Shown here one piece after another: positions 1 through 64,000 of a stretch of DNA of 64,000 nucleotides. The notes below the pieces were generated by a model. The model made no database searches and was not told the origin of the DNA. It saw only the letters and a program-made list of their open reading frames with translations. Source of the stretch: Herbidospora daliensis (lineage in GTDB: Bacteria > Actinomycetota > Actinomycetes > Streptosporangiales > Streptosporangiaceae); the NCBI RefSeq assembly GCF_001570585.1, contig NZ_BBXF01000003.1, forward strand, positions 221,353-285,352, given 5' to 3'. The position numbers and the translations under genes were made by a program. Positions within the stretch are counted from its first letter, which is position 1; each line of letters starts with the position of its first letter.

Positions 1-633
1 GAACACCAGGTCGACCGCGCCGACGTCTTCCAGGGTGTCGTTCTCGAGGTCGGCGAACTCCCGCGCGCCGAAGTCGAGCGCCGTCCCGCGGTCGGCGGCG
101 CGTCCGGTGCCGATGACGTAGGCGCCCGCCTCGCGGGCGAGCTGCGTCGCCATCGAGCCGACCGCGCCGGCCGCACCGTGCACCAGGACACTCTGCCCCG
201 CCTGGACGCCTCCGTGCTCGAACAGCCCCTGCCACGCGGTCAGGCCGGAGATCGGCAGGCTCGCGCCCACCGTGAAGTCGACGTCGCCCGGCAGCGGCGC
301 GAGGTTGCGCGCCTCGACGGCCGCGTACTCGGCGAGGGTGCCGTCGCGAGTCCAGTCGGTGAGGCCGAACACCCGCTGGCCCACCGACAGTCCCCGGGTG
401 CCGTAGCCGAGGGCGCTGACCACCCCGGCCAGCTCGTGGCCGGGGATCGACGGCGTCCGGTCACGGCCGAGGCGGTCGGTCCAGGTCGAGGGCCAGGTCA
501 GCTCTCCCGGAGTGAATCCCGACGCGTGAACCTCGACCAGCACGTCGTTCCCGGCGGCCTCGGGCCGGGGCCGCTCGGCCAGCCTCATCCCGGCCGTGCC
601 CGCGGCCTCGTCCGTCACCACGATCGCTTTCAT
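1..633 (-). CDS. Zinc-independent MDR / quinone oxidoreductase-like protein, 3' end cut by window edge
   Basis: The first 211 residues, from an ATG at 631-633, read as a medium-chain dehydrogenase/reductase of the quinone oxidoreductase type. The start is MKAIVVTDEA, followed by a GroES-like fold with an 'IPGHELAGVV' segment. The NADPH-binding Rossmann motif 'VLVHGAAGAVGS' lies near residue 150. The cysteines that bind structural zinc in alcohol dehydrogenases are not visible. The family reduces quinones or enones with NADPH in the cytosol; the substrate is unknown. The gene is divergent from a TetR regulator, and a 14-bp operator-like palindrome lies 20 bases before its start, so it is probably the regulator's target. 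The C-terminus lies beyond position 1. Confidence 0.85.
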   Translation of the reverse strand, partial: MKAIVVTDEAAGTAGMRLAERPRPEAAGNDVLVEVHASGFTPGELTWPSTWTDRLGRDRTPSIPGHELAGVVSALGYGTRGLSVGQRVFGLTDWTRDGTLAEYAAVEARNLAPLPGDVDFTVGASLPISGLTAWQGLFEHGGVQAGQSVLVHGAAGAVGSMATQLAREAGAYVIGTGRAADRGTALDFGAREFADLENDTLEDVGAVDLVF

Positions 634-652
634 TCCACAGCTCCTTGATCGA

Positions 653-666
653 GGACTATTTGGTCC
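653..666. promoter_or_regulatory. TetR operator-like palindrome, copy 1
   Basis: GGACTATTTGGTCC has GGAC/GTCC arms. Its reverse complement, GGACCAAATAGTCC, differs at one base from copy 2 at 728-741. It lies just upstream of the oxidoreductase start at 633. Two near-identical sites in a regulator/target divergent region are the usual arrangement for TetR autoregulation; actual binding is inferred. Confidence 0.65.
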
Positions 667-727
667 AGAACGGATCCATAAAGATGCACGCTAGCAGATG
701 AGTCATGCCTGCAAGCCTTATCAATGG

Positions 728-741
728 GGACCATATAGTCC
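728..741. promoter_or_regulatory. TetR operator-like palindrome, copy 2
   Basis: GGACCATATAGTCC is a near-perfect palindrome matching copy 1 in reverse complement at 13 of 14 positions. It lies 37 bases before the TetR start at 779 and overlaps a TATAGT sequence that could act as a -10 element. Occupancy would therefore be expected to block transcription of the regulator. Confidence 0.65.
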
Positions 742-778
742 ATTCAGTGGCGGCAGTCAAACAGGGTAGCCTGAGCTG

Positions 779-1408
779 GTGAGCACGCCGGAGAACGCTC
801 AGCCGGGGCAGCGGCTGACACCACGCGGGGCCGCCACCCGGGCGCGCATCCTGGCGGCCGCTCTTGAGCTGATGTACGTGAAGGGCGTGAACGCGACCAC
901 GCTCGACGACGTCCGGGCCGCGAGCAACACCAGCAAATCCCAGTTCTACAACCACTTCCCGGACAAGGAGCGACTGGTCCGCGAAGTCGTCGCGGCGCGC
1001 GCCGCGCAGATCCTCGAACGCGAACGCGGCAACCTCGAGCGCCTGAAGTCGTTCCGCGGCCTGGTCCGCTGGCGCGACGCGCTGGTGCAGCGCAACGCAT
1101 TGAGGAACGGCGCCTACGGTTGTGCGCTCGGCTCGATGGCCAGCGAACTGGCCGACCAGGACGACCAGGCCCGCGCCACGCTCGCCCAGTCGTTCGTGGA
1201 ATGGGAGGGGCTGCTCGCGGCGGGCCTGCGGCGGATGCGGGACGACGGCGTGCTCAGCCCCGACGCCGACCCGGAAAGGCTCGCCACGGGTCTCATGGCC
1301 GCCCTCCAAGGCGGGTACCTCCTCGCCGAGACCGCACACGACATCAAGCCCATGGAGATCGCCCTCGACATGGCGCTCGACCACGTGAAGTCGTTCCTCA
1401 CCACGTGA
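779..1408 (+). CDS. TetR/AcrR-family transcriptional repressor
   Basis: This 209-residue protein has the standard TetR length. The N-terminal helix-turn-helix spans about residues 20-65 ('TRARILAAALELMYVKG', then 'SNTSKSQFYNHFPDKERL'). The all-helical C-terminal ligand domain is divergent, and its 'GCALGSMASELA' segment is common in TetR members that control oxidoreductases. The start is GTG at 779. The gene diverges from the MDR oxidoreductase, and the shared 145-base gap holds two matching palindromes, so it likely represses both itself and that gene. The ligand is unknown. It is probably not part of the polyketide cluster. Confidence 0.88.
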   Translation: MSTPENAQPGQRLTPRGAATRARILAAALELMYVKGVNATTLDDVRAASNTSKSQFYNHFPDKERLVREVVAARAAQILERERGNLERLKSFRGLVRWRDALVQRNALRNGAYGCALGSMASELADQDDQARATLAQSFVEWEGLLAAGLRRMRDDGVLSPDADPERLATGLMAALQGGYLLAETAHDIKPMEIALDMALDHVKSFLTT

Positions 1409-1485
1409 CAGCGCGCGGACGCAGCCTGGTCTGCCACACGTGAGGATCATGCTGGAGTGAGCGGCGAATACGGACTGTAGGGTCC

Positions 1486-2337
1486 TCAGCCGATGCACTC
1501 GGTGGCGGTGCGGATCAGGCCCGCCAGGGCGAGTGAGCGGCTGTGGGCCGGCCAGGCGATGTGCGTGACCACCTGGGGTGCGTCGATCAGCGGGATGGCG
1601 GCGTGTTCGGCCCACAACCAGGCGCGGGCGGAGTCGGGCACGACCGCGAGGGTGCGTCCAAGAGCGATGAGCTGGGCGAGTTGTGTCTGGTCGCGGATCT
1701 CGGGCCCAGGGCCGGGCGGGTAGACGCCGTAGCTGGGCCAGCGGGCGAGCGGCAGGCCGGGCACGTCGGCGACCTCGGCGACCGTCAACGACGCGCGGGC
1801 GGCGAGGGGATGCCGGGCGGGCAGCACGGCGATCTGTCCTTCGGTGGTCAGTTCCTCGCTGTCGAACCCGGCGAGGGAGTTGAACGGCGTGTGCATCAGC
1901 GCCGCGTCGGCGCGGCCGTCCCGCAGCAGGCCCTCCTGGTCGCAGAAGCCGCAGAGCAGCACCTCGATCTCGGCCGCGCCGGGGACCGCCGCGTACGCGT
2001 CGAGGAGTTTCTGCAGCAGCTCATGGGAGCCGGCGGCCTTCACGGCCAGCACCAGGCGGCTGCGGGGAGCATCCACGCCGCCGGCGCGCTGGGTGCGCCG
2101 GACGGCCGCGGCGGTCGCGTCGAGGGCGGCGCGGCCTTCGTACAGGAGCACCTCGCCCGCACCCGTCAAGGCCACCCCTCGGCGGTCGCGTTCGAACAGC
2201 ACGACGCCGAGGCGGCGTTCGAGCTGCTTGATCGCCCGCGACAGCGGCGGCTGGGCCATGCCGAGCCGCTCGGCGGCGCGGCCGAAGTGCAGTTCCTCGG
2301 CGACGGCCACGAAGTAGCGCAACTCACGCGTATCCAC
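1486..2337 (-). CDS. LysR-family transcriptional regulator
   Basis: This is a 283-residue LysR protein. The winged helix-turn-helix occupies residues 1-60 (DTRELRYFVAVAEELHFGRA, then 'LGMAQPPLSRAIKQLERRLG'), followed by a periplasmic-binding-protein-like effector domain from about residue 90. I chose the GTG at 2337 because family members begin 2-4 residues before 'LRYFVAVAEE'; the frame stays open further upstream but that part resembles nothing. The gene is divergent from a short-chain dehydrogenase 83 bases away, the classic LysR target layout, with a perfect T-N11-A palindrome between them. The effector is unknown. Confidence 0.9.
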   Translation of the reverse strand: MDTRELRYFVAVAEELHFGRAAERLGMAQPPLSRAIKQLERRLGVVLFERDRRGVALTGAGEVLLYEGRAALDATAAAVRRTQRAGGVDAPRSRLVLAVKAAGSHELLQKLLDAYAAVPGAAEIEVLLCGFCDQEGLLRDGRADAALMHTPFNSLAGFDSEELTTEGQIAVLPARHPLAARASLTVAEVADVPGLPLARWPSYGVYPPGPGPEIRDQTQLAQLIALGRTLAVVPDSARAWLWAEHAAIPLIDAPQVVTHIAWPAHSRSLALAGLIRTATECIG

Positions 2338-2345
2338 GCTCCGAC

Positions 2346-2362
2346 GATACCCGCCGGGTATC
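2346..2362. promoter_or_regulatory. LysR T-N11-A palindrome
   Basis: GATACCCGCCGGGTATC is a perfect 7-bp inverted repeat around a 3-base centre and contains the T-N11-A pattern of LysR recognition sites. It lies nine bases before the LysR start, as expected for the autoregulatory site. A second palindrome, TTGGCCGCGCCAA at 2382-2394, lies closer to the dehydrogenase start at 2420 and could be the activation site. Confidence 0.65.
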
Positions 2363-2419
2363 ACAGCCCACCGCATCGGTGTTGGCCGCGCCAATCGTCC
2401 CCGGACGACCATCGAGGGC

Positions 2420-3142
2420 ATGAACGAAACGAAGACCGCGCTGGTGACGGGCGCGAACAAGGGGATCGGCTACGCCATCGCGGCCGGACTGGGCGCCCTC
2501 GGCTACCGCGTCGGCGTGGGCGCGCGGGACGAGTCCCGTCGCGAGACCGCAGTGGAGAAGCTGCGGGCCGCGGGGGTGGACGCGTTCGGGGTGCCGCTGG
2601 ACGTGACCGACGACCGGAGCGTCACCACGGCGGCCACCCTGATCGACCGGCTGGACGTCCTGGTCAACAACGCGGGCATCTCCGGCCCGTTCGGCCCGGG
2701 ATGGGTCCAGGACCCGACGGCGCTCGACCTCGACGCGGTCAGGACGGTCGTGGAGACCAACGTCATCGGCGTCATCCGGGTGACCAACACGATGTTGCCG
2801 CTGCTGCGCCGATCGCCGTCGCCCCGCATCGTGAACGTCTCCAGCAGCGTCGCCTCGGTGACCCGCCAGGCCGACCCCGGCATCGTGGCCGGTCCCGTCA
2901 TGGCGGCCTACTCGCCGTCGAAGTCGTTCCTCAACGCCGTCACCGTGCAGTACGCCCGCCAGTTCGCCGGGACCAACATCCTGATCAACGCCGCCTGCCC
3001 CGGCCTGGTCGCGACCGACTTCACCGGCTTCACGGGCCGCGCCCCGGAGGAGGGCGCCGCCACCGCGATCCGCCTCGCCACCCTCCCCGACGACGGCCCG
3101 ACCGGCGGCTTCTTCGAGGACGCCGGCGTCATCCCGTGGTGA
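2420..3142 (+). CDS. Short-chain dehydrogenase/reductase
   Basis: This 240-residue classical SDR has the cofactor motif 'TGANKGIG' at residues 10-17, 'NNAG' near residue 92, the catalytic Ser in 'VNVSSS' and the Tyr/Lys pair in 'YSPSK'. It would be a cytosolic NAD(P)H-dependent oxidoreductase, probably of a carbonyl compound. The 'ALVTGANKGIG' start resembles plant-type carbonyl reductases. It is divergent from the LysR gene and is likely controlled by it. It is separated from the convergent mannosidase gene by a strong bidirectional hairpin. Nothing links it to the polyketide cluster. Confidence 0.88.
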   Translation: MNETKTALVTGANKGIGYAIAAGLGALGYRVGVGARDESRRETAVEKLRAAGVDAFGVPLDVTDDRSVTTAATLIDRLDVLVNNAGISGPFGPGWVQDPTALDLDAVRTVVETNVIGVIRVTNTMLPLLRRSPSPRIVNVSSSVASVTRQADPGIVAGPVMAAYSPSKSFLNAVTVQYARQFAGTNILINAACPGLVATDFTGFTGRAPEEGAATAIRLATLPDDGPTGGFFEDAGVIPW

Positions 3143-3164
3143 GCGATTCCGGGGACCGATGAGA

Positions 3165-3195
3165 AAGGGCGCCCTGCCGTCCGCAGGGCGCCCTT
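3165..3195. terminator. Bidirectional hairpin terminator
   Basis: The arms AAGGGCGCCCTGC and GCAGGGCGCCCTT form a perfect 13-bp stem with a 5-base loop. It lies in the 65-base gap between the convergent dehydrogenase and mannosidase genes, with an A run on one side and T pairs on the other. It can serve both strands. Confidence 0.85.
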
Positions 3196-3207
3196 CCCGG
3201 CTCGGTC

Positions 3208-6200
3208 CTACCGGAACGCCCACGTGAAGAGGTGCAGGGTGCCCTCGTCGGATGGGCCGAACGTGATGCTCTTCAGCTTCTTCGCCGGGTTCAGCGCGAT
3301 CGGCTGCGCCGCGAACACGTGCGCCGGGATCGGCTGCATCGCCCACGAACCCCCGTACAGCCGGTAGGGGCTGGAGGCGATGATCGTGTTGCCGTACTGC
3401 GGGGAGCCGCCGCCGTAGCTGAGCAGCCAGTCGCTCATGCCCAGGCTCGCGGTGGCGGTGGTGCCGTCGGTGTACGTGAGGGTCGCGTCCACCTCGGGAT
3501 AGCCCCCGGTGCCCGCCCCGAGGAAGGCGATCTGGGTCGCCCCGGTGGGGGCGGCGACCTCCAGCGGCTTCCGGCCGGGCAGGATGTCGTCCCACTCGCC
3601 TGGAGCGCGGTTCGGCCAGGTGAACGCGAAGCCGTTCCAGTTCACCGTCGCCCCCGGGGTGAGGCCGCCCGCGGCCAGCCCCTGGGCCGAGTAGCTGAAG
3701 TTGGCGCCGTCCACGTTGGCGCTGCCGGGCTTCGTGTCGTCGCCGATGCTGGCGTTGTTGTGGTGCCAGGCGGGGGTGCCGGGCTTGGCCACGTTCACCC
3801 GGATGCCGGCGAAGACCTGGCCCGAGCCGATGATCGGGATGCTGACCATGCCGAGCGGGGTGCCGCTGGGCACGGTCACCGTGATCCGCTGGGAGGCGGC
3901 GGCGCCGGCCGCCGGGTAGAGGGCGCCGCTGCTCGGGGCGACCGAGATGCCCGGCGGGGGCTTGGCCTCCCAGCGCACCGACGCGGCCGACCTGCTGGTC
4001 GAGCGGGCGGTGATGGTGGTCTCGAACGTCCGGCCCGGTTCGGCGGGGCCGCTGCCGGGGTTCAGGCCCAGCACGACCGGCTTGGCGCCGTCGTTGAAGG
4101 CGGGGGGCGCGTCGGCGAGGGCCGCGCCGAACGAGGTGTTCGGGGTGGTCGAGGTGGTGAAGTCGAGCCGGCCGCCGTTCCGCGCGATCGACTCCGGCAG
4201 CCACGCCTTCGTGGTGGCGACGCCGTTGACCTTCAGTGTCTTGACGTAGCGGTTGGCGGAGTAGGGCGCGTTGATCACCAGGTCGCCGGCCGGGCGCCTG
4301 ATCGTGATGGAGTCGAACAGGGGCGTGTTGACCAGCAGTTCGGCGCGGCCGGGGATGGCCGGGAACAGGCCGATCGCCGACCAGACGTACCAGGAGCCCA
4401 TCGCGCCGAGGTCGTCGTTGCCGACCAGGCCGTCGGGGGCCGAGGAGAAGAGCTCCTTCTGGATGCGCCGCACCAGGTCCTGGGTCTTGTACGGCTGCCC
4501 GGCCCACGCGTACAACCACGGTGTGGCGGCCGACGGTTCGTTGCCGAGGTAGGCGTAGGGCTGGTTCGGGCCCGCGTTGAGGACCTTGAAGAACTCGTCC
4601 AGGCGGGTGGAGGCGGCCGTGTTGCCGCCCATCGCGTCGAACAGGCCGCGCACGTTGTGGGGGACCAGCCAGTGGTACTGGGCGCCGTTGCCCTCGATGT
4701 AGGAGTTCATCGTGCCCGGGTCGAAGGGCGAGCGGAACGCGCCGTCGGCCATCTTCGGCTGGATCCACGTGTTGGCCGGGTTGAAGGTGGCCTGCCAGGC
4801 CTGGGCGCGCTTCATGAACTCGCTCGCCGTCGAGCCGTCGCCCAGGCGGGCGGCGAGCTGGGCGATGCCGAAGTCGGCGATGCCGTACTCGAGGGTGGTC
4901 GAGGGGTCCATCGGGACGTGGCCCTTGGCCATGTAGTCGGCGTTGCCGGGGCGCTGGTCGTAGCCGTGCTGCGGGTGGCCGATGTCCTTGGGGCCGACCC
5001 GGCGGGCCGACTCGGCCATCGCCTTCAGGGCGGAGGGGGCGTCGAAGTCGCGGGCGCCGAAGGCGTACATGCTGGCGAGGATCGAGTGGAACGGGTCGCC
5101 GACCATGACGCCGGTGATCGCGTTCTGGTGCGACCAGCGGTCCCAGACGTTGCCGACCGACTGCGCGTTGTCGTACATGGACTGGGCGATGTCGCTCGCC
5201 ACGTCGGGGGCGAGCAGGGCCAGGAGCTGGACCTCGCTGCGGTAGATGTCCCAGCCGGAGAAGGTGGCGTAGTGGTGGTGTCCCGGCTCGACCTTGTACG
5301 TCTGGCCGTTCATGCCGGTGTACGTGCCGTCGACGTCGTCGAAGACGTAGGGCTGGAGCAGCGCGTGGTAGAGGTTGCTGTAGAAGGTGCGCTGCTGCTC
5401 GTAGCTCCCACCGGTGATCCGCACCTGGCCGAGCCGGGTGTTCCAGGCGGCCCGCGCCTTGGCGGCGACCTGGGTCACGTCGTCCTGGCCGATCTCGGCG
5501 GCCAGGTTGGCCTTCGCGCCGGCCAGGCTCACGTACGACAGGCCCACCCGCATCTGGACGGGCGTGGCGGGGTCGAACTCCAGGTAGGCGCCCGAGCCGG
5601 GGCCGCTCACCGAGACGTCGCCCGAGGTGACCACCTCGGCGTTGGCGACCTTCGCCTCCGAGGCGTTGCGCACGCTCGCGCCGCCCGGCGTGACGGTGCC
5701 GTCCTTCCAGGTGCCGTAGCCGAGAATCGGCTGGTCGAAGGTGGCGTGGAAGTACACCTTGTAGCGCATCGGCGGGCCGCAGAAGCCGCCCGTCTGCACC
5801 CAGCCGGTGACGGTGTTGCCGCTGATCCGGGTCTCGCCGTCGTCGACGCCGTTGACCGAGCCGCTGGTGTTCAGCAGCAGCGTGCCCGGCTTGCCCGCCG
5901 GGAAGCCGAAGCGGGCGACCCCGCCGCGGGTGCTCGCCGACAACTCGGTCTTGATCCCGGTGTCGAGGACCGAGCTATAGAAGCCGGGGGCGGCCCGCTC
6001 GTTCTCGTGCTTGAACGTCTGGACGTAGTCGCCCCCGTGGGTCGCGGGCGAGCGGCCGATCCGGCCGGAGATCGGGATCACGGGGAAGTCCTGCGCGCCC
6101 GTGCAGCCGGGCCCGGAGATGTGCGTCATCGAGAACCCGCGCAGCCGGTCGTCCTCCCACGCGTAACCGCCGCCGGCGTTCTCCATGGTGTCGGGGCTCC

Positions 6201-6444
6201 ACTGCATCATGCCGAACGGCACGACCGCGCCGGGGAAGTTCATCCCCGCGCCGCCGCCGTGGCCGAAGTCGGCGGCGCCCGCCTTGGTGCCGAGGAACGG
6301 GTTGACCAGAGCGGCCACGTCGCTGACCGGCGTGGGCACGGTGTCGGCCACCGCGCCCGCCGGCAATGCCATCGCCGCCAGAAGCGCGGCGACCGTCGGT
6401 GCTGACCATATGGACAAAGGGCCCTCCATTGTTCGCGTGATCAC
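3208..6444 (-). CDS. Secreted GH92 family alpha-mannosidase
   Basis: The protein has about 1078 residues and begins with a signal peptide (hydrophobic 'TVAALLAAMALPAGAVA', residues 17-33). The mature part opens with 'VNPFLGT', typical of glycoside hydrolase family 92 (calcium-dependent exo-alpha-mannosidases). Other family features are 'GHGGGAGMNFPGAVVPFGMM', 'FSGWDIYRSEVQLLALL' and 'GNDDLGAMGSWYVWSAIG' near residues 660-690. After about residue 780 there is an immunoglobulin-like NEW3-type segment, then a C-terminal beta-sandwich that may bind carbohydrate. It probably trims mannose from exogenous glycans outside the cell. The start is uncertain: GTG at 6444 gives a positively charged n-region, while ATG at 6429 gives a shorter leader. 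It is unlikely to belong to the polyketide pathway. Confidence 0.88.
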   Translation of the reverse strand: MITRTMEGPLSIWSAPTVAALLAAMALPAGAVADTVPTPVSDVAALVNPFLGTKAGAADFGHGGGAGMNFPGAVVPFGMMQWSPDTMENAGGGYAWEDDRLRGFSMTHISGPGCTGAQDFPVIPISGRIGRSPATHGGDYVQTFKHENERAAPGFYSSVLDTGIKTELSASTRGGVARFGFPAGKPGTLLLNTSGSVNGVDDGETRISGNTVTGWVQTGGFCGPPMRYKVYFHATFDQPILGYGTWKDGTVTPGGASVRNASEAKVANAEVVTSGDVSVSGPGSGAYLEFDPATPVQMRVGLSYVSLAGAKANLAAEIGQDDVTQVAAKARAAWNTRLGQVRITGGSYEQQRTFYSNLYHALLQPYVFDDVDGTYTGMNGQTYKVEPGHHHYATFSGWDIYRSEVQLLALLAPDVASDIAQSMYDNAQSVGNVWDRWSHQNAITGVMVGDPFHSILASMYAFGARDFDAPSALKAMAESARRVGPKDIGHPQHGYDQRPGNADYMAKGHVPMDPSTTLEYGIADFGIAQLAARLGDGSTASEFMKRAQAWQATFNPANTWIQPKMADGAFRSPFDPGTMNSYIEGNGAQYHWLVPHNVRGLFDAMGGNTAASTRLDEFFKVLNAGPNQPYAYLGNEPSAATPWLYAWAGQPYKTQDLVRRIQKELFSSAPDGLVGNDDLGAMGSWYVWSAIGLFPAIPGRAELLVNTPLFDSITIRRPAGDLVINAPYSANRYVKTLKVNGVATTKAWLPESIARNGGRLDFTTSTTPNTSFGAALADAPPAFNDGAKPVVLGLNPGSGPAEPGRTFETTITARSTSRSAASVRWEAKPPPGISVAPSSGALYPAAGAAASQRITVTVPSGTPLGMVSIPIIGSGQVFAGIRVNVAKPGTPAWHHNNASIGDDTKPGSANVDGANFSYSAQGLAAGGLTPGATVNWNGFAFTWPNRAPGEWDDILPGRKPLEVAAPTGATQIAFLGAGTGGYPEVDATLTYTDGTTATASLGMSDWLLSYGGGSPQYGNTIIASSPYRLYGGSWAMQPIPAHVFAAQPIALNPAKKLKSITFGPSDEGTLHLFTWAFR

Positions 6445-6478
6445 AAAGAGGAAACGGGGCCGTGAGATGACGGGTCAA

Positions 6479-6508
6479 TTGGCAGAACTGGCGGTCACAA
6501 GTTGCCAA
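6479..6508. promoter_or_regulatory. Operator-like TTGGCA/ACTGGC/TGCCAA arrangement upstream of the carboxylase gene
   Basis: TTGGCAG at 6479, ACTGGC at 6487, ACAAG at 6497 and TGCCAA at 6503 occur in this order in the 192-base divergent gap between the mannosidase and carboxyltransferase genes. The same words in the same order (TTGGCAG, ACTGGCA, ACAAG, TGCCAG) occur upstream of the first PKS gene at 45017-45048. This suggests a common regulator; spacing differs between the two, so the site is tentative. Confidence 0.45.
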
Positions 6509-6636
6509 TAGACGTCTGCGCAGGTCACCGGCTTGCGAAGGGGTGACGGCGGAGAATAGGGGTTGGCCGCCGGAGCCGCGGCCGGGCACATTCGGCGAAA
6601 CACCGGTCTGTTCTCTCAGAGAATCGGGATTCGCGG

Positions 6637-8043
6637 ATGACGACCATGCCGATCGTCGAAATCGAGATGGATCACCGGGCTCCCTCGGCCCGGCTGGCCC
6701 GGCTGCTCGACCCCGGTTCGGCGGTGCCGCTGCACGCCGGCGACGACAGCGGGGTGCAGGCCGTGTGCGGGCGGGTGGACGGTTCGGTGGTGGTCGCGTA
6801 CTGCACCGACGCGACCCGGATGGGCGGCGCGCTTGGGGGAGCGGGCGCGGAGCGCATCGTCGAGGCCATCGGCGCGGCCGAACGGCTCGGCTGCCCGGTG
6901 ATCGGGTTGTGGCACTCGGGCGGGGCGCGCCTGGCCGACGGCGTCGAGTCGATGCACGGGGTCGGGCGCATGTTCGCGGCGATGACCCGGGTGTCCGGGG
7001 TGATCCCGCAGATCTCGGTCGTCCTGGGTCCGGCTGCCGGAGCCGCCGCGTACGGGCCGGCGCTCACCGACATCGTGATCATGACCGAGGACGCGCGGGT
7101 CTTCATCACCGGCCCCGAGATCGTCCGCAGCGTCACGGGGGAGCACATCGACATGGCCGGGCTCGGGGGGCCCGAGGCGCACGGCTCCAAGTCGGGGGTC
7201 GCGCACCTGGTCGCCCGCGACGCCGACGAGGCGTACGAGCAGGCGCGCCGGCTCACGGGCGTCTTCGCCCGGCCGGGCAGCTTCGACCTGGGCGCGCTCG
7301 CGGAGAGCCGCGACCTGGCCGCGATCCTGCCCGAATCGCCGCGCCGGGCGTACGACGTGCGCCCGCTCGTGCGCGCGATCGTGGACGAGGGCTTCCTGGA
7401 GCTGCAGCCCCGCTGGGCCGGCAACATCCTCGTCGGCCTGGGCCGGCTGGGCGGGCGGTCGGTGGGCGTGCTGGCCAACAACCCGATCCGCAGGGGCGGC
7501 TGCCTCGACACGCTCTCCGCCGAGAAGGCGTCCCGGTTCGTCCGCATGTGCGACGCGCTCGGCGTGCCGCTGGTGGTGGTCGTCGACGTGCCCGGGTACC
7601 TGCCCGGGGTCGCCCAGGAGTGGGACGGCGTCGTGCGGCGCGGCGCGAAGCTGCTGCACGCCTTCGCCGAAGCGGTGGTGCCCCGGGTGACCCTGATCAC
7701 CCGCAAGTCGTACGGCGGCGCGTACATCGCGATGAACTCGCGCTCCCTCGGCGCCACCGCGGTCTTCGCCTGGCCGGACGCCGAGGTCGCGGTCATGGGG
7801 GCCGAGTCGGCCGTCGGCATCCTGCACCGCAAGGCGCTGGCCGCCGCGCCCGACGACGAGCGCGCCGAGCTGAAGGCGCGGCTCACCCGGGAGCACCGGC
7901 GCGTCTCCGGCGGGGTCGAACGCGCCCTGGCGCTCGGCGTCGTCGACGAGGTCATCGCGCCCGAGACCACCCGGTTCCGGCTGGCGGAGGCCCTCGACCG
8001 GGCCCCGTTCAGGCGCGGCGACCACGGCAACATCCCGTTGTGA
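6637..8043 (+). CDS. Acyl-CoA carboxylase carboxyltransferase (beta) subunit
   Basis: This 468-residue biotin-dependent carboxyltransferase has two crotonase-like halves. The N-terminal half has 'GCPVIGLWHSGGARL' and 'GPAAGAAAYGP'. The C-terminal half has 'VVVDVPGYLPG' and 'KSYGGAYIAMNS', and the protein ends with the conserved 'HGNIPL'. It is about 50 residues shorter at the N-terminus than typical PccB/AccB proteins. It should move a carboxyl group from biotin to an acyl-CoA, giving malonyl- or methylmalonyl-CoA or an unusual extender; three of the four acyltransferases in the PKS look methylmalonyl-type. No biotin-carrying alpha subunit or epsilon subunit is in this window, so it must borrow them. 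It converges on the LAL regulator with only one base between the genes. Confidence 0.85.
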   Translation: MTTMPIVEIEMDHRAPSARLARLLDPGSAVPLHAGDDSGVQAVCGRVDGSVVVAYCTDATRMGGALGGAGAERIVEAIGAAERLGCPVIGLWHSGGARLADGVESMHGVGRMFAAMTRVSGVIPQISVVLGPAAGAAAYGPALTDIVIMTEDARVFITGPEIVRSVTGEHIDMAGLGGPEAHGSKSGVAHLVARDADEAYEQARRLTGVFARPGSFDLGALAESRDLAAILPESPRRAYDVRPLVRAIVDEGFLELQPRWAGNILVGLGRLGGRSVGVLANNPIRRGGCLDTLSAEKASRFVRMCDALGVPLVVVVDVPGYLPGVAQEWDGVVRRGAKLLHAFAEAVVPRVTLITRKSYGGAYIAMNSRSLGATAVFAWPDAEVAVMGAESAVGILHRKALAAAPDDERAELKARLTREHRRVSGGVERALALGVVDEVIAPETTRFRLAEALDRAPFRRGDHGNIPL

Positions 8044-8044
8044 G

Positions 8045-10744
8045 TCATCCGATGCGCGCGAGGGTGCCCGGCAGCTCCGTGCGGCGGGACACGTTCAGCT
8101 TGCGGAAGACGCGGGTCAGGTGCTGCTCGACCGTGCTGACGGTGATGTACAGCCGGGTGGAGATCTCCAGGTTCGTGTGACCCTCGGCGGCCAGTTCGGC
8201 CACCCGGCGCTCGGCCTCGCTCAGCTGCGCGGGCCCGCCGCCCGCCGGGTCGTCGCGGTGGGTCAGCGCCCGGGTGAGCGGTTCGGCGCTGCACTCCCTG
8301 GCCATGGCGCGGGCGCGCTGCTTGAGCATGCCGGCCCTGCGGTGCTCGCCGACGGCCTGGTAGGCCTCGGTGAGGTCGCACAGCAGGCGGGCGTACTCGT
8401 AGCGGTCGCCGCCTTCCTGGAGCAGGTCGGCGGCCTGGCGCAGCAGGGCCGGGCGGCGGTGGACCTCGCTGACGGCGGCCAGCAGGCGTAACGCCGAACC
8501 GCGCACCCGCTCGGCCGCAGGGCCGCACCGGGCGAGCTGCTCGTGCACGAGCAGCCGGGCCTCTTCCTCCTCGCCCAGCGCGATCAGGGCCTCGGCGGCG
8601 TCGAGCCGCCACGCGATGAAGCCGGGGGCGTCCAGGTCCCATCGGGTCATCAGCTCGCCGCACATCCGGAAGTCGCGCAGGGCCTGGGCGGGACGGCCGG
8701 CCGTCAGGTTGAGACGGCCCTTGCCGCGCAGGTACTGCAGGCCGTACCGGGTCTCCAGCATCGCCTCGGGGACGGGCAGGTTGAACTCCGGCAGGCAGTC
8801 GTCCAGGCGGCCCATCGCGGCGCCGGCCAGCAGCAGGGTGCCGAGCGGCCCGCCCACGGCGACCCCCCAGCTCCCGGCGGGGATGATCTGCAGGGCCCGC
8901 CGCGCGTCGGCGACCGCCGCGGCCAGGTCGCCCTCCCGCAGGAGGATCTCGGCCCTGATGGCCGACAACCGGGCCTGCCGGCTGGGCGCGCGCCGGGCCT
9001 CGGCCTCGGCGATGAACGCGTCGCACCACGGGGCGGCGCGGCCGGGGCGGTCGGTGTACGTCAGGGCCAGCAGCGCCGTCTCGACCGTGTCCATGGTCAC
9101 CTCGTCGAGACGGCACCCGCGCAGGATGTGCTCGGCGGCGGCCATGGTCTCCTCGCTCGGGCCGTCGGTGAGGACGTCGGCGAGCACGTCGGCGGCGTGG
9201 ATGCGGCGGCCGACGCCGAGCGCCGGGACGGGCGGCACGCCGACCTCCGGCAGGTGCGGCAGGAACGACGGGTAGAGGGCGCGGAACCACGGGCGGGCGG
9301 CGGCCAGCTCGGCCGCGGTCTCGCGGTCGGGTTCGCCGAGTTCGCGCAGCTCGCGCAGGCGGCCCAGGACGTCGAGCGCGTCGTGGGTGTGGCCGTGCCA
9401 CAGCAGCGCCTTGGCCAGGACGACGGTCTCGCCGCCGCCGAGGTGCCCCTTGTGCAGGGCGTCGGTCAGCCCGGCCAGGTGCCCGGCGGGCGTGCCGGGG
9501 TCGATCCGCCATTCGGCCCGGACCAGCGCGGTGCCGATCCTGGCCCGGCGGCGTTCGTCGTCGCAGGCGCGCCAGGCCAGCCGGAGGTACTCGATCGCCG
9601 ACTCGACGCCGTCGTCGCGCAGCGCGAGCCGGGCCGCCTCCTCCAGGGCCGACAGCGCCCACGGGTCGCCCGCGTGGCTGGCGTGCAGGAGGTGACCGGC
9701 CACGACGTCGGCCGACGCGCCGTCGCGGTGGGCCAGTTCGGCGGCGCGGCGGTGCAGGTGGATGCGGTCGGCGGCGTCGAGTTCGGCCAGCACGGCCGAG
9801 CGCGCCGCCTCGTGCCGGAACCGGCCGCCGTCGAGCAGCCCGGCCCCGGTCATCGCCTGGAGCGACTTGGCGACGGCGGCCTCGCTCTCGCCGAGACCGA
9901 GCAGGCGGCTGATCGAGCCGGGCTCGCCCAGCACCGCCAGCCCGTGGGCGGCCTCCTGCACGCACGGCCCCAGCCGGCGCACGCACGCCACCACCGCCTC
10001 GCCGTAGCGGTCACCGGGGGTGCCGGTGGCCGAGAGGTCCTCCCGCAGGGCGTCGACGAGCAGCCGGTTGCCGCCGCTCAGCGTGTGGACGAGCGCGCCG
10101 TACCGGTGGGCGGCCTCGGCGCCGAGCCGGGCGTCGACGCCCTCGCGGGTCAGGTGGCTGAGCCGCACCGGACGGCAGTGCGGCTGCCTGAGCACCTCGG
10201 TGTGGAACAGGGTGCGCAGATGGGGGCTGTGGTCGGGGGTGCTGAACACCAGCAGGACGTCGGCGAACCTGATCCGCCGGGCCAGGTAGGCCAGGCACAG
10301 CTGGGAGGCGCGGTCGGCGTGGTGCACGTCGTCGACCGTGATCACCAGCGGGCAGCGTTCGGCCAGGTCCAGCAGGACCGCGCAGAGGGCGTCCACGATC
10401 TGCGCGTCGACGTGCTCGATCGACTCGCCGCCCGCGTCGCCGGCCAGCTGCCTGCGGGCGCCCTCGTGCAGCAGGCCGAGCATCGCGGTCCGCCGCTCGT
10501 CGTCCAGCGGCGCGTGGTGCAGGAGCTGGGACAACACGCCCAGCGGCAGGCCGCTCTCGGCCGGCGAGCCGGTGGCCGTCAGCGGCAGCGCGCCCTGGTC
10601 GAGGGCGTGTTCGGCGATCAGGTAGAGCAGTTCGCTCTTGCCGGTCGCCACCGCGCCGGTGACCATCACGATCCGGCCCTTGCCCGCGACCGCCTCGGCC
10701 AGTGACGCGCGCAGCGTCGCCATGCCCTCATGGGTGTCGTCCAC
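8045..10744 (-). CDS. LAL-family LuxR transcriptional regulator with a TTA codon
   Basis: This is an 899-residue large ATP-binding LuxR regulator. The P-loop 'TGAVATGKSELLY' lies at about residues 30-42 and the Walker B 'PLVITVDDVHHAD' near residue 140. A long helical, TPR-like middle is followed by a C-terminal LuxR helix-turn-helix ('SEAERRVAELAAEGHTN', 'STVEQHLTRVFRKLNVS') in the last 65 residues. Such proteins are common pathway activators in polyketide clusters (PikD, PimM type). GTG at 10744 is preceded by AGGGGG. Leu752 is encoded by TTA (8489-8491), so translation may depend on the developmental bldA tRNA. It lies 23 bases after the isopropylmalate synthase gene on the same strand, so the two are probably co-transcribed. 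Confidence 0.9.
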   Translation of the reverse strand: MDDTHEGMATLRASLAEAVAGKGRIVMVTGAVATGKSELLYLIAEHALDQGALPLTATGSPAESGLPLGVLSQLLHHAPLDDERRTAMLGLLHEGARRQLAGDAGGESIEHVDAQIVDALCAVLLDLAERCPLVITVDDVHHADRASQLCLAYLARRIRFADVLLVFSTPDHSPHLRTLFHTEVLRQPHCRPVRLSHLTREGVDARLGAEAAHRYGALVHTLSGGNRLLVDALREDLSATGTPGDRYGEAVVACVRRLGPCVQEAAHGLAVLGEPGSISRLLGLGESEAAVAKSLQAMTGAGLLDGGRFRHEAARSAVLAELDAADRIHLHRRAAELAHRDGASADVVAGHLLHASHAGDPWALSALEEAARLALRDDGVESAIEYLRLAWRACDDERRRARIGTALVRAEWRIDPGTPAGHLAGLTDALHKGHLGGGETVVLAKALLWHGHTHDALDVLGRLRELRELGEPDRETAAELAAARPWFRALYPSFLPHLPEVGVPPVPALGVGRRIHAADVLADVLTDGPSEETMAAAEHILRGCRLDEVTMDTVETALLALTYTDRPGRAAPWCDAFIAEAEARRAPSRQARLSAIRAEILLREGDLAAAVADARRALQIIPAGSWGVAVGGPLGTLLLAGAAMGRLDDCLPEFNLPVPEAMLETRYGLQYLRGKGRLNLTAGRPAQALRDFRMCGELMTRWDLDAPGFIAWRLDAAEALIALGEEEEARLLVHEQLARCGPAAERVRGSALRLLAAVSEVHRRPALLRQAADLLQEGGDRYEYARLLCDLTEAYQAVGEHRRAGMLKQRARAMARECSAEPLTRALTHRDDPAGGGPAQLSEAERRVAELAAEGHTNLEISTRLYITVSTVEQHLTRVFRKLNVSRRTELPGTLARIG

Positions 10745-10767
10745 GGTTCCCCCTTGTCAGCGAGCGG

Positions 10768-12489
10768 TCAGTGCCCGGCGGCGGCCAGGTGAGCGTGCAG
10801 ATGGCCGCTTTTGGCGAGCCGGTCGGTGGCCGCGCGGACGGCGGAGAAGGCGGCCGCCGCGACGTCGGCGTCGATGCCCGCCCCCCAGGCGACCGCCCCG
10901 CCGCCGCGGCACTCGGCGTAGATCACGGTCTCGTCCCCGGACCTGACGGCCCGGTCGGGGGTGAGCTCGTCGTGGTCGAGCGGCCGCCCGGTGCGGTGGA
11001 TCACGTCGACCCGGATGCCCCACGGGCTCAGCACCGCGCCGAGGGTGGCGACCGCGTCGGCCTGGTCGCCGCCGACCTCGAACCCGCCGTCGACGTGCAG
11101 GGTCGCCGCGAGCGGTTCGCGGCCCACCGGGAGCGGGTCGGTCGGCTCGCCGTGGAAGAGGTACTCCTCGGAGAACAGCGCGCCGATCCGGCTCGGGCTC
11201 AGCTCGCCGCCGGTCGCGTCGGCGTGCCGCTGCACCCGGGCCGACAGGTCGGCCTGCAGGCCGCGCGGCAGGTTCAGGCCGTGCCAGGCGCTCATCACGT
11301 ACGCCACGCCGCCCTTGCCCGACTGGCCGTTCACCCGGACCACCGCCTCGTAGGTGCGGCCCACGTCCTTGGGGTCCACCGGCAGGTACGGCACCTGCCA
11401 CGGCAGCGCCTCGGGGGAGACGCCCGTCTCGGCGGCCTGCCGGACGCGGGCGTCGAAGCCCTTCTTGATGGCGTCCTGGTGCGAGCCGGAGAACGCGGTG
11501 TAGACGAGGTCGCCGCCGTAGGGGTGGCGGGGGTGGACCGGCAGCCCGGTGCACCGCTCGACGGTGCGCCGGACCGTGTTGATCTCCGAGAAGTCGACGC
11601 CGGGGTCGACGCCGTGGCTGTACATGTTCATCGCGAGGGTGACCAGGCAGACGTTGCCGGCCCGTTCCCCGTTGCCGAACAGGCAGCCCTCGATCCGCTC
11701 GGCGCCGGCCAGCAGGGCCAGCTCGGCGGAGGCGACCGCGGTGCCCCGGTCGTTGTGGGGGTGGACCGACAGGCAGACGTGCTCGCGCCGGGACAGGTTG
11801 CGGTGCAGCCACTCGATCTGGTCGGCGAAGACGTTCGGGAGCGAGCGCTCGACCGTCGTCGGGAAGTTCAGGATGATGCCGCGCCCGTGCTCGGGCTGCC
11901 AGACCCGCATGACGGCCTCGCACACCTCCAGGGCGAAGTCGGCCTCGGTCTCGTTGAAAAGTTCAGGGGAGTACTGGTAGGCCAGGTCGCAGTCGGGCAG
12001 CACCCGCTCGGCGTGGCGCATCATCGTCAGGGTGCCTTGGACGGCCAGGTCGCGCACGCCCGCCCGGTCGAGGTCGAACACGGTGCGGCGGAACAACGGT
12101 GACGTCGCGTTGTAGATGTGCACGACCGCGCGGCGGGCCCCCCGCAGCGACTCCACGGTGCGCCGGATCTGGTCGCCGCGGGCCTGGGTGAGCACGGTGA
12201 TCGAGACGTCGTCGGGGATCCGGTCGCGCTCGATGAGCATGCGCACGAAGTCGTAATCGCTCCGGCTGGCGACCGGGAAACCGATCTCGATCTCCTTGTA
12301 GCCGATTCCCACGAGAAGGTCGAACATCGCGAGTTTCCGCTCGGGCGTCATCGGATGGGCGAGTGACTGGTTGCCGTCGCGCAGGTCGGTGGAGAGCCAC
12401 CGGGGCGCGGTGCGGATGCGGTTTCCCGGCCACGTGCGATCGGTCAGAACAAGGGGGGTGAATTCCGAATAACGCTCGACACCCTGCAT
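10768..12489 (-). CDS. 2-isopropylmalate synthase-like enzyme
   Basis: This 573-residue protein matches the actinobacterial long form of LeuA. It has the DRE-TIM barrel start 'STDLRDGNQSLAHPM', the metal-binding 'SVHPHNDRGTA' and the glycine-rich 'GCLFGNGERAGN'. The C-terminal LeuA regulatory domain runs from about residue 430 to the end. The family condenses acetyl-CoA with a 2-oxo acid, normally 2-oxoisovalerate, as the first step of leucine synthesis. ATG at 12489 is preceded by AAAGGAAA. It sits between pathway regulators with no leuB/C/D nearby. It may supply a branched or chain-extended precursor for the product, or be a second housekeeping copy; the sequence does not decide. Confidence 0.88.
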   Translation of the reverse strand: MQGVERYSEFTPLVLTDRTWPGNRIRTAPRWLSTDLRDGNQSLAHPMTPERKLAMFDLLVGIGYKEIEIGFPVASRSDYDFVRMLIERDRIPDDVSITVLTQARGDQIRRTVESLRGARRAVVHIYNATSPLFRRTVFDLDRAGVRDLAVQGTLTMMRHAERVLPDCDLAYQYSPELFNETEADFALEVCEAVMRVWQPEHGRGIILNFPTTVERSLPNVFADQIEWLHRNLSRREHVCLSVHPHNDRGTAVASAELALLAGAERIEGCLFGNGERAGNVCLVTLAMNMYSHGVDPGVDFSEINTVRRTVERCTGLPVHPRHPYGGDLVYTAFSGSHQDAIKKGFDARVRQAAETGVSPEALPWQVPYLPVDPKDVGRTYEAVVRVNGQSGKGGVAYVMSAWHGLNLPRGLQADLSARVQRHADATGGELSPSRIGALFSEEYLFHGEPTDPLPVGREPLAATLHVDGGFEVGGDQADAVATLGAVLSPWGIRVDVIHRTGRPLDHDELTPDRAVRSGDETVIYAECRGGGAVAWGAGIDADVAAAAFSAVRAATDRLAKSGHLHAHLAAAGH

Positions 12490-12829
12490 CGTGTTTCCTT
12501 TCCCGAATGACTCCCGGCGGGTGGTGTCCAAAGGGTTTCCAGCCGTCTGACCTGTGCCACCGCCGGTGAGAAACGTCATCGGCGCACGGGGCACGCGCAC
12601 TTGATATCCGGCACGGCGTTGCCTAAGGTTTGACTCGTTGAAAGTTGTACGATCCCTGTTCCGTTCGCCTCAAGCTAATAGGGGCCGTCGCGGACAGGCA
12701 AGAAGGGGTGTCGGCAGTTCGGGGAAAGTACCCCTGAGTGGTAAGGGGGGTATCTAAAGTTGTATTCCCCCCTGCAACTCTCGGATTACCCCCCTTAACC
12801 GGGCTTCGATTACGGCCAACAATCCGGTC
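12490..12829. promoter_or_regulatory. Divergent promoter region with C-rich inverted repeats
   Basis: This 340-base gap between isopropylmalate synthase (minus) and ubiA (plus) holds no credible gene. Its right half contains TAAGGGGGGTA (12742-12752) and its exact inverse TACCCCCCTTA (12787-12797). A related TATTCCCCCCT (12763-12773) lies between them, and GGGGAAAGTACCCC at 12721-12734 precedes the group. Such an array less than 110 bases before ubiA is a likely binding site for one of the nearby regulators (two-component, LAL or SARP). The region left of 12650 shows nothing clear. Confidence 0.55.
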
Positions 12830-13783
12830 ATGGCGAGCACCTGGGTATCGGGACGGGCATCCGGACCTTCCACCCTCAGACGCGCGACGAGAGCGCTGCG
12901 GTTCTGCACGATCGAGGCCCGGCCGGCCGTCCTGGCCGTGTCCATGTTGCGATTCCTGACGGGGGCGGCGCTGGCGCTGCCGGTCGCCGTCGTCCCCGAC
13001 CCGGCCAAGGTGCTGCAGGGCGCCGTCGCCTGGGTGTTGTCGATCTTCGCGGTCTATGTGGGCAACGGCGTCTCGGACGTCCACGAGGACCGGGTCAACG
13101 GGTCGCGCCGGCCGATCGCCCGCAGCGACCTCGACCCGCGCACGGCGAGCGCGGTGGCCGCGCTGGCCGCGGTCCTGTCGCTGGTGGTGACCGCCGGGCT
13201 GCCGACGGCGATGACCTGGGTCGTCGCGGCCAACCTGATCCTCGGCTACCTCTACTCGGGCGCGCCGTTCCGGCTGAAGCGGCGCTCCGGCGGCACCGTC
13301 GCGGTGGTCTGCGGGTCGGGGCTGCTGGCCTACTGGGGCGGCTTCACCGTCGTCGTCAACGGGGCCGAGGGCGCCCCGCCGCTCAGCCTGATCATGTTCG
13401 CGACGGTCGCGACCTGCTGGATGACGCTGGTCGGCGTCCCGGCCAAGGACCTGTCGGACATCGAGGGGGACGCCGCCGCCGGCCGCCGCACCGTCGCGGT
13501 GATCTGGGGCGCGCGGGCGGCCAGGAACGCCATGTCGGCCGCCGCGCTCCTGCTGGCGGGGTCGTTCTGGGTGGCCGGCGTGGTGCTCTCGGCGCCGTTC
13601 GCCGCGACCGCGCCGGCTCTGTTCGCCGGAGCGGTGGCGGTCACGCTGGCGGGCCGCGCCGTGGACGCCGAAGCCGACCGGGGGCGGCGGCGCAGACCTT
13701 ACCGGGCCTTCATGGCCACGCAATACGTGGTTCACATTACTGTTCTGTCCTCTAATATTGGGAAGGATATGTTGCTTTTGTGA
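12830..13783 (+). CDS. UbiA-family membrane prenyltransferase
   Basis: The 317-residue protein has about eight hydrophobic segments. Both aspartate-rich motifs of the UbiA superfamily are present: 'GNGVSDVHEDRVNG' near residues 79-92 and 'KDLSDIEGDAAAGRRT' near residues 206-221. The family attaches an isoprenoid diphosphate to an aromatic or other acceptor within the membrane. Acceptor and donor are unknown. In a polyketide cluster it may decorate the product, although some actinomycete UbiA members serve lipid-quinone or lipid synthesis. ATG at 12830 has no strong ribosome-binding site, and a downstream start is possible. The two-component genes follow closely. Confidence 0.85.
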   Translation: MASTWVSGRASGPSTLRRATRALRFCTIEARPAVLAVSMLRFLTGAALALPVAVVPDPAKVLQGAVAWVLSIFAVYVGNGVSDVHEDRVNGSRRPIARSDLDPRTASAVAALAAVLSLVVTAGLPTAMTWVVAANLILGYLYSGAPFRLKRRSGGTVAVVCGSGLLAYWGGFTVVVNGAEGAPPLSLIMFATVATCWMTLVGVPAKDLSDIEGDAAAGRRTVAVIWGARAARNAMSAAALLLAGSFWVAGVVLSAPFAATAPALFAGAVAVTLAGRAVDAEADRGRRRRPYRAFMATQYVVHITVLSSNIGKDMLLL

Positions 13784-13835
13784 CGTAAGTGAGGGACCGT
13801 GGGCTCTCGCGCGTCCCAAATCGAGAGGGACTTCC

Positions 13836-14933
13836 TTGGGTGCTGATTTCGGGACGGAGAGCGATCCGGCAAGATTCGTGGATGCGTGCCGGGCCGAAAT
13901 CCTCGAGGAATTCGAGTCGGAGCTGCACGCCACCGGCAACGCGCTCTCCACGGATCCGAACGCGGTTCGCCAGGCCCTTATGACCGGCCAGTACGTTCTC
14001 GACGACGTAGCCGCGACACTGCGCGCCGGAAAAGTGCAGGTCAGCGAACTCTATAAGTTTCACGCCTGGGAAGTCGGCACCAGCAGGGCGGCTTCCGGAG
14101 TTCATCCGAAGGCATCTCTTGAGGCGGGCTCACTTTTCTTCCGGTCGGCGCTCACCCATCTGGCGCGGCAAATTGCGGCCGGCTCCGACCACCCCACCGA
14201 CGTCTTCGCGCTGGTCGCCGCCGGCATGGAGGAGAGCCTGTCGCGCCGCGTCCGGGAGGCCTCCGAGAGCTACCACGGGTTCCTGCTGAACGAGGTCCAG
14301 CAGGCGCAGGAGGAGGAGCGCCGCCGGATCGCCCGCGATCTGCACGACCGGATCGGCCACGGCGTCAGCGTCGCCCACCAGCAGCTCGCGCTGTCGGAAC
14401 TGCACCGCAGCACCGACCCCGCCAGGGCGGCCATCAAGATCGGGGTCGCCCAGCAGGCGATCCAGGAGGCGATGGAGCAGCTGCGCCAGATCACCTCGGA
14501 ACTGCACCCGCAGGTGCCGGTCAAGAGCCTGGAGAAGGCGCTGCTCGGCTTCCTCGAAGCGATCGAGGACGACGGGGTGTCGGTCGGCCTGGAGGTGAAC
14601 GGCGACGAGTCGTGGGCCGAGCCGAGGGTCCTGGACGAGTCGTTCCTGATCATCCGCGAGGCGACCAGGAACGCGCTGACCCACGGCGAACCCTCGGTGA
14701 TCCTGATACGGGTCGACATCGCCCCGCACGAGCTCCAGGCGTTCGTCCAGGACAACGGCCGGGGCTTCGAGCCGACCCGGGCCCGCAGCCGCGGCGTCGG
14801 GCTGGCCTCGATGCGGGAGCGGGCCGAACTGCTCGGCGGCCGGCTGGCCATCACCAGCGACCCGGGCAGCGGCTGCCGGGTCGACCTGTCCATCCCGCTC
14901 AAGAGGCAGACGCGTGAGCCAGACGAGCTCTAG
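13836..14933 (+). CDS. Cytosolic NarL-type sensor histidine kinase
   Basis: The C-terminal half is a HisKA_3 histidine kinase. The phosphoacceptor is in 'ARDLHDRIGHG' (about His170), followed by an HATPase_c domain with N-box 'REATRNALTHG', 'VQDNGRGFE' and 'GLASMRERAELLGG'. The N-terminal 150 residues are helical with no membrane span or recognised sensor domain, so it senses something inside the cell or through a partner. TTG at 13836 is preferred because GAGAGGGA lies five bases upstream; the frame is open further back but would run into ubiA. The stop overlaps the response regulator start by 20 bases, so the two are translationally coupled. Confidence 0.87.
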   Translation: MGADFGTESDPARFVDACRAEILEEFESELHATGNALSTDPNAVRQALMTGQYVLDDVAATLRAGKVQVSELYKFHAWEVGTSRAASGVHPKASLEAGSLFFRSALTHLARQIAAGSDHPTDVFALVAAGMEESLSRRVREASESYHGFLLNEVQQAQEEERRRIARDLHDRIGHGVSVAHQQLALSELHRSTDPARAAIKIGVAQQAIQEAMEQLRQITSELHPQVPVKSLEKALLGFLEAIEDDGVSVGLEVNGDESWAEPRVLDESFLIIREATRNALTHGEPSVILIRVDIAPHELQAFVQDNGRGFEPTRARSRGVGLASMRERAELLGGRLAITSDPGSGCRVDLSIPLKRQTREPDEL

Positions 14934-15582
14934 CGGGGAGATATCGGTCGCGCTGGTCGACGACCACGCCCTGTTCCGCGAGGGCCTGCGCGAGATCCTC
15001 GAGTCGACCACCGGCCTGGTCGTCGCCGGCGAGGCGGGCAACTCCTCCGACGCCGTCCGGCTCGTCCGCGACACCGGCCCCGACGTGGTGCTGCTCGACG
15101 TGGAGATCCCCGGCGACGATGTGCTGGAGACCGTCGCCCGGATGCGGGCGTGCTCGCCGTCGACCCGCATCATCATCCTGAGCATGTACGACGGCCCGCA
15201 CCTGCTCACCCGCCTGCTGGCCGCCGGGATCAGCGGCTACCTGCTCAAGAGCATCCACCGGCACGAGCTGCTCGCGGCCGTCCGGGGCGTGCACGAGGAC
15301 CCGGGCCGGGTCGTGCTCGCGGTGTCGCGCACCAGCCTGGCCCAGGTCGAGGGGCCGCAGGCGGGGGTGCTGACCGACAAGGAGAAGGAGATACTGCAAC
15401 TGGCCGCGCAGGCGCTGAGCAACCTGCAGATCGCCCGCCGGCTCGGGCTGGCCGAGGCGACCGTCAAGCGGCACATGCGCAACATCTTCGTGAAGCTCAA
15501 CGCGGTCTCCCGGATCGACGCGGTCAACAAGGCGATGGCCGCGTCGCTGATCCCCGATCAGATCAGGAGAGAGTCCGACTGA
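14914..15582 (+). CDS. NarL/FixJ-family response regulator
   Basis: This 222-residue protein pairs a receiver domain with a LuxR-type helix-turn-helix. The receiver has the acidic pair in 'VALVDDHALFREG', the phosphorylation site Asp in 'DVVLLDVEIPG' and the Lys in 'GYLLKSI'. The DNA-binding part has 'LTDKEKEILQLAAQALSN' and 'AEATVKRHMRNIFVKL'. GTG at 14914 lies inside the kinase gene. With its kinase it forms a complete two-component system that probably controls genes of this cluster. Its 3' end overlaps the convergent aldo/keto reductase gene by 25 bases. Confidence 0.92.
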   Translation: MSQTSSSGEISVALVDDHALFREGLREILESTTGLVVAGEAGNSSDAVRLVRDTGPDVVLLDVEIPGDDVLETVARMRACSPSTRIIILSMYDGPHLLTRLLAAGISGYLLKSIHRHELLAAVRGVHEDPGRVVLAVSRTSLAQVEGPQAGVLTDKEKEILQLAAQALSNLQIARRLGLAEATVKRHMRNIFVKLNAVSRIDAVNKAMAASLIPDQIRRESD

Positions 15583-16472
15583 TCGGCCGCCACGGGCGGG
15601 AAGATCCGGCTGAGCTCGTCGCGCACGCCCGGGGCGAGCCGCACCTCCGAGGCGGACAGGTTCATCTCCAGGTGCACCTCGTCGCGGGTGCTCGGCACCG
15701 GGACCACGTGGTCGCCCTGCGACAACAACCAGCCGAGCGCCAGCCGGCCCGCCCCCAGGTCCAGCCGGGCGGCGACGTCCTCCACCGCGCGCAGCGGGTC
15801 GAGCCCGCGCCGCAGGCCGGCGGGCTGGAAGCGCGGGTCGCGGCGCCGCCAGTCGCCGGGCGTCAGCTGGTCGGCCGACCGGATGCGGCCGGTGAGGAAA
15901 CCCCGGCCGACCGGGCGGGCGGCCACCACGCTGACCCCCAGCCGCCGGGCCTCCGCCAGCAGGCCGGGCTGGGCGGGCGGCCCCCACAACGAGTACTCCA
16001 CCGCGAGCGCGGCCACCGGATGGACCGCGTTGGCCGCGCGGAGCTGCCGCAGCGTCGCGCCGGACAGCCCGACGTGGCGCACCTTCCCCGCCCTGACCAG
16101 GTCGGCCAGCCCCGACATGCTCTCCTCGACCGGGGCGTCACGATGGGGGAAGCGCAGGTAGTAGAGGTCGATGGCGTCGACGTCGAGGCGCCTCAGCGAC
16201 GCCTCGCAGGCCCGCGCGGTGCCGTTCCCCCGGGTGCAGACCACGATCTCGGTACGCCGGCTCGCGACCGCCCGGCCGATGAGGCGCTCGACCTCGCCGT
16301 CGTCGTAGAGGTCGGCGGTGTCGACGATGCTCACGCCGGCGTCCATCGCCCGGCCGATCAGGGTGAGGGCGTCGCCGGGGTCGACCGAGCCGTACGCCCC
16401 GGCCAGCGCGAGGGTGCCGAGCCCGATATTGGAGATCACCGGGCCGTTCCGTCCAAGTCTCGTATAGCGCAA
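15558..16472 (-). CDS. Aldo/keto reductase-fold protein with altered catalytic residues
   Basis: The 304-residue protein has the aldo/keto reductase barrel pattern: 'GLGTLALAGAYG', 'IVDTADLYDDGEVE', 'VRHVGLSGA', and a cofactor end 'VVPVPSTRDEVHLEMN'. The catalytic Asp and Tyr are present. The Lys of the usual 'TK' strand is Arg ('VVCTRGNG'), and the His of the usual 'YYLHxPD' is Arg ('YYLRFPHRD'), so two of the tetrad residues differ. It may have lost reductase activity and taken another role, such as binding NADP(H) or a beta-subunit-like function, or it may use an altered mechanism. It is divergent from the SARP gene. Confidence 0.8.
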   Translation of the reverse strand: MRYTRLGRNGPVISNIGLGTLALAGAYGSVDPGDALTLIGRAMDAGVSIVDTADLYDDGEVERLIGRAVASRRTEIVVCTRGNGTARACEASLRRLDVDAIDLYYLRFPHRDAPVEESMSGLADLVRAGKVRHVGLSGATLRQLRAANAVHPVAALAVEYSLWGPPAQPGLLAEARRLGVSVVAARPVGRGFLTGRIRSADQLTPGDWRRRDPRFQPAGLRRGLDPLRAVEDVAARLDLGAGRLALGWLLSQGDHVVPVPSTRDEVHLEMNLSASEVRLAPGVRDELSRIFPPVAADQSDSLLI

Positions 16473-16556
16473 TTTCCCCCCTCGGTGTGTCCCCTGTCTG
16501 CCAAAGTCCGGTAAAGCGTACAGTGGCGGTTGGGCCGCTGCCGGTTTCCCGGAGAA

Positions 16557-16572
16557 ATAGGGGAATCCCCAT
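16557..16572. promoter_or_regulatory. LuxR-box-like palindrome upstream of the SARP gene
   Basis: The core GGGGAATCCCC (16560-16570) is a perfect palindrome. With its flanks, ATAGGGGAATCCCCAT, it matches 13 of 16 positions of the reported consensus CTVGGGAWWTCCCBAG for PAS-LuxR regulators of the PimM type. It lies in the 271-base divergent gap between the aldo/keto reductase and SARP genes. The LAL regulator encoded at 8045-10744 has a LuxR-type DNA-binding domain and is one candidate to bind here. The rest of the gap shows no clear feature. Confidence 0.5.
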
Positions 16573-16743
16573 CGGGCGACGGGGTCGCGGGCAACAGGGG
16601 GCTGCTAGGGGTGCCGTCGCGGGCCGCCGTTGATTAGGTTCGGAGACAGTTGAAGTCCTACCGGTAATCTGCGCGCGAGAGATTATGCAAATGGCGCGAT
16701 ATTGTCTCCATATTCTTCCTCCGGATGACCGCGGTGGGCATTC

Positions 16744-18189
16744 ATGGGCCCGCTGACCGACGACGGTTTCCGATTCCTGGTGCTCGGCCCCATGCAGGTG
16801 CTGCGAAACGGCGCCGAGTTGCGGATATGCGCCAGCCGCGAGCTGGCGATCCTGGCCAGCCTGGTGCTCAACGCGGGCCGCGCGGTCAGCGTCGACCGGC
16901 TGATCGAGACGGTCTGGACGGAGTCGGCGCCCTCCAGCGCGCGCCGCCAGATCGCCATCTGCGTCTCCCGGCTCCGCCGGGTGCTGGGCGCCGGCGTCAT
17001 CGAGACGTCCAGCCCCGGCTACCTGATCCGCCCGGCCCCCGACAGCATCGACTGGTTGCGCTTCCAGTCGCTGGTGGCCCGCTCCCGGAGCGAGGCCGCG
17101 GGCAAGAACCGGGAGCAGGCGGTCCGGCTGCTGCGGGAGGCGCTCGCGCTCTGGCGCGGCAACCCCTTCGAGGACATCCGGGGCCTGCGCTACGACGTGG
17201 CCCGGATGGAGGAGTCCCGGCTGGAGGCCGCCGAGGCGTGCCTGGAGCTGGAGATCGAGCTGGGCCACCACCACGAGGTGGTGCCCGAACTGCTGGCGCT
17301 GGTCGCCGAGCACCCGTTCCGTGAGCGGGTCAGGGCCCAGCTCATGCTGGCCCAGTACCGGGCCGGCCGCCGCGCCGACGCGCTGCGCACCTACCAGGAG
17401 ACCCGCCGCTACCTGCGCGACCAGATCGGCCTGGAGCCCGGCCCCGCCCTGCGCCACCTGCACGAACGCATCCTGCGCGACGAGGCGGGCCTGATGCGGC
17501 AACCCGCGCACCGGGCCGGGATCGTGGTGCCGTCGCAGCTGCCGCCCCGGGTGCTGCCGTTCGTCGGGCGGGGGGAGGAGCTGGCCGCGCTCGACGCGGT
17601 GCTGCGGCCCGACCCCGACGCGGCGCTGCCCGGCACGACCGTGCTGAGCGGCCCGGCCGGCATCGGCAAGACCGCGCTGGCGCTGCGGTGGGCGCACGAC
17701 CGGGCCGACTGGTTCCCCGACGGCCACCTGTTCGCCGACCTGGCGGAGACCGAGCCCGCCGCCGTGCTGGGCCGGTTCCTGCGCGCGCTCGGCGTGCCCC
17801 GCGCCGACATCCCCGCCGACCGCGACGAGAAGGTCGCGCTGTTCCGCAGCTGGACGGCCCGCCGCCGGATGGTCGTGGTGTTCGACCGGGCCCAGGACGC
17901 CGCCCAGGTGCTGCCGCTGCTGCCCGGCGGCGCGAACTGCCGGGTGATCGTGACCAGCACCGACCCGCTCGACGAGCTGGTGGCCCGGCAGGGCGCGCAC
18001 CGCGAGTTCGTCAGGCCGCTGGCCGCCGAGGCCGCCAGGGAACTGGCCGGCCTGCTGCTGACCGGCCCGGCCGGGGCGCAGGCCGTGACGGATCTGCTGG
18101 CGCACTCCTGCGGCAATCCGCTGCGGTTGCGGATGGGCGCCGCCCGGATCCGTTCACGAGCGATGTCGGTCACGACCGGCTCAGGATGA
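16744..18189 (+). CDS. SARP-family regulator with short NB-ARC region
   Basis: In this 481-residue protein, residues 10-100 form the OmpR-like winged helix ('FLVLGPMQVLRNGAELRI', 'IAICVSRLRRVLG'), and residues 105-250 the bacterial transcriptional activation domain. From about residue 270 there is an AfsR-like ATPase with P-loop 'GPAGIGKTALALRW'. It stops shortly after the ATPase core and lacks the TPR repeats of full AfsR proteins (about 1000 residues). SARPs bind heptameric repeats near -35 elements and activate antibiotic genes, so this is a likely pathway activator. The last 20 bases overlap the convergent hydroxylase gene. Truncation of a longer ancestor is possible. Confidence 0.88.
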   Translation: MGPLTDDGFRFLVLGPMQVLRNGAELRICASRELAILASLVLNAGRAVSVDRLIETVWTESAPSSARRQIAICVSRLRRVLGAGVIETSSPGYLIRPAPDSIDWLRFQSLVARSRSEAAGKNREQAVRLLREALALWRGNPFEDIRGLRYDVARMEESRLEAAEACLELEIELGHHHEVVPELLALVAEHPFRERVRAQLMLAQYRAGRRADALRTYQETRRYLRDQIGLEPGPALRHLHERILRDEAGLMRQPAHRAGIVVPSQLPPRVLPFVGRGEELAALDAVLRPDPDAALPGTTVLSGPAGIGKTALALRWAHDRADWFPDGHLFADLAETEPAAVLGRFLRALGVPRADIPADRDEKVALFRSWTARRRMVVVFDRAQDAAQVLPLLPGGANCRVIVTSTDPLDELVARQGAHREFVRPLAAEAARELAGLLLTGPAGAQAVTDLLAHSCGNPLRLRMGAARIRSRAMSVTTGSG

Positions 18190-19720
18190 CGTCCAGGGCC
18201 TTCTCCAGTTCGGCGTGGTCGGCGCTCCGGGTGCGCCAGCCGACGTGGCCGTCGGGGCGGACCAGCACCGCGCCCTGTTCGCCGACGTCGTACACCTCGG
18301 CCCACTCCGCCGAATCGACCTCCACGACCCGCACGCCCGGGACCCCGGCCCAGCCGCTTCCCGGGGCGGTGAGCAGCGTGAACGCCGGTCCGAGCAGGTC
18401 GAGCGTGGACACGCCGGGCGACACCCACACGTGCGGGGCGCGGTGGCCCGGCCGGGCGGTCGGCACGTACGTCCGGTACGGGTCGGCCGGGGCGGGCGCC
18501 GGTGTGCCGTCGGGGACGACGGCGGCGGAGTCGTAGTGGAAGCCCAGCACCAGGCCCTCCGAGCCGCGCCGGCCCGCCTGCTGCTCGATGGCCTCGTTCA
18601 TGGACAGCCGCCCGGCCATCATCTGGGCCGTGATCATGGCGTTGACCAGGCTCTCGTCCACGGTGCGCACGGCGATCGGGCGGCGTTCCTCCGCGTAGGT
18701 GTCCAGCAGCCGGGGGCCGGCCTCGCCGCGCAGGACGGCGGCGAGTTTCCAGGCCAGGTTGTGCGCGTCCTGGATGCCGCAGTTCATGCCGAACCCGCCC
18801 TGCGGGGTGGCCACGTGGGCGGCGTCCCCGGCCAGGTAGACGGGGTCCCTGGCGAACTCGGCGGCGACCACGGCCTGCTGGAGCCAGGGCATCACGCCCA
18901 CGATGTCGACCGGGTGGTCGGGGATGCCGATCGCCGAACGCACGGCGGCCAGGCAGTACTCCTCGGTGAAGTCGCCGGCGCTGCCGCCCTTGGCGGGGTC
19001 GTAGCCGGTCTGCATGATCCAGCGGCGGCGGTTGTCGACCGCCTCGATCGCGCCGCCCGGCGTGCTGCGGACGAAGGACAGGGCGGCGCGGCGGCCGGGC
19101 GGCAGGAAGCCGAGGTCGGCGTCGAACATGATGCTGACCATGTGCCCGAGCGGCGGCGGGCCCTCCACGGCGATGCCGAGCCGCCGGCGGACGGTGCCGC
19201 GGCTGCCGTCGGCGGCGACGAGGTAGCGGGCCCTGACCAGGGTGGCGGCCCCGTCGGCGACGATCGTCGCCGCGACCCCGCCGGGCTCGATCCGCAGGTC
19301 GGTCATGGTGGCGCCGAAGCGCACGTCGGCGGCCGACGCGGCCACCCTGCGCATGATCACTTCGAGGACGTCCTGGGAGCAGAGATAGGTGTACGTCGGG
19401 CTCTGCGCCGCGTCCTCCGCGATGGCCGCCGCCTTGCGCAGGTAGTCGTCCGCGCTCAGCGAGGTGCCGACGCCGACCGCCAGCACGTCCTCGCGCGGCA
19501 TGCCGGCCCGCTCCACCTCGTCCTGGAGGCCCCAGGAGCGCAGGATCTCCATCGTCCGGGTGGAGATGAGCCGCGCTTTCGGAAAAAGAGATGTATCAGG
19601 GTGTTTTTCGACGAGTAACGACGATATTTCGTGCCGGGACAACTCGATGGAGGCCGCCAGTCCGACCGGACCGCCGCCCACGATCAATGTCTCGACGTTC
19701 TCTACGCGTGGTTCAGCCAC
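18170..19720 (-). CDS. PHBH-type FAD-dependent aromatic hydroxylase with a TTA codon
   Basis: This 516-residue flavin monooxygenase has all three family fingerprints: 'LIVGGGPVGLAASIEL' for FAD at residues 13-28, 'YLVAADGSRGTVRR' with the DG motif, and 'YLAGDAAHVATPQGGFGMN' for FAD phosphate binding. The C-terminal thioredoxin-like domain is the type found in polyketide hydroxylases. It uses NAD(P)H and O2 to hydroxylate or epoxidise a substrate, probably the cluster product or an aromatic part of it. Leu35 is encoded by TTA (19616-19618), so expression may be bldA-dependent. It is divergent from the KS-CLF operon, with 147 bases between the starts. Confidence 0.88.
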   Translation of the reverse strand: MAEPRVENVETLIVGGGPVGLAASIELSRHEISSLLVEKHPDTSLFPKARLISTRTMEILRSWGLQDEVERAGMPREDVLAVGVGTSLSADDYLRKAAAIAEDAAQSPTYTYLCSQDVLEVIMRRVAASAADVRFGATMTDLRIEPGGVAATIVADGAATLVRARYLVAADGSRGTVRRRLGIAVEGPPPLGHMVSIMFDADLGFLPPGRRAALSFVRSTPGGAIEAVDNRRRWIMQTGYDPAKGGSAGDFTEEYCLAAVRSAIGIPDHPVDIVGVMPWLQQAVVAAEFARDPVYLAGDAAHVATPQGGFGMNCGIQDAHNLAWKLAAVLRGEAGPRLLDTYAEERRPIAVRTVDESLVNAMITAQMMAGRLSMNEAIEQQAGRRGSEGLVLGFHYDSAAVVPDGTPAPAPADPYRTYVPTARPGHRAPHVWVSPGVSTLDLLGPAFTLLTAPGSGWAGVPGVRVVEVDSAEWAEVYDVGEQGAVLVRPDGHVGWRTRSADHAELEKALDVILSRS

Positions 19721-19867
19721 GGGGCCAGAATCATATATCGCCTAATGTGCGTCAATCGTTGAATAACCCGGTGATACAGGCGTGATATCGGGCCTTAGTA
19801 GCTTGTTTCATGAAGTTGCAGACTATTTCGAGTGTGATTTTCGAATCCCTCGAACCTGGAGGCGAGG

Positions 19868-20617
19868 ATGCTGTTTGCCGAAGGCTCCGTAGCCCTGGTC
19901 ACGGGGGGCTCACGCGGGATCGGCCGGGCCGTCGCGCTCGACCTCGCCGCCGAGGGCGCCCACGTGATCGTCAACTACGCCCGCGCCGAGGAGGCCGCCA
20001 AGGAGGTCGTCGCCCTCATCGAGGAGAACGGCGGCAGCGCGACGGCCGTGCACGCGGACGTCACCGACGAGGACGCGGTGCGGGCCATGTTCCGCCGGAT
20101 CCGCGCCGACCAGGGACGGCTGGACGTCCTGGTGACCAGCGCCGGCATCACCCTGGACCGCTTCCTCGTCGCGATGAACCTGGAGCAGTTCCGCACGCCG
20201 ATCGACGTCAACGTGATCGGCACCTTCCTGGTCTGCCGGGAGGCCCTGCGGCTGATGCAGCACCAGCGCCGCGGCGCGATCGTGACGCTGTCGTCCACCA
20301 GCGGCCTCGACGGCGGCTTCCCCGGCCAGACCAACTACGTGGCGTCCAAGGGCGCGATCATCGCGTTCACCCAGGCGCTGTCCAACGAGGCCGCCCCCCA
20401 CGGGGTGCGCGCGAACGTCGTCGCGCCCGGTTTCGTCGCCACCGACATGACCCGCAAGGTGCCCGCCGAGATCAGGAAGCAGTACGAGTCCCGCATCCGG
20501 CTGGGCCGGATGGGACGGCCCGAGGAGATCGCCTCGATCGTCAGCTTCCTCGCATCCGACAAGGCGTCGTACATCTCCGGCTCTGTCGTGGTCGCCCACG
20601 GCGGCGGCCTCGGCTGA
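19868..20617 (+). CDS. FabG-like 3-oxoacyl-ACP reductase
   Basis: A 249-residue SDR with 'VTGGSRGIGRAVALDLA' at the N-terminus, 'TSAGITLDRFLV', catalytic Ser and Tyr/Lys in 'TLSSTSG' and 'YVASKGA', and the FabG-like ending 'SYISGSVVVAHGG'. It should reduce beta-ketoacyl-ACP with NADPH. It is the first gene of an 18-gene plus-strand run and sits directly before an ACP, a FabZ homologue and a KS-CLF fusion. Its role is therefore most likely the ketoreductase of that dissociated synthase. The start is ATG, preceded by CTGGAGG. Confidence 0.9.
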   Translation: MLFAEGSVALVTGGSRGIGRAVALDLAAEGAHVIVNYARAEEAAKEVVALIEENGGSATAVHADVTDEDAVRAMFRRIRADQGRLDVLVTSAGITLDRFLVAMNLEQFRTPIDVNVIGTFLVCREALRLMQHQRRGAIVTLSSTSGLDGGFPGQTNYVASKGAIIAFTQALSNEAAPHGVRANVVAPGFVATDMTRKVPAEIRKQYESRIRLGRMGRPEEIASIVSFLASDKASYISGSVVVAHGGGLG

Positions 20618-20639
20618 AGAACCCCAACCTGGAGGACAG

Positions 20640-20930
20640 ATGACCGTCGACGAGCTCCGCGCCAAGGCCGCCGAGCGCCAGCAGACGTGCAGCCAGATCA
20701 AGAAGATGATCGTGTCCCGCCTCGACCTCGAGGTCGAACCCGACTGGATCACCGACGACCAGCCCCTCTTCGGCCGCGGCCTCGAACTCGACAGCCTGGA
20801 CGTGCTGGAGCTGTACGTCGCGATCGAGGCCGAGTTCGGGGTGGCCCTCTACGACAGCGAGATGGCCGTCTTCGGCTCCATCTCCCGCCTCGCCGACGAG
20901 GTCAACCCGCGGCTCAGGGCGGCCGCATGA
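20640..20930 (+). CDS. Acyl carrier protein
   Basis: This 96-residue protein carries the 4'-phosphopantetheine site in 'GLELDSLDVLELYVAIEAEFG', with Ser as the attachment residue. A somewhat longer, lysine-rich N-terminal helix precedes the carrier fold. It should tether the growing chain for the neighbouring ketoreductase, dehydratase and KS-CLF. The gene overlaps the dehydratase start by four bases, which indicates coupled expression. Confidence 0.9.
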   Translation: MTVDELRAKAAERQQTCSQIKKMIVSRLDLEVEPDWITDDQPLFGRGLELDSLDVLELYVAIEAEFGVALYDSEMAVFGSISRLADEVNPRLRAAA

Positions 20931-21400
20931 CGATCGTGGCGGCGGCCCCCGTCACGGGGCTGACCAACGACCAGATCCGCGAGGTGCTGCCGCACCGCTG
21001 GCCGATGCTGCTGCTCGACCGGGTCGGCAAGGTCGAACCCGGCGTCAAGGGCACGGCGACGAAGAACGTCACCGGCACCGAGTTGTGGTTCCAGGGCCAC
21101 TTCCCGACCGAGGCGGTGCTGCCCGGCGTGGTGATGATCGAGGCCATGGCGCAGCTCGCCGGCGTGGTCTTCGCCCTGGCCGGGGCCAGCCGCATCAGCT
21201 ACCTGGCCGGGGTCAGGTCGATGCGCTTCCGCCGCCCCGTCGTCCCCGGCGACCGGCTCACCCTGACCGCCGAGCGGACCGGGGGCGGCACCGGCTTCGC
21301 CGAGTTCCGGGTCTCGGCCCGGGTCGACGGCCAGGTCGCGGCCGAAGGAATCCTCACCATCGTCGATCCGGCGGGCAACGCCGCCGCAGGAAAGGTGTGA
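20927..21400 (+). CDS. FabZ-like 3-hydroxyacyl-ACP dehydratase
   Basis: This 157-residue hot-dog-fold protein begins its core with 'VLPHRWPMLLLDRV'. It carries the FabZ active-site helix 'GHFPTEAVLPGVVMIEAMAQ', with the catalytic His and Glu both present. It should dehydrate 3-hydroxyacyl-ACP to the 2-enoyl form. With the ketoreductase and KS-CLF but no enoyl reductase in the operon, repeated cycles would produce a conjugated polyene, unless the nitroreductase-like protein reduces some double bonds. Confidence 0.9.
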   Translation: MTIVAAAPVTGLTNDQIREVLPHRWPMLLLDRVGKVEPGVKGTATKNVTGTELWFQGHFPTEAVLPGVVMIEAMAQLAGVVFALAGASRISYLAGVRSMRFRRPVVPGDRLTLTAERTGGGTGFAEFRVSARVDGQVAAEGILTIVDPAGNAAAGKV

Positions 21401-21404
21401 CCCG

Positions 21405-22457
21405 ATGACGCTCACGCACCCCGAGGACACCGTTTACGGCCAGGTGGGCGACGCCACCGTCCCGCTCCGCTTCACCGACCTGTCGGCCGAGTACAAGGTG
21501 CTCAGGGAACGCGCGGTGGCGCTCGACCTGAGCGGGCACACGCTGATCGAGATCAGCGGCCCCGGCGCGGTCGACTTCGCGCAGCGCGTGCTGGCCCGCG
21601 ACGTCGAGTACCTGACCTCCGAGCGCTGCATGATGAGCCTGGTCCTCGACGACGAAGGACGGGTCGTCGACCAGGTCCTGGCGTTCGGCCGCGAGGACGG
21701 GCTGCTGCTGGAAAGCTCGGTCGGGGCGGGCACCCGCCTGCTGGCGCACCTGCGGTCCGTCGGCGACGACGACGTGGAGATCACCGACCGCTCGGCCGAC
21801 CTGACCGTGATCGGCCTGGAGGGCCCGTACGCCTGGGGCGTCGTCGGCCGCCTGATCGACGGCGAGCTGGCCTCGCTGCCGTTCGAGGCCGTGTCGGACA
21901 CCGTGTGGAACGACGTCGAGATCGTCTTCGCCCGGACCGGCTTCACCGGCGAGTACGGCTACCAGATGATCGTGCCGATCGAGTCGGCCGCCGACCTGTG
22001 GCGGGCCACCCTGGAGCACGTCACCCCCTCCGGGCAGGAGGCGCTGGAGCTGGCCATGCTCGAGGTCCGCCAGCCCATTCCCCGGCTGGAGACCGCCGGC
22101 GACGTCAACGTGATCGAGATCGGCGCCAACTGGCTGGTCGACGTCACCAAGGACGAGTTCGTCGGCAAGGAGGCCGTGCTCGCCGCGTTCGAGTCGCGGC
22201 AGGGCCGCCGGACCGTCGGCTTCTCCGGCGGCGACACCGTGCCCGAGCCGGGCGCGCGCGTCCTGGCCGGCGGCGAGGACGTCGGCGAGGTCGTGTTCGC
22301 GGTGCGCAGCGTCGGCCTCGGCACGACCCTCGGCCTGGCCAGGGTGGAGGCCGGACTGGCCGCCGCCGGGCTGGAGCTCACCGTCGAAGGCGCCGGCGTG
22401 ACCACGCTGACCAGCCCTTACATCGTGCCCAAGAGCTGGAGCATTCCGATCATCTGA
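21405..22457 (+). CDS. GcvT-like (aminomethyltransferase-fold) protein
   Basis: This 350-residue protein resembles the glycine-cleavage T protein and related folate enzymes. It shows 'LRERAVALDLSGHTLIEISGPGAVDFAQ' near the N-terminus, 'FARTGFTGEYGYQMIVP' in the middle, and a C-terminal barrel with 'DEFVGKEAVLAA'. The other glycine-cleavage components (GcvP, GcvH) are absent, so a role in glycine catabolism is unlikely. The fold usually binds tetrahydrofolate; some members demethylate, others only bind folate. Its place between a dehydratase and a KS-CLF suggests a one-carbon or folate-linked step on a carrier-bound chain. That is inference; the reaction is unknown. Confidence 0.75.
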   Translation: MTLTHPEDTVYGQVGDATVPLRFTDLSAEYKVLRERAVALDLSGHTLIEISGPGAVDFAQRVLARDVEYLTSERCMMSLVLDDEGRVVDQVLAFGREDGLLLESSVGAGTRLLAHLRSVGDDDVEITDRSADLTVIGLEGPYAWGVVGRLIDGELASLPFEAVSDTVWNDVEIVFARTGFTGEYGYQMIVPIESAADLWRATLEHVTPSGQEALELAMLEVRQPIPRLETAGDVNVIEIGANWLVDVTKDEFVGKEAVLAAFESRQGRRTVGFSGGDTVPEPGARVLAGGEDVGEVVFAVRSVGLGTTLGLARVEAGLAAAGLELTVEGAGVTTLTSPYIVPKSWSIPII

Positions 22458-22485
22458 TCGGTTCCGCCAGGTAAGGAGATCCAGA

Positions 22486-24726
22486 ATGGCGCTGCGGCCC
22501 GTCGTCGTCACCGGCTTGGGAGTCATCTGTGCCATCGGCCGGGACCCCGAAGAGTTCTGGCGACGGCTCACCACCGGACAGGGCGGCCTCACCCCCATCC
22601 GGGACCCGGCCTTCGAAGTTTTCGAGGCCCGGTACGCCGGACAGGTCCCGGACGAGTGGGTCACCGGGCAACTGCCCGAGCCCGACACCGCCCTCGACCG
22701 CACCGCCGCCCTCGCCCTGATCGCCGCCCGCCAGGCGATCGCCCAGGCGGGGCTGACCGGCGTCGACCCCGCCCGGTTCGGGATGATCCTCGGCAAGTGC
22801 CAGGCCACCCCGGACGCGGCCGGCCACTACCAGCCCATGCACCACACCCAGGACGTGATCGCCGACCGGCTGGGCATGCGCGGCCCTCGCATCCTGGTGT
22901 CCACCGCCTGCGCGGCCGGCGGCAACGCGGTCGGGCTGGCCAAGGACAAGATCCTCTCCGGGGAGGCCGACGCCGTCCTGGCGGGCGGCGTCGACCCCCT
23001 GCTGTTCGGCACGTACGCGGGCTTCGCCGGGCTCAAGGCCCTGAGCACCGGCCCGTGTCGGCCCTACAGCCACTCCGACGGATTGAACCTCGGCGAAGGG
23101 GCGGCGTTCCTGCTGCTGGAGCCGCTCGACCTGGCGCTGGCCCGGGGCGCGGTCCCGCTGGCCGAGGTCGCCGGCTACGGCCTGTCGGCCGACGCCTACC
23201 ACGCCACCGCCCCCGACCCCACCGGCCGGGGCGGGGTGTCGGCCATGCGGCGGGCGCTCGCCGACGCCGGCCTGACCACCGGCGACGTCGGCTACGTCAG
23301 CGGGCACGGCACCGGCACCCCGGCCAACGACGCGATGGAGGCCAAGGTCATGCGCGTGGTCTTCGGGCCGCGCGCCGGGCAGGTGCCGACCAGCAGCATC
23401 AAGTCGTTCGTCGGCCACACCCTGGGCGCGGCCGGCGCGGTCGAGGCGGTCGCCGCCGTGCTCGCCCTGCGCGACGGCCTCGCGCCGCCCACGATCGGCT
23501 TCGACGCCGGCGCCGAGCCGGGCGACCTCGACTTCGTGCCGAACGCCGCCCGCGAACTGTCGACCGACACGGTCGTCTCCAACAACTACGCGTTCGGCGG
23601 GAACAACGTCTCGCTGGTGCTGACCACGCCCGGCTCCGGCCGGGAGCACGCCGAACCGGCTCCCCGCGAGGTCGTCATCACCGGGCTCGGGCCGGTCAGC
23701 GGCCTCGGTGCCGGCGTCGCCGAGACCACCGAGGCGATCCTGGCCGGACGCCCCGCGCTGGGCGAGCGGCCCTCGCTGGAGGGCCGGACGTTCGCGCCCC
23801 GCTCGCTGTGGCGGCACATGAACAACCTGTCGCGCATGGCCATCGCGGCCGCCCGGCTGAGCTGGGAGGACGCCGGGCTGAAGCTGCCCAGGAAGGAGCT
23901 CGACGACGTCGGGCTGGTGTTCGCCACCGGCGCCGGGTCGGCCGAGAGCACCGGCGGCTTCGACGACAGCATCGCGGCCAACCCGAACAAGCCGGCCGTG
24001 CTCAGCTTCTCCAACGTGGTGCTGAACGCCACCGGCGGCGCGGTCTGCCAGACCCTCGGGTTCCGCGGGCCGACCACGACGATCTGCAACGGCGGGGCGT
24101 CGGCGTCGATCGCGCTCGACTGCGCGCAGGAGATGATCCGGGCGGGCAAGGCCGAGGTGGTCCTGGTCGTGGCCGCCGACGAGCACGTCGGCATCGTGCC
24201 GCAGGACGCGGTCGTGTCGCCGTACGACCGGGACTCGGCACGGGTGCCTGGTTCGGCGGCGGTCGCGTTCGTGGTGGAGGCGGCCGACCACTGCGCGGCG
24301 CGGGGCGGCACCCCGTACGCGAAGGTGCTGGGCCTCAGCCACGTCGGCGGGCCCTTCGACGGGCTCACCGGTCTCGCCGGGCTCACCGAGCCGTTCGACC
24401 TGGTGGTCGGGGCGGCGACCGGTGGCGGCGACGACGCCGAGGAGGCCGCCTCGGTGCTGGCCGCGCTGCCGGGCGTGCCGCTGACCGCGTCGGCCGGGCT
24501 CACCGGCGACTGCCAGGCCGCGACCGGCGCCCTGAACATCGCCCTGGCCGCGCTCGCCATCAGGGACGGGGTCGCGCCCGCCCTGACCGGGCTGGCCACC
24601 CCGGTGGAGGGCGGGCCGGCCGACTACCTGACCGAACCGGAGCTGCCGGAGCCGGCCCGGCGGGCGCTGGTGCTCAGCGCCGCGCCCGGCTCGGTGCGCG
24701 GCGCGGTCGTGCTGGGGGCGGTATGA
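22486..24726 (+). CDS. Fused ketosynthase - chain-length-factor-like protein
   Basis: The protein has 746 residues in two thiolase-fold halves. Residues 1-380 form an intact ketosynthase with Cys142 ('STACAAGG'), His274 ('GHGTGT') and His311 ('KSFVGHTLGAAG'). Residues 393-746 form a second KS-like unit. There the active-site Cys position is Gly (about 537, in 'ICNGGAS') and both His motifs are missing, as in chain-length factors. It should extend acyl chains on the ACP by decarboxylative condensation. Fusion of the two subunits in one chain differs from the usual separate KSa/KSb genes. It is preceded by a good AAGGAG site, and its stop overlaps the nitroreductase start. Confidence 0.87.
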   Translation: MALRPVVVTGLGVICAIGRDPEEFWRRLTTGQGGLTPIRDPAFEVFEARYAGQVPDEWVTGQLPEPDTALDRTAALALIAARQAIAQAGLTGVDPARFGMILGKCQATPDAAGHYQPMHHTQDVIADRLGMRGPRILVSTACAAGGNAVGLAKDKILSGEADAVLAGGVDPLLFGTYAGFAGLKALSTGPCRPYSHSDGLNLGEGAAFLLLEPLDLALARGAVPLAEVAGYGLSADAYHATAPDPTGRGGVSAMRRALADAGLTTGDVGYVSGHGTGTPANDAMEAKVMRVVFGPRAGQVPTSSIKSFVGHTLGAAGAVEAVAAVLALRDGLAPPTIGFDAGAEPGDLDFVPNAARELSTDTVVSNNYAFGGNNVSLVLTTPGSGREHAEPAPREVVITGLGPVSGLGAGVAETTEAILAGRPALGERPSLEGRTFAPRSLWRHMNNLSRMAIAAARLSWEDAGLKLPRKELDDVGLVFATGAGSAESTGGFDDSIAANPNKPAVLSFSNVVLNATGGAVCQTLGFRGPTTTICNGGASASIALDCAQEMIRAGKAEVVLVVAADEHVGIVPQDAVVSPYDRDSARVPGSAAVAFVVEAADHCAARGGTPYAKVLGLSHVGGPFDGLTGLAGLTEPFDLVVGAATGGGDDAEEAASVLAALPGVPLTASAGLTGDCQAATGALNIALAALAIRDGVAPALTGLATPVEGGPADYLTEPELPEPARRALVLSAAPGSVRGAVVLGAV

Positions 24727-25445
24727 CCCTCTTCGACGTGACCGAGACCGATCGGCTGCTGACCACGACCCGGTCGGTGCGCCGCCGCCTGGACCTCGAC
24801 CGGCCGGTGCCCAGGGAGGTCGTCGAGGAGGCCCTGGAGATCGCCGTCCAGGCGCCCACCGCGAACAACCACCAGAACTGGCGCTGGCTGGTGATCAGCG
24901 ACCCGGACGTCAAAGAGAAGATCGCCGAGATGACCCGGGCGTCGTGGTTGTTCCACCGCAACGACGTGTGGACCAACGCGGGGCGGCGGCGGAACACCGC
25001 GCAGGCCCGCCGCAACAACGAGTCGGTGGTCGCGCTCGACGAGACGATCGCGCGGGTGCCGATCCTGGTCATCCCGTGCGTGCTCGGCCGCCCCCCGGAC
25101 ATGGAGGCGATCGACGCCGCCTGGCGGGAGCGCATGGCGACCAAGCCGCCGGAGGACCCGGGCCACCACGTCCGGCTCGGCCCGATGCGGGCCAGCATCT
25201 TCTACGGCTCGATCTTCCCCGCCATCTGGTCGTTCCAGCTGGCGCTGCGCAGCCGCGGCCTCGGCAGCACGATCACCTGCATGCACATCCCGCACGAGCG
25301 GCAGGTCGGCGAGCTGCTCGGCATCCCGACCGGGGTGACGCAGGTCTGCATGATCCCGGTCGCCTACACGGTGGGCACCGACTTCCGCCCGGCGGACCGG
25401 GTCGGCGCGAAGGAACGAACGTACTGGGAGAGGTGGGAGGCATGA
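24723..25445 (+). CDS. Nitroreductase-family flavoprotein
   Basis: The 240-residue protein has the FMN-binding nitroreductase pattern: 'TTRSVRRRLDLDRPVPREVV' at the N-terminus, 'QAPTANNHQNW', and 'FQLALRSRGLGST' towards the C-terminus. Family members reduce nitro groups, enones and other acceptors, or dehydrogenate substrates such as azolines. Overlaps with both neighbours show it is expressed with the KS-CLF and the FAD enzyme. It could act as an enoyl reductase or tailoring oxidase for the dissociated synthase; the substrate cannot be read from sequence. Confidence 0.85.
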   Translation: MTLFDVTETDRLLTTTRSVRRRLDLDRPVPREVVEEALEIAVQAPTANNHQNWRWLVISDPDVKEKIAEMTRASWLFHRNDVWTNAGRRRNTAQARRNNESVVALDETIARVPILVIPCVLGRPPDMEAIDAAWRERMATKPPEDPGHHVRLGPMRASIFYGSIFPAIWSFQLALRSRGLGSTITCMHIPHERQVGELLGIPTGVTQVCMIPVAYTVGTDFRPADRVGAKERTYWERWEA

Positions 25446-26671
25446 CCGATGTCGTGATCGTCGGAGGCGGCATCGCGGGCGCGTCGGCGGCCTGCAGATT
25501 GTCCGCCGGCGGCCTGGAGGTCGTGCTCCTGGAGAAGCAGCGGGAGTACCACGACCTGGTCCGCGGCGAGTGGCTGGCGCCCTGGGGCATCCGGGAGGCG
25601 CAGCGGCTCGGCGTCTACGACTGCTTCGGCGCGGGCGGGGCCTGGGAGATCCGCGAGTGGATGACCTGGGACGAGGCGGTCGACGACGACGAGGTCGAAG
25701 CCGTCGACATGACCGGGTTCATCCCCGGCATCGGCGGCCCGATGTCGTTCCCGCACCACGCGGTGTGCGAGCTGATGGCCGCCCAGGCCGTGGGCTCGGG
25801 CGCGCGATTGGTGATGGACGCCTCCCGCATCCACGTCACCGCCGGACGCGAACCCGTCGTCACCTACCGGACCCCCGAGGGCGAGCACGAGATCCGCCCG
25901 AGGATGGTGCTCGGCGCGACCGGCCGGGGCTGCACCGTCGGGCGGCAGATCGGCGTCACCATGCGCAACTCCATGCACCACTGGGGCGGCGGAATGATGG
26001 TCGAGGGCCTGGACTCCTGGCCGGCCGACGTGCAGGCCATGGGCACCGAGGGCGACGTGATGTTCATGGTCTTCCCGCAGGGGTACGGCCGGGCCCGCCT
26101 CTACCTGAACTTCCCCGCCGAGAACAAGCTGCGCTACCGGGGCGAGGGCGGGGTCGAACGGTTCCTGGCCGCGTTCGAGCTCGACTGCCTGCCCGACCGG
26201 GGCAAGGCCGTCACCGAGGCGGTCCCGGCCGGGCCGCTGTCGGTGTGGCCGTCGGTGTCGAGCGTGCCCGAGGGGCCGCCGCTGGCCGAGGGGGTCGTGC
26301 TCATCGGCGACGAGGCCGGCAACGCCGACACCGTGCTCGGCACCGGGCTCTCCTGCGCGATGCGCGACTCCCGGACCGTCTGCGACATCCTGCTCGATTC
26401 CGGCGACTGGTCGCCGGCGGCCTTCGACCCGTACGTGCGGGAGCGCGAGTTCCGGCTCGACCGGCTCGCGTTCGGCGCCGACATCGTCAGCCGCCTGCAC
26501 GTGGAGTTCGGCGAGGAGGCGGTCGAACGCCGTCGCCGGGCCCGCCGGTTGATGGCGAAGAACTTCGCCGCCCAGGTCACGGGCCTGCTGAACATGGTGG
26601 CCCCCGAGGATGTGCCCGAATTCGGCTTCAGCGAGTTCTTCGCGGAACGGTTGTTCAGGGAGACGGCATGA
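25442..26671 (+). CDS. FAD-dependent oxidoreductase (geranylgeranyl reductase/PHBH-like)
   Basis: This 409-residue flavoprotein starts with the dinucleotide motif 'VVIVGGGIAGASAACRL', continues with 'VVLLEKQREYHDLVRGEWL', and has the FAD-phosphate motif 'VVLIGDEAGNADTVLGTGL' near residue 285. The pattern fits the wide group that includes flavin monooxygenases, FAD reductases and halogenase relatives. The halogenase signature WxWxIP is not seen, so halogenation is unlikely. An epoxide-hydrolase-like gene overlaps its stop, which suggests epoxidation followed by ring opening. Coupled by ATGA overlaps on both sides. Confidence 0.82.
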   Translation: MTDVVIVGGGIAGASAACRLSAGGLEVVLLEKQREYHDLVRGEWLAPWGIREAQRLGVYDCFGAGGAWEIREWMTWDEAVDDDEVEAVDMTGFIPGIGGPMSFPHHAVCELMAAQAVGSGARLVMDASRIHVTAGREPVVTYRTPEGEHEIRPRMVLGATGRGCTVGRQIGVTMRNSMHHWGGGMMVEGLDSWPADVQAMGTEGDVMFMVFPQGYGRARLYLNFPAENKLRYRGEGGVERFLAAFELDCLPDRGKAVTEAVPAGPLSVWPSVSSVPEGPPLAEGVVLIGDEAGNADTVLGTGLSCAMRDSRTVCDILLDSGDWSPAAFDPYVREREFRLDRLAFGADIVSRLHVEFGEEAVERRRRARRLMAKNFAAQVTGLLNMVAPEDVPEFGFSEFFAERLFRETA

Positions 26672-27537
26672 CTGAGAAGAAAGTGCTGCGCGTCAACGAC
26701 GTCGACATCGCCTACGTGGACGAGGGCGAGGGCGACCCCGTCGTCCTGCTGCACGGCTACCCCGACTCCTCCTACCTGTGGCGGCACCAGATCCCGGCGC
26801 TCGCCGAGGGCGGCTTCCGGGTGATCGCGCCCGACCTGCGCGGCTTCGGCGACTCCTCCAAGCCGCAGGAGGTCGAGGCGTACGGCATGCAGACGATCGT
26901 CAACGACGTCGTCGCGCTCACCACGAAGCTCGGCGTCCGCCGCCCGCACGTGGTCGGCCACGACTGGGGCGCGGCCATCGCCTGGATGTACGCGTTCCTG
27001 ATGCCCCGCCGGATCGACCACCTGGCCGTGTTGTCGGTCGGCCACCCGGGCGTGTTCGCCCGGCCGTCGATCGAGCAGCGCATGGCCTCCTGGTACATGC
27101 TGCTCTACCAGTTCCCCGGGATCAGCGAGGAGCTGCTGCGCCGCAACGGCTGGCGGCTGTTCAAGGAGATCATGGGCAAGGACGGCGACCACGACCGCTA
27201 CCTGCGTGACATGGCCCGGCCGGGCGCGCTGACCGCCGGCCTCAACTGGTACCGCGCCAACCGCTCGCCCGAGGCGGAGCTGCGGCCGGCCCGGCCGTTC
27301 CCGCCGGTCCTGGCCCCGACCCTGGGCGTCTGGGGGGCCGGCGATCAAGCCCTGCGTGAAGAGGGCATGCTCGGCTCGGCCAAGTTCGTGAAGGGCCCGT
27401 GGCGGTACGAGCGGGTCGAGGAGGCCGGGCACTGGATCCCGCTCGACGCCCCCGACGTGGTCAGCAAGCTGCTGCTGGGCTTCCTCGGCACGGAGGACTC
27501 GGCCCAGGCCGAACGACGCCCGCGCCGGCGGCTCTGA
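26668..27537 (+). CDS. Epoxide-hydrolase-like alpha/beta hydrolase
   Basis: The 289-residue alpha/beta hydrolase carries the oxyanion motif 'HGYP' (29-32), nucleophile Asp99 in 'GHDWGAA', an acid candidate Asp226 and His255 in 'EAGHWIPLDAP'. Asp in place of Ser as nucleophile, together with HGxP, is typical of epoxide hydrolases and haloalkane dehalogenases; HGxP favours the former. Lid-region tyrosines are present. It probably opens an epoxide made by the preceding FAD enzyme, either as a diol or by directing intramolecular ring closure. The stop shares one base with the acyltransferase start. Confidence 0.85.
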   Translation: MTEKKVLRVNDVDIAYVDEGEGDPVVLLHGYPDSSYLWRHQIPALAEGGFRVIAPDLRGFGDSSKPQEVEAYGMQTIVNDVVALTTKLGVRRPHVVGHDWGAAIAWMYAFLMPRRIDHLAVLSVGHPGVFARPSIEQRMASWYMLLYQFPGISEELLRRNGWRLFKEIMGKDGDHDRYLRDMARPGALTAGLNWYRANRSPEAELRPARPFPPVLAPTLGVWGAGDQALREEGMLGSAKFVKGPWRYERVEEAGHWIPLDAPDVVSKLLLGFLGTEDSAQAERRPRRRL

Positions 27538-28442
27538 TGCTCGGCTACCTGTTCCCCGGTCAGGGCACCGTCCGGGTCGGCATGGGCGCCTGGTTGCGCC
27601 GCCGGCCGGTCGCCCGCGCCGTGCTCGACGAGGTCGACGACCTGCTGGCCCGGCCGATCTCGCCGCTGTGCGTACGCGGCCCGCTCGACCGGCTGGTCGC
27701 CACCGAGCACGCGCAGATCGCGGTGACCGCGTGCAACCTGGCGGCGCTGGCCGTGCTGCGGGAAGAGGGCTACGAGCCGGGCGTGGTCGCCGGGCACAGC
27801 GTCGGCGAGCTGACCGCGCTGCACGCCGCCGGGGTGCTCGGGCTGGCCGACACGGTCCGCCTGGTGGAGACCAGGTCGCGGCTGATGTCGCAGGTCGGCG
27901 AGACGGGCGGGATGCGCGCGGTGATGGGCCTGCCGGTCGAGCGGGTCGAGGAGCTGGCCGCGCTGGCCGCCGCTCCCGGCGAGCCGCTCGTGGTCGGCCT
28001 GGAGAACGCGCCCGGACACGTGGTCGTCTCCGGTTCGGCGGCGGCGCTCGACCGGCTGACCGGCCTGGCCGCCGACGCCACGAAGATCGTGTCGCTTGCG
28101 GTGGGCAACGCCTTCCACTCGCCGCTGATGGCCGCCGCCGTGCCGGGGTGGGCGGAGGCCGTCCGGGCCGCGCCGATGTCGGCGCCCCGGGTGCCGGTCG
28201 TCCCCAACGTCACCGGCCGGCCCACCGAGGACCTCGACGCGCTCAGGGACGCGCTGATCGCGCAGCTCACCGGCCGGGTCCGCTGGACGGACACCGTCAC
28301 GGTCGTGGACGCGCTCGGGCCCGCCGTCGAGGTGGGCGACAGCAAGGTGCTGGCCGGGCTGTCCCGCCGGGCCGGCGCGCGCTGCCTGAGCATGGCCGAC
28401 CCCGGCACGCTGCGCCGGCTGGCCAGGGAGTTCGCGGCATGA
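27537..28442 (+). CDS. Malonyl-CoA:ACP acyltransferase-like protein
   Basis: This 301-residue FabD-fold protein has 'LFPGQGTVRVGMG' at the start, nucleophile Ser88 in 'GHSVGEL', and catalytic His194 in 'NAFHSPL'. The xAFHS pattern is that of malonyl-specific transferases. It should load extender units onto the free ACP for the KS-CLF, which has no acyltransferase domain of its own. Translational coupling on both sides (TGATG before, ATGA after) supports membership of the same enzyme set. Confidence 0.9.
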   Translation: MLGYLFPGQGTVRVGMGAWLRRRPVARAVLDEVDDLLARPISPLCVRGPLDRLVATEHAQIAVTACNLAALAVLREEGYEPGVVAGHSVGELTALHAAGVLGLADTVRLVETRSRLMSQVGETGGMRAVMGLPVERVEELAALAAAPGEPLVVGLENAPGHVVVSGSAAALDRLTGLAADATKIVSLAVGNAFHSPLMAAAVPGWAEAVRAAPMSAPRVPVVPNVTGRPTEDLDALRDALIAQLTGRVRWTDTVTVVDALGPAVEVGDSKVLAGLSRRAGARCLSMADPGTLRRLAREFAA

Positions 28443-28864
28443 GCCGGTGGGGCAGCGCCATGGTCGCCTTCGCCGGGCTCACCCGGCCGCAGGACCTGCT
28501 GGACGGCATGCGGATCGAGGACGTCTACACCCCCGCCGAACGGCTGCGCTCCGGCGCGGGCCGCTCCCTCCAGCACTGGGCCGGCCGGCTGGCCGCCAAG
28601 CGCGCCGTCCTGCGCCTGCTCGACGTCCCGCCGACGGCCGAGCACCTGGCCCAGGTCGAGGTCCTGCCCCGGCCCACCCCGGCCTGCGCCCGCACCGCCG
28701 CCTGCAACGACGGCCATCCCCCCTTCGTCCGGCTCGGCCCCGACCTCGCCGCCCGGATCGACCAGCGCATCCGGCTCTCGCTCAGCCACACCTCCGGCCG
28801 GGCCCTGGCGATGGCCGTGGCGTCGGCGGGGCTCCCGGAAGACGTACCGGAAGGGGACGTGTGA
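28439..28864 (+). CDS. AcpS-like phosphopantetheinyl transferase fold, catalytic residues incomplete
   Basis: The 141-residue protein resembles holo-ACP synthase in its second half. It has 'WAGRLAAKRAVLRLL' where AcpS has W-x-x-KEA, then 'GHPPFVRLG' and 'RLSLSHTSGRALAMAVA', matching the C-terminal strand-helix of the family. The metal-binding Glu is Arg55, and there is no N-terminal GxDIV motif. Alone it should lack metal-binding residues. A second AcpS-like gene at 30497-30955 has exactly the motifs missing here, so the two may form a mixed active site, or this one may only bind carrier proteins. Confidence 0.65.
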   Translation: MSRWGSAMVAFAGLTRPQDLLDGMRIEDVYTPAERLRSGAGRSLQHWAGRLAAKRAVLRLLDVPPTAEHLAQVEVLPRPTPACARTAACNDGHPPFVRLGPDLAARIDQRIRLSLSHTSGRALAMAVASAGLPEDVPEGDV

Positions 28865-29703
28865 TGGACGCCAGGAAGATCGCCGAAGCGCATCTGGACG
28901 GGTGGCGGGACGCCGACCCCGCCGCGGTGGCCGCCGCCGTCACCGCGTTCCGGGACCCCGACACCGGCGGGTGGCTGGAGGGCGATGCGCTGGCCGCGCA
29001 CGCGGCGGCGTTCCTGGAGCGGTTCAGGAACCCGCGCCTCCAGGTCGAGCGGGTGACCGGGGACGCCGACGCCGTGACGGTCTGGTGGACGATCGAGGCC
29101 GGCCACCGCGACTCCTATCTGGGCATGCCCGGCGTCGGCGGCGTCGTCACGATCGCCGGGTCCGACCTCGTCACCGCCGACGGGAAGGCCAGCCGCTCGT
29201 TCGACCGGCTGGCCGTCGCCGAGGCGCTCGGCTACCGGGCCGCCTTCGTGCCGGCCGCCGACGAGGGCCGCGAGTTCGGGGTGAGCTCGCGGACGGCGAG
29301 CGGCCGCACCGACCGGCCCGGCGCGTTCACCCTGACCTGGCTGGAGGTCCGCGACGCGGCCGAGGCCGCCGAGGTCGACCTGCTCAGCGTGGAGATCGTC
29401 AAGGGGCTGCGCGCGTCCAAGGGCTTCCTCGGCGTCGCCACGTTCGACGTCGGCGACCGCAAGTACACCCTGGCCGCCTTCGACCGGCCCGAGTCGGTCC
29501 GCGCGGTCCACGCCCGCCCGCACCAGCGGGCGGTGCGCAGGTTCTTCAAGGCCGGGCTCTGCGCCCGCGCGATGACCGGCGTCCTGATCCCCGAGGTCAT
29601 CCGCGAGTACGCCCGCTGCGCCGACTGCGGCGCCGTGGTCCGGCCCGGCGACGGCGCGGCCTGCGGCTGCGGGTGGACCCCCGGCGACGTCCCAACACTG
29701 TGA
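28864..29703 (+). CDS. SnoaL-like / unknown middle domain / zinc-ribbon fusion protein
   Basis: The 279-residue protein appears to have three parts. Residues 1-125 resemble a SnoaL/NTF2-like cone fold ('MDARKIAEAHLDGWRDADP'). Residues 135-235 are a beta-rich segment of unknown type. Residues 245-279 hold four cysteines spaced as a zinc ribbon (Cys252, 255, 267, 269). SnoaL-like proteins include polyketide cyclases and hydroxylation partners. Zinc ribbons of this kind occur in DUF35/OB-fold acyl-CoA-binding proteins. I do not recognise this combination; a cyclase or acyl-binding helper for the operon is possible. Confidence 0.6.
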   Translation: MDARKIAEAHLDGWRDADPAAVAAAVTAFRDPDTGGWLEGDALAAHAAAFLERFRNPRLQVERVTGDADAVTVWWTIEAGHRDSYLGMPGVGGVVTIAGSDLVTADGKASRSFDRLAVAEALGYRAAFVPAADEGREFGVSSRTASGRTDRPGAFTLTWLEVRDAAEAAEVDLLSVEIVKGLRASKGFLGVATFDVGDRKYTLAAFDRPESVRAVHARPHQRAVRRFFKAGLCARAMTGVLIPEVIREYARCADCGAVVRPGDGAACGCGWTPGDVPTL

Positions 29704-29714
29704 CGGGAGCAACG

Positions 29715-30500
29715 ATGAGCGACTTCACCTTCGAGCACGCGCCGGGGGACGGCGACCGGCCGGCCGTGGTGTTCATGTCCGCCCTGTTCGCCGGCGGCTG
29801 GATCTGGGAGCACCCCTACCGGCGCCTGGCGGCGGCGGGGGCGCCGGTGCTGCGTACCCATGAGGCCATCTGCGCCCTCGACCGGCGGGTGGCCGGGTCG
29901 ATCGAACGGCTCGGCGACGCGCTCCTGGCGGCCTGCGACGAGGCCGGCGCGCACGACGTGGTCGTGTGCGCCAACTCGCTCGGCGGGCTCGTCGCGATCG
30001 ACCTCGCCGGACGCCACCCCGACCGGGTGCGCGGCATCGTGGTCAGCGGCGCCCCCGGCCTCACCCCCGACCCCGACGTCGGCCTCAGCTTCGACCGGCG
30101 GGCCAGCGTGCGCCCGGTCGGCGCGGAGTTCGGCGAGCGGATGATGGCCGCGCTCTTCCACGGCGAGGAGCGGTACTTCACCCAGGAGCAGATGGACGGC
30201 GTCGGCACCATGCTGCTGGAGCCCGAGGCGATGGTCAGCATGGCCCGCAGCATCAAGGCCACCCGCCGCTACCAGGTCAGGCCCGCGCTCGACAAGGTGC
30301 GCTGCCCGTCGGCGTTCGTGTGGGGCCGGCACGACCGGATGACGCCGGTCGGCCCCTGGCTGGAGCTGCTCGCCGAATACCCGGAGGCCGAGGTCGTCGT
30401 CGTGGAGGACAGCGGCCACATCCCGATGATCGAACGGGCCGCCGAGTACACCACGATCCTGGAGTCGTTCCTGGACCGGCACGGCCGGGTGCCGGCATGA
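29715..30500 (+). CDS. Alpha/beta hydrolase
   Basis: The 261-residue alpha/beta hydrolase has nucleophile Ser88 in 'CANSLGG', Asp207 in 'GRHDRMTP' and His235 in 'DSGHIPMIE', giving a complete triad. The nucleophile elbow N-S-L-G-G differs slightly from the usual GxSxG. Possible roles are thioesterase release of an acyl chain from the ACP or ester/amide hydrolysis. Members of this family also occur as editing hydrolases in polyketide clusters. The start ATG at 29715 is preceded by ACGGGAGC. The stop overlaps the next gene by four bases. Confidence 0.82.
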   Translation: MSDFTFEHAPGDGDRPAVVFMSALFAGGWIWEHPYRRLAAAGAPVLRTHEAICALDRRVAGSIERLGDALLAACDEAGAHDVVVCANSLGGLVAIDLAGRHPDRVRGIVVSGAPGLTPDPDVGLSFDRRASVRPVGAEFGERMMAALFHGEERYFTQEQMDGVGTMLLEPEAMVSMARSIKATRRYQVRPALDKVRCPSAFVWGRHDRMTPVGPWLELLAEYPEAEVVVVEDSGHIPMIERAAEYTTILESFLDRHGRVPA

Positions 30501-30955
30501 CCCCCGCCGTCCTGGTCGGGGTGGACATCGTCTCGGCCGACCGGCTGACCCGGGCCGCCGAGCGCGGCGGCGCGACCTTCGCCCGCCACCTCACCACCGT
30601 CGCCGAACGCGACCGGGGCCCGGGCACCGCGACGTTCCCGGTCAAGGAGAGCTTCATCAAGGCCGTCGGGGGCCGCCCGCCCGGCTTCAGCTGGCACGAC
30701 TTCGAGGCCGCGGCGCAGCCGCCGCCGCCCTGGGCCGCCGGTCTGCTCGACGAGGCGGCCGCCGAGCTCACCGCCGCCACCGGCCTGGCCCTGACCGAGG
30801 GCGCGGCGTACGTCCTGCGCGGCGCCTGCCGGGAGGCGGCCCGGCTCCGCCTCGACGGCCCGGTGGCGGGCGCGGCCCGCTGGGGGAGCGGCGCGGGGCT
30901 GCTCGTCTCCCTCGCCGTCGTCTACGTCGACAGGAAGGACACCCGATGTCCATGA
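30497..30955 (+). CDS. AcpS-like phosphopantetheinyl transferase, N-terminal motifs intact
   Basis: This 152-residue protein starts with the AcpS motif 'GVDIVSADRL' (Asp10) and continues with 'FPVKESFIKAVGG' (Lys50-Glu51), so the two metal ligands are present. The C-terminal half, which normally ends with a 'SHT' strand, is poorly conserved. It is the mirror image of the other AcpS-like protein in this operon, which has only the C-terminal motifs. Expected function: transfer of 4'-phosphopantetheine from CoA to the operon's own ACPs, perhaps as a hetero-oligomer with the product of 28439-28864. Confidence 0.7.
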   Translation: MTPAVLVGVDIVSADRLTRAAERGGATFARHLTTVAERDRGPGTATFPVKESFIKAVGGRPPGFSWHDFEAAAQPPPPWAAGLLDEAAAELTAATGLALTEGAAYVLRGACREAARLRLDGPVAGAARWGSGAGLLVSLAVVYVDRKDTRCP

Positions 30956-31950
30956 CCAGAACCGTCCGGCCCGGCGGGTCGGTCCAGGAGGCCCTGGACG
31001 AGGCGGGCCCCGGCGCGACGATCCTGCTCGCCGCCGGTGAGCACCCGGGCAACGTCTGGATCAGGCACGACGGGGTGACCCTGCGCGGCGAGGGGGCCGT
31101 GCTGGTCCCCGGGCCGGGTCTCCGCCCCGACGTGCCGAAACTGCATGACGCGGGCGAGGACGTCGTCTCCGGCGTCGTCGCGCACGGCGTCCGCGACGTC
31201 ACCCTCGACGGGCTGACGGTGCGCGGCTTCTCCGGCGCGGGCGTCTACGCCCACTCGGTCACCGGCCTGTCCGTCCGCGACGTGACCGCCGCGGGCAACG
31301 CCGTCTGGGGCGTCTACGTGCGCGAGACCACCGGCTGCGAGGTGCTCCGGTGCCGCGCCTCCGGCAGCCAGTACGGCGGCGTCGCGGTCAGCTTCTGCGG
31401 CCGGGGCGAGGCGCTCGTCGAGGGCAACGAGACCTTCGCCAACGCGTTCGGCGTGTTCGTCGACAACTCCAGCGGGGTGCGGGTGCTGCGCAACCTCAGC
31501 CACGGCAACGCGATCGGGCTGATGCTGCTCAACCAGACGTACGAGGGGGAGCCCGACGGCGGGGTGCGCGACTGCCTGGTCGCCGGCAACGTCGTCCACG
31601 GCAACGGCCTGGCCTCCGGCGGCGACGACCCCGGCGCGCTCGGCGCGGCCGGCCCGCCGATCTCCGGGGTGGGCATCGCGCTGATCGGCACCGAACGGGT
31701 GTGCGTGGTCGACAACGACGTCCACGACAACCACCCCAGCGGCGCGTCGGTGATGGGCGCGGCGTTCGTGATGGGCTCCTCGAAGGGCTGGGGCGGCGAC
31801 GACGCGGTCGCCAACCACGTCCTGTGGAACAGGGTCACCGGCAACACGCCGCTGGACTACCAGCTCGGCGTCGACCTCGCGCTCCAGACCTTCGCGGCCA
31901 ACGTGGCCGCCAAGGGGGAGCCCGGCGAAGTGGCGGGGTGGCGGTCATGA
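30946..31950 (+). CDS. Right-handed parallel beta-helix protein
   Basis: The 334-residue protein is built of short repeats such as 'GVTLRGEG', 'VRDVTLDGLTVRGFSGAGVY', 'SGVRVLRNLSHGNAIGLML' and 'VVDNDVHDN', the NosD/pectate-lyase-like beta-helix pattern. There is no signal peptide or membrane segment, so it should be cytosolic, unlike most carbohydrate-active members. Such folds include lyases, epimerases and isomerases. In this operon it may act on the product or an intermediate; the reaction is unknown. It overlaps the AcpS-like gene by ten bases and the ABC ATPase by four. Confidence 0.75.
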   Translation: MSMTRTVRPGGSVQEALDEAGPGATILLAAGEHPGNVWIRHDGVTLRGEGAVLVPGPGLRPDVPKLHDAGEDVVSGVVAHGVRDVTLDGLTVRGFSGAGVYAHSVTGLSVRDVTAAGNAVWGVYVRETTGCEVLRCRASGSQYGGVAVSFCGRGEALVEGNETFANAFGVFVDNSSGVRVLRNLSHGNAIGLMLLNQTYEGEPDGGVRDCLVAGNVVHGNGLASGGDDPGALGAAGPPISGVGIALIGTERVCVVDNDVHDNHPSGASVMGAAFVMGSSKGWGGDDAVANHVLWNRVTGNTPLDYQLGVDLALQTFAANVAAKGEPGEVAGWRS

Positions 31951-32885
31951 CCAGCACGCTGACGTGCGAAAACTTGAGCAAGACCTACGGCGGCGTGGTC
32001 GCGGTGCGCGACGTCGGGTTCACCGTCGCGCCGGGGGAGGCGTACGGGCTGCTCGGCCCGAACGGCGCCGGCAAGACCACCACGATCTCCATGCTGGTCG
32101 GCCTGCTCAAGCCCGACACCGGCACGGTCGTGGTCGGCGGTGCGGACCTCGCGGCCGACCCGATGGCGGCCAAGGCGAAGATCGGCTACGTCCCGCAGGA
32201 GATCGCCCTCTACCCCGACCTGACCGGCCGGGAGAACCTGCGCTTCTTCTGCCGCCTGTTCGGCCTGCCGCGCCGGGAGGTGCGCGCGCGGGTGGAGGAG
32301 GTGCTCGACCTGGTCGGCCTCGCCGACCGCGCCGACGCCAAGCTCGACACCTACTCGGGCGGCATGAAGCGGCGCATCAACATCGGCGCCGCCCTGCTGC
32401 ACCGCCCCGAACTGCTGATCCTGGACGAGCCCACGGTCGGCGTCGACCCGCAGAGCCGCAAGTCCATCCTCGACGGCCTCGAGCGCCTGGTGGCCGACGG
32501 CATGGCGCTGATCTACACCTCCCACTACATGGAGGAGGTCGAGCGCATCTGCAGCCGGGTCGCCATCATCGACCACGGCTCCATCGTCGCCGAGGGCACC
32601 CGCCACGAGCTCGTCGAACTGGTCGGCGGGGCCGACCGGATCGAGCTCACCCTCGACGGCGACGTCGAGACCGCGCTCGCCAAGCTCCGCGGCCTGGGCG
32701 GCGTCACCGAGGCGGTCCGCACCTCGGCCGCGTCGGTCCGGCTGATCGCCGAAGGCGGCCGGTACCTGCTGCCCTCGGTCATCTCCACGGTCGACGGCAT
32801 CGCCGCCGTCACCGCCGTCGAGGTCGTCGAACCCGACCTCGAGGCCACCTTTCTGCACCTCACCGGCAGCACGCTCAGGGACTGA
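31947..32885 (+). CDS. ABC-2 exporter ATP-binding subunit
   Basis: The 312-residue ATPase has Walker A 'GPNGAGKTT', signature 'YSGGMKRR', Walker B 'LLILDEP' and the H-loop 'IYTSHYMEE', followed by a C-terminal extension typical of drug-export ATPases (DrrA, CcmA-like). With the next two genes it forms a one-ATPase, two-permease ABC-2 exporter. It probably pumps out the cluster product and gives self-resistance. It is part of the same run as the biosynthetic genes. Confidence 0.93.
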   Translation: MTSTLTCENLSKTYGGVVAVRDVGFTVAPGEAYGLLGPNGAGKTTTISMLVGLLKPDTGTVVVGGADLAADPMAAKAKIGYVPQEIALYPDLTGRENLRFFCRLFGLPRREVRARVEEVLDLVGLADRADAKLDTYSGGMKRRINIGAALLHRPELLILDEPTVGVDPQSRKSILDGLERLVADGMALIYTSHYMEEVERICSRVAIIDHGSIVAEGTRHELVELVGGADRIELTLDGDVETALAKLRGLGGVTEAVRTSAASVRLIAEGGRYLLPSVISTVDGIAAVTAVEVVEPDLEATFLHLTGSTLRD

Positions 32886-32886
32886 C

Positions 32887-34065
32887 ATGTTGCGATCGCT
32901 TCTCACGGTGAGCGCCCTGGAGCTCCGGACCCGGGTGCGGGACCGGACCGCCCTGATCATCGCCATCATCGTGCCGGTGGCCATGGCCACCCTGTTCGGG
33001 GTCGCCCTCGGCGGCGACGACCCGCCGCTGCGGGCCACCGTCGGCATCGTCGACCAGGACGGCGGCGAGTTCCCGGCCGGCGTCCGCCGCGAGGTCCTGG
33101 CGTCCACTGAGCTGTCCGGCGTGCTGACGCTGCGCGACCTGCCCGGCCGCGAGCAGGCCCAGCGTGCCCTCGACGCGGGCGACATCGGGGCCGCGATCAT
33201 CTTCCCCGCCGGGTTCAGCGACAGCGTCGGGGCGGGCGAGGGCGGCCGGGTCGGCGTGCTGACCTCGGCCGACACGCCGCTCGCCGGGGTGGTCGCGAAC
33301 GCCGTGGTGGACCGGATCTCCAGCCTGGTGCGGGCCCGCACGCTCGCGGTCCGCGCCTCCCTGGAGGCGGGCGTGCCGGCCGCCGAGGTCAAGGAGTTCG
33401 TGGAGCGCAACGGCGCGGCCGGACCGGCGCTGACCCTGGAGAATGACCCGATGGCCGGCGGCAGGGTCGACCTGTCGGTCTACTACGGCGCTGGCATGGC
33501 CGCGCTGTTCGCCTTCTTCGTGGTCGGCGCGTCCTTCCGCAGCCTGCTGATCGAACGCAAACAGGGCACCCTCGACCGGATGCGGGCCGGACCGATCCAC
33601 GGCTGGGTCCCGATCGCGGGCAAGGCCGTCGTCGGCTTCGCCCTCGCGATGGTCAGCGTCTGCGTCACCTGGGGCTCCTCGGTGCTGATCTTCGGCTCCA
33701 CCTGGGGCGACCCGGTGGCCGTGTTCACCCTGCTGCTCGCGCACGTGCTGGCCGCCACGGCGATCACCATGCTGGTCGCCAGCCGGGCCAGGACCGACGC
33801 CCAGGCCGACGGGGTGATCATGGTGATCTCGTTCGTGGCCGCGTTCTTCGGCGGCAGCCTGGTCCCGCTCTACACGCTGCCCGACGTGCTCCAGACGATC
33901 GCCCTGTTCACCCCGAACGCCTGGACCACCACCGGGCTCACCGGCCTGGCCGGATCGGGCGCGGGACTGGCCTCGGTGGCCCTGCCGATCGGCGTCCTGC
34001 TCGCGATCGCCGTCGCCGCCTTCGGGCTCGCCGCGACCGGCTTCAGGAAGGGACTGCTCGGATGA
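32887..34065 (+). CDS. ABC-2 type permease 1
   Basis: This 392-residue permease has one N-terminal membrane span ('ALIIAIIVPVAMATLFGVALG'), a large extracytoplasmic loop (residues 40-200), and five to six C-terminal spans beginning 'YYGAGMAALFAFFVVGASF'. The architecture matches ABC-2 drug or lipid exporters (DrrB/YhgE-like). The gene begins one base after the ATPase stop and overlaps permease 2 by four bases, which points to a heteromeric exporter. Confidence 0.9.
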   Translation: MLRSLLTVSALELRTRVRDRTALIIAIIVPVAMATLFGVALGGDDPPLRATVGIVDQDGGEFPAGVRREVLASTELSGVLTLRDLPGREQAQRALDAGDIGAAIIFPAGFSDSVGAGEGGRVGVLTSADTPLAGVVANAVVDRISSLVRARTLAVRASLEAGVPAAEVKEFVERNGAAGPALTLENDPMAGGRVDLSVYYGAGMAALFAFFVVGASFRSLLIERKQGTLDRMRAGPIHGWVPIAGKAVVGFALAMVSVCVTWGSSVLIFGSTWGDPVAVFTLLLAHVLAATAITMLVASRARTDAQADGVIMVISFVAAFFGGSLVPLYTLPDVLQTIALFTPNAWTTTGLTGLAGSGAGLASVALPIGVLLAIAVAAFGLAATGFRKGLLG

Positions 34066-35204
34066 GACCCCACCCCGTGTTCGCGCTCGTCGCCGCCAAC
34101 CTGCGCCGCCACTCCCGCGACCGCGTCGGCCTGTTCTTCATCGTGGTGATGCCGTTCGTCAGCATCATCTTCGTCGGCATGGCGCTGGGCGGCGGCGCCG
34201 CCGCCTCGCGGTTGCCGGTCGGCGTGGTGGCCCAGGACGCCGATCCGGTCGCCGCCGCCGTCCTGGCGGAGCTGCGCGCGCACCCCGACCTGGAGATCAC
34301 CGCGGTCGGTGACGAGGAGGAACTGCGGGCCGGCGTCCGGGGAGGGGCGCTGGCCGCCGGGGTCGTCATCCCGCCGGGCTCGACCCGGCTGGAGCTGGTC
34401 ATGACGCAGTCCAACGGCAGCGGCATGGCCGCCCGCAGCGCCGTGGACGCCTCCGTCGGCCGGGTCGCCGGCGTCATCGAGGCCACCCGCGCCGCCACCT
34501 CGGCCGGCGCGACCCCGGCGCGGGCCGCCGAACTGGTGCGCCAGGCGCAGGCCGCCTCGGCCGACGTCGAGGTGGTCAACTCCGACACCGCCTCAGGCAC
34601 CCCTCGGGGGTTCGCGTACACCGCGCCCGCCAACCTGCTGCTGTTCACGTTCATCAACTCCATGGCCGTCGCCGCCGCGCTCGTCGAGAGCCGCCGCATC
34701 GGCATGCTGCCCCGGGCCTTCACCGCGCCGGTGCGGCGCGGGGCCGTGCTGTTCGGCGAGGCCCTCAGCCGCTTCATCGTGGCCGCCGCCCAGGCGGTGC
34801 TGATCATGGTGGTGAGCTCGCTGCTGTTCGGCGTCTCCTGGGGCGAGCCGCTCGGCGTCGCCGCCGTCGTGGGCGTCTTCGCCCTGGTCGCCACCGGCGC
34901 CGCGATCCTGATGGGCAGCCTGGTGCGCTCGTCGGCGCAGCCGTCGGCGATCGGGCCGCCGCTCGGCATCGTGCTCGGCATGCTCGGCGGCTGCCTGTGG
35001 CCCGCCGAGGCGGCCGGCCCGACGCTCGACACCATCGGCCATCTGTTCCCGCACGCCTGGGGGATGGACGCGCTTCTGACTCTTTCCCGGCCCGGGACCG
35101 GACTCGCCGACGTGCTGCTCGAGGTCGCGGTCCTGGGCCTCATGGCCGCCGTTCTGCTGAGCCTGTCCCTTGTCCTGTTCAGCCGACGAACGAGAACCCT
35201 CTGA
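34062..35204 (+). CDS. ABC-2 type permease 2
   Basis: The 380-residue permease has the same layout as its neighbour: an N-terminal span ('GLFFIVVMPFVSIIFVGMAL'), an extracytoplasmic domain, and C-terminal spans starting 'PANLLLFTFINSMAVAAALV'. It likely pairs with permease 1 to form the membrane pore of the exporter. Twelve bases separate it from the following regulator gene. Confidence 0.9.
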   Translation: MRPHPVFALVAANLRRHSRDRVGLFFIVVMPFVSIIFVGMALGGGAAASRLPVGVVAQDADPVAAAVLAELRAHPDLEITAVGDEEELRAGVRGGALAAGVVIPPGSTRLELVMTQSNGSGMAARSAVDASVGRVAGVIEATRAATSAGATPARAAELVRQAQAASADVEVVNSDTASGTPRGFAYTAPANLLLFTFINSMAVAAALVESRRIGMLPRAFTAPVRRGAVLFGEALSRFIVAAAQAVLIMVVSSLLFGVSWGEPLGVAAVVGVFALVATGAAILMGSLVRSSAQPSAIGPPLGIVLGMLGGCLWPAEAAGPTLDTIGHLFPHAWGMDALLTLSRPGTGLADVLLEVAVLGLMAAVLLSLSLVLFSRRTRTL

Positions 35205-35216
35205 GGAGGCAGCACC

Positions 35217-36164
35217 ATGATGAATTCGACTGCCAAGTGGCCCGCCGACATCGCCGGCGTCTACCGATACGCGACCAGCAAAGGCGCCATCGACGCCCTC
35301 GACGTGGCGGCCGGTGAGCTCGGCATCGGCATGCGCGAGCTGAACGAGGCGGTGAACCAGCTCGTCGAGAGCCGCCTGTTACGCGCCGTCGACGGCGCCG
35401 CCCGCCGGTTCATCCCGGTCGACCCGCAGGTCGCGGCCAACGCCCTGGTCTCCTCGGTCGAGCGGGAGATCTACCAGCGGCGGGAGCTGATCGACCAGAT
35501 CCGCGACTTCGTCGGCCCGGCGCCCTCGCCGATCGAGTACCTCGCCGGGTCGCTGGAGGTGCGGGGTTTCCTCAAGATGGCCGGCGACGCCTGCCGCACC
35601 GAGGTGCTGGTCCTGCAATCGGGCGAGGACGACGCCGAGGAGCTGGCGCGGGCCTACCTGCCACTGCTCTCGCGCGGCGTCACGGTGCGGATCGTCTGCC
35701 GGCACCGCAACCGGGCCGACCTGACCACCCGCATGAAGCTCAAGCAGCTCATCGACGCGGGCGCGGCCATCGGCACGGTCAGCCACGTGCCGCGCTCCGC
35801 GGTGGTCTTCGACCGGGAGCTGGTCGTGCTGTTCGGCCTGTCGGACGGCGAGACCAACGTGGCGCGGGTGCACAACGACGGCATCGTCGGGTTCCTGCTC
35901 GACCTGTTCGACCACCTGTGGGACACCGCGACGCCGCTGGAGGGCCCCGAGTCGGGCTACGCCAACGTCGCCGACGACCTGCGGCAGGCCATCGCCGGGC
36001 TGATGGCGAAGGGCTACACCGACGAGGTGGTGGCCCGCAAGCTCGGCATGTCGGTGCGCAGCTGCCGCCGGCACATCGCCACCCTGATGCGTGACCTGGA
36101 GGCCACCAGCAGGTTCCAGGCGGGGGTGCAGGCGGCCCGCACGTTCCTGGCCAGCGGCGCCTGA
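35217..36164 (+). CDS. TrmB/LuxR-type transcriptional regulator with a TTA codon
   Basis: In this 315-residue regulator, residues 10-60 look like a TrmB-type winged helix. Residues 70-240 form a phospholipase-D-like ligand domain, as in other actinomycete TrmB/LuxR hybrids. Residues 255-300 form a LuxR-type helix-turn-helix ('MAKGYTDEVVARKLGMS', 'RSCRRHIATLM'). Leu55 is encoded by TTA (35379-35381), the second regulator here with this rare codon. ATG at 35217 has a strong GAGGAGG site seven bases upstream. It is the last gene of the long operon and probably controls the exporter or the whole cluster. Confidence 0.85.
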   Translation: MMNSTAKWPADIAGVYRYATSKGAIDALDVAAGELGIGMRELNEAVNQLVESRLLRAVDGAARRFIPVDPQVAANALVSSVEREIYQRRELIDQIRDFVGPAPSPIEYLAGSLEVRGFLKMAGDACRTEVLVLQSGEDDAEELARAYLPLLSRGVTVRIVCRHRNRADLTTRMKLKQLIDAGAAIGTVSHVPRSAVVFDRELVVLFGLSDGETNVARVHNDGIVGFLLDLFDHLWDTATPLEGPESGYANVADDLRQAIAGLMAKGYTDEVVARKLGMSVRSCRRHIATLMRDLEATSRFQAGVQAARTFLASGA

Positions 36165-36167
36165 GGG

Positions 36168-36193
36168 GGGTCCGCCGCGCCGGCGGCGGACCC
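36168..36193. terminator. Bidirectional hairpin terminator
   Basis: GGGTCCGCCGC and GCGGCGGACCC form a perfect 11-bp stem with a 4-base loop in the 35-base gap between the convergent regulator and cysteine desulfurase genes. It closes the long plus-strand operon. Confidence 0.8.
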
Positions 36194-36199
36194 GTGTTC

Positions 36200-37354
36200 T
36201 CATCGCGTCGCCACCACGACGCCGGCCAGGGCCAGCGCCCGGTCGCAGACCAGGTTCAGCCCTCTGACCAGCTCCTCCACCGTCATGCGGGGGCTCAGGC
36301 ACATCCTGATGGAGCTGTTGGCGTCCTCCGCGCCCACCCCGATGGCGGTGAGCACGGGTGAGGGTTCCTGGGAGTCGGAGTTGCACGCCGACCCGGTCGA
36401 CAGCGCCACCGACGGCAGGCTGGCGACCAGGCTCTCGCCGCGCACCCCCGGCAGCACCACGTTCAGCACGTGCGGGACGCCGGCCTCGGGACGGCCGTTG
36501 AGGCGCAGGCCGGGGATCCGGCGGGCGAGCAGTTCCAGGGCGGTCGCGCGCAGCAGCGCGACCCGCTTCGTGTCCTCCTCCATGCGGGCGGCGGCCAGCT
36601 CGCAGGCCTTGCCGAGGCCGACCGCCAGGTGGGTGGGGATGGTGCCGCTGCGCAGGTCGTACTGGCCGCCGCCGTAGGTGATGGGGCGGAGCCTGCGGCG
36701 GATCTCCGGGCGGACGTACAGGACGCCGATGCCCTTCGGGCCGCCGATCTTGTGGGCGGACATGGCCAGGGTGTCGACGGCCGTGCCGGTCACGTCGATC
36801 GGGATCCGGCCCGCGGCGGGGGCGGCGTCCACATGCAGCAGGGCGCCGCCCTCGTGGCAGATCGCGGCCATCTCGCGGACCGGCTGGACGGTGCCGATCT
36901 CGCTGTTCACCCAGGCGACCGTGGCCAGCCGGGTGTCGAAGTCGACCTGGCCGGCGAACCGGGTCAGGTCGACCACGCCGTCGCCCCGGATCGCCATGGT
37001 CCGGACGTCGACGCCGCGCCCGCGCAGCGCGCGGGCGACCGACAACGACGACTTGTGGTCGGTGGGGCAGAACACCGCGTTGACCGGGGCGCGGTCGTCG
37101 TGGCGGAACACGCCGAGCAGCGCGATGTTGTTGCTCTCGGTCGCGCCGGAGGTGAACACGACGCCCGACGGGTCGCCGCCGAGGAGCCGCGCGACCGAGT
37201 CGGCCGACCCGTCCACCGCCCTGCGGGCACGCTTGCCCAGCAGGTGAGGGGAGGACGGGTTGCCGAACTCCTCGCGCAGATACGGCAGCATCGCGTCGAG
37301 CACTTCCTCGTCCACCCGGGTGGTGGCGCAGTTGTCCAGGTAAATGACGTCCAT
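36200..37354 (-). CDS. Cysteine desulfurase (NifS/IscS type)
   Basis: The 384-residue PLP enzyme starts 'YLDNCATTRVDEEVLDAM'. It has the PLP-binding Lys in 'SAHKIGGPKG', the Asp in 'LLHVDAAPAAG', and the persulfide-forming Cys in 'STGSACNSDSQEPS', so all key residues of group I desulfurases are present. It takes sulfur from cysteine as an enzyme-bound persulfide. No Fe-S assembly genes (iscU, sufBCD) or tRNA-thiolation genes are nearby. It is the last gene of a minus-strand run with an unrecognised cysteine-containing protein and a condensation protein, so a role in putting sulfur into the product is a fair inference. Confidence 0.9.
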   Translation of the reverse strand: MDVIYLDNCATTRVDEEVLDAMLPYLREEFGNPSSPHLLGKRARRAVDGSADSVARLLGGDPSGVVFTSGATESNNIALLGVFRHDDRAPVNAVFCPTDHKSSLSVARALRGRGVDVRTMAIRGDGVVDLTRFAGQVDFDTRLATVAWVNSEIGTVQPVREMAAICHEGGALLHVDAAPAAGRIPIDVTGTAVDTLAMSAHKIGGPKGIGVLYVRPEIRRRLRPITYGGGQYDLRSGTIPTHLAVGLGKACELAAARMEEDTKRVALLRATALELLARRIPGLRLNGRPEAGVPHVLNVVLPGVRGESLVASLPSVALSTGSACNSDSQEPSPVLTAIGVGAEDANSSIRMCLSPRMTVEELVRGLNLVCDRALALAGVVVATR

Positions 37355-37365
37355 CGTTCCGCCCC

Positions 37366-38256
37366 TCAGCTCCGGAAGGTGCTGACCGTCACCAGCTTCG
37401 AGTAGATCTCGTCGGTGGACATCTCGCCGCTGCCGCCGGGGTCGGCGATCACGACGGTCATGCCGCCCAGGCCGTAGAGGCTGAGCGCGATCTCGACCCC
37501 CGTCCGCACCGGGGACATGCACTCGCCCGGGGCGAAGATCACGATGGTCCGGTAGCCGGCCTGGTGGACCTCCGAGATCATCTCGGTGATCTCGCCGGCG
37601 CAGCCGGTGACGCCGCAGCTGATCAGCGTGCGGTAGTTGCCCGATTCGTCCAGGAACGAGACCTCGGTGTCCTTGGCGCCGGACTCCAGCACCCGCTTCT
37701 CGAGCTTGCCCTGCTTGACGAACTTGTCGGCCGCCTTCTGGAAGCGGTACTTGAGCCACGTCTCCGGGAACGCCAGCGGGTGCTTGCGGCTGGGCAGCAC
37801 GCTCCCGGCGTCCAGGCCCGCCTCGCGCAGGATGCGCTCGTAGCTCTCGGGCAGGCCGGTGAAGCCGTCGAGGAACTCGGCGCGCAACTCGCTCGCGGGG
37901 CGGCCGCCGGTGGGGACGTACTGCCAGTCGTTGACGAGCAGCAGCAGTTTGGCGTCGGTGACGACCTTCGCGTACGAGGTGATCAGGTCGACCGAGAGCT
38001 GCCAGGTGTAGGCCGGGAAGACGCCGACCCGGCCGGCGATCCGGTCGCGCATCGTGGCGGAGGTCTGCTCCTCCATGACGCCGGGCACGAGCCGGCCGGT
38101 GCCCTCCTCCTCGAACAGCATGAAGTGGCCGCCCATGATGACGAGCTCGTCGAGCTTGGCGGCGGCGAGCTCGCGGTCGATGGCGGTGCGCAGCTCCTGC
38201 TCCGAGCCGACGAGCTGGTCGAACTTGCTTATGGATTCCGTGAACAGTTCACTCAT
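37366..38256 (-). CDS. Unrecognised cytosolic protein with a CxxxxC motif, candidate sulfur acceptor
   Basis: I do not recognise this 296-residue protein. It is soluble, with no signal peptide or membrane span, and looks alpha/beta: 'LDELVIMGGHFMLFEEEG' and 'AKLLLLVNDWQYVPTGG' near the N-terminus, a lysine-rich helical middle, then 'LISCGVTGCAGEITEMISE' and 'TIVIFAPGECMSPVRTG'. The only cysteines I see are these three (C-x4-C, then one about 30 residues later), all in the C-terminal third. The gene lies 11 bases upstream of the desulfurase, and its start overlaps the condensation gene stop by four bases. A persulfide acceptor or sulfur-transfer partner is one hypothesis; a metal or Fe-S site is another. 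Confidence 0.7.
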   Translation of the reverse strand: MSELFTESISKFDQLVGSEQELRTAIDRELAAAKLDELVIMGGHFMLFEEEGTGRLVPGVMEEQTSATMRDRIAGRVGVFPAYTWQLSVDLITSYAKVVTDAKLLLLVNDWQYVPTGGRPASELRAEFLDGFTGLPESYERILREAGLDAGSVLPSRKHPLAFPETWLKYRFQKAADKFVKQGKLEKRVLESGAKDTEVSFLDESGNYRTLISCGVTGCAGEITEMISEVHQAGYRTIVIFAPGECMSPVRTGVEIALSLYGLGGMTVVIADPGGSGEMSTDEIYSKLVTVSTFRS

Positions 38257-39815
38257 GATCGAACTCCGGGGTGTAGTGATTGTCCCGCCAGGGTGCTCAG
38301 CGGTGTGCCGCCGGTGAGCTGGTGGAGGGTGACTCCCGACCACCCGAGGTCGTGGAGCAGGGCGAGCACCCGCGGGATCCGCAGGACCCTGCCCCCGGCC
38401 TCGGCGTAGTTCCGGGCCGGGTCGACGCCGGCCAGGCCGTTCGCCCGGCCGACGGCGGCCGCCAGGGCCGCCACCGCCTCAGGGTCCGGGACGGCCCCCA
38501 CGCCGGGCGCCCGGCCGGGCGGCGGCGCCGGGGCGAAGCCGGCCAGGGCCGCGACGTCGCTGATCCGCAGGCCGTCCGGCGTCGCGTCGTAGGTGAGGAT
38601 CGTGGTCTCCAGGGCGCGCAGGAACCGCTCGACGGCGTCGGCGTCCATGACCGAGGAGGCGGCGTTCATCGCGACCACGACGGAGTCGAGCCACTGGTCG
38701 ACCCGGACGTAGGTGTCGGTGCCGTGGGTGTCGGCCGCCGGCTGCCAGGTGATGCGGCTGCGCCGCGCGCGCGACTCCAGGGTGGGCTGCTTGATGAAGT
38801 TGAACTCCGACGCGAGCCGGGCGCCCTTCCCGGCCAGCAGCTCGACCACCGCGTCGTAGGGCACGTAGGCGTGCTCGCGCGCCTGCTCGAACCGGTCGGC
38901 GACGCGGGCGAGCAGCTCGGCGAACGGCGGGTCGTCGCGCACGTCGACGCGCATCAGAAGCGGCGAGAACATGCAGGTCAGGACCTGTGAGTACGGCCCT
39001 TCCTCGCGGTTGCCGGTGAACGTCAGATGGTCGAACGACGGGCCGCCGGTGTAGGCGGCCATCAGCGCCGTGTAGGCCGCCAGGTGCACCTGCGACGGCC
39101 ACACCCGGTGGCGGGCGGCGATGCGCTGCGCGGCGCCCAGCAGGGCGGGGGAGACCAGCGACGCCCGCAGCGTCTCCGCGGGCGGTCCGGGCCGGCGGCG
39201 GGCGGCGAACCCGTCGGCCGGCATGCCCTCGATCTCCTTCTCCCAGTACGCCAGCGCCGGCGCCGGGTCGAGGGACGCCTCGTGCCGGGCGAGGTCGGAG
39301 GGGCGGTGCCGGACCGGTTCGATCGCGGTGGGCCGCCGGGCGACCACGCCCGCGCAGCTCGCCCACATCTCGCGCTTGAGCTCCGTGACCGTCCACATGT
39401 CGACCGCGAGGTGGTTCAGCACCACCACCGCCCGCCGGGGCTCGCCGCCCTCGGTGATGACGACGACCCGGATCGGCCACTCCCCGGCGAGGTCGAACTC
39501 GGCCGTGCCGAGCCGTTCCACGACCTCGGCGGGCATGGCGGTGCCGTCCTTCTCCGCCGACAGGACGACGAGGGGGCACGGGCCGGGCGGGCGTACGACC
39601 CGGTAGGGGTCGCCGTCGAGGTCGAAGTGGTAGGTGGTGCGCAGCGTCTCGTGCCGGCGCACCGTCTGATTGAGAACCGCCCGGCAGTTCTGGACCGTCA
39701 GGCCCGCTGGAATGTCCAGATTGAGAATGATATGTGTATTGTGCCGAGCGTGCGGCGGCAGTTCGTGGTAGCGGAGCCAGATGTAATGCTGGCCCCAGCC
39801 GAGATTCGTCTTCAT
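38253..39815 (-). CDS. Free-standing condensation domain fused to an inactive carrier domain
   Basis: In this 520-residue protein, residues 1-425 are an NRPS condensation fold. The active-site motif HHxxxDG is 'NHLAVDM' (134-140): the second His (135) and the Asp (139) are kept, the first His and Gly are not. Residues about 444-515 resemble a peptidyl carrier domain ('VDPARNYAEAGGRVLRI'), but the Ser of GGDSL is Val477, so it cannot carry phosphopantetheine. Such proteins form amide or ester bonds between carrier-bound acyl groups, or act on free amines. It is coupled to the unknown protein by a four-base overlap and is divergent from the ACP gene. Confidence 0.82.
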   Translation of the reverse strand: MKTNLGWGQHYIWLRYHELPPHARHNTHIILNLDIPAGLTVQNCRAVLNQTVRRHETLRTTYHFDLDGDPYRVVRPPGPCPLVVLSAEKDGTAMPAEVVERLGTAEFDLAGEWPIRVVVITEGGEPRRAVVVLNHLAVDMWTVTELKREMWASCAGVVARRPTAIEPVRHRPSDLARHEASLDPAPALAYWEKEIEGMPADGFAARRRPGPPAETLRASLVSPALLGAAQRIAARHRVWPSQVHLAAYTALMAAYTGGPSFDHLTFTGNREEGPYSQVLTCMFSPLLMRVDVRDDPPFAELLARVADRFEQAREHAYVPYDAVVELLAGKGARLASEFNFIKQPTLESRARRSRITWQPAADTHGTDTYVRVDQWLDSVVVAMNAASSVMDADAVERFLRALETTILTYDATPDGLRISDVAALAGFAPAPPPGRAPGVGAVPDPEAVAALAAAVGRANGLAGVDPARNYAEAGGRVLRIPRVLALLHDLGWSGVTLHQLTGGTPLSTLAGQSLHPGVRS

Positions 39816-40006
39816 CGGCAGCCCGCTTCCTGCGGTTTGAACGGTTCAGCGTACTCAGGCTAAATGAGAAGCAAGCCCCCGTCCGGCGCCGCCGCTGTCA
39901 TGTTGTCTGGGGTGAAAAGCTGCCAGAGCACCTCGTTGACAGCCGTCGCGGAATTCGATGAACCTGGACGAGGTAATTCAGCGCAGGGATTTCGAGGAGA
40001 CCCGTG

Positions 40007-40264
40007 ATGGAAATACCTCACGAGTTCCAGGCCATTCTTCGCCGGCATCTGCCCTACGCCGGGCCGGGTGATCTGGCCGCCGACGACGATCTCACCGCGC
40101 TCGGTCTCGATTCGATGGGGGTGGTGCAGTTGCTCGTCGATCTGGAAGACGGATACGACTGGGAACTGCCCGACGACATCCTCGACGAGGAGACGTTCGC
40201 CACGGTGGGGTCGTTGTGGACCCGGTTGTCGGCGCTGCTCGGCGCGGCGCGGGCCGGACTCTGA
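40007..40264 (+). CDS. Free-standing acyl/aminoacyl carrier protein
   Basis: This carrier protein of about 85 residues has the phosphopantetheine site in 'LTALGLDSMGVVQLLVDLED'. ATG at 40007 is chosen over GTG at 40004 because GAGGAGA ends six bases upstream of it. It lies three bases before an adenylating enzyme that is coupled to a PLP decarboxylase. By analogy with macrolactam starter pathways it probably holds an amino acid while it is decarboxylated. The 191-base gap to the divergent condensation gene contains one TGCCAGAG sequence (39921) resembling the words upstream of the PKS gene. Confidence 0.88.
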   Translation: MEIPHEFQAILRRHLPYAGPGDLAADDDLTALGLDSMGVVQLLVDLEDGYDWELPDDILDEETFATVGSLWTRLSALLGAARAGL

Positions 40265-40267
40265 GCC

Positions 40268-41725
40268 GTGCCGACCCGCCTCGACGACCTGCTGCGGTCC
40301 GGCGCCGACGACCACGCGGCGCTCACCTACAAAGACGTGACGCTCACCTACCGCGAGCTGCGGAGCCGGGTCGCGCGGGCGGCCGGGGGGCTGCGCGGGC
40401 TGGAGCCCGGCGCCCGGGTCGCCGTCTACGCGGAGAAGCGGATCGAGACGGTCGTGGCGATCTTCGCGGTGGCGGCGGCCGGCGGGGTCGTCGTGCCGAT
40501 CAACCCGCTCTTCAAGGCGCGGCAGGTCGACTACGTGATCGACGACTGCGGCGCGGTGCTCCTGCTGACCACGCCCGAGCGGGCCCGCACGCTGACCGCC
40601 TCGGCGCCCACGGCGATGCTCGACGACCTCGACGCCGGACCGCCGGGCCCCGCCGGGCGCGGCGACGCCTCCCCGGTCGCGGCCATCCTCTACACCTCCG
40701 GCAGCACCGGACGGCCGAAGGGCGTCGTGCTGAGCCACGGCAACCTGCTCGCGGGGGCGCGGAGCGTCGCCGGCTACCTCGGCCACACCTCCGACGACGT
40801 GGTGCTCGCGGCGCTGCCGCTGAGCTTCGACGCCGGGTTGAGCCAGCTCACCACCGCGTTCCTGGCCGGAGCCCACGTGGTGCTGGTCAACTACCTGCTG
40901 CCGCGCGACGTCGTCCGGCTCTGCGCCCGGCACGGGGTGACCGCGCTGACCTGCGTGCCGCCGTTGTGGACGCAGCTCGCCACCCAGAACTGGCCGCCCG
41001 AGGCGACGCGCAGCCTGCGGTACTTCGCGAACACCGGCGGCCGCCTGCCCGCCACCACCCTGGCCAGGTTGCGCGAGACGTTCCTGCAGGCCACCCCCTT
41101 CCTGATGTACGGCCTGACCGAGGCCTTCCGGTCCACCTACCTCGACCCCGCCGAGATCGACCGCCGGCCCGGCTCGATCGGCAAGGCGATCCCCGGCGCG
41201 GAGGTCCTCGTCGTGCGGGCCGACGGTTCGGCCTGCGACCCCGGCGAGGAGGGGGAGATCGTGCACCGGGGCCCGCTGGTGTCACTCGGCTACTGGAACG
41301 ACCCGGCCCGCACGGCCGCGCGGTTCCGGCCGTTCCCGCCCGGCGCCGACGAGATCGCCGTCTGGTCGGGCGACGTCGCCTACCGCGACGACGACGGCTT
41401 CATCTACTTCGTGGGGCGCACCGACGAGATGATCAAGACCTCCGGCTACCGGCTCAGCCCCACCGAGGTGGAGGAGGCGGCCTACGCCACCGGCCTGGTC
41501 GCCGAGGCCGTCGCGGTCGGCGTGCCGGACGAGGAACTGGGCGAGCAGGTGGCGCTGCACGCCGTGCTCACCGCCGCCACCACCCCCGACGAACTGCGCC
41601 GGGCGATGGAACGCGACCTGCCCCGGTACATGGTGCCGCGCCGGTTCATCCTCGCCGACGCGCTGCCCCGCTCGGGCAACGGCAAGTTCGACCGCGCCGA
41701 GCTCCGCCGCCGGGCGCTGCGATGA
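40268..41725 (+). CDS. AMP-forming amino acid:ACP ligase
   Basis: The 485-residue ANL-superfamily enzyme has the ATP motif 'YTSGSTGRPKG' (142-152), 'YGLTEAF', 'GDVAYRDDDGF', hinge 'GRTDEMIKTSGYRLSP' and the catalytic Lys in 'SGNGKFDR'. 'LPLSFDAGLSQL' keeps the Asp that, in amino-acid-activating enzymes, binds the substrate amino group, so an amino acid is the likely substrate. The layout (ACP, ligase, decarboxylase) matches VinL/VinN/VinO and FlvL/FlvN/FlvO. The specificity code cannot be read safely by eye. GTG start, three bases after the ACP stop. Confidence 0.87.
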   Translation: MPTRLDDLLRSGADDHAALTYKDVTLTYRELRSRVARAAGGLRGLEPGARVAVYAEKRIETVVAIFAVAAAGGVVVPINPLFKARQVDYVIDDCGAVLLLTTPERARTLTASAPTAMLDDLDAGPPGPAGRGDASPVAAILYTSGSTGRPKGVVLSHGNLLAGARSVAGYLGHTSDDVVLAALPLSFDAGLSQLTTAFLAGAHVVLVNYLLPRDVVRLCARHGVTALTCVPPLWTQLATQNWPPEATRSLRYFANTGGRLPATTLARLRETFLQATPFLMYGLTEAFRSTYLDPAEIDRRPGSIGKAIPGAEVLVVRADGSACDPGEEGEIVHRGPLVSLGYWNDPARTAARFRPFPPGADEIAVWSGDVAYRDDDGFIYFVGRTDEMIKTSGYRLSPTEVEEAAYATGLVAEAVAVGVPDEELGEQVALHAVLTAATTPDELRRAMERDLPRYMVPRRFILADALPRSGNGKFDRAELRRRALR

Positions 41726-42924
41726 GCTGGGAAGGCCACCGCGACGGGCAGCTGACCGTCGGCGGCGTTCCCGCCGGAACGCTCGCCGCCCGCGTCGGGA
41801 GCACGCCGTTCTTCGCCTACGACCGCGACCTCGTCACCCGCCGGGTCGCCCTCCTGCGCACGGTCTTGCCCGCCGAGGTCGAGCTGAACTACGCCGTCAA
41901 GGCCAACCCGATGCCCGCCCTGCTCCAGCACCTGAGCGGCCTGGTCGACGGCTTCGACGTGGCCTCGGCCGGGGAGCTGAAGCACGCGCTCGACACGCCG
42001 GTGCCCCCCGCGCGGATCGGTTTCGCCGGGCCGGGCAAGACCGTCGGCGAGCTGACCCAGGCGGTCGCGGCCGGCGTGACGGTGGAGCTGGAGTCGGAGA
42101 CCGAACTGGCCCGGGTGCGCGCGATCGGCGCGGAACTTGGGATTCCCGCCCGGATCGCGATCCGGGTCAATCCCGACTTCACCGTGCGGGGCTCCGGCAT
42201 GCGCCTGGGCGGCGGGCCGCAGCAGTTCGGCATCGACGCCGAACGGGTGCCGCAGGTGCTCGCCCGGCTGGGCGACGACGTCGACTTCCAGGGGTTCCAC
42301 GTCTTCGCGGGCTCCCAGAACCTGCGCGCCGACCACATCTGCGAGGCGCAGCGGCACACCGTCGACCTGGTCCTCGGGCTCGCCGAGGTGTCGCCGCCCA
42401 TCCGCTACCTCAACCTCGGCGGCGGGTTCGGCATCCCCTACTCGCGCCGCGACCAGCCCCTCGACCTGGCGCCGATCGGCGACAACCTGGCCCGGCTGCT
42501 GCGCGAGCGCGTCACGCCGCGGTTGCCGGAGGCCCGCGTCGTCGTCGAACTCGGGCGCTACCTGGTCGGCGAGGCCGGCGTGTACGTCACCCGGGTCGTG
42601 GACCGCAAGGAGTCGCGGGGCACGACCTTCGTGGTCGTCGACGGCGGCATGCACCACCAACTGGCGGCCTCGGGGAACCTCGGGCAGGTGATCCGGCGCA
42701 ACTATCCGATGGCCGTCGCCGACGGCGTCGGGCGGCCCGTCGACCCCCCGGTCACCGTGGTCGGCCGCCTGTGCACCCCGCTCGACCTGCTCGGCGACCG
42801 GGTGGAACTCCCGCGCGTCGACGTCGGCGACCTGGTCGTCGTCTTCCAGGCCGGCGCCTACGGCCTGACCGCGAGCCCCACGGGCTTCCTCAGCCACCCG
42901 GCGCCGGTCGAGATCCTCGTCTGA
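41722..42924 (+). CDS. PLP-dependent fold-type III amino acid decarboxylase
   Basis: The 400-residue enzyme has the PLP Lys in 'NYAVKANPMPALL', the phosphate-binding 'LNLGGGFGIPY', and the 'GRLCTPLDLLG' and 'AGAYGL' segments with the Cys and Tyr completed from a second subunit, as in diaminopimelate and ornithine decarboxylases. It belongs to the subgroup found beside an ACP and an AMP ligase, where decarboxylation takes place on the ACP-bound amino acid (FlvO gives beta-alanyl-ACP from aspartyl-ACP). The product here would be an amine-bearing acyl-ACP. The start overlaps the ligase stop. Confidence 0.88.
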   Translation: MSWEGHRDGQLTVGGVPAGTLAARVGSTPFFAYDRDLVTRRVALLRTVLPAEVELNYAVKANPMPALLQHLSGLVDGFDVASAGELKHALDTPVPPARIGFAGPGKTVGELTQAVAAGVTVELESETELARVRAIGAELGIPARIAIRVNPDFTVRGSGMRLGGGPQQFGIDAERVPQVLARLGDDVDFQGFHVFAGSQNLRADHICEAQRHTVDLVLGLAEVSPPIRYLNLGGGFGIPYSRRDQPLDLAPIGDNLARLLRERVTPRLPEARVVVELGRYLVGEAGVYVTRVVDRKESRGTTFVVVDGGMHHQLAASGNLGQVIRRNYPMAVADGVGRPVDPPVTVVGRLCTPLDLLGDRVELPRVDVGDLVVVFQAGAYGLTASPTGFLSHPAPVEILV

Positions 42925-42926
42925 GA

Positions 42927-42948
42927 AAGGGGCGCCGGGGCGCCCCTT
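42927..42948. terminator. Bidirectional hairpin terminator
   Basis: AAGGGGCGC and GCGCCCCTT form a 9-bp stem with a 4-base loop between the convergent decarboxylase and second condensation genes, three bases after the decarboxylase stop. Confidence 0.8.
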
Positions 42949-42951
42949 CCG

Positions 42952-44319
42952 CTACGGCAGCGGCACGGTCGCGGGGAACAACGACGGCGCCAGGGCCGCC
43001 TGGTCGACGTCCCACAGATCCTTGAGGCTGGTCTCCGGGGCCGTCGCCGCCATCTGGACGCCGAGCGCGATCGTGCGCATCATCCCGGCCATGCTCTCGG
43101 CCGAGATGATGGTCGGGTCGGCGAGCATGAAGACACTGGTCCGGCCGTTGGCGACCGTCACCCTGACCCGGAACGGCTGGCCGTACTGCTGCGCCAGCGG
43201 CGTCCACGACAACTCGGCCGGAACGTCGCTGGTGGCGTCGGACGGCCGGCGGTCGAGCTGCACGTAGTTGAACCAGCAGCGGAACAGCTGGTTCACCCAG
43301 CAGTCGTGCGTCAGCTCGACGCCGCGCTCCGCGGCGACCTCCGCGGCGAGCGCGGCGATCCGGTCGAAATCGTAGGAGGAGTAGCGGTACGCCTTCGCCC
43401 CGGCCCAGTGGAGGCGCTTGACGTGCTCGCCCAGCGGCGATCCCGGGTCGACGGTCGTGACGACCGGGATGAGCTGGTTCATCGTGCCGATCACATGGTG
43501 GTGCTCCGGCGAGAACCGGTTGGAGGCCATCAGGCTCATCGTCACCCTGTCGGTGTCGGTGTGCCGGGCCAGCCCGGCCGCGACCAGCGCCATCACCAGC
43601 GCGGGCGCGGTGACGCCGAGCCGCTTGGCGGCCAGCGCGGCCAGCCCGCCGAGGCGGTGGGAGTGCAGGGTGGCCTCGATCCGGTCGCGCTTGACCTTGG
43701 CCGGCAGCGTCGGCAGCGGGTCGGCCAGGACGTCGCCGAGGGCGCGCCGCCAGTAGCGTTCCGACGCCTCCTGCCGGTCGCGCCACCGCTCGCCGCGCTG
43801 CTCGACCGCCAGTTCTCTCGGCGTGGGCCCGAGTTCGGCCACCGCCCCCGGGTCGGCGATCAGGGCGCTGAACTGGTCGGTCAGGTGGTTGATCGACCAG
43901 ACGTCCATGATCAGATGGGAGAACGACAACGCCAGGAACACGGCCGAGCCGTTGGTGGTGATCATGCGCCCGCGCCAGCACAGGCCGCCCTCCATCGCGA
44001 ACGGCTCGGCGCAGAGTTCGTCCTTGGTGTCCTCCGGGTCCTCCCAGTCGCGGACCACCCGGTCGATGCGCTCGATCGGCAGTTCGGCCGACTCGTGCAC
44101 CCGCTGCACCGGCTGCCCGTCGACGACGTGGTAGGTCGTGCGCAGCGGCTCGTGCCGGTCCATCAGCACCCGCAGCGCGTTCTCGACCCGGGCCATCGGC
44201 AATCCCCGCAGGTCGCAGACGATGGGGAGGTTCGCGTCCTGCATCCAGTCGTCGGGATAACGCTCGATCTCGCGCCAGCTGAAGAGCTGGCCGTGGCTGA
44301 GGGGGGCGTCGGCGGGCAT
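42952..44319 (-). CDS. Second free-standing condensation-domain protein
   Basis: The 455-residue condensation-fold protein has active-site motif 'SHLIMDV' (134-140). It keeps His135 and Asp139 but replaces the first His with Ser and the Gly with Val-Trp. It shares the early motif 'RHEPLRTTYH' with the first condensation protein (38253-39815), and the two catalytic motifs align at the same residue numbers, so they are probably paralogues. It lacks the carrier-like tail. It may form a second amide or ester bond, or the two may act together. It lies eight bases after a small membrane-protein gene on the same strand. Confidence 0.82.
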   Translation of the reverse strand: MPADAPLSHGQLFSWREIERYPDDWMQDANLPIVCDLRGLPMARVENALRVLMDRHEPLRTTYHVVDGQPVQRVHESAELPIERIDRVVRDWEDPEDTKDELCAEPFAMEGGLCWRGRMITTNGSAVFLALSFSHLIMDVWSINHLTDQFSALIADPGAVAELGPTPRELAVEQRGERWRDRQEASERYWRRALGDVLADPLPTLPAKVKRDRIEATLHSHRLGGLAALAAKRLGVTAPALVMALVAAGLARHTDTDRVTMSLMASNRFSPEHHHVIGTMNQLIPVVTTVDPGSPLGEHVKRLHWAGAKAYRYSSYDFDRIAALAAEVAAERGVELTHDCWVNQLFRCWFNYVQLDRRPSDATSDVPAELSWTPLAQQYGQPFRVRVTVANGRTSVFMLADPTIISAESMAGMMRTIALGVQMAATAPETSLKDLWDVDQAALAPSLFPATVPLP

Positions 44320-44327
44320 CGGTTCTC

Positions 44328-44906
44328 CTAGCGGTTCGTGACGGACTGCCGTCCGTGCCACAACACGTAGATGGCGACGGCGACGGCGATCTCGAACATG
44401 GTCCCCAGCGTGACCAGGCTCGCCACGTCGGCGTGGATCAACGGCAGCCCGCGCAGATCCTGCATCAGGCTGAACGCGATCAGTCCGGCGTGCGACCCCG
44501 CGACGGTCCAGGTGAGCCGCACCCTGACCTGCGGCGGCCGCACCCAGCCGGTGCGGCGGGCCAGCGGCCGCAGCACCGCGGCGGACACCACGGCGACCGG
44601 CAGCGCCTGCGCCGCCAGGAACGCCGTGACGTCGCCGCCGGTGGCGAGCGCGCCCGCGCCCCCGGCCAGGGTGACCACGGCGCCCCACCGCAGCGCCGAG
44701 AGCAGTTCCGGCTCGGTCCGCCGTGAGATCGCCAGGAGCACGCAGACCACCACACCGGCCGCCCAGACGGCGGCCACCAGCGGGTCGACCCCCCGGAGCA
44801 GGAACAGCACGCCGCCGGCGACCGGCCAGACCCCGGCCGAGACGGCCCAGAGCAGCGCCGGATCGAATGGCGGGCTCACGTTTCCGGACCCGGCCTCTTC
44901 TCGCAA
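44328..44906 (-). CDS. Small polytopic membrane protein, unknown function
   Basis: The 192-residue protein has about six hydrophobic spans, for example 'LLWAVSAGVWPVAGGVLFLL' and 'PLVAAVWAAGVVVCVLLAI'. No transporter or enzyme motif is recognised. TTG at 44906 is chosen because GGGAGAA lies about six bases upstream; GTG at 44879 would give a shorter form without a good ribosome site. It is probably co-transcribed with the second condensation gene and is divergent from the first PKS gene. A role in export, resistance or membrane anchoring is possible but unsupported. Confidence 0.65.
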   Translation of the reverse strand: MREEAGSGNVSPPFDPALLWAVSAGVWPVAGGVLFLLRGVDPLVAAVWAAGVVVCVLLAISRRTEPELLSALRWGAVVTLAGGAGALATGGDVTAFLAAQALPVAVVSAAVLRPLARRTGWVRPPQVRVRLTWTVAGSHAGLIAFSLMQDLRGLPLIHADVASLVTLGTMFEIAVAVAIYVLWHGRQSVTNR

Positions 44907-44959
44907 AGAGTTCTCCCAAAAGAGATGGTTATTCGATTTCGGTCGAGAATAGCGCGTCG

Positions 44960-45050
44960 TACTGGCATCAGAGCTCGCGCGTGCGGTCGTGTCAAGGCTG
45001 TTTCCCCTGGACGACGTTGGCAGCTAGCTACTGGCAACAAGGTGCCAGCA
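44960..45050. promoter_or_regulatory. Repeated (A/T)YTGGCA words in the PKS promoter region
   Basis: In the 270-base divergent gap before the first PKS gene, TACTGGCA occurs at 44960 and 45029, TTGGCAG at 45017 and the inverse TGCCAGC at 45043. The last three, with ACAAG at 45037, recur in the same order upstream of the carboxyltransferase gene at 6479-6508. The CTGGCA/TGCCAG pair (45031-45048) is an inverted repeat. The group probably marks an operator of a pathway regulator. No convincing -35/-10 pair was picked by eye. Confidence 0.5.
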
Positions 45051-45176
45051 CACGATCGTGGCCCGGCGCGGGGAGCCGCCCGTAGGGTCGCAGTAACTCC
45101 AGCGGTGACCATTTGAATAACGCTCGTGTCCGTTATTTTCCCCGGATGCATTTTAGCGGCTTGAGGTGGCGCATTC

Positions 45177-53568
<8,392 letters not shown>

Positions 53569-53579
<11 letters not shown>

Positions 53580-56500
53580 GGACAAGCTGCGCGAATATCT
53601 CAAGCGCGCGATCGTCGAGTTGGCGGAGACCCGGCAACGGCTCAGCGACAGCGACGACCGCCGGCACGAACCCATCGCGATCGTCGGCATGGCCTGCCGC
53701 TACCCGGGCGGGGTCACCAGCCCGGAGGAGTTGTGGGACCTGGTCGCCGCGGGCGGCGACGCCGTCGGCGAGATGCCCGCCGACCGAGGCTGGGACGTCG
53801 AGGGCATCTACGACCCCGACCCGGAGGCGATGGGCAAGACCTACTCCCGGCACGGCGGCTTCCTCTACGACGCCGGCGACTTCGACACCGCGTTCTTCGG
53901 GATGAGCCCGCGCACCGCGCTGGCCACCGACCCGCAGCACCGGCTCGTGCTGGAGACCTCCTGGGAGGCGTTCGAGCGGGCCGGCATCGACCCGGCCACC
54001 CTGCGCGGCAGCCTCACCGGCGTCTACGTCGGCAACATGTACAGCGACTACTCCTCGCGGTTCACCGACGGCGCGGTCCCCGAGGGCGTCGAGGGCACGC
54101 TGCTGGTGTCGAGCGCGCCGAGCGTGCTGCCGGGGCGGGTGTCCTACACCTTCGGGCTGGAGGGCCCGTCGATCTCGGTCGACACGGCCTGCTCCTCCTC
54201 GCTGGTCGCCATCCACCTCGCGGTCCAGGCGCTGCGGCGCGGCGAGTGCACGATGGCCCTGGCGGGCGGCGTCACCGTGATGGCCACCCCCGACTCCTTC
54301 GTCGAGTTCTCCCGCCAGCGCGCCCTCGCGCCCGACGGGCGGTGCAAGTCGTTCTCCGCCGACGCCGACGGCGTCGCCTGGGCCGAGGGCGCCGGCATCC
54401 TGCTGCTGGAGCGGCTCTCGGACGCCCGCCGCAACGGCCGCCGCGTGCTGGCCGTCATCCGCGGCTCGGCCGTCAACCAGGACGGCGCCAGCAACGGGCT
54501 CACCGCACCGAACGGCCCCGCCCAGGAGAAGGTCGTCGAGCAGGCGCTCGCCGACTCCCGGCTGGACGCCCGCGACATCGACGCCGTCGAGGCGCACGGC
54601 ACCGGCACCCGGCTCGGCGACCCGATCGAGGCGGGGGCGCTGCTGGCGACGTACGGGCAGGGCCGGTCGAAGGACGCCCCGCTCTGGCTGGGCTCGGTGA
54701 AGTCGAACATCGGCCACTCCCAGGCCGCCGCCGGGGTGGCCGGCATGATCAAGATGGTGCTGGCGATGCGGCACGGCGTGCTGCCCCGCACGCTGCACGC
54801 GGAGAACGCCACCCCCGAGATCACCGAGAACGTCCAGCTCCTCAACAGCGCCCGCCGCTGGTTCCGCGAGGGCCGCCCGCGCCGGGCCGGCGTCTCCTCC
54901 TTCGGCATCGGCGGCACGAACGCGCACGTCATCGTCGAAGAGGCGCCCGAGCAGCCGGAGCCGCAGGTCCAGGCCCCCGCGGTCGTCGGCGCCCCGCACG
55001 CCTGGCTGCTCAGCGCCCGCACCGCCACGTCGCTGCGCGAACAGGCCGCCCGCCTGCACCGGCTCGTCAGCGCCGACCCGACGATCACCCCCGCCGACGT
55101 CGCGCACGCCCTCGCCACCCGGCGGGCCAGGTTCGAGCACCGGGCCGTCGTCGTCGGCCACGACAGGGAGGCCCTGCTGGCCCGCCTCGGCGGGCACCTC
55201 CAGAACGAGCAGATCACCGGCACCGCGCCCGACCGCCCCCGGCTGGCGTTCCTGTTCACCGGGCAGGGCGGCCAGCGGGCCGGCATGGGCCGCGAGCTGG
55301 CCGCCGCCTCACCCGTCTTCGCCGCCGCGCTCGACGAGGTCTGCGCCGCCCTCGACCGCTACCTCGACCGGCCGCTGCTCCAGGTGATGTGGGCCGAACC
55401 CGGCACGCCCGACGCGGCGCTGCTGAACAAGACCCGCTACACCCAGCCCGCGCTGTTCGCCTACGAGGTGGCCGCCTACCGGCTGCTTGAATCGCTCGGC
55501 GTCACCCCCGACTTCGTGGCCGGCCACTCCGTCGGCGAGTTCGCCGCCGCGCACGTGTCCGGCGTCTGGTCGCTCGCCGACGCGGCCCGGCTGATCGCCG
55601 CCCGGGGGCGGCTCATGCAGGCCCTGGACGTGCCCGGCGCGATGGTCGCCATCGAGGCGAGCGTCGAGGAGGTGCGCCCCGGGCTGACCGGCCAGGTCGG
55701 CGTCGCGGCCGTCAACGGGCCCGCCTCCGTCGTCGTCTCGGGTCCCGAGGAGGCGACGCTCGCGGTGGGGGCGCGCTGGCGCGAACTCGGCCGCCGCACC
55801 CGCCGGCTGCCGGTCAGCCACGCCTTCCATTCCGCGCTGATGGAGCCGATGCTCGCCGCGTTCGAGGCCGAACTGCGCACCGTGCTGTTCACCGAGCCGC
55901 AGTTCCCGGCCGCCACCAACCTGGGCCCCGACGCGAGCTGGACGCAGCCGTCGTACTGGCTCGACCAGATCCGGCAGGCGGTCCTGTTCCAGCCGTTGAT
56001 CGCGCAGCTGGAGGCGGCGGGCGTACGCGCCTTCCTGGAGGTCGGGCCCGAGGCGGTGCTGGCCGGGATGGCGCACGACTGCGTCACCGGCCCCGGCGCG
56101 GTGATCGCCTCGCTGCACCGCCGTCAGCGCCCCGAGCCCGACGCGCTCGTCGACTGCCTCGCCCGCATGGCCGTCGCCGGGGTCCCGGTCGACTGGGCGG
56201 CGCTGTCGGGCGGCGGCGCGCACGTCGAGCTGCCCACCTACGCCTTCGACCGCGAGCGGTTCTGGCTCAGCTCGCTCCTGCGCACCGGCGACGTCACGTC
56301 GGCCGGGCTGCGCGACGCCGGCCACCCCCTGCTGGGCGCGGCCGTCGACCTCGCCGACGACGGCACCACGATCCTCACCGGACGGCTCGCCGCCTCGTCG
56401 GCGCCCTGGCTGGGCGAGCACGTGATGCTCGGCTCGGCCGTGCTGCCCGGCGCCGCGCTGGTCGACCTGGTGCTGGACGTGGGCGGCCGGATCGGCTGCG

Positions 56501-58953
56501 ACGAGATCGAAGAGATCATGTTCGAGGCCCCGCTGGTGCTGCCCTCGCGCGGCGCGGTCGACGTGCAGGTCGTGCTCCAGCACGCCGACGGCCCCCGCCC
56601 GATCCGGGTCTACTCCCGGCCCGCCGGGGAGCCCGACGCCGTCTGGACCCGGCACGTCTCCGGCCTCGTCAGCGCCGCGCCCACCCCGGTGACGGCCGCC
56701 TGGGCCGCCGAGTGGCCGCCCGCCGGCGCCGTCCCGATCCCCGTCGACGGCGGCTACGAGCGGCTGGCCGACCTCGGCTACGAGTACGGCCCCGCCTTCC
56801 AGGCCGTCCGGGCCCTCTGGCGGCACGGCGAGGACCTGCTCGCCGAGGTCGCCCTCGACGACGACCAGGACGTCGCCGGGTACGGCGTCCACCCCGCGCT
56901 CCTGGACGCGATGTTCCACCCCATGCTGCTGGCCGACCCGGCCGCCGCCGCCGAACTCCGCCTGCCGTTCGAGTTCCGCGGGGTGCGGCTGCTGGCCGCG
57001 GGGGCCCGCCGCCTGCGGGTCAGGCTCGCCTCCATCGACGCCGACGGGTGCTCCGTCGAGGCGGCCGACGGCCGGGGGCAGCCGGTGTTCGCGATGGACT
57101 CCCTCCGGGCCCGGCCGGTCCCGGCCTCGGCGCTGGCCGCCTCGACCGGCCCCGCGCCGCACGGGGTCGACTGGGTGGAGGTGAGCGGACCGGCCGGCAA
57201 CGGTTCCGGGTTCGCGTTCCTCGACCCCGAGCACCTGCCGTCGCTGGAGCCGGTGCCCGAGTTCGTGGTGACCACCCTGACCGCCGACGACGGGGACGTG
57301 CCCGCCGCCGTGCGCCGGGTGTGCGCGCAGGCGCTCGACCTCATCCAGACCTGGGTGTCCGGCGACCGCTTCGCCGGTTCGCGCCTGGTGTTCCGCACCC
57401 GCGCCGACGACCTGGCCGGCGCCGCCGTGCTGGGCCTGGTGCGGTCGGCGCAGTCGGAGCACCCCGGCAGGTTCGTCCTGCTGGAGGCCGGGCCCGACTT
57501 CACCGCCTGGGGTTCGGTGGCCGCCGCCGTGGAGGCGGGCGAGTCGCAGCTGACCGCCCGTGACGGCGTGCTGCTGGCCCCCCGGCTGGCCCGCCGGACC
57601 GCCGGGCCCTCGACCGGGATCGGCGAGGGCACGGTGCTGGTCACCGGCGGCACCGGCGGCCTCGGCAGCCTGGTCGCCCGGCGGCTGGTGGAACGGCACG
57701 GCGTGCGGGACCTGCTGCTGGTCTCCCGGCGCGGTCTGGACGCGCCCGGCGCCGGGCTGCTCGTCTCCCACCTGGGCGGTTACGGCGCCCGGGTGACGGT
57801 CGCCGCGTGCGACGTGGCCGACCCCGGCGCGCTGGCCGCCGCGCTCGCGCTCGTGCCGCCCGACCGGCCGCTCACCGCAGTCGTGCACACGGCGGGCGTG
57901 CTCGACGACGCCACCGTCGAAGGGCTCACCCCCGCCCGGCTCGACACCGTGCTCGCGCCCAAGGCCGACGCCGCCTGGCACCTGCACGAGCTCACCCGCG
58001 ACCTGCCGCTGTCGGCCTTCGTGCTCTTCTCCTCGCTGGCCGGCGTGCTCGGCAACCCCGGGCAGGGCAACTACGCCGCCGCCAACGCCTTCCTGGACGC
58101 CCTCGCCGCGCACCGCCGCAAGGCGGCCCTGCCCGGCGTGTCGATCGCCTGGGGGCTCTGGGAGACCGAATCGGGCATGTCCGGCACGCTGACCGAGGCC
58201 GACACGGCCCGGCTGGCCCGCGCCGGCATCGCCCCGCTCACCGTCGAGCAGGGCCTCGACCTCCTGGACGCCGCGCTCGGCAGCCCCGAACCGCTCGTCG
58301 TGGCGGCCAGATGGGACACCGCCGGCCTGCGGGCCAGGGCCGAGGCGGGCGACCTGCCCCCGATGGCGCACGGCCTGGTCCGCCTCCCGCGCCGGGTCGC
58401 CGCCGGAGGGCCGGCGGCCGGACCGAGCCCGTCGGGCGGGCTCGGGGAGCGGCTGGCCGGGTTGTCCCAGCCCGACGCGCTGCGCCTGCTCACCGACACC
58501 GTCCGGGCCCACGTCGCGGCGGTGCTGTCGCACGGCAACGCCAGCAACGTCGGCGTCGACCGGGCCTTCAGCGAACTCGGCTTCGACTCGCTCACCGCGG
58601 TCGAGCTCCGCAACCGGCTCAACGCCGAGACCGGCCTGCTGCTCCCGGCCACGCTGGTCTTCGACCACCCGACCGTGAACGCGCTGACCGACTACCTGTT
58701 CAAGAGCCTCGCGCCCGCCACGCACTCGCCCGAGGAGATGCTGCGCGGCGTGCTGGAACGGGTCGAATCGATGATCACGGCCGCCGCCGGAGACGCGATC
58801 AGGAACAAGGTCGTCGCGATCCTGCAGAACGGCCTCAACCGTTTCACCGCCGCCGATCCCACGCGCGCCAACGGCGACGCGGACGACGTGGCCGGCCGGA
58901 TCGACTCGGCCTCCGACGAGGAGATCTTCGCGCTTATCGACAACGAGCGGTGA
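53569..58953 (+). CDS. Type I PKS module 2 (KS-AT-DH-KR-ACP)
   Basis: The protein has 1794 residues. An N-terminal coiled-coil docking segment (1-30, '[18 protein letters not shown]') fits the C-terminus of the preceding PKS. KS (35-455) has active Cys in 'DTACSSS'; AT (about 560-870) has GHSVGE and HAFH, the malonyl pattern; DH has '[10 protein letters not shown]' with the catalytic His near residue 951; KR near 1355 has 'TGGTGGLG' and 'VLDD' (B-type); ACP near 1670 has '[10 protein letters not shown]'; and the C-terminal docking end is '[12 protein letters not shown]'. No ER domain is present, so the product of this step should keep a double bond. The gene starts inside the previous gene. 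Confidence 0.94.
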
Positions 58954-58986
58954 CCCGTGGCCACCGGAAGTGAAAAGGCGGGATCG

Positions 58987-61900
58987 ATGAGTACTGAGGA
59001 CAGACTTCGCGACTACCTCAAGCGCGCGATCATCGAGCTGGAGGACACCCGCGAGCACCTCGCGGAACTGGAGGAACGCCGGCACGAGCCCATCGCGGTC
59101 GTCGGCATGGCCTGCCGCTACCCCGGCGGCGTGACCAGCCCCGAGGAGCTGTGGGAGCTGGTCGCCGAGGGCGTGGACGCCATCGGCGAGTTCCCCACCG
59201 ACCGCGGCTGGGCCGCCGACCTGTACGACCCCGACCCCGAGGCGGTCGGCAAGTCGTACACCCGCCACGGCGGCTTCGTGTACGACGCGGCCGACTTCGA
59301 CGCCGCGTTCTTCGGGATGAGCCCGCGCACCGCGCTGGCCACCGACCCGCAGCACCGGCTCGTGCTGGAGTCGTCCTGGGAGGCGTTCGAGCGGGCCGGC
59401 ATCGACCCGGCCACCCTGCGCGGCAGCCTGACCGGCGTCTACGTCGGCAACATGTACGAGCACTACGCCGGCCGCTTCATCGGCACGGTCCCGAACGCCG
59501 TCGAGGGCACGCTGTTCACCTCCAGCGCGTCGAGCGTGTTGTCGGGACGGGTGTCGTACACCTTCGGGCTGGAGGGCCCGTCGATCTCGGTGGACACGGC
59601 CTGCTCCTCCTCGCTGGTGGCGATCCACCTGGCGGTGCAGGCGCTGCGGCGGGGCGAGTGCGCCCTCGCGCTCGCCGGGGGCGCGACCGTGATGTCGTCG
59701 GCGGAGCCGTTCATCGAGTTCTCCCGCCAGCGGGCCATCTCGGCCGACGGCCGCTGCAAGTCGTTCAGCTCGACCGCCGACGGCGCGGCCTGGGCCGAGG
59801 GCGTCGGCATCCTGCTGCTGGAGCGCCTCTCGGACGCGCGGCGCAACAACCGCCGGATCCTCGCGGTGGTGCGCGGCTCGGCCGTCAACCAGGACGGCGC
59901 GAGCAACGGCATGACCGCCCCCAACGGCCCCGCCCAGGAGCGGGTCGTGCGGCAGGCGCTGGCCGACGCCCGGCTCGACACCCGCGACGTCGACGCCGTC
60001 GAGGCGCACGGCACCGGCACCCGGCTCGGCGACCCGATCGAGGCCCAGGCCCTGCTCGCCACCTACGGGCGCAAGCGGGCGGCCGACCGGCCGCTCTGGC
60101 TGGGCTCGGTGAAGTCGAACATCGGCCACACCCAGGCCGCCGCCGGGGTGGCCGGCGTGATCAAGATGATCAAGGCGATGGAGCACCGGACCCTGCCGGT
60201 GACCCTGCACGTGGCGGAGCCGACCCCGCACGTCGACTGGTCGTCGGGCGGGGTGCGGCTGCTCACCGAGCCGGTCCCGCTGCCCGCCGACCGGGTGGTG
60301 CGGACGGCCGTGTCGAGCTTCGGCATCAGCGGCACCAACGCCCACCTCATCCTGGAGGAGGCGCCCGCCGCCGAGACCGACGCCGCCGCAGAGACGGGCG
60401 CCCCGGCCGTCGGCCGCCTCGTCTGGGTCGTGTGCGCCAAGTCCGCCGCCTCGCTGCGCGGCCAGGCCGCCCGGCTGAGCGCGTTCGCGGGCGGCGCCGC
60501 CGAAGCCGACCTGTTCGCCGCCGGCCGGCTCCTGGCCCGGCGGACCGGCTTCGCCCACCGCGCCGTCGTCGTCGCCGAGGACCGCGCCGAACTGGTCGCC
60601 GCGCTGACCGCTCTGGCCGACGGAGTCCAGCACCCGGCGGTCGTGAGCGGAGTCGCCCCCGCCGACACCCGGCCCGTCTTCGTCTTCCCCGGCCAGGGCT
60701 CCCAGTGGGCCGGCATGGCGGTCGAGCTGCTCGACTCCAACGAGGCGTTCCGCGCGCAGATGCAGCGCTGCGAGAAGGCCCTGCGCGTGCACACGGGCTG
60801 GTCGGTCACCGGCGTGCTGCGCGCCGACGAGGGAGCCCCGCCGCTGGAGGGCACCGACGTCATCCAGCCGGTCCTGTTCGCGGTGATGGTCTCCCTGGCC
60901 TCGTTGTGGCGCTCGTTCGGCGTCGAACCCGCGGCCGTGGTCGGCCACTCCCAGGGCGAGATCGCCGCCGCCTGCGTGTCGGGCGCGCTCTCCCTGGAGG
61001 ACGCCGCGAAGATCGTCGCACTGCGCAGCCGGGCCCTGGTCAAGCTGAGCGGCACCGGCGGCATGGCCGCCGTGTCGCTGCCCGCCGCGCGGCTGCGCGA
61101 CCTGCTGGAGCCGTGGCACGACCGCATCTGGATCGCGGTGCACAGCGGCCCGGCCTCCTGCGTCGTCGCCGGCGACGTGGACGCGCTCGACGCGTTCACC
61201 GCCGCCCACGGCGGCGCGGTGCAGATCCGCCGGATCGTGGTCGACTACGCCTCCCACACCCCGCACGTCGAGGCGCTCCGCGAGGAGCTGCTGGCCACCC
61301 TCGACGGGGTCGCGCCCCGCTCGACCGACATCGGGTACAGCTCCGCGCACCGGGGCGAGTTCATCGACACCGCCGAGCTGACCACCGCCTACTGGTACGA
61401 GAGCCTCCGCAACCCGGTCCTGATCGAGTCGGCGGTCACCGCCTTCGCGGGCGAGGGCACCCCGCTGTTCGTCGAGGCCAGCCCGCACCCGGTGCTCGGC
61501 CACGACCTGCGCGAGATCTGCGAGTCGGCCGGGATCACGGCGGGCGTCGCCGCCACCCTGCGCCGGGGATCGGGCGACTGGCGCCGTTTCCTGACCGCGC
61601 TGGCCGACGCGTACGTCCTCGGCGCGGAGGTCGACTGGAGCGCGGCCGTCACCCCCGGGCCCGACCGCAACGTGGACCTGCCGACCTACGCCTTCGAACG
61701 CCGCCGCTACTGGCTGGGCGCCGCCGGGCCGGCCGGGATCGCCCCCGCCGGGATCGACGCCTCCGGCCACCCGCTGCTCACCGCCGTGGTGCCGACCGCC
61801 GACGACGGATTCCTGCTCACCGGCGAGCTGACCGCGGCGACCGCGCCCTGGCTGGCCGACCACGCCGTCGAGGGCGGCGTGCTGCTGCCCGGCGCGGCCT

Positions 61901-64000
61901 TCGTCGAGCTGGCCCTCGAAGGCGGCGCGCTCACGGGCTGCGACCACCTGGAGGAACTGGTCATCGAGGCGCCGCTCTTCCTCTCCGAGGGAGAGACGGT
62001 GCCCCTCCAGATCATCGTCGGCGCGTCCGACGCCGACGCCCGCCGCCCGGTCGGGGTCTTCGCCCGCGCCGGTTCGGCCTGGACGCGGCACGTGTCCGGG
62101 CTCCTCGCCACCGGCTCGCCGGTCATGCCGGAACCGCCCGCCTGGGCGGCCACCTGGCCGCCCGCCGACGCCGAGCCGTTCCCCATCGACGGCGCCTACG
62201 AGCGGCTGGCCGACCTCGGCTACGAGTACGGTCCCGCCTTCCAGGGCGTCCGCGCCATGTGGACCCGGGGGACCGAGCTGTTCGCCGAGATCAGCGCCGA
62301 CGGCACCGACGTGACCGGCTTCGGCATCCACCCGGCCGTGCTGGACGCCGCCTTCCAGCCGATGGTGCTGGCCGCCGGGCCCGGCGCGCCGCGACTGCCG
62401 TTCGCCTTCCGGGGCGTCGGCCTGCACGCCTCGGGCGCGACCCTGCTGCGGGTCCGGCTGGTGCCCTCGGGCGACGACGCGACCGTCGAGGCGGCGGACG
62501 CGTCCGGCCACCCGGTGTTCTCCATCGCCGGCCTGCGGGTGCGGACCGCCCCGGCGCGCACGTCCGCCGCGCGGGGGCCCGTCCTCCACGGGACGGACTG
62601 GGTGAAGGTGGCCGCGCCGGCCGGGGACGAGAGCGGATTCGTCTTCCTCGGCGCCGGCCCCCTCCCGGCCGACGTGCCGGGATTCGTCGTCGCCGTCGTC
62701 GGCGCCGACCCGTCGAGCGGGCTCCCGGTCGCGCTGAGGGAGGAGTGCGGCCGGGCGCTCGACCTGGTCCGGATGTGGGCGGGCGACGAGCGGTTCGCCG
62801 CCTCCCGCCTGGTGTTCGTGACCCGGCCGGGCGACCTGGCCGGCGCGGCGGTGCGCGGCCTGGTGCGCACCGCGATGTCGGAGCATCCCGGCCGGTTCGT
62901 GCTCCTGGAGGCCGCGGAGGGCTTCGCCGACTGGTCGGCCGTGGCCGGGGCGGTCGCGGCGGGGGAGACGCAGCTCGCGGCCGTGGAGGGCGCGTTGCTG
63001 GCCCCCCGCCTGGCCCGCCGGCCCGCCGGACCCGCCGAACTCCCCGCCGGGATCGGCGAGGGCACGGTGCTGGTCACCGGCGGCACCGGCGGCCTCGGCA
63101 GGCTTGTCGCGCGGCGGCTGGTGGAGCGCCACGGCGTACAGGACCTGCTGCTGGTCTCCCGGCGCGGCCTCGACGCGCCCGGCGCGGAGGAGCTGGCCGG
63201 TGAGCTGGGCGCGCTCGGCGCGCGGGTCACGGTCGTGGCGGGCGACGTCGCCGACCGCGACACGCTGGCCGCCGCGCTCGCGCTGGTCCCGCCCGACCGG
63301 CCGCTGACCGGCGTCGTGCACACCGCCGGCGTCCTCGACGACGCGACCGTCGAGCACCTGGACGCCGGCCGATTCGCCACGGTGCTCGCGCCCAAGGCCG
63401 ACGCCGCCTGGCACCTGCACGAGCTCACCCGCGACCTGCCGCTGTCGGCCTTCGTGCTGTTCTCCTCGCTGGCCGGGACCCTCGGCAGCGCCGGCCAGGG
63501 CAACTACGCCGCCGCGAACGTGTTCCTGGACGCCCTCGCCGCGCACCGCCGCGAGGCCGGGCTGCCGGCCGTGTCGATCGCCTGGGGCCTGTGGGCCGTC
63601 GGCAGCGGCATGACCGGCGGGCTCACCGACGGCGACGTGGCCAGGATGGCCCGCTCCGGCGTCGCCCCGCTCACCGTCGACGCCGGCCTGGACCTGTTCG
63701 ACGCCGCCCTCGGCAGCGCCGAACCGCGGGTCGTCGCCGCCAGCTGGGACGTCGGCGGGCTCACCGCCCGCGCCGAACGGGGCGACCTGCCGCCGCTGCT
63801 GTCCGGCCTGGTCCGCGCCCCGCGCCGGCAGGCCGCGTCCGGCGTCGCCTCGGCCGCCCCCGCAGGCGACCTGAGCGGACGGCTGGCCGCGGTGCCCGAG
63901 ACCGAGGCCAGGCGGCTGCTGACCGACCTCGTCCGCGCCCACGTCGCCGCCGTGCTCGCCCACGGCAGCGCCGCCGGGATCGACGTGGACCGGGCGTTCA
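58987..64000 (+). CDS. Type I PKS module 3 (KS-AT-DH-KR-ACP), cut by window edge
   Basis: An open frame of 1671 codons runs to the window end. The N-terminal docking helix ('[18 protein letters not shown]') closely resembles that of the module 2 protein. KS has 'DTACSSS'; AT (from about residue 561) has GHSQGE and YASH, the methylmalonyl pattern; DH has '[10 protein letters not shown]' (His near 959) and a changed end '[11 protein letters not shown]'; KR near 1360 has the cofactor motif, 'VLDD' and '[12 protein letters not shown]'. The ACP begins in the last 40 residues, but its Ser lies beyond 64000. It may carry further modules. The start follows the previous stop by 33 bases, with AAAAGGCGGGA upstream. 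Confidence 0.93.

Follow-up and report, generated by a model that had tools for sequence, protein, structure and literature searches.

A conserved gene pair of a cysteine desulfurase and an LPD16-related protein, a possible sulfur-transfer unit, in Herbidospora daliensis and other bacteria

The window analyzed here, a stretch of 64,000 nucleotides from Herbidospora daliensis NBRC 106372, carries the cluster published from in silico work as pks-1, which is present in all five Herbidospora type strains and for which a polyene-like chain has been predicted and no isolated product reported (PMC4599437). That paper does not use the word desulfurase (PMC4599437). Three genes, coding for a stand-alone condensation-domain protein (C1), a protein hereafter called P0001 and the desulfurase, follow one another in that order on the minus strand (Table 1). 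C1 and P0001 overlap by 4 bp and P0001 and the desulfurase are separated by 11 bp, and the three genes are therefore very probably transcribed together. An earlier note on this DNA had described three tightly packed minus-strand genes, and all three ORFs are indeed present with operon-like spacing. It had also remarked that Fe-S assembly, tRNA-thiolation and ThiS/TusA/MoeZ genes are absent nearby, and none was seen among the window genes scanned, which are a subset of the ORFs. On the opposite strand, the AMP-forming ligase probably loads the small acyl carrier protein.

Table 1. Features of the window in and around the desulfurase gene cluster
Feature	Position	Strand	Evidence
Beta-helix protein, three-gene ABC exporter, HTH regulator	30946..36164	+	Adjoin the pair conservedly in Streptosporangiaceae
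Cysteine desulfurase, IscS/NifS/DndA group, 384 aa, active site intact	36200..37354	-	PF00266 E 5e-68; motifs; own clade
P0001, LPD16-related, 296 aa, C214/C219/C246; proposed sulfur-transfer enzyme	37366..38256	-	LPD16 matches, models, Foldseek
C1, stand-alone condensation-domain protein, 520 aa	38253..39815	-	PF00668 E=1.2e-22
Small acyl carrier protein, 85 aa	40007..40264	+	PF00550; conserved across the cluster family
AMP-forming ligase, TIGR03098 type	40268..41725	+	TIGR03098 above cut-off
PLP decarboxylase, TIGR03099 type	41722..42924	+	TIGR03099 above cut-off
C2, second stand-alone condensation-domain protein, start not fixed	42952..44301	-	PF00668 E 1.5e-32
First PKS gene of pks-1, 2800 aa	45177..53579	+	Size equals s03-orf254 of PMC4599437
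Second PKS gene of pks-1, 1794 aa	53569..58953	+	Size equals s03-orf255 of PMC4599437

C1 belongs with the condensation domains of non-ribosomal peptide synthetases, given its match to PF00668 and its retention of the catalytic second histidine of the HHxxxDG motif. The motif takes the form N-H-L-x-x-D-x-W, and the catalytic histidine and aspartate are kept in all 26 relatives. The C1 gene lies upstream of that for P0001 in 26 of the 27 Streptosporangiaceae loci, the sequence of the remaining one (L037) beginning only 280 bases before P0001. It is absent from the loci of other groups, as are the other window genes. The condensation protein, which had been counted as part of the unit, is for that reason not a component of its core.

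P0001 possesses exactly three cysteines, C214 and C219 in the CGVTGC segment and C246, all in the C-terminal third as originally described. No Pfam or NCBIfam model is matched above its curated cut-off, and no convincing relative of known structure is found by sequence. The best lead is the LPD16 domain (PF18830), which was named from polyvalent proteins of conjugative elements and has no assigned function (PMC5512222). P0001 itself scores 17.5 bits against a gathering cut-off of 27; since 29 of the 30 family members match LPD16 at E<1, with a best E-value of 3.8e-10, sequence comparison places P0001 among the relatives of LPD16 despite its sub-threshold score. The description of the 296-residue protein as unassignable thus holds with respect to the Pfam and NCBIfam cut-offs, and gives way at the level of the family. 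No match to a family of another function emerged, the nearest being the function-unknown LPD16. The similarity covers the middle third of P0001, residues 101-193, and differs in context from LPD16 in that members of the P0001 family are stand-alone proteins of 280-300 residues with additional N- and C-terminal parts, the latter harboring the cysteines. Three other candidate matches were discarded as unrelated: the hits in two small actinobacterial genomes, which are o-succinylbenzoate synthase-like proteins aligned over about 70 residues, a phmmer match to enzymes of that same type (E 0.6), and malic enzyme, which came up in a profile search (E 0.02).

Common to all 30 aligned members are H44 (in GHF), N109-Q112 (NDWQ), E165, C219, E222, C246 and E278, and C214 is kept in 29 of them; in the most distant relatives, the C-x4-C spacing becomes C-x5-C or C-x6-C. 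The PP-loop (SGGxDS), HIGH and KMSKS motifs are each found in none of the 30 members, nor does any family member have a P-loop motif, and the sequences consequently lend no support to the use of ATP by P0001. No member ends in GG, and P0001, with its 296 residues, matches none of the ThiS, MoaD or TusA Pfam models; the sequences give no sign of it being an analogue of ThiS, TusA or MoeZ.

The AlphaFold2 model of P0001, for which one plasmid-record row was left out of the alignment, is a good alpha/beta model (pLDDT 84, pTM 0.86). In this model C219 leads into a helix (residues 220-232), C246 is located at the start of another (residues 244-260), and the loop 213-217 is of low confidence. The predicted placement of cysteines before or at helix starts is what would be expected of a persulfide acceptor or of a cluster ligand site. 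In Foldseek searches, arginyl-tRNA synthetase (ArgRS) came first both for P0001 and for the model of a Verrucomicrobial relative (E 1.3e-4 and 1.4e-4, respectively), with probabilities of 0.99-1.00 but with TM-scores of 0.33-0.38 and rmsd values above 10 Å; CysRS, MetRS and GluRS appeared lower in the list obtained with P0001. The two modeled proteins are 25% identical in sequence, yet their alignments share most rows. Because of the low TM-scores and the shared alignment rows, P0001 is called synthetase-like here, after this weak but repeated similarity to class I aminoacyl-tRNA synthetases, and not a synthetase. Compared with the ArgRS/CysRS/MetRS core that the models match, P0001 has about half the size, no HIGH or KMSKS motif and a low TM-score. 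Together with the many invariant polar residues, the synthetase-like predicted fold makes P0001 look like an enzyme.

The desulfurase of the window retains the SAHK motif with the PLP lysine, the DHK motif with the histidine, and the SACNS motif with the mobile-loop cysteine. Across the family, the DHK motif and the lysine motif of the SAHK type are both maintained, as is the active-site loop, which usually reads SxGSACNS. Its best NCBIfam models all score below their equivalog cut-offs (330 against 548 bits for the IscS type, 323 against 531 for NifS and 320 against 480 for DndA), which by sequence puts the protein in the IscS/NifS/DndA group and in none of the named equivalogs. The earlier note had called it a complete NifS-type desulfurase; completeness is borne out by the intact motifs, whereas 'NifS-type', the score being below every equivalog cut-off including that of NifS, is a statement about the superfamily only. 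With one Verrucomicrobial exception (L075), the desulfurases that accompany P0001-like proteins group in a single clade (99/100) that excludes six paralogs from the same genome, a lineage that is separate among these sequences only, given the small outgroup, and the desulfurase and P0001 trees recover the same main groups. A defence-system reading, along the lines of Dnd/Ssp DNA phosphorothioation, was examined as well: PADLOC matched the desulfurase alone, to its SspA/DndA models, and P0001 to nothing, and a Pfam scan of a subset of the window genes gave no DndC-type match.

How far the two genes travel together was examined by a genome scan with a six-member P0001 alignment, which yielded 47 loci, two Priestia plasmids having been found separately. 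The Streptosporangiaceae set comprises the window and 26 scanned loci (n=27), and the set of other loci the remaining 21 scanned loci and one Priestia plasmid (n=22). P0001 is directly followed by a co-directional desulfurase in 27/27 of the former and 19/22 of the latter, hence in 46 of 49 loci overall. The association suspected from the window alone is thereby confirmed, also outside this kind of cluster. The pair spans Actinomycetota, Bacillota and Pseudomonadota, with representatives beyond Streptosporangiaceae in Photorhabdus, Xenorhabdus, Pseudomonas, Pandoraea, Brucella, Paenibacillus, Bacillaceae and a Priestia plasmid. Among the departures from this arrangement, the desulfurase has been lost in Photorhabdus thracensis (L067), a distant relative (L083) has no adjoining one, a Verrucomicrobial locus (L075) has it upstream of the LPD16-type gene and outside the partner clade, and the sequence of L074, counted among the three loci lacking a downstream desulfurase, simply stops at P0001. 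The distant Verrucomicrobial loci combine a sodium:solute symporter, a desulfurase, an LPD16-like protein and a large methyltransferase. P0001 is rare, with true relatives in 5 of 395 genomes of its class, the window's own included, and, with the centre genome always counted, in 2/321, 2/241 and 2/300 genomes of three further groups.

The neighbors of the pair outside Streptosporangiaceae provide hints about its product. In Photorhabdus and Xenorhabdus, the third gene codes for a methyltransferase most similar to sarcosine/dimethylglycine N-methyltransferase, and in Priestia, two Pseudomonas, Pandoraea and Brucella for a Ddl-like ligase, which in the three genomes checked is additional to the other Ddl genes. 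EamA exporter genes come next in several loci. Those of Pandoraea, Brucella and Pseudomonas S31 also include a radical SAM/B12 protein and a cystathionine beta-lyase-like PLP enzyme; the radical SAM protein of Pandoraea belongs to TIGR04434, of which 249 genomes of a Pseudomonas genus contained only fragments or sub-cut-off matches. In Priestia, the pair is flanked by genes for an alanine racemase, an alanine permease, an amino acid-ACP ligase, an ACP and an acyl-CoA dehydrogenase, and by one for an ATP-grasp enzyme that weakly matches the L-amino acid ligase domain. The Ddl, EamA, methyltransferase and alanine-related neighbors suggest a small, amino-acid-like (alanine- or cysteine-like) product linked to D-alanine metabolism, and the Ddl-like genes could have a protective or a biosynthetic role. 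No Ddl or EamA match occurs in the Streptosporangiaceae pair loci, and the link to D-alanine is therefore not seen in the window.

These ligases, both the Ddl-like and the L-amino acid ligase type, would also suit a pathway in which P0001 uses aminoacyl-tRNA and the desulfurase, instead of feeding P0001, works on the product, for instance by removing or moving cysteine sulfur. Cyclodipeptide synthases, too, have a fold like that of class I synthetases and lack HIGH and KMSKS. P0001 matches no cyclodipeptide synthase family, however, and such a pathway leaves the invariant cysteines without explanation, which makes it improbable. Modification of RNA is another alternative: the pair might generate a thiolated tRNA nucleoside on which the Photorhabdus methyltransferase would act next, and its presence in clusters might serve self-protection or regulation. 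An IscS-type desulfurase, a synthetase-like fold and a neighboring methyltransferase would all fit, but neither an RNA-binding domain nor a PP-loop is found in P0001, the methyltransferase is closest to amino-acid N-methyltransferases, the distribution is very patchy, and the neighbors are exporters, ligases and PLP enzymes. We regard this role as highly improbable.

The reading that we tentatively favor, and consider quite possible if short of probable, is that P0001 and the desulfurase constitute a dedicated sulfur-transfer unit that acts on a small molecule. The desulfurase, in view of its family and its intact active site, would take sulfur from cysteine as a persulfide and hand it on to P0001, at one of its three invariant cysteines. 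With its predicted Rossmann domain of the class I synthetase type, P0001 might activate a small amino-acid-like substrate at a carboxylate or carbonyl and attach the sulfur there, and a second cysteine would resolve the persulfide. We infer in this way that sulfur reaches the product. The unit would be portable: in its stand-alone form, the product might leave the cell through EamA carriers, be methylated or be linked to further amino acids, the extra Ddl enzyme serving as protection or as a ligase, while in the window C1 might couple it to the chain that the pks-1 polyketide synthase and the aminoacyl-ACP system assemble. The proposed logic is akin to that of the persulfide-dependent thiolation enzymes MnmA, ThiI and TtuA, in which a Rossmann-like enzyme with reactive cysteines, supplied by an IscS-type desulfurase, activates its substrate and adds sulfur; P0001 differs from them in having no PP-loop or tRNA-binding domain and in being encoded within metabolite gene clusters.

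Several observations speak against sulfur transfer, namely the weak fold match (TM about 0.38), the lack of HIGH, KMSKS, PP-loop and P-loop motifs, the Streptosporangiaceae loci devoid of Ddl and EamA matches, three cysteines that would equally fit an Fe-S cluster, and the loci L067 and L083, in which the desulfurase is lost or does not adjoin P0001. The last two would be accounted for if P0001 were an Fe-S enzyme whose cysteines hold a [4Fe-4S] cluster, with the desulfurase as its private sulfur supplier and a product that may be free of sulfur. Three invariant cysteines and no fourth are the usual ligand set where a catalytic cluster leaves one of its irons open, and the loci without a partner look as if the general machinery could substitute for it. 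In Bacillus, a NifS-like desulfurase is dedicated to a single Fe-S enzyme, NadA. However, a C-x4-C segment with a distant cysteine corresponds to no named Fe-S motif, a scaffold, a carrier or a radical-SAM domain does not generally accompany the pair, and the association with the desulfurase is tighter than in most cluster-supply pairs. On balance, we hold an Fe-S role to be rather unlikely, yet it is the main rival of sulfur transfer, from which the present facts separate it only poorly.

Returning to sulfur transfer, a more specific version of it can be put forward as a speculation that is unlikely to hold in full. LPD16-type proteins would be new thiolating enzymes of synthetase-like fold that, served by a private desulfurase, convert an amino acid, perhaps the alanine released by the desulfurase, to a sulfur-substituted one such as a thiocarboxylate. 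This compound might be a D-alanine-mimicking antimetabolite countered by the extra Ddl, and in Streptosporangiaceae it would be joined to a polyene-type polyketide. In D-cycloserine clusters, self-protection is afforded by Ddl and a membrane protein. Several pair loci resemble these clusters in having a Ddl-like gene and a transporter next to a small biosynthetic set; they differ in that no cycloserine biosynthetic genes were noticed, and the Streptosporangiaceae pair lacks a Ddl match.

The general idea of a desulfurase within an antibiotic cluster is already known, from the paulomycin proteins Pau30 and Pau31, where a desulfurase with a dedicated partner has been proposed to supply cysteine sulfur (PMC4425429). 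The partner is ThiF/MoeZ-like in that case, and P0001, being of the LPD16 type, is unrelated to it. No description of a pair of an LPD16-type protein and a desulfurase was found in the open-licence literature, in which the partner family and the cross-phylum spread of the pair thus appear to be undescribed, although a description elsewhere is possible.

Few of the natural routes by which sulfur enters small molecules are understood, and several of them borrow carrier proteins from primary metabolism. The recurrence of the pair in unrelated small biosynthetic gene groups suggests a portable route of this kind, and its Ddl-like neighbors point to a cell-wall target. With a compact two-gene unit that occurs in at least three phyla, whether next to polyketide genes, in peptide-like settings or on its own, new sulfur metabolites could be sought by sequence.

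Within the polyketide cluster pks-1, the first ketosynthase of the initial PKS gene (window 45177-53579) carries the motif DTGQSSS, with Gln at the expected active-site Cys, the same replacement as in KSQ-type loading modules. Genes for FabG, an ACP, a FabA-like dehydratase and a ketosynthase (window 19868-24726) surround a GcvT-like protein, which is an unusual partner within a polyketide cluster. The NosD-like β-helix protein is kept in the Streptosporangiaceae clusters, at all loci that extend far enough to include its gene. The TIGR03098 ligase and TIGR03099 decarboxylase belong to families whose names derive from exosortase A systems; locus comparison showed that most Nonomuraea and other genera lack the decarboxylase and carry, instead of the TIGR03098 ligase, an inverted ligase with only ~30% similarity to it.

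Coordinates of features in the window and at other loci with relatives of the LPD16-related protein
Feature	Locus	Position
GcvT-like (aminomethyltransferase folate-binding) protein	window	21405-22457
β-helix (NosD-like) protein	window	30946-31950
ACP, TIGR03098 ligase, TIGR03099 decarboxylase	window	40007-42924
Priestia plasmid gene run	L016	14962-30849
Radical SAM/B12 protein, cystathionine β-lyase-like enzyme	L069	14654-17459
Same pairing	L070	5429-8234
Same pairing	L071	from 7145
Verrucomicrobial locus	L075	6522-17000
Verrucomicrobial locus	L084	8725-13183

Both Verrucomicrobial loci encode a sodium:solute symporter, a desulfurase, a distantly related LPD16-like protein and a protein containing a methyltransferase domain; within L084, a tyrosine-recombinase-like gene, judged by eye, lies near them. 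The Priestia plasmid run has the look of a cluster for a small peptide antimetabolite: it comprises alanine genes and a ComX pheromone system together with an amino acid-ACP ligase, an acyl-CoA dehydrogenase and an ATP-grasp ligase. At L069, L070 and L071, where the radical SAM/B12 protein (TIGR04434 in L069, from Pandoraea) is paired with a cystathionine β-lyase-like enzyme, Ddl genes are close by, and these genes possibly form a separate D-alanine-analogue cluster.
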